From positions 1-35,154 of the IMG/VR virus record IMGVR_UViG_3300034105_001614: a DNA stretch of 35,154 nucleotides; one strand, 5' to 3'. This document shows, one piece after another, positions 1 to 35,154 of this stretch; positions within the stretch are counted from its first letter, which is position 1; the number at the start of each line of letters is the position of its first letter. The DNA is from a virus. The notes beneath the pieces are model-generated. The model was not told the DNA's origin. It made no database searches and saw only the letters and a list, made by a program, of their open reading frames with translations. Both the position numbers and the translations under genes were made by a program.

Positions 1-220
1 GACGGCCCTCAGGACCATAGGTCTCTGTGTCTTCGATCTGATCTACCCACAAAACAGGGACGGCGACACCGGGAAGGTAGTTTCTACCGCCCTCGTCATA
101 GACAGAGTCATACGAGGAGTCGATATCAAACTTGAACCAGATAAGACCTTCGCCAATCTTGTTCTGATATCGACCGAGTTCCTTATAGATATGGTTGGTT
201 TCCCGACGGGTATCGATCAT
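1..220 (-). CDS. Virion protein, likely connector, 3' part missing
   Basis: The frame is open from the ATG at 220 to the window edge, so the C-terminus is missing. The first 73 residues begin MIDTRRETNHIYKELG and are followed by an aromatic, acidic stretch (GLIWFKFDIDSS). The start overlaps the stop of the upstream gene as ATGA, the tight coupling typical of this operon. I do not recognise the family. It follows the tail-fibre genes and a probable connector-like protein, so a head-tail connector, neck or baseplate role is a positional inference. Confidence 0.6.
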   Translation of the reverse strand, partial: MIDTRRETNHIYKELGRYQNKIGEGLIWFKFDIDSSYDSVYDEGGRNYLPGVAVPVLWVDQIEDTETYGPEGR

Positions 221-1029
221 GGGTTACCACCGGTACCGAGCGATCCCCATCCTCCATAACCTAAGTCATAGGATTCAGTCTGCATGTTGGGATCTTGGGA
301 ACCCCAGAAAGATTCCTCGTCCTCAAACGGAGTGGCTTCTCCGGGGTCAATAAGCGGGCGAATACGAATCGGCGGGCGAGGATTATCAATCTCACGACCA
401 CGATAGACCGGGGCATACCGATTGGAGAGGCGTGTGATACGTCGAAGCGTATGCATTTCGATACGCTTGAGACCGACGTTGAGCATCGCAGCCTTCTCTT
501 CGTACCGCTTTTCCCAATAACCAATAAGGGTTTGTACCTGATTAAATCGCTGATGGGCAGGAATGTTCATACCCTCGGGCGAAGATACGTCAATATCGGT
601 TGCAAATTCCGCAAGCAGTGACCAGAGTGCTCCAACGAGAGCACCGATACCCATAACCTCAACTTCGACACCCATAATGGACTGTAGGTCCACTCCGGGG
701 CGGTGGTGCATATGCTCTGAGATGATCACCTTAGAGAAGAAATCAAGGTCCTCGTCAAGGAACCATTGGTAGTACATACCCGATACATAGACCCCATCCG
801 CATACTGGGAGGGATTGGGGATCTTGAGTAGACCCCCACGGGCGTTGACTACAAAGTCAGTAACAGCAGCGCCTTCGTCATTTTCGATAACAGAGACAGA
901 AGAAGGCTCCACCAAAGGATGGGGGAGACGGAGAGTTGCGCCTGTGGTCGCAAAGTTGATTTCGAAAAAGGTTCCGAAATCACGACTAAGTTTACGCGCT
1001 ACAGACGAGACTTCTGCCAATGTTGTCAT
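217..1029 (-). CDS. Virion structural protein, possible head-tail connector
   Basis: A 270-aa protein. Residues 1-90 look beta-rich. Residues 110-210 look helical, with the pattern GVEVEVMGIGALVGALWSLL followed by a charged helix (YWEKRYEEKAAMLN). The last 50 residues are acidic and glycine-rich and look disordered. It has its own promoter: TACTAT lies exactly six bases upstream of the ATG, so the transcript is probably leaderless. It overlaps the next gene by four bases (ATGA). No catalytic motif is visible. A connector or baseplate role is inferred only from its position after the fibre genes. Confidence 0.7.
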   Translation of the reverse strand: MTTLAEVSSVARKLSRDFGTFFEINFATTGATLRLPHPLVEPSSVSVIENDEGAAVTDFVVNARGGLLKIPNPSQYADGVYVSGMYYQWFLDEDLDFFSKVIISEHMHHRPGVDLQSIMGVEVEVMGIGALVGALWSLLAEFATDIDVSSPEGMNIPAHQRFNQVQTLIGYWEKRYEEKAAMLNVGLKRIEMHTLRRITRLSNRYAPVYRGREIDNPRPPIRIRPLIDPGEATPFEDEESFWGSQDPNMQTESYDLGYGGWGSLGTGGNP

Positions 1030-1035
1030 ACACCT

Positions 1036-1041
1036 ATAGTA
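1036..1041 (-). promoter_or_regulatory. Leaderless promoter -10 box, TACTAT
   Basis: On the minus strand TACTAT is followed by six bases (AGGTGT) and the ATG at 1029. This is the same geometry as the promoters of the accessory island. The usual TG extension is absent; TAGGG precedes the box. Confidence 0.5.
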
Positions 1042-1046
1042 CCCTA

Positions 1047-1193
1047 TCAGGCGGTATCAGCCGAGAAAGCCTCTGTATCAAGTGCTTGGACCTGCTCAAG
1101 GGCCTTCTTTAGGATGATATTTTCTAGAATTAGTTGCTTATTACGCTCCAGAAGTTCATCAATGATGGCCTGAAGATCGATATCAATATCCAC
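1047..1193 (-). CDS. Short coiled-coil protein, 48 aa
   Basis: I chose the GTG at 1193 because it overlaps the preceding stop as TAGTG and has AGGAACGA upstream. An ATG at 1244 in the same frame would overlap the upstream gene by 52 bases. The product starts (V/M)DIDIDLQAIIDELLERN and is almost entirely a heptad-like helix (LLERNKQLILENIILKKALEQV), so a small coiled coil is expected. The function is unknown. It sits in the virion operon and could be a chaperone or adaptor of the collar/fibre proteins. Confidence 0.55.
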   Translation of the reverse strand: MDIDIDLQAIIDELLERNKQLILENIILKKALEQVQALDTEAFSADTA

Positions 1194-1348
1194 TATTCGT
1201 TCCTGTTCGCTAGTGCCTTTAGGCACGCCCAATACATATTCCAATAATCTTGGTCTATATCCAAGGGTTCCATGAGGAAAGCAACTCTCTCCACCAGTTC
1301 CCGTGGTAATTCCACTGATACCATATCAGTGGATGTTTCAGTGTTCAT
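1193..1348 (-). CDS. Small hypothetical protein, 51 aa
   Basis: The frame begins MNTETSTDMVSVELPRELVE and ends ALANRNE at a TAG. Its ATG overlaps the upstream stop as TAATG and its stop overlaps the next start as TAGTG, so it fills the interval between two genes exactly. The segment VSVELPRELVERVAFLME resembles the amphipathic start of many small helical proteins, but no family can be assigned. Confidence 0.55.
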   Translation of the reverse strand: MNTETSTDMVSVELPRELVERVAFLMEPLDIDQDYWNMYWACLKALANRNE

Positions 1349-1686
1349 TACGCCTGAAGCCCGAGTTGTGCCTCTACTGCTCGCAGGCGAGCAGACTGTT
1401 CGCTGAATCGATCTTCAAGAGACTTGAGTCGATCGGTCAGCATGATTACTGCTTCGGCTGTTTTGACATGGTTTTGAAGCCATGCTGAAATCTGGTCATT
1501 GTTCTTTTGAAAACTTTCATTATATGAATCTAGATTTGCTGCATCCAACTCTGTCCCACTAGCCAGCAAGTCAGTTTCATTGTTGAATCCTAGTTTTTGA
1601 GCGCCACGGTCCCTATCAAAAAGTTGATCCGGTTTGTATCCGAAAATGTGAGGGGGCAGTGATTCCGGGAGTTCAATGTCATCCAT
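1348..1686 (-). CDS. Hypothetical virion-operon protein with C-terminal coiled coil
   Basis: A 112-aa protein beginning MDDIELPESLPPHIFG. Residues 65-110 form a long amphipathic helix (VIMLTDRLKSLEDRFSEQSA) that looks like a coiled coil. It lies just downstream of three tail-collar genes, with a nine-base gap, and is coupled by TAATG to the next small gene. A trimerisation, assembly or connector role is plausible by position. No enzymatic motif is visible. Confidence 0.65.
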   Translation of the reverse strand: MDDIELPESLPPHIFGYKPDQLFDRDRGAQKLGFNNETDLLASGTELDAANLDSYNESFQKNNDQISAWLQNHVKTAEAVIMLTDRLKSLEDRFSEQSARLRAVEAQLGLQA

Positions 1687-1694
1687 TTTTTACC

Positions 1695-2222
1695 TCAGGT
1701 TTTGATAATGAAGTTGAGAAGAAGGTACGGCTGAAGATTTGTATGTGCGGCTGCTGCTGCCTTGCCGGAAGGGTATCCAGTTCCACTTACATAAAGTCGA
1801 TCCGTTTGAATCGGCTCATTGACCCATGTGTTTCTAGTTTGGAAACAGACGACACCACCACTCTCGGCAAAGGTTCCATTAAACCCATAGGATATGCTGA
1901 AATCGTTGTATGCGTGTGAGTGTCGAAATACACCCGACTCAGCAGCAGACAATGTAACTGTTGAAACTCCGCCAGTCGCTCCAGCGGAACCTGTTGCATA
2001 GGGAACTCTTGTTCTCATGTCGGGGACTTGAAAGCCCCCGGTAGAACCATAGACAGTTCCGATGGTTGCATATAGCGCAGGATATGCGGTAGTAGCGTAT
2101 CCTGTTCCGTCACACAGAAGCCATCCCTTGGGAATCGTATTAGACGGCCACATCGTGATCGTTCCTTCAACAATCTTCCTAAGGTTTTGAGATACGTTTT
2201 GGCTTACTAAGTCTCTGCTCAT
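1695..2222 (-). CDS. Tail-collar domain protein, third tandem copy
   Basis: A 175-aa protein. A phage tail-collar domain spans about residues 18-80. Its signature is GTITMWPSNTIPKGWLLCDG, then YPALYATIGTVYGSTGGFQVPDM. The end HTNLQPYLLLNFIIKT is the usual last strand of this family, which builds trimeric fibre tips and collars. It is a paralogue of the two genes just upstream and overlaps the preceding gene by four bases (ATGA). The middle (residues 85-160) differs most between copies, as expected for a receptor-facing part. A role in adsorption is inferred from the family. Confidence 0.85.
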   Translation of the reverse strand: MSRDLVSQNVSQNLRKIVEGTITMWPSNTIPKGWLLCDGTGYATTAYPALYATIGTVYGSTGGFQVPDMRTRVPYATGSAGATGGVSTVTLSAAESGVFRHSHAYNDFSISYGFNGTFAESGGVVCFQTRNTWVNEPIQTDRLYVSGTGYPSGKAAAAAHTNLQPYLLLNFIIKT

Positions 2223-2716
2223 GCGACAGCCTTAATAATGAAATACATGGACATATAAGGCTGGACATTAGTGTGAGCGGAAGCGGCAGAACCGGCAGCC
2301 TCGGTGCTAGTTCCACCGTAGTTAACGTCTCCATATAAACCAGTGACGTTACTTCCACTTGCCACTCCACCAGTAGAGTTAAGATGATAATCAGAGTTTC
2401 TATGATAGTGATCAACTAACCCTGTTTGAAACTCTGTAAGTTGCACTGAAGTCGCTCCGCCTGTAGCACCGAGGCTTTCAACTCCAGATCCGTAAGGAAC
2501 ACGGTTCGTCATGTTTGGAACTTGAAATCCTCCGGTAGAGCCATAAGTGGTTCCGATGGCGGAATGAAGGGCAGGGTATGTTGCGACTGCAAAACCACTC
2601 CCGTTACACAGCAACCATCCTCTAGGTATAAAGGTTGTGTACGGGAACATCAAGATAGTCCCAACAGGGAAATCCATCTTGGTTAAAGAAACTTGAGCGG
2701 AAACGTAGTCAGCCAT
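2219..2716 (-). CDS. Tail-collar domain protein, second tandem copy
   Basis: A 165-aa protein. The collar domain is at about residues 15-80: GTILMFPYTTFIPRGWLLCN, then YPALHSAIGTTYGSTGGFQV and MTNRVPYGSG. The end is HTNVQPYMSMYFIIKAVA. It is close to its neighbours at both ends and different in the middle (DHYHRNSDYHLNSTGG). The start overlaps the stop of the first copy as TAATG. It is likely a receptor-binding tip or collar component. Confidence 0.85.
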   Translation of the reverse strand: MADYVSAQVSLTKMDFPVGTILMFPYTTFIPRGWLLCNGSGFAVATYPALHSAIGTTYGSTGGFQVPNMTNRVPYGSGVESLGATGGATSVQLTEFQTGLVDHYHRNSDYHLNSTGGVASGSNVTGLYGDVNYGGTSTEAAGSAASAHTNVQPYMSMYFIIKAVA

Positions 2717-3288
2717 TAGTAAGCCTTGATAATGAAGTTGAGAACTAAATACGGCATACGGTTTTCATGGGAAGAAGTTGCATTTGAAGATCCACTCCCT
2801 GCCATGTCTCTCGTAATCTCAGTCTGACTATTTGGTATACCGCCCTCACCTCCGGTACCCATACCTGAAGCGTTTATTCCCCCATTGTCGTTAACGTAAT
2901 GAGTGTGATTACCGTTGAGTGGAATACCCGACTGAGCGGACGTAAGAGTCACTGACGCATACCCGCCAGTAGAGCCAATAGCCCGTCCCAATCCCGCTTC
3001 TGTAATCCCCACACCAGCACCATTGGTTCCTGTTAATGCGCCAGTTGCCGTACCGCCAGCACCTACGGGAACTCTCAAGTCCATATTGGGGAGAAGAAAG
3101 TTAGTAGTTCCGTTTCCACCATAAGTGGTAGAAAGCACTGAGTAGAGGGCCGGGTAATCAGCAATAAGAAGCGTTGCTCCTCGACAAATCAACCAACCTG
3201 CCGGAACCGTGCCGCCTGCATACATAACCATCATGCCCACTGGCACTGAAACGGCAGGTTCGGAAACGTACTGAGTTACTTCTCTCAT
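2716..3288 (-). CDS. Tail-collar domain protein, first tandem copy
   Basis: A 190-aa protein. The collar domain covers about residues 15-80 (GMMVMYAGGTVPAGWLICRG, then YPALYSVLSTTYGGNGTTNF). The middle is glycine-rich and contains HTHYVND, an HxH metal-binding pattern. It ends ENRMPYLVLNFIIKAY. It begins two bases after the preceding stop. As first of three tandem paralogues it may represent the ancestral copy or a different specificity. Confidence 0.85.
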   Translation of the reverse strand: MREVTQYVSEPAVSVPVGMMVMYAGGTVPAGWLICRGATLLIADYPALYSVLSTTYGGNGTTNFLLPNMDLRVPVGAGGTATGALTGTNGAGVGITEAGLGRAIGSTGGYASVTLTSAQSGIPLNGNHTHYVNDNGGINASGMGTGGEGGIPNSQTEITRDMAGSGSSNATSSHENRMPYLVLNFIIKAY

Positions 3289-3290
3289 GA

Positions 3291-3662
3291 TCAGGTGATG
3301 GTGTTGACGTAACCGTGGATGGCGATGACGTTTGCAGTGCCAGCGTAAGCCCCTATTACCAGAGGTGTAGCGACTCCCTTAATCAGAAGTCCGGGGGCAA
3401 TGAGGACAAGACCAGATTCGGGAAGAATCGTCACCTCAATCTCGTCAATGTTAGGAGAAGTAACGGCGACCCCTCCCCACTGAATGGTGAGTTTCACGGA
3501 CGACGTAGAACTATTTACCGCATACAACCAAACCTCATGCAGGGTACTTGTAGCCGTAGGGCCTGTGTGGATCACCGTTCCTGAGGTGGTAGTGGCAGCA
3601 ACAAGGATTCCCCTGCCATTAGCAGTGCCACCACTTAAAGTTGTTTTAGCGTAAGTAGCCAT
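3291..3662 (-). CDS. Small beta-rich virion protein
   Basis: A 123-aa protein of short Thr/Val/Gly-rich strands and almost no predicted helix (STSSVKLTIQWGGV, EIEVTILPESGLVLIAPG). Such proteins lie near fibre genes in many phages and are usually decoration or fibre-associated proteins. Its ATG follows the collagen-fibre stop, with AAGG just upstream. The name is by composition and position only. Confidence 0.65.
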   Translation of the reverse strand: MATYAKTTLSGGTANGRGILVAATTTSGTVIHTGPTATSTLHEVWLYAVNSSTSSVKLTIQWGGVAVTSPNIDEIEVTILPESGLVLIAPGLLIKGVATPLVIGAYAGTANVIAIHGYVNTIT

Positions 3663-3664
3663 TA

Positions 3665-6600
3665 TTACCTTCCAAAGATTTGCGAGGCGAGAATCAACTG
3701 ATCGTTATCAGAGATGAGGTTAGTTGTTGTGTCTGAAATCACTGTACCCGAAGTCGGCATAGTGACGGAGGTTGTTCCAGTAAGTGTAAAGGTTACGGCG
3801 TAAGCACCCGATGTCGTGACGTTGCCACCAAGAGTAATCGTCTTGCCCGTGTTGGCGACACCAGTGCCACCATACTGACCAGCAATCGTTGAGGCTTGCC
3901 ACGTTCCGGTGCCGATCGTTGCGACGGTATCGAGATTTGATGATGTTACTCCGGCACCAAGACTCGTAGAACCGATAACGGTGGTTCCATTGATCTTGTA
4001 GGCCTTGCCTGAGGCGAGATCAACGTCTTGATTGAATGTCCAACAATCGGTTGCATCTACCCAGATGATGGTTTTGTCGGTTGCGCCCTTGAGGGTGATG
4101 CCGCCACCGTCGGCAGTTACATCCGTGGGGGTTGTTACTGCGCCGAGTTCGATGTTTTTGTCGTCTACTGAAACGGTAGTTGTATTGACCGTTGTGGTAG
4201 TTCCGTTGACCGTAAGATCGCCAGTTACGACGAGGGCATTGTTTACGGTTGTTGTGCCTGATCCCGCACCGATACTTACTGTCGTTGCAGCGCCACCAAG
4301 ATTGACCGTGGTGGTATATTCATTGAAGATGCTTGCTGTAGGAATACCAGCCCAGCCAGTGATAGAGGCAATGCCGGTTTCGTCAAAATCGGCAAAGTGG
4401 ATGTTGTTGTCACCCACCGTAATATTATTGAACATGACGTTTGAATCGAACGCAATGTCCTGAGGAAGTGAGAGGGTTACAGCGCTAGATTCAGTGCCTG
4501 CTCCACCAACAGTGATCTGATTGGCAGTTCCGGCGATGGTGGCTACATAGTTGCCAGTCGTATCTGTACCGAGTGCGACAGAATCAGCAGCGACCGTAGC
4601 GGTAAGCGTCACATCAGCGGAACCGTCAAGAGTGACATTTCCGGTTAGATCTCCACCAAGTGTGATAGTTCGACCAGTAGTCCACCTTGCAGCAGAACCA
4701 GTTGTATTGGCATTGATTGTTGCTGGCAGGCTTAGTGTTACTGCTGAACTTTCCGTACCCGAACCGGATACTTCAATCTCGTCTGCCGTTCCGGCGATCG
4801 TGGCAATGTAGTTGCCAGTCGTGTCGGTTCCGAGAGTAACAGAATCCGCAGCGATCGTGGCCGTAAGAGTGCCGGATGCGAGATCGGTGAGAGTTACTGA
4901 ACCTGTGAGGTCGCCACCGAGAGTGATCGTCGGATCAGGCTTATTAGTTGTATTCGTCCAGTCCAAGTAATGCGAACCATGCTGACCGTCCAACTGATCG
5001 GCATTGAGGTTCGTAACTACAGTCGTGGATGTAACAGCAATAGCGTTGGCATCAAGTGTGCCTACGACGTAGACGGTGCCGTCGTCTGCGACACGCAGTC
5101 GAACGGCAGAAGCGTCAGCGTCATAAATGGCAAGTGATCCAGCGGTGATTGCTGAGCCGGTGGCCGTGCTGATGATCCTGTATTCACGACCGTTTGTGCC
5201 GGTGCTATCAAGGGAGATTCGTGAGTTGTAATGAGAGTTGGTTAGTGCGAGAAGGTTTGTGTCGTCGCCAGTTCCGTTGACTGTAACCGTATGGAATGAG
5301 GGGTCTGAAGATAGAACAGACTGAACACCCTGTGTACCCTGATTGCCCTGTGACCCCTGATTTCCCTGATTTCCTTGAACGCCAACATCACCCTGAGTTC
5401 CTTGGGAACCGGTTAGACCTTGGTTGCCTTGAAATCCTTGTGCTCCATCGACACCTTGCGTTCCTTGGAACCCCTGATGACCCTGAACGCCCTGAACACC
5501 GTCGTCACCTTGGTGCCCTTGATAGCCCTGAGGTCCATCGTTTCCTTGGAATCCTTGGTTGCCTTGAAAGCCCTGAGAACCGGTATCGCCTTGGGCACCT
5601 TCGTACCCCTGCGGACCTATAGCACCTTGTTCGCCCTGTGCTCCGGTGTCACCTTGATGACCCTGTACGCCTTGCGTACCTTGAGCGCCAGTATCGCCCT
5701 GCGCTCCGGTGTCTCCCTGTGTTCCTTGAGCACCAGTGTCACCCTGAGCGCCGGTATCGCCTTGAGTACCTTGAGGTCCTTCGTTACCAGTAGATCCTTG
5801 AACGCCATCGGCTCCCTGAGAACCTTGAGCGCCGGTAGCACCAGCAGAGCCTTGCGGTCCTTCGCCACCCACGTCGCCCTGAGATCCCTGAACACCAGTG
5901 TCACCCTGAGGACCTGTATCTCCCTGAGTACCTTGCGGACCCACTTCTCCTTGCGCCCCAGTGTCGCCCTGATGCCCCTGTGAGCCTGTTGAACCCTGTG
6001 CCCCGGTATTTCCTTGGGTTCCCTGCGATCCAGTATCTCCTTGGTTACCCTGAGCGCCTTCTACGCCTTGGAAGCCCTGAACACCGTCAGAACCCTGAAC
6101 ACCCTGAGCACCAGCGGCTCCTTGATGCCCCTGAACGCCTTGCGAACCAATCGAACCTTGGCTTCCTTGGCTTCCAGTTGAACCTTGCGGTCCCTGTGAA
6201 CCAGTCGTTCCCTGAGAACCTTCCTCACCCTGCGGACCTGTTGAACCCTGTACGCCTTGCGTACCTTGAGCGCCAGTATCGCCTTGAGTACCTTGAGTAC
6301 CAGTGTCGCCTTGTGCGCCAGTTGAACCCTGAACGCCCTGAACACCGTAGTCACCTTGGCTTCCCTGAGGACCAACAGCACCATCAAGATTTACCGTCCA
6401 CGAGGAATACGTTCCGCTGCCGACCTTGTGCGTAATATGAACGGAAAGCGCACCCGTACCAGAGTTGTACGAAATGATTTCGCCATTCATGTGATTGCTT
6501 TCGTTGTAAGCAATCACGATGGTTTGAGCAGCCGAATAAGCAAGACCGGTGTCAATAGTTAGGTTCAGTGTGCCGTTGTTGGTGATGGTGAGCGACGTTG

Positions 6601-8017
6601 AAGACGTGGTTGAGTATTTGTCGCCTGTTACGCCTTGGTAACCCTGAGTTCCTTGTGCTCCTGTTACGCCTTGATTGCCCTGCGTTCCTTGCGCTCCAGT
6701 TACCCCTTGATGCCCCTGAACGCCTTGCGAACCGGTAAGACCTTGGACTCCCTGATGACCCTGTACGCCTTGCGCTCCGGTAGAACCTTGCGATCCTTGT
6801 GAACCGGTTTCACCTTGCGATCCTTGAGGTCCGCTCAGACCTTGAGGACCCTCGTTACCTTGAGCACCTTCTACGCCTTGGAAGCCCTGATGGCCTTGAA
6901 CACCTTGAGAACCTTGCGCTCCGGTGTCACCCTGTGTCCCTTGGGAACCAGTAAATCCCTGTACACCCTGAGAGCCAGTGTCACCTTGATTTCCCTGTGA
7001 CCCTTGGTTGCCTTGATTACCTTGGAAACCCTGATTTCCTTGCGTTCCCTGAACGCCTTGGTTGCCCTGATTACCTTGAAATCCTTGAGGACCTTGATCA
7101 CCCTGATGTCCTTGGAAGCCTTGAGGGCCTTCTGATCCTACTTGACCCTGATAGCCCTGATGGCCTTGGACACCCTGTGTCCCCTGAACGCCTTGAAATC
7201 CTTGGTGTCCTTGTACGCCCTGAGAACCAACGTCTCCTTGGAAACCCTGAACACCCTGATGTCCTTGGACACCCTGATACCCCTGATTACCTTGCGAACC
7301 GGTCTCTCCTTGGAAACCCTGATGACCTTGGTGACCCTGTGATCCCTGAGATCCTTCAAACCCTTGTGGGCCGATAGAACCTTGTGATCCCTGAGAACCT
7401 ACTTCGCCTTGAGAACCTTGCGTACCCTGATACCCAACGTCACCTTGATGACCTTGTGTACCCTGTACGCCTTCTTCGCCTTGATGACCCTGTACGCCCT
7501 GTGAGCCTGTGTCTCCTTGAGGTCCCTGAGAACCTTGAACGCCTTGTGTGCCATTGACACCCTGAGGACCTTGGTAACCGTTAGACCCCTGATTACCTTG
7601 GTACCCCTGATAGCCACGCTGTCCCTGCGGACCTTGCGAGCCGGTAGTTCCCTGCGCTCCTGTAACTCCCTGAGGACCTACAGCGCCTTGGTTACCTTGA
7701 TAGCCCCTAGCGCCTTGATACCCCTGATAACCACGGGTACCTTGGTTACCTTGATAACCCTGAGCACCACGCTGGCCGGACGAACCTTGGTATCCCTGCG
7801 TACCACGGGCACCCTGATTGCCTTGGGCACCGTCGTCTCCCTCTGCTCCTTGGGCACCCTGATTCCCCTGAGCGCCCTGAGGGCCTCGGGGTCCTGACAA
7901 AGGGGTAGTAATGGTCCCTACGGTATTTGTAGGAGCACCGGGAGTAATGATGATCTCAGTGGGGGCCTGAGGGTTGATAGTGACCGGAGAATTATTGTTA
8001 ACGGGAATGATTTCCAT
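3665..8017 (-). CDS. Collagen-like tail fibre, 1450 aa
   Basis: A very long fibre. Residues 1-41 form a short N-terminal attachment region. Residues about 42-462 are Gly-X-Y triplets dominated by GxQ (GPQGAQGNQGAQGAEG). Residues about 464-549 form a non-collagen globular insert (SLTITNNGTLNLTIDTGLAY). Residues about 549-899 are a second Gly-X-Y rod, and 900-1450 are Ser/Thr-rich beta repeats, including two near copies of a block with LGTDTTGNYxATIAGTA and GTESSAVTLSLP. Collagen-like phage fibres form trimeric rods, so this is probably a long side fibre or tail fibre. The SD is GAGGTAAC before ATG. The frame is intact through the repeats, which argues for real function. The ligand is unknown. 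Confidence 0.88.
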   Translation of the reverse strand: MEIIPVNNNSPVTINPQAPTEIIITPGAPTNTVGTITTPLSGPRGPQGAQGNQGAQGAEGDDGAQGNQGARGTQGYQGSSGQRGAQGYQGNQGTRGYQGYQGARGYQGNQGAVGPQGVTGAQGTTGSQGPQGQRGYQGYQGNQGSNGYQGPQGVNGTQGVQGSQGPQGDTGSQGVQGHQGEEGVQGTQGHQGDVGYQGTQGSQGEVGSQGSQGSIGPQGFEGSQGSQGHQGHQGFQGETGSQGNQGYQGVQGHQGVQGFQGDVGSQGVQGHQGFQGVQGTQGVQGHQGYQGQVGSEGPQGFQGHQGDQGPQGFQGNQGNQGVQGTQGNQGFQGNQGNQGSQGNQGDTGSQGVQGFTGSQGTQGDTGAQGSQGVQGHQGFQGVEGAQGNEGPQGLSGPQGSQGETGSQGSQGSTGAQGVQGHQGVQGLTGSQGVQGHQGVTGAQGTQGNQGVTGAQGTQGYQGVTGDKYSTTSSTSLTITNNGTLNLTIDTGLAYSAAQTIVIAYNESNHMNGEIISYNSGTGALSVHITHKVGSGTYSSWTVNLDGAVGPQGSQGDYGVQGVQGSTGAQGDTGTQGTQGDTGAQGTQGVQGSTGPQGEEGSQGTTGSQGPQGSTGSQGSQGSIGSQGVQGHQGAAGAQGVQGSDGVQGFQGVEGAQGNQGDTGSQGTQGNTGAQGSTGSQGHQGDTGAQGEVGPQGTQGDTGPQGDTGVQGSQGDVGGEGPQGSAGATGAQGSQGADGVQGSTGNEGPQGTQGDTGAQGDTGAQGTQGDTGAQGDTGAQGTQGVQGHQGDTGAQGEQGAIGPQGYEGAQGDTGSQGFQGNQGFQGNDGPQGYQGHQGDDGVQGVQGHQGFQGTQGVDGAQGFQGNQGLTGSQGTQGDVGVQGNQGNQGSQGNQGTQGVQSVLSSDPSFHTVTVNGTGDDTNLLALTNSHYNSRISLDSTGTNGREYRIISTATGSAITAGSLAIYDADASAVRLRVADDGTVYVVGTLDANAIAVTSTTVVTNLNADQLDGQHGSHYLDWTNTTNKPDPTITLGGDLTGSVTLTDLASGTLTATIAADSVTLGTDTTGNYIATIAGTADEIEVSGSGTESSAVTLSLPATINANTTGSAARWTTGRTITLGGDLTGNVTLDGSADVTLTATVAADSVALGTDTTGNYVATIAGTANQITVGGAGTESSAVTLSLPQDIAFDSNVMFNNITVGDNNIHFADFDETGIASITGWAGIPTASIFNEYTTTVNLGGAATTVSIGAGSGTTTVNNALVVTGDLTVNGTTTTVNTTTVSVDDKNIELGAVTTPTDVTADGGGITLKGATDKTIIWVDATDCWTFNQDVDLASGKAYKINGTTVIGSTSLGAGVTSSNLDTVATIGTGTWQASTIAGQYGGTGVANTGKTITLGGNVTTSGAYAVTFTLTGTTSVTMPTSGTVISDTTTNLISDNDQLILASQIFGR
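4450..4935 (-). repeat. Two near-identical blocks in the fibre C-terminal part
   Basis: Segments around 4725-4935 and 4450-4650 encode the same series: an ADSV(T/A)LGTDTTGNY block, an IAGTA block, a GTESSAVTLSLP block and ITLGGDLTG. Together they make a tandem duplication of about 80 residues in the fibre shaft. Such units let fibre length vary by recombination. Confidence 0.7.
5320..7895 (-). repeat. Two Gly-X-Gln collagen repeat tracts
   Basis: The nine-base triplet repeat (CC[TA]TG.. on the plus strand) runs 6625-7895 and 5320-6370, separated by the non-repetitive insert 6370-6625. Glutamine is the usual Y residue and is followed by glycine, while X varies among P, N, T, V, F, H and others. 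The repeats create long spurious open frames on both strands. Confidence 0.9.
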
Positions 8018-8023
8018 GAGTTG

Positions 8024-8686
8024 TTACCTCACGGTCCACTCAGTAACAATCCTCGCCTTGCCCCGGAGGTGCGTCTTAACGACCTCATCAACTGTACGAG
8101 TCTGAAGATCCCAGCGGTACCAGTTTCCGGGAAGGATAAGGGAACTATCCGTAGCGGGCAGTGTAAGGGTCACACGAGTAGCCCAGCGCTCTAGATCAGT
8201 AGTATCAAAGCCTTGGATAAGTTCAGAAGTAGTATCAAACTCGGCAACGATACTGTTACCACGCCACCAGTTGTACTGGTAGCCGTAGGCAGGAACCCAA
8301 TAATCAGAAGCGTAGGTAGAGTAGATATAAGGATTACGAACCTGAGAAGACCAAGTCGTCTCAACCCATTCCGGCTGATCGACTTCATCGGGATCAACGT
8401 GTGTCCAGTTGACATCAGTAAACAGGAACTGGAACTCAGCAGTGTCGCCCTGAACCCATTCAAGGTTATACGCCTGCGGCAGTAGGCTGGCGGTATTAGT
8501 AGATGTTGTTGTAGTCACCGATACTCCTGAGAATCCGGCTGGGGGCCAGTTTGCTTCGTTTGCGTATTCGCTCATACCTAGCGGGTATGGGATTTCTTCA
8601 AGTTGCTCGGCGTATAACTCAGCGGATTCGGTTACGGTATTTGGTACAAAAGATCCGACTCGGTAAACGACAGGTTCTGTCGCCAT
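8024..8686 (-). CDS. Baseplate/tail protein, weakly BppU-like
   Basis: A 220-aa protein. The second half has the pattern LEWVQGDTAEFQFLF, then TRVTLTLPATDSS, then YRWDLQTRTVDEVVKTHLRG and a final Val/Thr strand. This order (ligand-like strand, WDLQ, a TxLxG turn, last strand) is typical of the N-terminal Ig-like fold of phage baseplate upper proteins. It lies between the His-rich fibre and the collagen fibre, as expected for a protein that anchors a fibre. The first 75 residues are Ser/Thr-rich and not recognised. The assignment is by pattern only. Confidence 0.6.
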   Translation of the reverse strand: MATEPVVYRVGSFVPNTVTESAELYAEQLEEIPYPLGMSEYANEANWPPAGFSGVSVTTTTSTNTASLLPQAYNLEWVQGDTAEFQFLFTDVNWTHVDPDEVDQPEWVETTWSSQVRNPYIYSTYASDYWVPAYGYQYNWWRGNSIVAEFDTTSELIQGFDTTDLERWATRVTLTLPATDSSLILPGNWYRWDLQTRTVDEVVKTHLRGKARIVTEWTVR

Positions 8687-8700
8687 GGTCGCCCTACCCC

Positions 8701-10302
8701 CTACATCTTAATGTAGAAGTAGAGACTCAGCGTGGGGGGCTGAACGGTAAATGGAGTTCCGTTTCCAACGCTGCTGTGCGCCGGAAGAGTGTGATTATGG
8801 TTTGGTTGAGTACTCATAGTGTTAATTGAATGAGTATGAGTTGCCGATGTTCCGATTGAATGGAAATGATTATCGGCGTTAGTTACCGTGATGTTGGCCG
8901 TACCAAACATTGAGTGGGCCTCAGGACGAGTCCTGTAAGTGTGGCTTGAGTCCGTAAAAGGAAGGTCCATACAACTATCGTGATGATCACCGGGGAAGGT
9001 AGCGACGATAGGGAAGCCGCCTTCCCAGTAATGCCAATGTCCTGAATCACTAGCAGTATGACCGTGGGCACCAGCGTCGCCAGTTCCACCGGTATGTCCA
9101 CTAGTGGTATGGGTGTGTGCGCCATCTCCGGCTGTAGTTCCCGTGTGAGCATGAGTACCAGCATCGCCGGTAGTGGTCCCAGTACGGTGGCTATGGGCCG
9201 GAAGGTTGGTCGTAGTAAGAGTTACTGAAGACTGACCAGTTCCGTCAACTACGGTCCCGTGAGTAGAACCGATAGTTCCGTTAGTGATGCTTCCACCACC
9301 AACAGGAGTACGACCCTTCATATCGGGAAGAGTGATATTGCTACCCGATACCCATTCAGGGAACAAATCAGGCAGGTTTCCCGCTGCCGATGTAGCGATG
9401 GTGCCGCCAATGAGCGGAAGCCACCCCGGCATACGGTCAGGGGCTACTAGAGACTGGATGACAGAACCGGACGGAAGGTTGGGCTGGAGGGAAGTCCACT
9501 CCTTAGAACCGAGAGGGTCTAACTTAACTACGCTGATATCACCATTGGTGTTATTAACGTATACGTCACCGATGTCTTTAGTGCTAGCGCTAGGACGTGA
9601 ACTACCCCAGTCGATTGTCTCTGTGGTGATTACGTCTTTACCAGCAACCGTGGCTGAGGTAGTAGCCGTGAGGATTCCAGCCGATAGTTCACCAGCGGTA
9701 AGCAACTTACCTGCACTAGAACGCTCAAGGCTGACATCGGTAACTCCCGCTCCATTTCCCCAAGAGATCTTGCCGCTTCCATCGATACTTACCTTGATGT
9801 ATGCGCCAGTGCTATCAAGGTTTTTAAGGATCATCGGAGAGTTAACGCCAATGACCTCAGTCTGAAGGAAGTTACGCTTATCAATGATATGCGTAGACCC
9901 ACTACCACCCGAGGCGGGGATAAATACAGCCGCAAGCACCGTCATAGTGCTTGTAACGTCGGGGAATACAGGGTTAGCAGCAGGCGTACCTGCCACTACC
10001 GCAAACGGGGACGATAGGCTCGTGTCGTAAACGATTAGATCGAAACGAGCGAGTGCAGCGGAAGAGGAGACGGAAAGACCGAGACTTCCAGCAAGTGTAT
10101 ATAACTGACCTGCAACAACTAGCAGATTTGGTCCACTCTCAACGGCCACGGAGTAGCCGCTAATAGTGACACCACATCCAGTGATAACACCGTATTGGTT
10201 ATTACCAAGGATCAGGAAATCTCCCTGATCCGGTTGGGATGTCTGAAAGTCAGGAGCGAACGTATCAGCATTTGGGATACGGAACCCATTACGAAGGGCC
10301 AT
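8701..10302 (-). CDS. Tail fibre with His-rich C-terminal collar domain
   Basis: A 533-aa protein. The N-terminal third has the fibre/baseplate pattern RFDLIVYDT, then a GTPAANPVFPD turn and a final DKR. The C-terminal 240 residues form a tail-collar domain (QSLVAPDRMPGWLPLIGG, DMKGRTPVGGG) into which a His-rich stretch is inserted. That stretch contains eight HxH motifs: HSH, HAH, HTH, HGH, HWH, HFH, HTH and HNH. In known phage fibres such motifs bind a line of metal ions along the trimer axis, so the tip is probably metal-stabilised. The SD is TAGGAG, with 9-10 bases to the ATG. It ends LSLYFYIKM, the usual last strand. Confidence 0.82.
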   Translation of the reverse strand: MALRNGFRIPNADTFAPDFQTSQPDQGDFLILGNNQYGVITGCGVTISGYSVAVESGPNLLVVAGQLYTLAGSLGLSVSSSAALARFDLIVYDTSLSSPFAVVAGTPAANPVFPDVTSTMTVLAAVFIPASGGSGSTHIIDKRNFLQTEVIGVNSPMILKNLDSTGAYIKVSIDGSGKISWGNGAGVTDVSLERSSAGKLLTAGELSAGILTATTSATVAGKDVITTETIDWGSSRPSASTKDIGDVYVNNTNGDISVVKLDPLGSKEWTSLQPNLPSGSVIQSLVAPDRMPGWLPLIGGTIATSAAGNLPDLFPEWVSGSNITLPDMKGRTPVGGGSITNGTIGSTHGTVVDGTGQSSVTLTTTNLPAHSHRTGTTTGDAGTHAHTGTTAGDGAHTHTTSGHTGGTGDAGAHGHTASDSGHWHYWEGGFPIVATFPGDHHDSCMDLPFTDSSHTYRTRPEAHSMFGTANITVTNADNHFHSIGTSATHTHSINTMSTQPNHNHTLPAHSSVGNGTPFTVQPPTLSLYFYIKM

Positions 10303-10324
10303 TTGGAATTGCTCCTAAATTAGA

Positions 10325-11608
10325 TCAGTCAACAAGGACAGTAACGGTACCCTTAACGTCAACCTGACCATCCTTGTCAGTTGCGGTAATGGTGTAAGTT
10401 CCGGGGGTGGCGTAGGTGTGGCTCAGGTCAAAGTAAGTGTCTTGACCATCACAGTCGGACCAACCGAACACGGTCACATAAGCGTAGACACCGTTCGGGG
10501 CGATAGTGATGCCATTGGCGTTAGCACCGACGTATTCAAAATCTTCAATGGTTTCCGTGTTGATGTCGATGTAGTACACGTCACCATTTCCATGAGTAAC
10601 GTATGCAATATCGTCCTCATCGACCGCAATGGCCCACGGATAGTCCTCAGTAAGAACAAGATCAATAATTTCAAATGGGTCTGTGTCAATGATAACTACA
10701 CCGGCCTCACCGTTAAGTGCAACGGCAAGACGAGTTCCGGCGGCGTTCTTTGCAATACCGAACGGGTAATCGTGAGCGACAGCAGTGGGTCCAACTTCAA
10801 TATTAGTGTAATCAACGAGGGTAGTAGCGTCGCTGTCAATGGCTGCAACCTGACCGAGTTCCCAAAGAGTGACGTAGAAAATGCTACCGTCATTGGAGAA
10901 CACTCCACGCATAGGCTCTGATCCGGCAACAGGGAATTCCAAGAAGCGATCAACTTCATCCGTAGCGGTATCAATGATATAGATGGAATCATCCTCGGCG
11001 CAGGTGACCCAAAGTTCGGTACCGGCAGGGTTAATGACAACACCGGTCGGGTAAGCACCTACAGTAATTTCCTTGATAACTTCCCGCTTATCGGTGTCAA
11101 TGACGAACACCTTGTCATCGTCGCCCTCTGTAGTTTGGCCAGAAGCAACGTAGACCTTACTACCGTCAGAGGTAGCAGTAATACCCCATACATAATAGTT
11201 GTTGGGGATAGCGATCTCGTCTAGGACCTTCTTGGTTTGAAGATTCACAACACTAATACGACCGACTGGGTTGCCACTTTGTTCACCAGCCTGAGGCTGA
11301 GTGACGTAGGCGGTCTTGTTATCGGGAAGGATAGCCATCTCATACGGGTTCGGATCATTGAACATGAACGGAACATCGACGACCTTGTTGCTGGTCTTAA
11401 TACGGGAGAGTGCACCACCCACTACCACGTCCTCTGTAGCAGTACTGTCACCCCAGTTAACGGTGTAGACGTTAGGAACCTGAAGGTTGTCAAACGTATA
11501 GGAACCGCTCCAGTCCTCAAGGACTGTGTTGGTACCTTCTTCGTCAGGAATGTCTACTACGCCGTCTCGGGCATTCATAGAAAGATAGTGGATGGTTGCA
11601 ATACCCAT
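10325..11608 (-). CDS. YVTN-type beta-propeller nested in a PKD-like domain
   Basis: A 427-aa protein. Residues about 70-380 are repeated propeller blades of the YVTN type, each with a P(T/F)G(V/I) turn and a strand such as VFVIDTDKREVIKEI. The N-terminal part ends YTVNWGDSTATE and the C-terminal part starts FDLSHTYATPGTYTITATD. Joined, these make a normal PKD-domain core (WGD, then HTY..PGTYT), so the propeller appears inserted into a PKD loop. Such folds bind sugars or proteins on cell surfaces. It lies between the capsid and fibre genes and has a good SD (AAGGAG), so it is a candidate capsid-surface or adsorption protein. Confidence 0.75.
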   Translation of the reverse strand: MGIATIHYLSMNARDGVVDIPDEEGTNTVLEDWSGSYTFDNLQVPNVYTVNWGDSTATEDVVVGGALSRIKTSNKVVDVPFMFNDPNPYEMAILPDNKTAYVTQPQAGEQSGNPVGRISVVNLQTKKVLDEIAIPNNYYVWGITATSDGSKVYVASGQTTEGDDDKVFVIDTDKREVIKEITVGAYPTGVVINPAGTELWVTCAEDDSIYIIDTATDEVDRFLEFPVAGSEPMRGVFSNDGSIFYVTLWELGQVAAIDSDATTLVDYTNIEVGPTAVAHDYPFGIAKNAAGTRLAVALNGEAGVVIIDTDPFEIIDLVLTEDYPWAIAVDEDDIAYVTHGNGDVYYIDINTETIEDFEYVGANANGITIAPNGVYAYVTVFGWSDCDGQDTYFDLSHTYATPGTYTITATDKDGQVDVKGTVTVLVD

Positions 11609-11620
11609 GGGGGTGGCTCC

Positions 11621-11932
11621 TTAGTGCCAAACCTTGCCGAGACTCTCAAGTTCTGCGGCAATGTAAATCGGGACTCGGTAGCGATTACCTTGTTCAAAGG
11701 TGTATCGCTCTGTTCGACCAGCGGCAACGTAAGACATGTCTTCGATGGCTTCGTTAACACGGATCACGACCGTCGGAACTCCACCCTCAGTGCGGGCAGT
11801 GCTAGCGATTGGGTCAACTTCGACTTCGGGGAGGGGAGACGTAGTCATAACATTGGAAAGAGTTCCAATGCCCCCTTCAATTTCCTCATTACGTTCGTCG
11901 TTCTGAGGCTTTACTGGCTTCGGTGCAGGCAC
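11621..11932 (-). CDS. Small virion-operon protein, 103 aa
   Basis: I chose the GTG at 11932 because GGAGAA lies eight bases upstream. An alternative GTG at 11992 would run back through a strong hairpin and a promoter. The product starts MPAPKPVKPQNDERNEEIEG, a disordered charged head. It continues into a compact beta-rich part (VPTVVIRVNEAIEDMSYVAA, then ERYTFEQGNRYRVP). The family is not recognised. By position directly after the capsid gene it may be a head completion or decoration protein. Confidence 0.65.
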   Translation of the reverse strand: MPAPKPVKPQNDERNEEIEGGIGTLSNVMTTSPLPEVEVDPIASTARTEGGVPTVVIRVNEAIEDMSYVAAGRTERYTFEQGNRYRVPIYIAAELESLGKVWH

Positions 11933-11982
11933 GGTTTGTTCTCCTATGAAAGGTTCGATACTGATTGATACTGCTTCTATGT

Positions 11983-11993
11983 AGTATCGCACA
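11983..11993 (-). promoter_or_regulatory. Extended -10 promoter TGTGCGATACT after the capsid gene
   Basis: The minus strand reads TGTGCGATACT, matching the island promoters (TGTGAGATACT, TGTGCGATAAT). Here the sixth base after the box is not followed by ATG, so the transcript should have a leader of about 45 bases to the GTG at 11932. Confidence 0.45.
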
Positions 11994-11995
11994 TA

Positions 11996-12020
11996 GGGGC
12001 GGGCCTTGACGACCCGCCCC
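11996..12020 (-). terminator. GC-rich hairpin after the major capsid gene
   Basis: GGGGCGGG at 11996-12003 pairs perfectly with CCCGCCCC at 12013-12020 around a nine-base loop. No U-run follows, so it may be a partial terminator, an RNA-end stabiliser or an attenuator that sets capsid mRNA above tail mRNA. Confidence 0.55.
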
Positions 12021-12052
12021 CATATCCGACAGATAACTCGGGGTACTGAAGA

Positions 12053-13321
12053 TCAGCCGTTGGTGACGATCTTGCAGACTGCCGAATCGGTGATGAGGCC
12101 AAAGCCCCAAATGCTGTACCACGCAAGGGCGTGCTCACGACCGAAGTCAAGAACGCCACCATCACGGAGTTCCACCGGGAGAGAGATTGCATGACCGAAT
12201 GCATTGTCACCAAGCATAAGGGCTTCAAACTGCTCTGTGTCCGGGGTAACCGTGAAGTCTGAGGGCCAGTATTCATCCCAAGCCGGGGTCGCAACTGCGC
12301 CCGGTTCGGCACCTGAACCCGGTGAATCCTCAATCGTGGCAGCGCTAACGTCAGCACCATCGGTCTGCGAGTCGGTACCACGCCATGCGGCGGGGGTACC
12401 ATCGTCGTAAGCGGTGTTGATGAAGTCAGCCGGATCAGCCAGCGGACGACCAACCTGCGTCGTTTCGATGAAGACAACGTCGTACAGACGGCCAATTTCA
12501 CCAAGCATGAAGTTACCGGGAGCGGCATACTTCGAAACTTCGATGAATTCTGGCGTGTCACGCAATTGACGGCTCTGTGACGGGTGGATGAAGCAGACAT
12601 ACGTCTCGCCAAGGCGAGGAATGTTCTTGCTTGAAAGTTCAAGCACTGCATCCTTGACCGCATGCGGGGTGAGGAAGAAGCCGCCGGAACCAATGGTACC
12701 GGAAGCGCCTTGAACGCCCTTGTTGTAGATGCCGTAGCCGGAGGTCAGGTCGGTCGGGGCCTTGTAGCCGTAAACCTTGCTGGTTGCCGACTGAAGCGTC
12801 TGACGTGCCTGCGTGTCCATGTAAAGCGCCATGTTACGTCCGAGAAGACGTGAAGCCGAAGCCATAACGTCATCGAACGAAGCGTTGAGGAGAAGTTCCG
12901 AAACGGCAATAGCGAAACCGTGTTCAGCAACCGTAATACGGTACTGCTGAGCGGTAATGCCATAGGTCTTCATACGGATACCTTCAACCAGCGGACCCGA
13001 AGGGATCGGAAGGTTGTTGTAACGCATGAAGTTAACCGTGAGACCCGGCATAACGCCGAGTTCGGTCTTCTTTACGGCAAACTGTTCAAACCGGAGAACC
13101 GGCATGGCCTGAAAGAGGATCTCCTTCGACCAAACAGTTTGAATCGCAGGACCCATGAGGGAGGTACCGGAAGTGATACCTGCACCATAGCCACCTGTGA
13201 TATTTGCACCTGCACCGGCTGTATCGTATCCGGCGGGAGCGCCGAATGCCGAACCGGCAACGCCACCAGCGACACGGTTAGTGCCGGTGATAGCAGACCC
13301 ATCGGGGATCTGAAAAGCCAT
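12053..13321 (-). CDS. Major capsid protein, N4gp56-like
   Basis: A 422-aa protein. The sequence follows the N4gp56/P22-like coat pattern: a Gly-rich head, VWSKEILFQAMPVLRFEQFA, then TVNFMRYNNLP, LVEGI, the helix SASRLLGRNMALYMD, IPRLGETYVCFIHPSQSRQL and EIGRLYDVVFIET. An acidic, Gly/Ser-rich insert of about 60 residues lies near 306-365. The ATG has the strongest SD in the window (TAGGAGGA), as expected for the most abundant virion protein. It follows the scaffold gene directly. The assembled shell has the HK97 fold by family knowledge. Confidence 0.88.
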   Translation of the reverse strand: MAFQIPDGSAITGTNRVAGGVAGSAFGAPAGYDTAGAGANITGGYGAGITSGTSLMGPAIQTVWSKEILFQAMPVLRFEQFAVKKTELGVMPGLTVNFMRYNNLPIPSGPLVEGIRMKTYGITAQQYRITVAEHGFAIAVSELLLNASFDDVMASASRLLGRNMALYMDTQARQTLQSATSKVYGYKAPTDLTSGYGIYNKGVQGASGTIGSGGFFLTPHAVKDAVLELSSKNIPRLGETYVCFIHPSQSRQLRDTPEFIEVSKYAAPGNFMLGEIGRLYDVVFIETTQVGRPLADPADFINTAYDDGTPAAWRGTDSQTDGADVSAATIEDSPGSGAEPGAVATPAWDEYWPSDFTVTPDTEQFEALMLGDNAFGHAISLPVELRDGGVLDFGREHALAWYSIWGFGLITDSAVCKIVTNG

Positions 13322-13373
13322 TAGAAAGTCCTCCTATGGACTGGCTTGGTTAATAGGGTTTTACTTCTTCTGC

Positions 13374-14198
13374 TTAACCTCGGTACTGACGGCCAGCAGC
13401 GTTCAGAAGGCTCGCCCGATACTTTTTATACGTTTCCATATCCATTGTCCTGATATCATCAGGACTGATCGATTCGTACGTCTGCATTTGCTCCAATGGC
13501 CCCACAGGAGGAGCCGTCGGAGACGCTCCCCTCATAGCCTGCCGCTGAGTCGAAGCCGAAGCCTCAAATTGACCCATAATTGCAGCAGTCCGTGACTTCA
13601 TCTCTTCGATGAAGCCATCGATTTCTTGCTCTGAGTTCCCAGTAATGAGATCTCGGAGTTCAGGAATGATGTACTCGGATTCTTGAGCAATCCGCTCCTG
13701 TCGATACTGTTCAAGTTCAGTAAATCGACGTTCACGTTCAAAGACTGCCCGGTCCTGCTCGTAACGACCTTCAAGTTCTGAAAAGCGGTTTGTCCACTCT
13801 TCTTCTTTACGTTGAAGGAGATCACGAGTTTCCATTTTCTCTTCTTCTTCGCGACGAGCCTTTTCGGTCTCAGCGTCAAGTTCCGCAATGCGAGCGGCTT
13901 CCGCTGCTTCACGTTCCTTTTGGATGGCCTTCAACTGCTCGTCCATGGTCTGAATGCGCCCGTAAAGTTTATCTTTTTCCTCACGGCGAACTCGTTCAAG
14001 ATCCTCGTCGGTATAAAAACGAGCGTCTGCTTCGGTGCGTGCGACGTTTTGTTCAACTTCCGGTAGGCTGTGCGCCAGCGGATTACCTGCAAGAGTTTCA
14101 TTCTGAACTTCAGCCCATGTGGCAGAAGTACGGACTGGCTCTTTAGGATCGGTTCCAACAAAGAAACCGTCGTTTGCTTCTGATACTTCCTGCGACAT
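13374..14198 (-). CDS. Capsid scaffolding protein
   Basis: A 274-aa protein. Residues about 55-200 are a Glu/Lys/Arg-rich coiled coil (ERVRREEKDKLYGRIQTMDE), and the C-terminus is helical (MDMETYKKYRASLLNAAGRQ). This composition and the place between portal and major capsid genes match phage scaffolds, which shape the procapsid and then leave. No serine-protease motif is fused to it. An SD (AGAAGGAAAC) precedes the ATG, and a promoter with TATATC is about 60 bases upstream. Confidence 0.78.
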   Translation of the reverse strand: MSQEVSEANDGFFVGTDPKEPVRTSATWAEVQNETLAGNPLAHSLPEVEQNVARTEADARFYTDEDLERVRREEKDKLYGRIQTMDEQLKAIQKEREAAEAARIAELDAETEKARREEEEKMETRDLLQRKEEEWTNRFSELEGRYEQDRAVFERERRFTELEQYRQERIAQESEYIIPELRDLITGNSEQEIDGFIEEMKSRTAAIMGQFEASASTQRQAMRGASPTAPPVGPLEQMQTYESISPDDIRTMDMETYKKYRASLLNAAGRQYRG

Positions 14199-14255
14199 GA
14201 GATTTGTTTCCTTCTACGGTGGTTTGTCCAATTACTGCTGTTTGTTACCTATATA

Positions 14256-14266
14256 GATATACCATA
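14256..14266 (-). promoter_or_regulatory. Extended -10 promoter TATGGTATATC before the scaffold
   Basis: The minus strand reads TATGGTATATC in the 92-base gap between portal and scaffold. The TATGG extension is the same as at 29501-29511. It would give scaffold and capsid their own transcript with a leader of about 50 bases. Confidence 0.4.
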
Positions 14267-14291
14267 CTTTGCGGCATATCATAGCAAACCC

Positions 14292-15941
14292 TTAACTCTC
14301 TTCGAAGGTTTCACGCTGAGGAGGCTCTTGGCCGTATGCCCTTTGCATGATTTCCATCGCTAAATTGGGGTCTACACCGGGTGCCATCTGACCATCTCCC
14401 ATATCCTGACCGGGGAGCATCAGAGGCTGACCATCAGGAGTCATACCTGTGGCCTGAATAATAAACTGGGATGCCTGAGCCTGAATGAGGTTAAGAGCCG
14501 CCTGCTCTTTCATGTCCTCCATCATCTCGTCGTTGATCTCAGCCATCTTTTGTTCAGCGAACATGTCACCCAAATCCCTAAGAGCGCCACGTTTAGACTC
14601 AAGACCCATAGACATACGAGCCTGAATTTCATTGATCTTGATAAGAACATCAACCGGAAGAGGTTCGGGCCAATGAACAGTCGTCTGATACGTCACCGGA
14701 TCGTTTGGATCTAACTGGTCATATTGTCCAAGACGAAGCGGCACAGTAGAGACATAAGGGTTATAAACCATTGATTCAGGTTCTTTAATAGCAGCATGCA
14801 TGATGACCAGTTCATTGATCCGCTTGAAAAGGCGGGTGTACTGAGTCTTCTTAAGCCCATACTTCTGCATTAGAGGCTGATACTGCACCGCAAGGGCAGT
14901 TCCGCTGGTATTGCTAATCGGCTGCATTTGACCAAGGGCCTGAGCAGGAACGCCCGTCATTTCGTGCATGGCCTGCTTGACCAGTTCCATGTATCCCATG
15001 ATTCCAGCGAAGTTGGTCTCCATGGAAAGGTTTTGGATCTTGGCATCCTTAGAGCCAATGGTCCATACCTTCTTGGGACCCTTTTCAAGGTTTGATGCCT
15101 TAGCGCCGATGATCACCGTCACGGGAGAACCGTGGTAGTTGATGATCTCGCTGACCTCAGTGGCCTTCTCGTTGAATTCACGGTTGAGACTGATGATATC
15201 CGTGATATCCGCTAGGCCCCAAGGAGAGGACGCTACAGGGATGTTCTGAGTGTAAGCGATAGGAATCTCGCCAAGCGGATTCGGTCGCTGATCAATTCGC
15301 TCGTCATTGATGTATTCCTCAATGAAATCTTCAGTCAGGATCTCCGTATAGGTGAATACCTGACGAGCGCCATCAGAAGCAGTACCCCAGAACTTGTACT
15401 TCAGTTTGAAACGGATCAAACGAGTACGGTCATGCGGATGCCATTCGGGGAAACAGAAGGCAGGGTTGAGAGGAAGGATTCGGAACTTACCGGGTCGTGG
15501 GCGACCGATTGAATCAACGAACGGTTCCTCGTATGCAACCTTTACAAAAACGTCTCCCGAGACCGACCCGTGTTGTCCCATTTCCCATAGAGTTGTCTGC
15601 TTGTCGTTATCATGTTCCCAAGCACGCTTAAGAAGATACGGGATAACCCCTTGGGTGGCCTCAGGAGAACCAAATTCTACGCCCTTACCAAAGGTGAAGT
15701 TGACCAAGTAGTCAGAAAACGCCTTGACGTAGTTGAAAGAAAGTTGTGCTTCACCGAGTTCACGGCGGTACGCCCAGTGATGGCCTAGATACCAAGCCCA
15801 GTTACTCGCATAGCGGTTAAGGCGAGGACCATGGACCTCAAACTCTTCGTCCGCAAGTTCCACCAACCCGAGTGGGCTAATGGCAATAGTAAGATCGCTC
15901 GCTGCCGCACGGTATGAGGGAGGATAAAAGTTAAGGGACAT
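14292..15941 (-). CDS. Portal protein
   Basis: A 549-aa protein. The series NYVKAFSDYLVNFTFGKGVE, then a Trp/Phe-rich stem region, GEIPIAYTQNIP, LADITDIISLNREFNEKATE, MHEMTGVPAQALGQMQP and NTSGTALAVQYQPLMQKYGL is typical of SPP1/gp6-like portals. The long helix with MTGVP corresponds to the stem and crown. Residues 440-500 are helical, and the last 60 are Met/Gln/Pro-rich and flexible. In the virion twelve copies form the DNA entry channel. Its place between terminase and scaffold supports the call. Confidence 0.9.
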   Translation of the reverse strand: MSLNFYPPSYRAAASDLTIAISPLGLVELADEEFEVHGPRLNRYASNWAWYLGHHWAYRRELGEAQLSFNYVKAFSDYLVNFTFGKGVEFGSPEATQGVIPYLLKRAWEHDNDKQTTLWEMGQHGSVSGDVFVKVAYEEPFVDSIGRPRPGKFRILPLNPAFCFPEWHPHDRTRLIRFKLKYKFWGTASDGARQVFTYTEILTEDFIEEYINDERIDQRPNPLGEIPIAYTQNIPVASSPWGLADITDIISLNREFNEKATEVSEIINYHGSPVTVIIGAKASNLEKGPKKVWTIGSKDAKIQNLSMETNFAGIMGYMELVKQAMHEMTGVPAQALGQMQPISNTSGTALAVQYQPLMQKYGLKKTQYTRLFKRINELVIMHAAIKEPESMVYNPYVSTVPLRLGQYDQLDPNDPVTYQTTVHWPEPLPVDVLIKINEIQARMSMGLESKRGALRDLGDMFAEQKMAEINDEMMEDMKEQAALNLIQAQASQFIIQATGMTPDGQPLMLPGQDMGDGQMAPGVDPNLAMEIMQRAYGQEPPQRETFEES

Positions 15942-15956
15942 AGTTCGGTTACTCTA

Positions 15957-17525
15957 TCAGAACAGCGTCGGATGAGGCTTTTCTACAGTCTTACCACTAG
16001 GAGTTTGATACTTGTAAGTAGTCCCGTGAAATTCACCTGCACGACTACGAGCCTTGGACGCTGCTTCATAAGCGTCGTCCTTACCTGCTGCGATGCGATA
16101 CTCGGACCAAGCGGTTTCCTGAACAAGAGTGGAGGGAACGCCCGTACCAACATTACGTCCAGCATCACTGGCCCTCTGAGTAATCTTTTCAGCGGCACTA
16201 ATTGTAGAAGCGTTATTTAGTGCGTGAAGAATGGTCTCACTATTAGGATTAGGATGACCTGCTTCAGTGGGGTGAATGTTAGCGGCGCTAATCTTTTGAA
16301 AGTCCTTGTCGGAACCAACAAATTTACCTACTCGGGCAGTCTCTTTACCGCCGGTAGGGATAGTCCTAAATTCATTAGGCTGTGCAGCACTAATAGCCTT
16401 CATCCAAGTATCTTCAGCAGTATGTCCTCGTGGGTTCAAAATACCGGTAGAAGTATTTGCGTGACCCCAAGGGTCGGATTCCCACTGCTCGCCAAACAGA
16501 GTGTCTTGTTCAAAATAAGGCTTGGAGTTCGGTGAGGCTTCATGTGCTCTGCGGAAGTACTCAGAACGCTCGGATAGCGATGCAGTTCCGGCATTACGGA
16601 TATTATCCACATATGAGGAGACTTTAGGACCACTATTTGGTCCTCCAGCAAGGAAATTATCCGTATCAATTTCCCCACGAAGAATTCCTACGCCACGATC
16701 AACATTTGTACCGCCTTTGGCAATACCTTCTATATTAACTTTGGTATCAAAATGCTTACGCATTTCTTCTTTACCAAGAACTTTTTGTACAAGATCTGAA
16801 GGGATATCTCTAAAGTTCTTAGATTTACCTACAGGAACTCCTAACAACCTCGCCCCATGCTGAGTAGTAGCCTTAACCTCGTGGTTTGAATAGTGAGCAG
16901 AAGCGAGTGCTTCAATCGCTGCTTTTTCATTATCAGGACTGTTTTGAGGACTCATAGCGCCCGAGGCGGTGTATACCCTTTCACGGTCAACGCCATGCAT
17001 ATCGGCAATCTGATTTAAATCATCAGCATGCTTAAAATACCAACCAGTAGAAATAGGTGTATCCGAGGTGCCCTCACCGGTACGAATATCTCCTTCCGAT
17101 TGGTTTCTCTTAATACCTTCATCAAAGAAATTGACACGCCTATCAGCAGCCGATTCGATAGTCGTAGGAACATTCTCTAGTAAACCCTCTTTTTTAAGAG
17201 TGGATACATTTTTCTTTCTAGTAAGGGCTTGCTTCTTACTGGTAGCGGCCCGTTTTTTCTTAGCGTCGCTAGCCTTAGGGTCATTAAGTGCTGCTTCGGC
17301 GTTTGCAAGAGAAGTATTAGCACTTTTCATAGCAGCAGGAATACGGCGCTTGGCGTTACCCATGCTTGCCCATTCCTTCTCAGCAAGTTTCTGCCCATGC
17401 TCATCAATGTCTGACATCTGAAGAGGACGGTTTTCGGTAACAGCAGGGTGGGCGGCTATACGATCCGATCGCTTTGGAGCGGCCTTTTTGGATGTGGCCT
17501 TTTTGGCAACGCTCTTCTCAGCCAT
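15957..17525 (-). CDS. Virion-operon protein with Lys/Ala-rich N-terminus
   Basis: A 522-aa protein. The first 30 residues are histone-like (AEKSVAKKATSKKAAPKRSD), and residues 80-115 are again Lys/Ala-rich, which suggests DNA binding. Residues about 155-260 contain YTASGAMSPQNSPDNEKAA, resembling the SPQxS...N signature I recall from a phage domain of unknown function (DUF7178). The rest is Ser/Asn-rich. It occupies the slot between terminase and portal where other phages carry MuF or internal virion proteins, so it may be packaged with DNA and ejected. This function is inference. Confidence 0.6.
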   Translation of the reverse strand: MAEKSVAKKATSKKAAPKRSDRIAAHPAVTENRPLQMSDIDEHGQKLAEKEWASMGNAKRRIPAAMKSANTSLANAEAALNDPKASDAKKKRAATSKKQALTRKKNVSTLKKEGLLENVPTTIESAADRRVNFFDEGIKRNQSEGDIRTGEGTSDTPISTGWYFKHADDLNQIADMHGVDRERVYTASGAMSPQNSPDNEKAAIEALASAHYSNHEVKATTQHGARLLGVPVGKSKNFRDIPSDLVQKVLGKEEMRKHFDTKVNIEGIAKGGTNVDRGVGILRGEIDTDNFLAGGPNSGPKVSSYVDNIRNAGTASLSERSEYFRRAHEASPNSKPYFEQDTLFGEQWESDPWGHANTSTGILNPRGHTAEDTWMKAISAAQPNEFRTIPTGGKETARVGKFVGSDKDFQKISAANIHPTEAGHPNPNSETILHALNNASTISAAEKITQRASDAGRNVGTGVPSTLVQETAWSEYRIAAGKDDAYEAASKARSRAGEFHGTTYKYQTPSGKTVEKPHPTLF

Positions 17526-17526
17526 A

Positions 17527-17796
17527 TCAGTTACCTGTCATACCCTTCGAAATGTTCTGGTTCTTCTTGTTCAGAAGCCAGCGAGGCTGAAGACCCGTAG
17601 GCAACTCGTTGGTGCCGTAGGTGTTCATAAGATCTTTTGCGCTTTTGAGATACTCGGGCATCCGAGCCTCGTTCGCATGGGGGACTAGGGCGACCTTAGA
17701 GGTCGAAGTCTTTTTCCCCTTAGGACGGCCAGTAGCGCCGGGACCATAGGCGTTCTTTTGAACGGTCTTAGACCCCGGCGCTTGACCGAAATTCAT
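17527..17796 (-). CDS. Small basic hypothetical protein, 89 aa
   Basis: Starts MNFGQAPGSKTVQKNAYGPG and has a basic Gly/Lys-rich head (GRPKGKKTSTSKVA), which could bind nucleic acid. A helical middle follows (EARMPEYLKSAKDLMNTYG). It is closely packed with the genes on both sides, and the SD is weak. The function is unknown. It lies between terminase and portal, so a packaging or head role is possible. Confidence 0.6.
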   Translation of the reverse strand: MNFGQAPGSKTVQKNAYGPGATGRPKGKKTSTSKVALVPHANEARMPEYLKSAKDLMNTYGTNELPTGLQPRWLLNKKNQNISKGMTGN

Positions 17797-17807
17797 TGGA
17801 GTTGTAA

Positions 17808-18170
17808 TCAGTCGTTGACTACAGTGGCGTTGAATCGCAGAATGCGGGTTTCGCTTCCTGCAACACGCTCAAAGGTGGGATGATCAGCCATCGCACCCTG
17901 AACGAACTCCGACAATTCCATCGGAGCCTCAATCCAAGTAGCAGAACCGACGTGAGCCTTCTCACGAAGGGTCTCCATCGCAGTCTTGATCATGCCAGCC
18001 ATGGTCTGACGACCACGTCCGTCACCTTCGGTATCGCCATAAGCGCCACGACCGAATTCGAAAGGAATGTCGGTATCGGTAGCAACACCCTCTTCAAAGC
18101 GAAGCGGGCCACGACGGGTCAGGTTTTCAGCGTACGCATATTCGTAGCCGGTCTCAGGCGCATAAGCCAT
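17808..18170 (-). CDS. Hypothetical protein between terminase and portal
   Basis: A 120-aa protein. I chose the ATG at 18170 (MAYAPETGYEYAYAE) because TAGGAGA lies seven bases upstream. A TTG at 18203 is also in frame but has no SD and lies at the predicted transcript start. The middle is amphipathic (GMIKTAMETLREKAHVGSAT) and the end is beta-rich (TRILRFNATVVND). No family is recognised. An extended -10 promoter (TGTGCCATACT) precedes it, so it heads a new transcription unit downstream of the terminase. Confidence 0.65.
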   Translation of the reverse strand: MAYAPETGYEYAYAENLTRRGPLRFEEGVATDTDIPFEFGRGAYGDTEGDGRGRQTMAGMIKTAMETLREKAHVGSATWIEAPMELSEFVQGAMADHPTFERVAGSETRILRFNATVVND

Positions 18171-18205
18171 TTGAGTGTCTCCTAGCGAGATAATGGGACA
18201 CAATC

Positions 18206-18216
18206 AGTATGGCACA
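18206..18216 (-). promoter_or_regulatory. Extended -10 promoter TGTGCCATACT
   Basis: It lies in the gap between the terminase stop and the next SD. The box CATACT with TGTGC upstream matches the island consensus at 9 of 11 positions. The predicted leader is about 30 bases and contains the SD AGGAG. Confidence 0.45.
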
Positions 18217-18226
18217 AGTATCGATA

Positions 18227-19837
18227 TCAACGAAACCAAGGTGCTTCCATAGTTTCGACGTATGGCGTGGTGTCGTTGATACTCATGGCGCAGGCGATAG
18301 CGAGCGAGTCCACAAAGTCGTCGTGGGAATCACGCTCATCAGGTGGGGCCTGAATAAGCATGTAGTTACCCTTGATTACCTTCTCGGCATCTTCCATCTG
18401 TTGACGGAATCGCTTCCAGATACGAGTACGTCGGGCCTTGGAGTGTCCGGGGTAAACAATCATCCGGCGCTGAAGGAGAGCGATGAGATGTTTCCACCGT
18501 TCGCTCTGTGTCTTGATATCGGACGATACGGGGATTACCTCACAACGATGCTCCAAGAGCCTCTGGAGGCGCTCAGCGACCGCTGAACCCATACCCTGTG
18601 CATCCACGCCCACATAGGCAATGTTGTAGTTGTCCAAGAAATCCACAATCTGGAAATACTGTTCTTCCCACTCTGTGTTGTGGATCTCTAGCCAGTTAAG
18701 TACTCGGTGCTCTCGGAAGCCAGCCGGATCGGGATAGTCCCAGTCCACCCAGCAAACTGTCACTACGGTGGAGTCCTTCACACGGGCGGGGTCAATACCG
18801 ACCACTACCGGCGTACGGTGCCACGACTTCACCAACGGCATAGACGGGTCGGCTAGGAAGTCCAAGTCGTCTTCGGCTACGAGCATTCCTCGGTCAAGCA
18901 TCCACTTGAGGTTGTAAGACATCTGAAACTCGTCAGAGTCTTCCCCAAGTCGCATCTTCTCCTGCACGATGAACTTGGCGTAGTAAGGGTTGTACTTACC
19001 CACAGTCTTATAGTCATACTCAAAGTGGTTGATTCGGTTACGCCTTTGAGTGCCCCGGCGCTTGTTTAACTGGATTGCCTTGTAGAAGTCACCCTTGTGG
19101 AACGAGGGGGTTCCAATCTTCACCATGGTGCCTGCATAGGCAGCGAGCATGGGGTGGATGGACTTACGAACCATAGTATCGTCGGCTTCTTGGGCCTCAT
19201 CGATAACTACTAGGTGGTACGACGCACCTTCAATCTTTGCACGAGGGTTAGCGGTCGAACGACGACAGATAGAGCCTGAACGCAGTTTGATTACCTTCGA
19301 CTTGCCGTCTACCCGTTCGTCTAGTTCGGGGTCATTGAGAAACTCCTGAGCGTGCTCGGAGGTCAACTTATCCACAATGCGGCCATGAAGGAAGTCTGAC
19401 TGACTATCCACAGGTGCGAACACACCTACCCACATGCCTCGCTTAAAGCGCTCCAGCATTTCGAACGACATAGCCAACTTGGGGAGGATTACCATGCACC
19501 CGGCCACGATGACCGACAAGGTCTCAGACTTACCACTCTGACGTGCCCACAGGGCTGTGATTTCCTCACCGTCCACCATGACAAGCGACTCAACGATTCG
19601 GTAAGCCAACTGCCTCTGATACGGGCGGAGTTCAAGGTCAGCAAACTCTTCGCAAAACAGAATAATGCGTTTAATGAGTTCATCTACAAACTCAGCGGTA
19701 TCGGTATCTAAGCCATAGTCATCCGGCTCTTCTTCTTCGATGTCTTCCCGGTCGTCATCTTCGACATATTTATTCTCTTCAATGTCGTCAGGGTTTCCTA
19801 GGTCTTCGTAAGTTGGCACGACGACACTATAAAGCAT
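18227..19837 (-). CDS. Terminase large subunit
   Basis: A 536-aa protein. The first 45 residues are very acidic. The ATPase carries a Walker A-like ARQSGKSE at 98-105, a Walker B-like HLVVIDEAQ at 208-216 and a coupling motif in IGTPSFHKG near 241. The RNase H-like nuclease has acidic residues at D349 (VVVGIDPA), D412 (YVGVDAQG) and D506/D507/D510 (HDDFVDS). The enzyme packages and cuts genome DNA at the portal. The length is normal. No small terminase subunit is recognisable nearby. GGGG lies only four bases before the ATG, so initiation may be weak. Confidence 0.95.
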   Translation of the reverse strand: MLYSVVVPTYEDLGNPDDIEENKYVEDDDREDIEEEEPDDYGLDTDTAEFVDELIKRIILFCEEFADLELRPYQRQLAYRIVESLVMVDGEEITALWARQSGKSETLSVIVAGCMVILPKLAMSFEMLERFKRGMWVGVFAPVDSQSDFLHGRIVDKLTSEHAQEFLNDPELDERVDGKSKVIKLRSGSICRRSTANPRAKIEGASYHLVVIDEAQEADDTMVRKSIHPMLAAYAGTMVKIGTPSFHKGDFYKAIQLNKRRGTQRRNRINHFEYDYKTVGKYNPYYAKFIVQEKMRLGEDSDEFQMSYNLKWMLDRGMLVAEDDLDFLADPSMPLVKSWHRTPVVVGIDPARVKDSTVVTVCWVDWDYPDPAGFREHRVLNWLEIHNTEWEEQYFQIVDFLDNYNIAYVGVDAQGMGSAVAERLQRLLEHRCEVIPVSSDIKTQSERWKHLIALLQRRMIVYPGHSKARRTRIWKRFRQQMEDAEKVIKGNYMLIQAPPDERDSHDDFVDSLAIACAMSINDTTPYVETMEAPWFR

Positions 19838-19854
19838 TTATCCCCATATGCGAA

Positions 19855-19890
19855 GAAGCCCCCCACCGATTTATAACAGTGGGGGGCTTC
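19855..19890 (-). terminator. 12-bp perfect hairpin upstream of the terminase
   Basis: GAAGCCCCCCAC at 19855-19866 pairs perfectly with GTGGGGGGCTTC at 19879-19890 around a 12-base loop. No U-run follows on either strand. It ends 17 bases before the terminase ATG, so it may end read-through from 19973 or shield the 5' end of the terminase mRNA. Confidence 0.6.
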
Positions 19891-19903
19891 CATGCACATC
19901 TGA

Positions 19904-19946
19904 CCAACTCGGGGAAGGGGACCAATCCAAGCACCCTGAGTTGGGA
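19904..19946. other. Second hairpin in the 19838-19972 gap
   Basis: CCAACTCGGG pairs with CCCTGAGTTGG, with one bulged base. Together with the GC hairpin just downstream it fills most of this 135-base gap, which has no gene. Confidence 0.4.
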
Positions 19947-19972
19947 TTACTTTACATTACGTCCCTAAAACT

Positions 19973-20212
19973 CTACAAATCTTCGTCTGAGGGCTTCTGA
20001 ATTGGGAGAGATTCGACTCTTTCCGATGCAAATGTCCGCATTGAGTTCCTGCCTCCGGGGTCTTTATCTCCCCCGAAAACTGTCACGGAATTATCGCTCT
20101 CATTAATCTTTACAAACTTAAATGGTCCACGCTCTCCGGCCACTTTCACAGGATGGCCTCTCTGTACGTCGGTGAGGGGAGGCGTTACTAATTCTTTCCT
20201 AGTTGTTGTCAC
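19973..20212 (-). CDS. Small SH3/KOW-like protein, 79 aa
   Basis: The start is GTG, overlapping the upstream stop as GTGA. Residues 18-70 have a beta-barrel rhythm (RGHPVKVAGERGPFKFVKI, then NSVTVFGG and RTFASERVESL) that resembles small SH3/KOW-like folds. Several actinophage proteins of this size share the GERGxFxF core, from memory. The function is unknown; nucleic-acid or protein binding is possible. Confidence 0.6.
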   Translation of the reverse strand: MTTTRKELVTPPLTDVQRGHPVKVAGERGPFKFVKINESDNSVTVFGGDKDPGGRNSMRTFASERVESLPIQKPSDEDL

Positions 20213-20493
20213 TTCGCAGATTCAGCCTTGTCACGCTTCTTCTTTGCACGGTAATCGGAGTAGTACTCACGATTGATCTGCACGCACCGCTCACCCTGAC
20301 AGCCCTGCTGGTAGCGGTAAATACTGGCATCGGTACAGACTTTGGAATCGCAGTCGGGATTAATACCGCAGATACCGGCCTGAGAAGTGACATTCGGGCG
20401 CATGCGGCGACCCGGACGTTCCTTTTCAAGGAAAGCAATTCGCTGCTCTAAGGCTTCAATTCGCTCTTCAATTGTGATGCTGTTGTCACTCAT
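20209..20493 (-). CDS. Small Cys-rich protein with coiled-coil head
   Basis: A 94-aa protein. Residues 6-26 are a coiled coil (ITIEERIEALEQRIAFLEKE). Five Cys follow (CGINPDCDSKVC, then GCQGERC), and a basic tail starts INREYYSDYRAKKKRD. The GCxxxxC plus Tyr/Arg-rich helix pattern is frequent in actinobacterial and actinophage short zinc-binding proteins. It overlaps both neighbours (ATGA at the start, GTGA at the end). A DNA-binding role is a guess. Confidence 0.65.
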   Translation of the reverse strand: MSDNSITIEERIEALEQRIAFLEKERPGRRMRPNVTSQAGICGINPDCDSKVCTDASIYRYQQGCQGERCVQINREYYSDYRAKKKRDKAESAK

Positions 20494-20767
20494 TAGATGA
20501 CTCCTCGTTGGATTCGATGATTAATTGATAAACGATTGGTTGGTGGAGGTCGTTATTTATCCCGTACCAACCAGTACTGCGAGGGTATTCTTCCCAGTCG
20601 AAACTGTATGGAGATCGCTGGAGTACTTCTACAAGTGATCTCCTTGTAAATTCTGTTGAGACCCTACTTTTAGGATTAGTACAAACCTCTGTGGATTTGT
20701 AATTCCGGTAAAGTCTCGTTCTGTATGTCTTGATGTCAGGTGTGGGTTCTAGTTGTAATTGGTCCAT
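20486..20767 (-). CDS. Hypothetical protein starting MDQLQLEP, 93 aa
   Basis: The ATG lies six bases after TATTCT, so it is probably leaderless, and it heads the small operon down to 19973. The N-terminus MDQLQLEPTPD carries a QLxL peptide like that in several island proteins. The middle is basic and Tyr/Arg-rich (TYRTRLYRNYKSTEV) and the end is acidic. The family is not recognised. Confidence 0.6.
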   Translation of the reverse strand: MDQLQLEPTPDIKTYRTRLYRNYKSTEVCTNPKSRVSTEFTRRSLVEVLQRSPYSFDWEEYPRSTGWYGINNDLHQPIVYQLIIESNEESSNE

Positions 20768-20773
20768 GCCCGC

Positions 20774-20779
20774 AGAATA
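20774..20779 (-). promoter_or_regulatory. Leaderless promoter -10 box, TATTCT
   Basis: TATTCT, six bases (GCGGGC), then the ATG at 20767. There is no SD between box and start. Confidence 0.45.
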
Positions 20780-20799
20780 TACGAGTCATTTCGCATTAG

Positions 20800-21039
20800 T
20801 CAAGTATTCCGACTACTGAGTTCTTGACACCCAAGGGAAGCCGTCTCAAGGCTAACGCTCATCCAATTAAGAATGGCCCCTTTTACGTCTTCATCTGCCT
20901 GTCGGTACTGGGTAAGGGTGTACTGCGCTTCCATGAGATTGCTCTCAATGAGTAGGTACACGTCCTCGGCAGGCATTGACTTCAACTTCGTCGGAGCAAC
21001 AGCAACCGGCTCAGTTATCTTGCGCTTTAGAAAACCCAT
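20800..21039 (-). CDS. Hypothetical helical protein, 79 aa
   Basis: Starts MGFLKRKITEPVAVAPTKLK and continues in a long amphipathic helix (EDVYLLIESNLMEAQYTLTQ). The SD GAGGAG lies inside the end of the upstream gene, with which it overlaps by 13 bases. No domain is recognised. Confidence 0.6.
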   Translation of the reverse strand: MGFLKRKITEPVAVAPTKLKSMPAEDVYLLIESNLMEAQYTLTQYRQADEDVKGAILNWMSVSLETASLGCQELSSRNT

Positions 21040-21269
21040 TTCCCAATCTCCTCAGGTGTCTTTTCCACCTCATGGATGATTGGCTTCTTGCTCTTACGAC
21101 AGAAGCCGAGATGGATGGCTCGGGAACCTACACGGAACCTAAGAGCGTGTCCAACTCGGAATGGAGGAGCCGTTTCGGCCATCCATGCTGTGTCGATGGT
21201 CTTACCTTCGGCACCATATTCTCGTGCCCAATAGATGGGACCTTTACCGCTGATATTTACCTGTGCCAC
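21027..21269 (-). CDS. Hypothetical protein, 80 aa
   Basis: The start is GTG with SD AAGGAAAG, two bases after the preceding stop. Residues 28-70 look beta-rich and basic (PFRVGHALRFRVGSRAIHLG, then FCRKSKKP). The end overlaps the next start by 13 bases. The function is unknown. Confidence 0.6.
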   Translation of the reverse strand: MAQVNISGKGPIYWAREYGAEGKTIDTAWMAETAPPFRVGHALRFRVGSRAIHLGFCRKSKKPIIHEVEKTPEEIGKWVF

Positions 21270-21271
21270 GT

Positions 21272-21706
21272 TTAACTTTCCTTAACGTCCCAGCCCATAG
21301 TCTCTAGACCCGAACGGTAATCAAGAGTCGGGTTCGGAGCGGGCTTCTTACCCTTAAGAGGACTCTTCTGACCAGTACGAGACAATAGACCTTTACGGCC
21401 AGTATTCGATGGTTCGATAACTTCGTCCACCGTCATTAGATCGTAGGTGAATCCATTGAATGGATTGTTGATTCGCTTTCCTTTAGAAGTCGCACGAGCG
21501 AACTGTACATATTGGGAGTACGGAATATCTTCATAGATCCCGTAGACGTACCCCCAGTTCTTCTCGTTCTTCCATTGAACTTGAACCGAGTTGTTAGCGA
21601 AATCATACCGGTAACGGCTTACTCGGGTAGAGGAAGGAGCCGAGGTCCATGGGTTTAGGTCGTATTCATCTCCCCAGTCATCGGGGCGATCATAAACTCT
21701 TGGCAC
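21272..21706 (-). CDS. KTSC-domain protein
   Basis: A 144-aa protein. Residues about 28-92 match the small KTSC pattern: S-x-x-Y near the start (VSRYRYDFANNSVQVQW), then GYVYGIYEDIPYSQYVQFA and ATSKGKRINNPF. The domain occurs in phage and bacterial proteins, often fused to nucleic-acid enzymes, and its function is not established. A basic, disordered tail follows (GRKGLLSRTGQKSPLKGKKP). The start is GTG with a strong SD (GAGGAGGAG). Confidence 0.7.
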   Translation of the reverse strand: MPRVYDRPDDWGDEYDLNPWTSAPSSTRVSRYRYDFANNSVQVQWKNEKNWGYVYGIYEDIPYSQYVQFARATSKGKRINNPFNGFTYDLMTVDEVIEPSNTGRKGLLSRTGQKSPLKGKKPAPNPTLDYRSGLETMGWDVKES

Positions 21707-21742
21707 GGCTCCTCCTCTACCTAGTAAGTACTTCTTATTCTA

Positions 21743-22297
21743 CTACCAATTAAATTTCCTGCTACAACCCGGCCAAGCGCTCCAGCCGGATGAAGCAAGT
21801 ACTCGCTCAGCAACCACAATCTGTTGCTCTCGGCTTGCCTCCCATGGGTGTGGAGCAAACTCTCCTCCACCGAAAGACAGCCACGTTGAGTACGAGCGCT
21901 GATGCATGAACTGGAGACCGCCACCAAACCCGTTGCCGGTGTTGGTAGCCCAGTTTCCTCCAGCCTCACATTGGGCCAATCGATCCCAGCGACTGCCGTC
22001 ACCCGGATCATAATTCGGCTCAACAGCGGGAGCGCTGTCTACTCGTTGTGCTTTTTGTGCTTGCTGAGCCTTTTCGGACTCAACACGGTTTGCTTCTGCC
22101 AAGAAGGAACTCAGTTCTGCGATCGCAACGTCAATGACGTATTGATCGGAGGGTAGTGGAGGCTGCTCCACCGCTGGGGCTTCTTCGGCAACAATAGTTA
22201 CCGTTGTAGCGGAACCGTCAGCAAGAGCGACGGTTCCGGCTGTGACTGTTAAGAATGAGATAACTCCCAGTCCTAGCAGTTTCTTTCCGTTTGTCAT
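21743..22297 (-). CDS. Secreted Rpf-like transglycosylase
   Basis: A 184-aa protein from the ATG at 22297, chosen for its SD (AAAGGAAC); an in-frame start at 22324 has none. Residues 1-26 form a signal peptide ([20 protein letters not shown]). Residues 30-100 are an Ala/Glu/Gln-rich linker. Residues 104-184 are a resuscitation-promoting-factor domain: [13 protein letters not shown] with the catalytic Glu at 111, [12 protein letters not shown], and Cys110 and Cys178 placed for the conserved disulfide. Rpf enzymes cleave peptidoglycan glycan strands and wake dormant actinobacteria. Likely roles are cell-wall degradation at entry or lysis, or reactivation of dormant hosts. Confidence 0.88.
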
Positions 22298-22320
22298 GTG
22301 TTCCTTTCCCGAAAGCCCGA

Positions 22321-22343
22321 TCAAAAACCCTTGTAGTTTTTGA
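22321..22343 (-). other. Stem-loop in the Rpf gene leader
   Basis: TCAAAAAC pairs with GTTTTTGA around a seven-base loop, about 25 bases upstream of the Rpf ATG. A second short stem (CCGC/GCGG) lies further upstream in the leader. Together they make a structured 5' leader of about 85 bases. Confidence 0.45.
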
Positions 22344-22389
22344 ACGGGTGGTCCTTCGTATTGGTTTCCGCAGACAAAGCGGTCTTACT

Positions 22390-22418
22390 ACTGTAACCCA
22401 CCGTTTACCTCACTGCAA
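22390..22418 (-). promoter_or_regulatory. Sigma-70-like promoter for the Rpf gene
   Basis: Minus strand TTGCAG, a 17-base spacer, then TACAGT. Unlike the other promoters here it has a recognisable -35 and drives a leadered mRNA of about 85 bases, so the gene may use a different host sigma factor. Confidence 0.4.
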
Positions 22419-22475
22419 ATAAATCATATCGCCCTTTACTAACCATTAGGATTACCAAGGCTTACTAATCCGGTG

Positions 22476-22481
22476 TACAGT
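22476..22481 (+). promoter_or_regulatory. Leaderless promoter TGTACAGT
   Basis: TACAGT with TG just upstream, six bases (GGAGAC), then the ATG at 22488. The six bases also contain GGAG, but too close to the ATG to act as a good SD. Confidence 0.45.
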
Positions 22482-22487
22482 GGAGAC

Positions 22488-22802
22488 ATGATTGAAAACT
22501 GGAATGAAGACAGTGATGGAATTGTAGATGACATCATGGTCATTGCGGTAGCGGCAGACACCGAAACGTGGCTTCCACACCTCGTTCTCGGTATTCCGGT
22601 CGATGAAGAGGAAGAACTCGTCGGAGGAATTGTTCCTATTACGATGACCCCCGAAGAGGCTTACCAAGTAGGGGCGTACCTGATTCAGGCCGCTGCTACG
22701 GTGTCGTCGTTTTATAACGAACTGATCGACAAGAGCATTGAGGAACGCAAGGAGATCATCTCGTTAGAGAGTCACTTCTTGGATTCTTCATACCCTTTCT
22801 GA
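22488..22802 (+). CDS. Acidic hypothetical protein, 104 aa
   Basis: I chose the ATG at 22488, exactly six bases after a -10 box; an upstream GTG at 22473 would place the promoter inside the gene. It begins MIENWNEDSDGIVDDIMVIA and is strongly acidic. The stretch MTPEEAYQVGAYLIQAAATV is a helix. Possibly a host-protein inhibitor or DNA mimic by charge alone; no family is recognised. The end overlaps the convergent gene 22772-23020 by 31 bases. Confidence 0.6.
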   Translation: MIENWNEDSDGIVDDIMVIAVAADTETWLPHLVLGIPVDEEEELVGGIVPITMTPEEAYQVGAYLIQAAATVSSFYNELIDKSIEERKEIISLESHFLDSSYPF

Positions 22803-23020
22803 GCACCGAGATCTGAGACAACATTAAGGATGTAGGGAGTTGCGACAAACGCAGCCTTATCCAAAATCGTGCTGTCGGGTCCTGAAATAGCCTCAACTCC
22901 TACATAGGTAAGAATGGCCTTATTAACAGGCGTAATAGAACTCTTGGTCTTCTCTGACGTTCCACGAACTGTTACTACGGGTGTGAACAGGTCGGTAATG
23001 AACTTCTGGAATTTACTCAT
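22772..23020 (-). CDS. Hypothetical protein near the lysis gene, 82 aa
   Basis: Begins MSKFQKFITDLFTPVVTVRG. The middle is moderately hydrophobic (NKAILTYVGVEAISGP, then KAAFVATPYILNVVSDLG) and the tail is charged. A holin was considered because the endolysin is close, but the hydrophobic runs are short and contain Glu or Asp. A TACGCT box lies six bases before the ATG, consistent with a leaderless start. Confidence 0.5.
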   Translation of the reverse strand: MSKFQKFITDLFTPVVTVRGTSEKTKSSITPVNKAILTYVGVEAISGPDSTILDKAAFVATPYILNVVSDLGAQKGYEESKK

Positions 23021-23026
23021 GCCATT

Positions 23027-23032
23027 AGCGTA
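23027..23032 (-). promoter_or_regulatory. Possible leaderless -10 box, TACGCT
   Basis: TACGCT, six bases (AATGGC), then the ATG at 23020. There is no TG extension, so it is weaker than the others. Confidence 0.3.
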
Positions 23033-23084
23033 AATGCTAACATCTAGCGTGTCAAGTCTTTTGTTCCATATTCTTACCTAAGCA

Positions 23085-23095
23085 TGTGGTAATCT
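23085..23095 (+). promoter_or_regulatory. Leaderless promoter TGTGGTAATCT
   Basis: TGTGG plus TAATCT, six bases (CTATTT), then the ATG at 23102. It is the plus-strand counterpart of the island promoters and probably drives the lysis unit. Confidence 0.55.
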
Positions 23096-23101
23096 CTATT
23101 T

Positions 23102-23320
23102 ATGGGAAAGAGGGCCATAGCCTTCCGAGTGAAGGACACAACTGTTGCAGGCATTGAACTTGCGTGCAGTGAGTGTCCAGTAGTTCTTCAACTTACCCAC
23201 GACACTAACTACCCATTTCCTAAGCACCGATGTGTTGGCAACATCAGGAATTTCGATATTGTTATGGAATTAGATAGTTTGGTCACCCGACAAAGCCGTA
23301 TTGATAAATACTGGCATTAA
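23102..23320 (+). CDS. Small Cys/His protein upstream of the endolysin
   Basis: A 72-aa protein. ACSECPVVLQLTHDTNYPFP followed by KHRCVGN gives Cys-x2-Cys and a later His/Cys pair, a possible small zinc-binding site. The gene is leaderless by promoter geometry and ends 13 bases before the endolysin start, so both are on one transcript. A regulatory or lysis-accessory role is unproven. Confidence 0.6.
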   Translation: MGKRAIAFRVKDTTVAGIELACSECPVVLQLTHDTNYPFPKHRCVGNIRNFDIVMELDSLVTRQSRIDKYWH

Positions 23321-23333
23321 ACATAGGAGAAAA

Positions 23334-24392
23334 ATGGGTTATTACCTTCTTGACAACCCCCCTGCTTCACCCCAGTTCTACCCGTCCCGCAATAACGGTC
23401 TTAGTGGTGGCGTTGTCATTCACACAACCGAAGGTGCTGGTGGGGATACCGCCGCAGAGAATACCGCTGGCTTTATTTCCCGTAGGTCCGATCCGGGCAG
23501 TTACCACATGATCGTTGATACTGATTCCAGTGTCGCCATGATGCCTGACGATCATGTGGCCTTTGGAGTGGCAGCATCGGGATACAATAGCAAGTGCTGG
23601 ATGATCGCCATCGCCGCACGGTCCTCGGACCTTAATCCTGACGATCCACGAACTCAGGCTGAGGTTGACCGTATGGGTGCCGAGATTGTTGGATTTTGGC
23701 AGCGCAATGGCTTTAATGTCGCTGAGGCTTCCCAGTTCATCGGTGAAGACGTGAAGAACCGACCCGGACTTGCACATCATGGTGATGTTCAGCCAGCAGA
23801 TCGTTCAGACGCTTGGAGCCGACGAGAAGATCGTTGGATCTTTGACTCGCTGCTTCTTCAGGCCATTGAGCGCCATAGCGGGTCCACTCCCGCTGTACCT
23901 CCTACACCCACTCAGCCGGTTCCTGTGGCTCCTAACACCGTGTGGCAGGTTGGCTCTACCGGAGACAAGGTACGAGATATTCAGAAGGTCGTTGGAGTTG
24001 CCCAAGACGGCGTGTTTGGTCCTCAGACCGAAGCGGCAGTTCGTCAGTGGCAGGCCAACCTTCAACTCTCAGCAGATGGCGTTTGGGGTCCTCAGACTGA
24101 ACAGGCTACGCATGACTTGTTCGTGTTCCTGTCCAATCTTCAGGCCGTTGCTCCTAGCAATCCATTCTTTAATGCCCTGAACGACGCTCGTAGTCAGGTT
24201 CTTCGGCAGGGGTCTACCGGTGGTTCTGTGAAGATTCTTCAGGTCGGATTGAACGGCAAGGGATACGGACTTGTTGGTGACGGGGTCTTCGGTCCTGCCA
24301 CCTATAACGCTGTTCGTAAGTTCCAGTCAGACAACGGCCTTCAGGTTGACGGTGTCGTCGGCCCTCAGACGTGGGAAGCGTTGCTCTCCTAG
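23334..24392 (+). CDS. Endolysin, amidase plus two peptidoglycan-binding domains
   Basis: A 352-aa protein from the ATG at 23334, chosen for SD AGGAGA. Residues about 22-172 are an amidase_2 (N-acetylmuramoyl-L-alanine amidase) domain, with zinc-ligand candidates H30 (VVIHTTEG) and H148/H149 (LAHHGDVQPADRSD). A Pro-rich linker is at 185-200. Two PG_binding_1 domains follow at about 205-262 and 288-351, each with DGV(F/W/V)GP(Q/A)T. The enzyme cuts host peptidoglycan at lysis. No signal peptide is visible, so export needs a holin, which I could not identify. A terminator follows. Confidence 0.93.
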   Translation: MGYYLLDNPPASPQFYPSRNNGLSGGVVIHTTEGAGGDTAAENTAGFISRRSDPGSYHMIVDTDSSVAMMPDDHVAFGVAASGYNSKCWMIAIAARSSDLNPDDPRTQAEVDRMGAEIVGFWQRNGFNVAEASQFIGEDVKNRPGLAHHGDVQPADRSDAWSRREDRWIFDSLLLQAIERHSGSTPAVPPTPTQPVPVAPNTVWQVGSTGDKVRDIQKVVGVAQDGVFGPQTEAAVRQWQANLQLSADGVWGPQTEQATHDLFVFLSNLQAVAPSNPFFNALNDARSQVLRQGSTGGSVKILQVGLNGKGYGLVGDGVFGPATYNAVRKFQSDNGLQVDGVVGPQTWEALLS

Positions 24393-24565
24393 ATCAGTTT
24401 CATTTCAATAACTGATTCGACCGGAATTTGAAGTTCAACAAAGCCGCTGCTGGAATACTCGGTAACGAGTTGAAGGCAGCGGCTTTTTGCTTCCGTAAGC
24501 CAACCAATGCTGTGGGTTGGATCACCGTTATTATCCCAAAGAACCTCTACGGCTACGTCGTGCAT
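24389..24565 (-). CDS. Small hypothetical protein, 58 aa, convergent with the endolysin
   Basis: Begins MHDVAVEVLWDNNGDPTHSI and ends PVESVIEMKLI. Its ATG overlaps the stop of the metallophosphoesterase gene as TAATG, a typical coupled start here, and its stop overlaps the endolysin stop by four bases. Beta-rich pattern; the function is unknown. The endolysin terminator hairpin lies inside this frame. Confidence 0.6.
   Translation of the reverse strand: MHDVAVEVLWDNNGDPTHSIGWLTEAKSRCLQLVTEYSSSGFVELQIPVESVIEMKLI
24440..24487 (+). terminator. Rho-independent terminator after the endolysin
   Basis: AAAGCCGCTGC at 24440-24450 pairs with GCAGCGGCTTT at 24476-24486, followed by a T-run on the plus strand. 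It ends transcripts from 23102. Confidence 0.75.
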
Positions 24566-25386
24566 TAGAACTTCTTAGCCGTGTACTTCTCTAGTGATAC
24601 GCCCTCGTATTTCCGACACAAATACGACATGGACACGAACATGGGGTCGTAGGCACCATTCTCTACCTCGTGACAGACAATCAGTCCACGCCAGTGGGCG
24701 TTTCCTTGGTATCCCTTATAATCTTCGTCATGGAGGTAAAAAGCCCCAGCGATGAGTCCACAATGCTGATCGCCGTTCGCTAGGAAGCGAGTGCTGTAAT
24801 CAAGCGTCTGCTGGTGACCCATGGTAAATGAATGGCCGATGGTCTTAAGACGGGTAGATGCCACACCGCCTATAGGCTTCCCTGACATAGGATTAGCCCA
24901 ATAGTGGGCATAATGTACCCCATCTAGTTCTAAGGGCTTTAGAAACGGATGTACGACCCACTCGTGGTCCTCATAGTTGAGGTCTGATAGTCCGATAGCG
25001 CCTTCCATCTTCGCATCGCTGTTAATTGCCCTAGTGATGCGATCTTCATGGTTTCCAAGAAGGATGTGCTTCTCAGGAGCGTAGACACCTTTACGCCACT
25101 TCTTCTTAGGCTCGTTGTATCGGTCCATAGCACTATTGAGAATATCGAAGCCTTCATTGGCCGATTCGATATCCTGAATGTACCTCTTGCCCTCATGGCT
25201 CATCTTACCGAAATCGTAAGATGAAAGGCTGTTCATATCCGCATGATCACCAAGATGTACGATCACATCGGGCTTGCGGTCAATGATGTATTCAGCGGCC
25301 CAGTAAAGGTGATCTAGTGGGACACCGGGCTTAACTTGGGTATCAGGAATAACAAGGTGCGTACGAGGAGTGCTCAACAGGCCCAC
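24565..25386 (-). CDS. Calcineurin-like metallophosphoesterase
   Basis: A 273-aa protein. Motifs in order: D15 in PDTQVKPG (the usual DxH has Gln in place of His), GDH(A)D at 46-50, GNHED at 111-115, then THY/AHYW-type and MGHQ histidines. These form the two-metal site of calcineurin-like phosphatases and nucleases. Phage members act on nucleotides, RNA ends or DNA, and the substrate here cannot be told. The start is GTG, 38 bases from the divergent deaminase start. It is coupled by TAATG to the following small gene. Confidence 0.85.
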   Translation of the reverse strand: MGLLSTPRTHLVIPDTQVKPGVPLDHLYWAAEYIIDRKPDVIVHLGDHADMNSLSSYDFGKMSHEGKRYIQDIESANEGFDILNSAMDRYNEPKKKWRKGVYAPEKHILLGNHEDRITRAINSDAKMEGAIGLSDLNYEDHEWVVHPFLKPLELDGVHYAHYWANPMSGKPIGGVASTRLKTIGHSFTMGHQQTLDYSTRFLANGDQHCGLIAGAFYLHDEDYKGYQGNAHWRGLIVCHEVENGAYDPMFVSMSYLCRKYEGVSLEKYTAKKF

Positions 25387-25411
25387 CTATCGATAGAGTT
25401 CTCGGATGCTG

Positions 25412-25417
25412 TAGGGT
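25412..25417 (+). promoter_or_regulatory. Possible leaderless -10 box, TAGGGT
   Basis: TAGGGT lies seven bases before the ATG at 25425, one more than in the other cases. The whole divergent interval is only 38 bases, so both starts must use very short promoters. Confidence 0.3.
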
Positions 25418-25424
25418 ACACGAC

Positions 25425-25886
25425 ATGACCAACTCCGTACATAGCCACGAGAGAAAATGGCTTGAAGCGTGTGACATTCTAGCGCCAATGTTCTCTACTT
25501 GCGCCAAACGTCAGTACTTTTCTGTGGTATTAGCACCTAACAAGAGGGTTGCTGGAGTCGGCTATAACGGAAGCCCTCCCGGTATGGCTCACTGCGTAGA
25601 CGGTGCCTGTCCACGGCTATATGAAGACAGCCCTAGCGGCTCCTCATACGACAACTGCATTTCACAGCATGCCGAGCAGGGAGCGCTCTTGTGGAGCGAC
25701 CCAGCCCTTCGGCAGGGAGGAACTCTCATTGTTAACGGTCCACCCTGCATGGGATGCGCCAAACTCATCGCATCGTCGGGTGTCCACAGGCTTGTGCATT
25801 ATGTGGACAAGTCTTACGAATCTTGGCCTTTAGTGTATAATTTACTAAGCCAAGCGGGCGTGACCGTTATTGGAGTAGATAGATGA
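25425..25886 (+). CDS. dCMP deaminase
   Basis: A 153-aa protein of the cytidine/deoxycytidylate deaminase family. The substrate loop is GVGYNGSPPG, the zinc ligand and catalytic Glu are in QHAEQGALL, and the two zinc Cys are in PPCMGCAKL. It converts dCMP to dUMP to feed dTTP synthesis for phage replication. The length is normal. It overlaps the next gene by four bases (ATGA). Confidence 0.9.
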   Translation: MTNSVHSHERKWLEACDILAPMFSTCAKRQYFSVVLAPNKRVAGVGYNGSPPGMAHCVDGACPRLYEDSPSGSSYDNCISQHAEQGALLWSDPALRQGGTLIVNGPPCMGCAKLIASSGVHRLVHYVDKSYESWPLVYNLLSQAGVTVIGVDR

Positions 25887-26083
25887 GCAAGGTACTTGCA
25901 TCATTCGTAAGTTACAGTCGTCGTTTAGAAGCCTCTGCCGCTCAGTTGGCAGCGGCTCTACGGGCCGTTCAAATGCGCCACCCATGTAACTGCGTAGACG
26001 GATATGACCGCCACACAGCCTCTATGGCGCTTATGGAATACGCAGAACTACTAGAAGAGATAAACACCAATCAAAAAGATTGA
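25883..26083 (+). CDS. Small hypothetical protein, 66 aa
   Basis: Begins MSKVLASFVSYSRRLEASAA. A long amphipathic helix (QLAAALRAVQMRHPC) is followed by CNCVDGYDRHTASMALMEYA. CNC could bind a metal. It is coupled by ATGA to the deaminase and ends two bases before the convergent island genes. The function is unknown. Confidence 0.65.
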   Translation: MSKVLASFVSYSRRLEASAAQLAAALRAVQMRHPCNCVDGYDRHTASMALMEYAELLEEINTNQKD

Positions 26084-26085
26084 TG

Positions 26086-26361
26086 TTACTTTTCTGATTC
26101 TTCTTCGGTCCCGTTGAGGTATTCAGCACGCTCGTGGTTCCACATGTCAGAGGTGTTTTCGTTCTCTAGACGGTGGACGGTACCCCACTGGTTCTCCATA
26201 GGCATGTCATCAGCCATATGGATGGAACCCTCGTTTTCAGGGTGCCCAACCATGAACGACGACTGAGGCTCAAGAGCGCCCAGTACACGGTCCATAAGGT
26301 GGTTGGCAGCCGTCCAAGAGGCATTTCCAAGTCCTTGGTAGAAGTTAGCGCTGCGACTCAC
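26086..26361 (-). CDS. Hypothetical accessory-island protein, 91 aa
   Basis: Begins MSRSANFYQGLGNASWTAAN and ends in an acidic stretch. The Asn/Met-rich middle (NEGSIHMADDMPMENQWGTV) looks poorly structured. It overlaps the upstream gene as ATGA. It is the last gene of the island; no family is recognised. Confidence 0.65.
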   Translation of the reverse strand: MSRSANFYQGLGNASWTAANHLMDRVLGALEPQSSFMVGHPENEGSIHMADDMPMENQWGTVHRLENENTSDMWNHERAEYLNGTEEESEK

Positions 26362-26630
26362 ATCAAGCCCCGTCCGTACATAGCGTCGTTGTATCCATGG
26401 TCTCCGTAACGCTCTTCCATCGGTTCAAACTCATCGTGGGAAGGTGAGTACGGTGAATACTCGTCGTTACGGTCTGCACGACCCTCATCCATGCGGGGGT
26501 CCATATGCATGGATTCGCCATAGATATTGGATGCGAAACCAATATTATCAAGATCTTCAAGACGAGCGGCGTGATGCTCACGGGTCACCTTGCGGTGCTC
26601 GTCGTGTTCTGAGTGGTGTCCTCTAGCCAT
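26358..26630 (-). CDS. His-rich hypothetical protein, 90 aa
   Basis: Begins MARGHHSEHDEHRKVTREHH, a His-rich amphipathic helix like those in two other island proteins (33396-33605 and 33920-34306). The rest is acidic, Asp/Tyr/Met-rich and likely disordered. It is leaderless by promoter position (TATTAT six bases before the ATG). It may bind metal or partner proteins. Confidence 0.65.
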   Translation of the reverse strand: MARGHHSEHDEHRKVTREHHAARLEDLDNIGFASNIYGESMHMDPRMDEGRADRNDEYSPYSPSHDEFEPMEERYGDHGYNDAMYGRGLM

Positions 26631-26636
26631 GTATAG

Positions 26637-26647
26637 ATAATACCACA
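26637..26647 (-). promoter_or_regulatory. Leaderless promoter TGTGGTATTAT
   Basis: TGTGG plus TATTAT, six bases (CTATAC), then the ATG at 26630. Confidence 0.6.
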
Positions 26648-26667
26648 GGGGGCTATATCGATAGCAC

Positions 26668-26694
26668 TATCAAACCATATGGGATAGTTTGATA
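26668..26694 (-). terminator. Hairpin after the 26709-26912 gene
   Basis: TATCAAAC pairs with GTTTGATA around an 11-base loop containing CATATGGG. No U-run follows, so termination is uncertain. It separates two transcription units. Confidence 0.4.
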
Positions 26695-26708
26695 AATGAT
26701 CTATTTAC

Positions 26709-26912
26709 TCAGTATTCCTCTGGGTGACGACGGTCAAGTTCCGTGTCATTGGAAAACAACTGCATCTGGCCGTTTTCACGCCGAAGTCGTCGTTCTGAGC
26801 GGGATGCGTTGTACCTAGCGTTGTACCCGGTTGCCTTGGAAAACTCAGCAAGGCGGTTGGTACGGGCTACTAGATTCTCAGGGCTGTTCTTGTCGTCGTT
26901 CTTCATCATCAT
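26709..26912 (-). CDS. Small basic protein with QMQLF peptide, 67 aa
   Basis: Begins MMMKNDDKNSPENLVARTNR. It is basic (SRSERRLRRENG) and then carries GQMQLFSND at residues 48-56, close to the sliding-clamp-binding consensus QLxLF. The SD is AAGGAAG. It overlaps the preceding 45-aa frame by 35 bases. The function is unknown. Confidence 0.6.
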   Translation of the reverse strand: MMMKNDDKNSPENLVARTNRLAEFSKATGYNARYNASRSERRLRRENGQMQLFSNDTELDRRHPEEY

Positions 26913-27015
26913 TTTTCTTCCTTGGGTTCTCTTGACCCATATCGGATTTCTCTAAGCGCCAACGAAGGTCTTCATCAAGTACATACTCTTCACGAATCTT
27001 CTTTTGCTCGCTCAT
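26878..27015 (-). CDS. Small charged hypothetical protein, 45 aa
   Basis: Begins MSEQKKIREEYVLDEDLRWR and ends DDEERRQEQP. Its ATG overlaps the stop of the ART-like gene as TAATG. It is highly charged and helical. The long overlap with the next gene makes it less certain than its neighbours. Confidence 0.45.
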   Translation of the reverse strand: MSEQKKIREEYVLDEDLRWRLEKSDMGQENPRKKNDDEERRQEQP

Positions 27016-27851
27016 TACTTACCCTTACGTCGGCCCTTTTTGGGTTCGAATACAAGATAACGGTGTTGAGGTGAGGTCTTTACTTCGGTGCTGTGATCGA
27101 CAGTACTAATTCGGTCAGTATAGGTGTCATCGAATACATGGGCGACTTCTGCGTCGGGGGGCAGGGAAGGTCGATCAACGGTCATTTTGGTTGGACCCAA
27201 GTGCTCCATACCGGGCAGAGGAAACTGTACGTTATTGGTATTGTTTCGCTCAGATCGCTTGTATAGAGGTTTACCCACATGGGCTACCAATTCGTGTGTC
27301 TGAGCCTTCTCACGCCAATGTGAGGGTGCCTTAGGGTCCGACATGACGTGTTCGCTCCACGTCATTAGATTTTCGGGAGCGGCCCGGAAAGACACTGACC
27401 CATTGTCCTCCATCTCATTCAAATAAGGAACGTGCTCGCCACGGATGTTGGCGTTATACGCCGAATCGGGGAGCAGCATGTCAGGTAAATTATAGTGATC
27501 ATTGGCATGGTCATCACGCCATGTGGTTTGATCTTCCTGATGTTCGTTAAATGAGGGGTTTAGAGCAGAACTACCGGTCATTCGGTAGGGATATGCCCTA
27601 TCACGGCGACGGCGACTGTAACGGGTCGCTTCATCAGCAGAGCGTCTTGAACCGACGTGGAATCCGCTGTAGTCCCCATACATACCAATGTTGGCAGTTT
27701 GGTGAGGCGAACCCTTCTTTAGAGTTGAGTGCCATACAGTCGCATCGCTTTGCGCCCAATTGGCAGGGTCATAGTGATCAGTTTCCGGCTCTTTGGCAGG
27801 ACCGGGATCAAACAACTGAAGTTGTTCGCTGAGATTATGTTCCTGACCCAT
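27015..27851 (-). CDS. Possible ADP-ribosyltransferase-fold protein
   Basis: A 278-aa protein. EQLQLFDPG at residues 9-17 is a clamp-motif-like peptide. Residues 39-80 read VWHSTLKKG, then GFHVGSRRSADEATRY, an H-S-T plus FHxGS pattern seen in ART-like phage proteins. YLNEMEDNGSVSFRAAPENL near 143-162 could supply the later ART strands. No clear catalytic EXE is visible. If active, it would attach ADP-ribose to a host target; this is inference from the fold. It is coupled by TGATG to the upstream metallopeptidase. Confidence 0.5.
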   Translation of the reverse strand: MGQEHNLSEQLQLFDPGPAKEPETDHYDPANWAQSDATVWHSTLKKGSPHQTANIGMYGDYSGFHVGSRRSADEATRYSRRRRDRAYPYRMTGSSALNPSFNEHQEDQTTWRDDHANDHYNLPDMLLPDSAYNANIRGEHVPYLNEMEDNGSVSFRAAPENLMTWSEHVMSDPKAPSHWREKAQTHELVAHVGKPLYKRSERNNTNNVQFPLPGMEHLGPTKMTVDRPSLPPDAEVAHVFDDTYTDRISTVDHSTEVKTSPQHRYLVFEPKKGRRKGK

Positions 27852-29494
27852 CAGTCTTCCATACCCGGAAGTTGGGGTTGGGTCCAGCCACCGTTCTGTT
27901 CACGACTACGGTTACGGCGGGCATCGATATAGGCAGAACGAGCCTGCTTACCAACGTCGTATAGACCCTGTTCCCTAAGATGCTTCATAAGGCTAGGAGT
28001 GGTAGTAACCATATGACCAAGGGCCATAGTGTTTACAGAGTCAGCATGCTCTTTATTTTCGTAATCTCGTACCTGATAGCGTGAGTCGTTGAGGGGCATA
28101 CCTAGGGATTTAGAAAGTTCCTCACGAGAAGGATATTGGTCACGACCATTGTCCCCAGTACGAGCAGCAATCCGTGATGCAGTGTATAGGGCTTTGTGGG
28201 TTTTATTCTTCCACTGAGCGTGGTCTACCCCGTATCCCTTTTTCATAGATCTAGTAGGATCGTTAGGATCGTGTAGAACGTCCTCATACATGTCACCCAT
28301 CCCGCCATGGGGAGTGGTGGAGTATCGGTCACGTCTACCGTCAGCAAGACCTTCTTCTAACGGGTCTGCAAAGCCATATCTTTCTATATTCTTTGTAAAG
28401 CGCTTTCTATGAGAGTAACGATCATTTACCATAGATTCATCCCGCTGATGACCTATCTCATGTACTAAAGTACCTTGATCGATATGGGGGGTTTTTGTGT
28501 ACTTGTCCTTCTCAGGGATCGTTACTTCCTCAACCGATTCCGGTTCGAAACGTGAATGCATCTTTGACGTACTAGCAGCATCCTTGGTGTAACTGTATCC
28601 CTTTGTAAAATCAAAGGTATCACCAGCATGAACCTTATTTGAAGACTTTCCTTTGCCCGGAAACAGGTTGGGAACGAAACCAAGACCTCGCAAGTTCTCA
28701 ACATCGCCTTCAGCCTTTTTAACAGCATCGCTGTTCTCTAGTACTTCCCCTGTTCTAGAGTGCTGCCAGCGAATATTGGCCTTAGAAGGAACCCCATATT
28801 GTCCATGTGAGCGTGTGCCGTCTTCTTTGGTGTGATAACCGTATTTCTTAACAGTCCCCTCAGTATGACTAAGAAGACCTTCTGAGGCATCCTCTTGATC
28901 CCTATTGATGTTCTTGTCGTACCAATCCCAAAACTTTGGGTTAGCAATGGGACGATCAGAAGGAGTGGTTTTCAGTCCCTTACTCTCAGGGATTATTTCC
29001 CATTTACCCCTTTTCTCCTTACCGATCATAATTTTATCGCTGTAATCTTCAGCGAAACCACCACCACGATCACGACGAGGATTCAAATAAGCGCTTACCT
29101 TAGTGTTTTCAATTTCTCTAATGGGGGTTTCAGAATTAACTAGACTGTTTCTAAGCAGTTCAGCATCTGACCTCGCCATATTGTCAGAAATCTTGACATT
29201 AGAACCTTGTTTAACACGGCTTTTATAAGCGTCAATATCAGTAAGACCAAGAGCCACATTGGCCGCTGTTTCCCTACGCTCTAACGGTACAAGCGGATCG
29301 TCTTTACGACCAGTACCGGTTGAGGGATGAAAGAGAATACCCTGATGACCCGACAATTCATCATCAGGGGCATTGGTCTTAGTAGTAGGACTTACACGAG
29401 GAACGCCGCTAACCCGTTCACGAGTCCATGACTTGGTTTCTCCTGATTCAGGATCTTCCCAATATGTATCTTCGAACTGTTTGCCTAAAGCCAT
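27851..29494 (-). CDS. HEIGH zinc metallopeptidase-like protein
   Basis: A 547-aa protein. HEIGH at residues 345-349 (GTLVHEIGHQRDES) is the HExxH zinc site. E380/E381 with D385 in FADPLEEGLADG gives the third ligand region of a gluzincin. The N-terminal 330 residues are charged, with no recognised domain. The C-terminus ends TQPQLPGMED. The start is leaderless. Metallopeptidases in phages can cut host proteins or process virion proteins; the target is unknown. No separate prohead protease is seen in this window, so a maturation role is possible but unsupported. Confidence 0.7.
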   Translation of the reverse strand: MALGKQFEDTYWEDPESGETKSWTRERVSGVPRVSPTTKTNAPDDELSGHQGILFHPSTGTGRKDDPLVPLERRETAANVALGLTDIDAYKSRVKQGSNVKISDNMARSDAELLRNSLVNSETPIREIENTKVSAYLNPRRDRGGGFAEDYSDKIMIGKEKRGKWEIIPESKGLKTTPSDRPIANPKFWDWYDKNINRDQEDASEGLLSHTEGTVKKYGYHTKEDGTRSHGQYGVPSKANIRWQHSRTGEVLENSDAVKKAEGDVENLRGLGFVPNLFPGKGKSSNKVHAGDTFDFTKGYSYTKDAASTSKMHSRFEPESVEEVTIPEKDKYTKTPHIDQGTLVHEIGHQRDESMVNDRYSHRKRFTKNIERYGFADPLEEGLADGRRDRYSTTPHGGMGDMYEDVLHDPNDPTRSMKKGYGVDHAQWKNKTHKALYTASRIAARTGDNGRDQYPSREELSKSLGMPLNDSRYQVRDYENKEHADSVNTMALGHMVTTTPSLMKHLREQGLYDVGKQARSAYIDARRNRSREQNGGWTQPQLPGMED

Positions 29495-29500
29495 ACGTCA

Positions 29501-29511
29501 ATTATGCCATA
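29501..29511 (-). promoter_or_regulatory. Leaderless promoter TATGGCATAAT
   Basis: TATGG plus CATAAT, six bases (TGACGT), then the ATG at 29494. Confidence 0.65.
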
Positions 29512-29543
29512 GCAGCAGGCAGGCCGAAGAAGCGAAGTTAAAA

Positions 29544-29583
29544 ACCGAAAAAAATGAAGAATAAGCCCTGATATGCTTTATTC
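29544..29583 (-). terminator. Rho-independent terminator after 29578-30105
   Basis: GAATAAAGC pairs with GCTTATTC (one bulge) at 29559-29583 and is followed on the minus strand by TTCATTTTTTTC. The stem overlaps the stop codon of the gene above, making that gene a single unit. Confidence 0.65.
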
Positions 29584-30105
29584 GTAAGATCCACGAGCAT
29601 TTCTGTCGTAATCTTCCTGATTCGGCTTATAGGTCTCATCGACCCATTCCTTCGCAGAAGACTTGATGTAGTCAGGATTGTGACGTACAGCACCCGGAAT
29701 GTAGATTGCGTCAAGAGGAGCCTTCTGACCACGAGCATTCGTCTTGTAAGCCGTAGCGTAGAAGTAGTTTGTGTCAGGATCAGCCTCGGAGTGAGTACTG
29801 GTCTCATGTGGGATCGGGTACTCAACGTGTACCGAAGGAGTCACCTGATGATGTAGGACCGGGTAGTCCTCTTCATCGAACTTGATGTTCTCACCCTGAA
29901 ACTTGTCATGTGCGTGTCCCGTAGCAGCAAGACCGATAGAAGCCTTGTAGGAACCCGGACCACCCATCATTTCTTCCATAGAGTCCCAGAGATGTCCACC
30001 AAGTGCTTCGCCAGCAATCTTGTCTTGTTCTTGCTTAGACATGATTCCTTCTAGGGAATGTTCGGGGTTACCATGTCCTGCATCGAAGTGATCTCGTCTA
30101 CTCAT
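29578..30105 (-). CDS. FDAGH-tagged hypothetical protein, 175 aa
   Basis: Begins MSRRDHFDAGHGNPEHSLEG, the N-terminal tag shared with genes ending at 32817 and 33907. After the tag come a helix (GEALGGHLWDSMEEMMGG) and a beta-rich part (VTPSVHVEYPIPHE, then NYFYATAYKT). It is a single-gene unit with its own leaderless promoter and terminator. The function is unknown. Confidence 0.75.
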   Translation of the reverse strand: MSRRDHFDAGHGNPEHSLEGIMSKQEQDKIAGEALGGHLWDSMEEMMGGPGSYKASIGLAATGHAHDKFQGENIKFDEEDYPVLHHQVTPSVHVEYPIPHETSTHSEADPDTNYFYATAYKTNARGQKAPLDAIYIPGAVRHNPDYIKSSAKEWVDETYKPNQEDYDRNARGSYE

Positions 30106-30111
30106 ATACCT

Positions 30112-30122
30112 AGTATCTCACA
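30112..30122 (-). promoter_or_regulatory. Leaderless promoter TGTGAGATACT
   Basis: TGTGA plus GATACT, six bases (AGGTAT), then the ATG at 30105. Confidence 0.6.
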
Positions 30123-30176
30123 ATGACTGCTAAACGCTCAGACCCTAGGCCCGCCCTTAGTGCTCAAGAGGGAGAG

Positions 30177-30545
30177 TTAGGGTATCCATTCAACAGGAAC
30201 GAATTTCTTAGGGTCTTGGAACGCTTGAGAGAACACTCGGTGATGACCGTCGATAAGCACCTTAGATGGCATCCCCTTATGTAGCGGAGATCCATACATA
30301 TCTTTGCTATGCACAAGCGATACTGGCTGACGGATACCGTCCTCTTGAACGCTCTTATAGAGAGATCGCTCAGTACCATCGTCAGCATGCTCTTTAGTGG
30401 ATTCACTTAACTTCTGAGCATGAAACTCGTGGAAGGGTTGGAACTCTTCCATATCGCCGTGAACTGTAAGATCAGGGTTCGCTAGATCTCCTGCTCGCTC
30501 AAACATTGTGAGTTGATCGGGATTGATGACGTGTTTAGCACCCAT
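30177..30545 (-). CDS. ParB/Srx-like protein with QLTMF peptide
   Basis: A 122-aa protein from the ATG at 30545, chosen because it overlaps the upstream stop as TAATG. DQLTMFERAGDL at residues 10-21 resembles a sliding-clamp-binding peptide. Residues 60-120 follow the ParB N-terminal/sulfiredoxin fold: LYKSVQEDGIRQPVSLV, then VLIDGHHRVFSQAF with DGHHR at 99-103, then VPVEW. ParB-like domains bind CTP or act as nucleases or kinases. It is a paralogue of 32926-33396. The role is unknown. Confidence 0.72.
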   Translation of the reverse strand: MGAKHVINPDQLTMFERAGDLANPDLTVHGDMEEFQPFHEFHAQKLSESTKEHADDGTERSLYKSVQEDGIRQPVSLVHSKDMYGSPLHKGMPSKVLIDGHHRVFSQAFQDPKKFVPVEWIP

Positions 30546-30877
30546 TACTTCTTCCTTCTCGGTAAAGCGCCGCCTACTGACCTCGCCCAAGCGTCCCCTT
30601 CGTCAGTTCGGTCTGCACTGTGCTTAGGTTTAGGTACCCGTGCGTTCTCTGCCGCCAATTGGTGCCCGTGTTCCCACATCGCCGTCGCAACACCCTTTCG
30701 GGCATATTGTGGACTGACATCGATATTTCTAACTGACTTGGATGTCCACAGCATGTGTCCAGCGTATTTATCCCCAAGGCGAGCAGTGATTCTATGTTGA
30801 TACTTTGAGGCACCCGTATCTTGGGTGTCATACTCAATATCAAACTGATCTCCGTGGAGATTATCCGCTGCTGACAT
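30545..30877 (-). CDS. GNAT-type acetyltransferase-like protein
   Basis: A 110-aa protein. NIDVSPQYARKGVATAMWEH at residues 51-70 is the acetyl-CoA-binding motif A of GNAT enzymes (RKGVA as R/QxxGxA). A conserved-looking end follows: KHSADRTDEGDAWARSVGG. The N-terminus MSAADN is shared with the cysteine protease-like gene at 34746. It would transfer an acetyl group to a protein or small molecule; the target is unknown. The start is leaderless, and it is coupled to the ParB-like gene. Confidence 0.75.
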   Translation of the reverse strand: MSAADNLHGDQFDIEYDTQDTGASKYQHRITARLGDKYAGHMLWTSKSVRNIDVSPQYARKGVATAMWEHGHQLAAENARVPKPKHSADRTDEGDAWARSVGGALPRRKK

Positions 30878-30883
30878 GTATCA

Positions 30884-30894
30884 ATTATGCCACA
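30884..30894 (-). promoter_or_regulatory. Leaderless promoter TGTGGCATAAT
   Basis: TGTGG plus CATAAT, six bases (TGATAC), then the ATG at 30877. This is the best match to the island consensus. Confidence 0.7.
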
Positions 30895-30900
30895 CATGCA

Positions 30901-30928
30901 AAAGACCGGCCCCTAGGAGCCGGTCTTG
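30901..30928 (-). terminator. Rho-independent terminator after 30952-31389
   Basis: AAGACCGGC pairs with GCCGGTCTT around a short CCTAGG-containing loop, followed by TTTTGC on the minus strand. It isolates the GNAT unit from the genes upstream. Confidence 0.75.
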
Positions 30929-30951
30929 AGTAAAAGAGCGATACTTAACTA

Positions 30952-31389
30952 TCAGTCGGGAATCCAACCCTTACGGCGAGCCACGCTGGAAGCCCACTCG
31001 TCAGTAGTCTGATACGACGGCGAAGTGCTTGCATGGTAAGAAGAAATCTTACTAGGCGCTTGCGAGGAAGTGCTTTCAGATGATTTCTTCTTAGGAGTCT
31101 CCTTTGTAGGTGAATCCTTCTCAGGCGGGTTATTCCAAGTGGCTGCCTGTGTCTGTGCACTAGGCAACTTAGGTTGGTTAGGATTAGGCCGCTGTGGAAG
31201 GCTACCGGGGTCCTTAGCACCACGTCCGGGCCGCTTTGGAAGATCACCATAGGAACCCACAGAAGTACGGGTAGGAGGGCCGGGAGGGCGACCCATACCA
31301 CCAGCAGACGGAACTAGACCTGAGGCATCGCCTCGGGCCATCGTGCTGCTATCTCCACTACGGGGGCGAAAACGTCCTAGAATACTCAT
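30952..31389 (-). CDS. Pro/Ser-rich disordered protein, 145 aa
   Basis: Nearly the whole chain is low-complexity Pro, Ser, Gly, Thr and Lys (GRPPGPPTRTSVGSYGDL, then DSPTKETPKKKSSESTSS). Only the end, TTDEWASSVARRKGWIPD, looks structured; it resembles the DEGDAWARSV segment of the GNAT-like protein. The SD is AAGGAT. It may be a flexible linker or tail protein, or a carrier for the C-terminal motif. The function is unknown. Confidence 0.65.
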   Translation of the reverse strand: MSILGRFRPRSGDSSTMARGDASGLVPSAGGMGRPPGPPTRTSVGSYGDLPKRPGRGAKDPGSLPQRPNPNQPKLPSAQTQAATWNNPPEKDSPTKETPKKKSSESTSSQAPSKISSYHASTSPSYQTTDEWASSVARRKGWIPD

Positions 31390-31413
31390 AACTAATCCTT
31401 AAATCCTTGTATG

Positions 31414-31950
31414 TTAGTAATCAGGTGTCTTCCAATTACCGTTTGGATTCATCCAATCGGGAGTATCAGATTCACCATAACGAGTGGGGGGCGGTACATC
31501 CCAATCAAGATTATCAGAGCCACCATGACGAGGGGGAGGCGGTGCATCCCAATTGGGTACTGCTTCGTGTGAACCCGAACCGGGAATGTTTGCATCCCAA
31601 TCAAATGTGGAACTATTCGAACCCGAACCGGGGGGAGGGGGAAGATGTCCGAACTGACCCGGACTTACCGCTCCACGCCCGCCACGGACATCAGAGGCAA
31701 TACCTCTAAGAGTGTTCGCTGCACGAAACTTGTTGCGAATTCCGGGAGTAGCCATACCAATAGCGGCACCAATAACACCTTCACGGTGTGCTGGGTTCTG
31801 AGCGATATCTCGTGCAATACGACCCGCTGAGGTCTGACCTGCTGCTGTTTGACCGAAAGTGTCCGCAGCAGCGTGAATAGCCCCGCCTACAGCATCTGAG
31901 TTGGCAATCTTCTTAGCGACGGACCCGCCGACCTTCTTCATAATACCCAT
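31414..31950 (-). CDS. Gly/Ala-rich protein with DWD-proline repeats
   Basis: A 178-aa protein. Residues 1-85 are Gly/Ala-rich helices (KKVGGSVAKKIANSDAVGGA, then GVIGAAIGMATPGI) that could touch membranes. Residues 105-178 repeat a short unit: FDWDANIP, NWDAPPPPRHGGSD, LDWDVPPPTRYGESD, then PDWMNPNGNW. The order membrane-like helix plus repeat tail resembles internal or ejected proteins, but this is inference. It is coupled by TAATG to the gene upstream. Confidence 0.6.
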   Translation of the reverse strand: MGIMKKVGGSVAKKIANSDAVGGAIHAAADTFGQTAAGQTSAGRIARDIAQNPAHREGVIGAAIGMATPGIRNKFRAANTLRGIASDVRGGRGAVSPGQFGHLPPPPGSGSNSSTFDWDANIPGSGSHEAVPNWDAPPPPRHGGSDNLDWDVPPPTRYGESDTPDWMNPNGNWKTPDY

Positions 31951-32153
31951 TAGTAGCCTGACTCAGCGTCACGGTCCAACTGAGCGCCTGTCTTAGTGGA
32001 CCTCTTGGGTGCTTTCTTTCCTTGAAAACTCCACATCTTGTCATTTATAAAATCAGACATATGATCAGCGATATCGTCTAGTTTGGCCTGCCTATGCGTT
32101 TCCCGATCAACCTTGCGCCCGGGGTGAGATCCGGTGTCTTGTCCGTGTGCCAT
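31950..32153 (-). CDS. Small hydrophilic protein, 67 aa
   Basis: Begins MAHGQDTGSHPGRKVDRETH. A helix (KLDDIADHMSDFINDKMWSF) is followed by a basic tail. It has a real SD (AAGAAGGAA) and an upstream promoter, so it is leadered, unlike its neighbours. The function is unknown. Confidence 0.65.
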   Translation of the reverse strand: MAHGQDTGSHPGRKVDRETHRQAKLDDIADHMSDFINDKMWSFQGKKAPKRSTKTGAQLDRDAESGY

Positions 32154-32192
32154 GAGTATTCCTTCTTAAGTCGTGTGCCTAGTGGCTATACA

Positions 32193-32387
32193 TCAATTAT
32201 GCCACAGGAACGCCGTATTACAGGCTTCCTCAGCGTCGCCATTGACTGCTGCGACCATTACACCGTTTTTATTTAGCAAATGCCAAGCAGCGTCGTCGTT
32301 AAAATCACTGACAACAGACCACTTACCGTCGTTCGACTCATAACGGGTGTCGGAGATCTTCGAAAACGTCAGTTCTGTGTCAGGCAT
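32193..32387 (-). CDS. Small hypothetical protein, 64 aa
   Basis: I chose the ATG at 32387, one base after the preceding stop; upstream starts overlap that gene. Begins MPDTELTFSKISDTRYESND and has beta hairpins (KWSVVSDFNDDAAWHLLNKN). The last codons (LWHN stop) contain the next promoter's -10 box. The function is unknown. Confidence 0.6.
   Translation of the reverse strand: MPDTELTFSKISDTRYESNDGKWSVVSDFNDDAAWHLLNKNGVMVAAVNGDAEEACNTAFLWHN
32196..32206 (-). promoter_or_regulatory. Promoter TGTGGCATAAT, followed by ATA instead of ATG
   Basis: The same TGTGGCATAATTGATGT block as at other starts, but the codon at the predicted transcript start is ATA. The gene it serves (32153) has its own SD 35-40 bases downstream. 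The box overlaps the stop of 32193-32387. Confidence 0.6.
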
Positions 32388-32388
32388 G

Positions 32389-32817
32389 TTAGAGCGCTTC
32401 CCAAGGGTACTTGTTGATCTTCTTACGAGTTTCCCGATCCATGTCACCCTTGATCACGGTAATGTCCTTATCAACGGGAAAATCATGTCCATGTGAAGAA
32501 TGAACATTAACTTTATCGCTATCTTTTTTTTGAACTTGGTTCATATAAGAGTGAATACGACCACAGGCGCACAGGAAGGCATGATCCTTCGTTAGATCCT
32601 TAGCCTTTACAGACTCGGTATCAAATTCAATGCCGCTACCTGTAGAAAATCGGTTTCCCGTGTCGGCAGTCTTATAACGAATGCCTGAAGGAGGCTGAGA
32701 AACCTCATCAAGACCCATTTTTCCGCTCACAAGAGGGTTAATGGGCTTTTCAGGGGCCGGAGTGGTGTTGTGATGCTCCATGCCGTGTCCAGCATCGAAG
32801 TTTTCTGTGCGTGCCAT
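32389..32817 (-). CDS. FDAGH-tagged protein with CACG motif, 142 aa
   Basis: Begins MARTENFDAGHGMEHHNTTP, one of three shared N-terminal tags. The middle is flexible. CACGRIHSYM near residue 85 may bind metal. The end is basic/helical (MDRETRKKINKYPWEAL). It is leaderless by promoter geometry. The function is unknown. Confidence 0.7.
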   Translation of the reverse strand: MARTENFDAGHGMEHHNTTPAPEKPINPLVSGKMGLDEVSQPPSGIRYKTADTGNRFSTGSGIEFDTESVKAKDLTKDHAFLCACGRIHSYMNQVQKKDSDKVNVHSSHGHDFPVDKDITVIKGDMDRETRKKINKYPWEAL

Positions 32818-32823
32818 ACGCCA

Positions 32824-32832
32824 ATTATGACA
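32824..32832 (-). promoter_or_regulatory. Leaderless promoter TGTCATAAT
   Basis: TGT plus CATAAT, six bases (TGGCGT), then the ATG at 32817. Confidence 0.6.
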
Positions 32833-32843
32833 CGAAATACTCT

Positions 32844-32880
32844 AAAAAACGCCATTTGGTCAAAAATCTAAGATTTTGAC
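32844..32880 (-). terminator. Probable terminator after 32926-33396
   Basis: GTCAAAATCT pairs with AGATTTTTGAC (one bulge), and TTTTTT follows nine bases after the stem on the minus strand. It lies in a 108-base gap that otherwise holds only the next promoter. Confidence 0.45.
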
Positions 32881-32925
32881 GTGAAATTAGTCACATATGA
32901 TCCATTTTAACCATATGGGCAAGTA

Positions 32926-33396
32926 TCAGTCTTTTCGACGTGCAGCCTTTTTAGCGGGCCTTGACGGCTTGGGTCTAGGAATATCAGCCAACGTATAGTG
33001 GTCTTCGCCATTAACGACATTGGCAAGATGTTCGTCGTCTGTGTAGTGCATAACTGGCACTAGCATTTCAGGATCAATATCGTTTGCCGAGACAATCCTA
33101 TGATGACCATTAGCAATTGTAGGATTACTACGCCCGCTCTCCCACATCACCCTAATAGGAGTTTTTACACCCTCTTTAGCGATTTCTTTATGGAGAGTAC
33201 CTCCATGAACATCCGTAGGTTGTTCTTTACTCTCGCCTAATTTACGATCCCATAAGTCATTATTGGTCTCTTTTTTCGTAAAATACGAGTCTTCTGTATA
33301 TCTACGATCACCGGGAAGCGGTCGGGCAGAGATAAGGTCCTTTGCAGGAACAAACATAGCCAATTGTTCGGAACGTAAAGCGTCTTTAGCAGCCAT
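32926..33396 (-). CDS. ParB/Srx-like protein with QLAMF peptide
   Basis: A 156-aa protein. EQLAMFVPAKDL at residues 10-21 aligns position for position with the peptide in 30177-30545. The ParB/Srx-like part is LHKEIAKEGVKTPIRVMW, then TIANGHHRIVSAND with NGHHR at 96-100, then VPVMHY. A basic tail follows (PKPSRPAKKAARRKD). Its start overlaps the upstream stop as TGATG. It may bind DNA through the tail and the host sliding clamp through the peptide; both are inferences. Confidence 0.72.
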   Translation of the reverse strand: MAAKDALRSEQLAMFVPAKDLISARPLPGDRRYTEDSYFTKKETNNDLWDRKLGESKEQPTDVHGGTLHKEIAKEGVKTPIRVMWESGRSNPTIANGHHRIVSANDIDPEMLVPVMHYTDDEHLANVVNGEDHYTLADIPRPKPSRPAKKAARRKD

Positions 33397-33605
33397 CAGA
33401 CCTGCGGGGGTCGAAGAGCATCCATAGCGTCAAAATGCTCTTGTGCCTTCCAATAGTTCTTCCGAACCATCTCCATAGACCGGCCAACATCAGGATGATC
33501 GGCACCAAAAAGTGCCTTTAGTTCCTTGTTGCGCTTCAGATGATGATCAGTAATAGCCTGATGCTCCCACGCCTTAGCGTGATGGTAATCGTAGTCGTGA
33601 GCCAT
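33396..33605 (-). CDS. His-rich helical protein, 69 aa
   Basis: The ATG at 33605 overlaps the preceding stop as TGATG. Begins MAHDYDYHHAKAWEHQAITD and is helical throughout, with HH pairs every 10-12 residues, like 33920-34306. It may bind metal or form a small helical bundle. It is coupled on both sides. Confidence 0.65.
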   Translation of the reverse strand: MAHDYDYHHAKAWEHQAITDHHLKRNKELKALFGADHPDVGRSMEMVRKNYWKAQEHFDAMDALRPPQV

Positions 33606-33907
33606 CAGTCTTGACCCTCGTTCTTTTTGTCGATGTGCCTGTTCCAAACATGCATTGACGCTGCACGACGAGTGGAGTGATACTGACCTCCACCCTTCCA
33701 CGCCCCGTATGAACCCTCAGGAGTGTCGTGGTTACGTTTGATGTAGCCGATCTTGTCGTTACCGACGTGTACGGCTAGTTCGTCGGTAACAGGGATTTCT
33801 TCCCCATCATGCTGCACATAGGTGTTCGGTTTGTAACGAAACCGACCCGGAGTAGTGTTGTGTTCAGGCATATTATGGCCTGCGTCAAAATGCTCTGTTC
33901 GTGACAT
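33605..33907 (-). CDS. FDAGH-tagged protein, 100 aa
   Basis: Begins MSRTEHFDAGHNMPEHNTTP, the clearest form of the shared tag. The rest is beta-rich (VQHDGEEIPVTDELAVHVGN, then KIGYIKRN) and ends in a charged helix. It has its own leaderless promoter and leads the unit with the His-rich and ParB-like genes. The function is unknown. Confidence 0.75.
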   Translation of the reverse strand: MSRTEHFDAGHNMPEHNTTPGRFRYKPNTYVQHDGEEIPVTDELAVHVGNDKIGYIKRNHDTPEGSYGAWKGGGQYHSTRRAASMHVWNRHIDKKNEGQD

Positions 33908-33913
33908 CCCTCA

Positions 33914-33924
33914 GTTATCTCACA
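33914..33924 (-). promoter_or_regulatory. Leaderless promoter TGTGAGATAAC
   Basis: TGTGA plus GATAAC, six bases (TGAGGG), then the ATG at 33907. The TGA inside TGTGA is also the stop codon of the upstream gene. Confidence 0.6.
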
Positions 33925-34306
33925 TTCCAAAGGGGAAACTACGAATATCAGGCTGCTGGAGACTACTCATGTCGTCATCTGCCGTAAGTCGGTCGTAGTT
34001 TGCCGCAAGGTGAGGAGGTAGCGGCTTGTTGTCTTCTGCACCGCTCCACAAAATATCCGCACGTTCTTGGTGGTGACGCATCGCACGCATGTGATCGTCA
34101 CGTTTACCAGCCAACGAATCGTGGATGGCAATTTCACCTGACTGCATAGGAAACCTAGGCATTTCCTGATTCTTCCCCGTATCAAAGTATTTAGGACCAC
34201 GGGACTGATACCGAGACAGAAGTTCCTGTCGCTTACCCTCGTATTCCGCAGCAAGGTTTTGGTGGTGTTCAACCAAACGGGAATGGTGATCGTAGTAATT
34301 AGCCAT
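33920..34306 (-). CDS. His-rich helical protein, 128 aa
   Basis: I chose the ATG at 34306, six bases after GATAAT. Begins MANYYDHHSRLVEHHQNLAA. A helix (HHxxLVEHHxxLAAEYEGKR) and a second one (KRDDHMRAMRHHQERAD) carry HH pairs. It is paralogous in style to 33396-33605 and 26358-26630. The C-terminus is unstructured. The function is unknown. Confidence 0.65.
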   Translation of the reverse strand: MANYYDHHSRLVEHHQNLAAEYEGKRQELLSRYQSRGPKYFDTGKNQEMPRFPMQSGEIAIHDSLAGKRDDHMRAMRHHQERADILWSGAEDNKPLPPHLAANYDRLTADDDMSSLQQPDIRSFPFGM

Positions 34307-34312
34307 AATCCT

Positions 34313-34337
34313 ATTATCGCACAATTACGCAAATTTT
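34313..34337 (-). promoter_or_regulatory. Leaderless promoter TGTGCGATAAT with AAATTTGCGTA block
   Basis: GATAAT, six bases, then the ATG at 34306. Seven bases upstream of the box lies AAAATTTGCGTA (34326-34337), and a run of CCCCCTTTTTC precedes it. The same arrangement is found at 34753-34777. Confidence 0.6.
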
Positions 34338-34350
34338 CAGAAAAAGGGGG

Positions 34351-34746
34351 CTATCTGTTTATAGGACCTTTGTGGTCTTCGTCCCAGTAGGGCGTAACGT
34401 CGTAGTTTCGATCCCAACGCTTCGAATAATCATCTACATGTTCTACCAACGGAAATTCGGAAGTAGGATCGAACTGCCTATATGTCCAGTCCACTACATG
34501 GTCGTCCACCACTGGAACATGATGAGACATGTGCTCAGAAGGAACTTTTTGCCATTCCGGGTGGACACTACTTGTATCGAACTTTGCACCAGCAAACTGT
34601 AGGTGTTTGCCACCCGCAACGCTTCTGAAGTCTTCAGAAGCCACTTCGCATGACCCTCCCGCACCCTCACATGTATGCCACCCCGCACCCTCTGCGTGGG
34701 GTGCGAACCGCTTGATGTGGTTACTGAGATGGTCTGCTGCGGACAT
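34351..34746 (-). CDS. Papain-like cysteine protease-like protein
   Basis: A 131-aa protein. A candidate triad is C33 (GGSCEVASEDF), H75/H76 (EHMSHHVPVV) and D86 (DHVVDWTYRQFDP). This Cys-His-Asp order with a DxTxRQF strand matches papain/transglutaminase-like domains found in toxins and phage proteins. It could cleave, deamidate or crosslink a host protein. The start is leaderless, and the N-terminus MSAADH resembles that of the GNAT-like protein. It is the first gene of the leftward island. Catalytic activity is not shown by sequence alone. Confidence 0.65.
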   Translation of the reverse strand: MSAADHLSNHIKRFAPHAEGAGWHTCEGAGGSCEVASEDFRSVAGGKHLQFAGAKFDTSSVHPEWQKVPSEHMSHHVPVVDDHVVDWTYRQFDPTSEFPLVEHVDDYSKRWDRNYDVTPYWDEDHKGPINR

Positions 34747-34752
34747 CCCTCA

Positions 34753-34777
34753 ATTATCTCACGCATACGCAAATTTT
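34753..34777 (-). promoter_or_regulatory. Leaderless promoter TGAGATAAT with AAATTTGCGTA block
   Basis: GATAAT, six bases (TGAGGG), then the ATG at 34746. AAAATTTGCGTA (34766-34777) lies seven bases upstream of the box, exactly as at 34313-34337. Confidence 0.6.
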
Positions 34778-34846
34778 AGAAAAGGGGGGGCGGCGACTGA
34801 GCACTTTCATGGCCTATGCCCCAGCGCTCACCACTACTTGGCACTT

Positions 34847-34884
34847 CCCCCATGCCCCATTTCCCCCAAAATTCTAAGTCCCCC
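34847..34884 (-). other. G-run cluster, possible G-quadruplex
   Basis: On the minus strand, runs of 5, 5, 4 and 5 G occur in 38 bases with loops of 12, 4 and 3. The pattern fits a long-loop quadruplex. It may simply reflect the base skew of this block. Confidence 0.45.
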
Positions 34885-34991
34885 TCCACTACTCCACATG
34901 CCCTATAGCCCATCGACCACATGTGTTCCCTACGCCCGGAGACCGTGTGCGGCGAACTAAAGGGGTGGGGGTTATCGGAGTGGACGTGCAA

Positions 34992-35063
34992 AAAACCCTT
35001 ATTTTATATGACTTTTTTGAGGGTGCGTGATCGAGGGGGCGCAGAAAACCCTTATTTTATATG
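34992..35063. repeat. Two exact 19-bp direct repeats, 53 bp apart
   Basis: AAAACCCTTATTTTATATG occurs at 34992-35010 and 35045-35063. On the minus strand each reads CATATAAAATAAGGGTTTT, with an AT-rich TATAAAATA core. The 53-base spacing is about five helical turns. Likely regulator or promoter sites. Confidence 0.75.
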
Positions 35064-35154
35064 GTTTATTTGCATGTGCATGACGTGCGGCGTTATGCCG
35101 AGTGATGAGCACGAGCACGGTGCCGAGCACGAGCGCTCAATAAGTCAATGAAAT

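Follow-up and report, generated by a model that had tools for sequence, protein, structure and literature searches.

The window analyzed here is an entire virus record of 35,154 bp. Its terminase is nearest to those of Streptomyces phages (47–49% identity to BRock, GiJojo, and others), so the record probably represents part of an actinophage-like virus which, judged from its kin, would fall into a class of ∼110 kb. Two exact copies of a 19-mer, CATATAAAATAAGGGTTTT, lie on the minus strand, 53 bp apart from start to start (Table 1), in a block that is non-coding, in agreement with the inspected ORF list; repeats and non-coding status had both been noted in a first-pass annotation. No further copy was found at up to three mismatches across the 35,154 bases; 0.01 matches would be expected at this stringency, and two matches were reached in none of 100 shuffles. 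When the dyad within the repeat (see below) was searched at three mismatches, 2 of 100 shuffles of the window also reached two matches (mean 0.08). The repeat exceeds the 19 bp originally given. The unit comprises ∼33 bp, and the two units of the related contig L004 are 85% identical across 39 nt. The copy A unit is identical in L004 and in a second relative, L001; the intervening DNA is less conserved, and in copy B of L001, GGG is changed to CGC.

Table 1. Positions of the repeats and of the surrounding block in the window.
Feature	Position	Strand	Remarks
Copy A, 33-bp unit	34988..35020	−	19-mer 34992–35010; 22-bp dyad 34993–35014, two mismatches to AAGCCTTANNNNNTAAGGGTTT
Copy B, 33-bp unit	35041..35073	−	19-mer 35045–35063; dyad 35046–35067, two mismatches
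Possible left half of a degenerate further member, severed by the contig end (AATAAGTCAATGAAAT)	35139..35154	+	By eye, weak
Conserved non-coding block with dyads	34775..35154		Counterpart in L004 extends to ∼7260

An exact scan of IMG/VR returned four contigs (L001 to L004), among which L001 and L004 are close kin spanning the whole block. What had been taken for a right end is the end of the contig, as both relatives carry the block on for ∼500 bp, with one degenerate and one inverted copy in the continuation. Their complete block thus holds two tandem minus-strand copies 53 bp apart, a degenerate minus-strand copy, and an inverted plus-strand copy located 380–391 bp from the first. Beyond AATAAGTCAATGAAAT, L004 reads on as AAAGGCTTTTCTG and L001 differs (by eye, weak). 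Three contigs of this virus group stop within the block at differing points (the window at 35154, L076 at position 1, and L082 at its end, right beside the inverted copy). The first 300 positions of L076 contain an iteron-like array around CATATCGACATG, with direct and inverted copies and spacings that include 35 and 53 bp. Tracts of the form ACGCAAATTTT(C)AGAAAAGGGG are repeated at ∼34327 and ∼34766 of the window, just upstream of leftward gene starts, and are found in L001 and L004 too. Past the block lies a small rightward gene (L004:7268–7453; L001 ∼1481–1801) with a variable N-terminus, which ends in a zinc-finger-like motif, CPWCxGTGTYSG...GPCMVC. A contig that shares its end-gene helicase with L004 at 100% identity, G055, encodes a DnaB-type helicase, a Toprim primase, PolA, and RecA.

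Of 53 terminase-kin records, 50 further ones were scanned with the 19-mer at up to three mismatches, many of them short and not necessarily extending to the block, and one, G012, matched with two copies. In this contig (terminase 91% identical), the element occupies the homologous site, adjoins an iteron-like array, and is a perfect dyad, AAGCCTTATAAAATAAGGGTTT, but its orientation is flipped. Because of this flip, the element is, judged from its sequence, a dyad of approximately AAASCCTTAT-NNN-ATAAGGSTTT and not an oriented promoter. A dyad search at up to three mismatches matched 3 of 17 kin records, as did the reversed control (G014 twice, G043, and G046); only G012 and G041 had sites with at most one mismatch, G007 had a single three-mismatch site, and G018, G046, and BRock had none at up to three. 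In G041 (107 kb; best terminase segment 71% identical), two dyads with at most one mismatch and a different center lie 82 bp apart, with a third, weaker one between them (by eye).

The same-face spacing had been taken in the first-pass annotation to suggest a cooperative regulator or a pair of phage-specific promoters. Repeated protein sites that face the same side of the helix are still tenable, and tandem dyads exist elsewhere too, but the promoters found no support. That the copies are phage-specific promoters, or host promoters with only a −10 element, firing outward from the block appears very improbable. The repeats do contain TATAAAAT-like cores, and in L004 the tandem pair as well as the inverted copy would read outward, as would their counterparts in L001. 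The known late and T7-type phage promoters used for comparison also resemble the element in that they are exact 19–23-bp repeats, AT-rich and then GGG. However, no conserved −35 was seen by eye, the second L001 copy lacks GGG, and the element, unlike those promoters, is a dyad and flips in G012. Nor is its orientation to flanking genes fixed, as would be typical of T7-type promoters: 57 scored sites comprised 28 ++, 15 −−, 9 −+, and 5 +− arrangements. Neither a T7-type RNA polymerase (PF00940; the T7 control was positive) nor sigma region 4 (PF04545) was found among 22 records, of which many, including the window and many kin, are fragments. Finally, phages and plasmids with no relation to this virus carry the element as well, as detailed in the following.

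A tighter motif derived from the element was found in other phages as well (L002/L003 and L085–L099). With 19 stretches matching compared with 13 for the reversed motif (17 versus 7 unique), the motif count alone is weak; among the motif loci, the set inspected for this feature, several had additional copies nearby. Copies spread through coding regions had been proposed as a sign against a regulatory role, but none of the 17 unique phage copies lay in an ORF of ≥100 aa, compared with 5 of 7 for the reversed motif. The sites in these phages pointed to a dyad pattern, AAGCCTTA-N5-TAAGGGTTT, which matched at least 120 IMG/VR stretches, compared with 13 for the reversed pattern. After removal of identical contexts, 113 unique ones remained among the dyad matches listed, versus 8 for the reversed pattern. 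The search pattern fixes 17 positions, which are conserved by construction, and bounds the tolerance that can be observed; two unfixed positions are conserved as well, one being T at 79 and the other A at 68 of the 91 non-redundant sites among the matches listed, and the central three vary. Only 19 of the 113 dyads among the matches listed (13 under a stricter ORF rule) were inside an ORF of ≥100 aa, versus 12 of 15 unique control sites pooled from both reversed controls (p = 1.6e-6). In sequence terms, the repeats of the window are members of this widespread dyad.

These sites are often iterated. Near selected dyads in other phages, further ones occurred in tandem at 34, 37, 40, 41, 45, and 48 bp, and within 600 bp, 53 additional copies were counted versus 8.3 expected from the rate far away (both strand readings counted per site). 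Iteron-like 10-mer repeats were present within 250 bp upstream of 30% and downstream of 33% of 93 sites drawn among the dyad matches listed, compared with 7% of 470 background windows. In an unrelated phage (L072, 12300–12760), dense GGGGTCATTG and AATGACCC repeats adjoin the dyads.

The dyad was also sought in isolated phages, plasmids, and chromosomes. Outside annotated genes, perfect or imperfect versions of the element were found in Vibrio phages 1.197.A, H188, pYD38-B, and JA-1, Pseudomonas phages PaMx42 and PAK_P1, Xanthomonas phage DoCa1, Burkholderia phage FLC5, Stenotrophomonas phage C121, and Bordetella phage PBb001. Single BLAST matches in isolates and plasmids were mostly weak (E 0.08 to 10), the stronger ones being Pandoraea (1e-3), Vibrio phage 1.197.A (6e-3), and seven Bacillus records (2e-2, within a gene). 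In one BLAST set of 22 phage records, 10 matches were outside annotated genes and 12 under genes; in a second set of 45, which includes many near-identical Pseudomonas phages, 40 were outside, 1 was under a gene, and 4 were in unannotated records. Oligonucleotide searches with the window's own form matched one record and, in another search, 32 weak ones. Of the 57 matching plasmid records, 29 were from Spiroplasma, which may reflect AT-richness. A replication or primase gene was located within ∼2.1 kb of the dyad in 7 of 11 plasmid regions, and a replication gene was absent from the other 4. In Pandoraea pPO70-1, the dyad match (E 1e-3) precedes trfA by ∼240 bp; RepM is encoded ∼0.8–2.1 kb from it in three Acinetobacter plasmids, and a replication protein near it in a Salmonella plasmid. 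By eye, a Vibrio plasmid has three dyads amid iteron-like repeats beside RepB, and pSN0729-62 has iterons and then a dyad, with a nearby protein annotated as DNA primase. A chromosomal motif was rejected: among 398 genomes sampled within a single phylum, one had the exact dyad (reversed control, 0), and none of 5 others did. In 26 genome contigs, the tighter motif occurred once each and in 16 within ORFs; from the single copies and this fraction, these are read as chance occurrences. E. coli genomes gave a single chance-level match (E 6), on a plasmid.

No gene family accompanies the dyad consistently. In an all-versus-all BLASTP comparison of 1576 ORFs at 121 loci, even the largest family was confined to 9 of them, and 359 ORFs at the first motif-bearing loci shared no family beyond close kin. 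A single shared phage binding protein was thus discarded as a candidate (largest family, 9/121 loci), as was Prim-Pol as a common partner (1 of 28 records). A Pfam scan of 85 of the 140 proteins of ≥230 aa within 4 kb of dyads, performed on dyad loci alone, identified DUF927 (6), HTH_56 (6), DUF5906 (4), D5_N (3), Zn_ribbon_DnaG (2), REP_ORF2-G2P (2), and one each of PrimPol, VapE, GPA, and Rep3; portal (4) and terminase (4) proteins are neighbors as well. These results bear on the reading of the tandem dyads as an operator, at which a dimeric transcription regulator would control divergent gene blocks. The dyad symmetry, the same-face spacing of 53 bp, and the location upstream of leftward genes would all fit, and sites between divergent genes do exist (9 of the 57 scored). 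We nevertheless consider an operator unlikely, given that no common regulator gene is found near the sites, that gene orientation and distance vary among them, and that phages unrelated to one another and plasmids from several phyla carry the element too.

Because of the iteron-like repeats, the nearby copies, the replication neighbors, the lack of a shared family, and the mixed gene orientation, an origin element is favored. The best-supported reading, that the repeats belong to a phage replication origin as its iterated dyads, has, in our estimation, about an even chance of being correct. Sequence, dyad structure, iteration, conservation in kin, and spread across unrelated replicons are established; the origin role, the recognizing protein, and the mechanism are what we infer from them. 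GC skew gave a mixed picture. In G001, the largest skew step of 448 positions, at 26.7 kb, is at the block and coincides with a GC-content boundary (∼47 to 62%). On the corresponding stretch L070 (G001 20000–35000), a sharp GC step is visible at ∼7500, from ∼47–50% left of the block to ∼62–65% right of it; the high-GC stretch to the right extends for ∼14 kb before returning to ∼51%. Across element-bearing contigs, the skew step exceeded background at 2 kb (37 contigs, p = 0.002) and 3 kb (25 contigs, p = 0.007) but was not significant at 1 kb (62 contigs, p = 0.22). The skew of G041 contradicts the origin reading, running opposite to it: the step at its dyads ranks 405–438 of 503 positions at 3 kb and 407–436 of 483 at 5 kb.

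Among known systems, iteron-type theta origins (for instance those of TrfA, Rep_3, and RepA_N plasmids and of phage satellites) are among the closest in kind; they, too, have short, repeated, part-palindromic non-coding sites near an initiator gene, and in two plasmids the dyads lie in or adjoin iteron-like arrays. A paper on PLE replication describes the iterons of RepA_N as semi-palindromic direct repeats (PMC7145576). Whereas iterons are specific to one initiator, the dyad is common to replicons with unrelated initiators. Iteron origins carry several repeats of a single initiator-binding site. Here the dyads, which might be such sites, are repeated; separate iteron-like repeats accompany them in G012 but are not above background once dyads are masked in L004 and L001 (9 and 4 repeated 10-mers versus means of 8.4 and 9.2 in other windows of the same contigs).

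Single-strand initiation sites, such as ssiA and ssiB of RSF1010 and the G-sites, are hairpin-forming origin elements; the element may share with them the capacity to form hairpins and the occurrence as inverted copies, and presumably differs from them in sequence. That a primase or primosome protein here recognizes the element as folded single-stranded DNA is an improbable reading. A DNA hairpin was predicted with z ∼−4 for a consensus-like oligonucleotide of our own making and for the G012 copy (−4.1), and with z −2.35 for the minus strand of copy A, and primase or helicase genes are among some neighbors. Unlike ssi-type hairpins, however, several window-type copies fold poorly, no better or little better than shuffled sequences: z is ∼−1.2 for copy B on either strand, −1.2 for the plus strand of copy A, and −0.1 for the inverted L004 copy. 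The unselected pair 8/12 showed weak covariation (Watson–Crick pairs 0.74 versus 0.67 in shuffled data, p = 0.012, 91 sites). With strong hairpins for the consensus and G012, weak ones for most window-type copies, and weak covariation, the form that is read may be a protein-bound duplex or a folded hairpin. Rfam, applied to L004 6300–7400 only, gave one chance-level match (E 0.95), and of the features of an intrinsic terminator, the stem has few G–C pairs and the consensus three Ts (by eye).

Returning to the origin reading, the repeats would be tandem members of a 22–23-bp dyad marking where replication origins lie in many phages and plasmids, those of the window having a degenerate left arm. 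The full block, as represented by L004 with two good tandem copies, one degenerate, and one good inverted copy, lies between leftward genes and the side that carries the helicase. The dyad would be recognized by a dimeric DNA-binding protein or by a replication protein reading the folded hairpin. As no neighboring gene family is widely shared, recognition would probably fall to a protein encoded by the host, the likeliest case, or to the DNA fold itself. The reader would aid melting or priming of the origin, alongside replicon-specific iterons and initiators. That one 23-bp dyad serves as a shared, host-read origin element in phages and plasmids that are unrelated and span several bacterial phyla, with the window holding an iterated and drifting version, is a more tentative proposal, which we hold to be possible but doubtful. 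No published description of the dyad was found by string and phrase searches, mainly within the openly accessible literature, and such a shared element is likewise without description there. If the proposal is true, a short sequence would flag the start of replication in many uncultured phages and plasmids, and unrelated mobile replicons would all rely on a host factor, or on a fold of the DNA, that is conserved.
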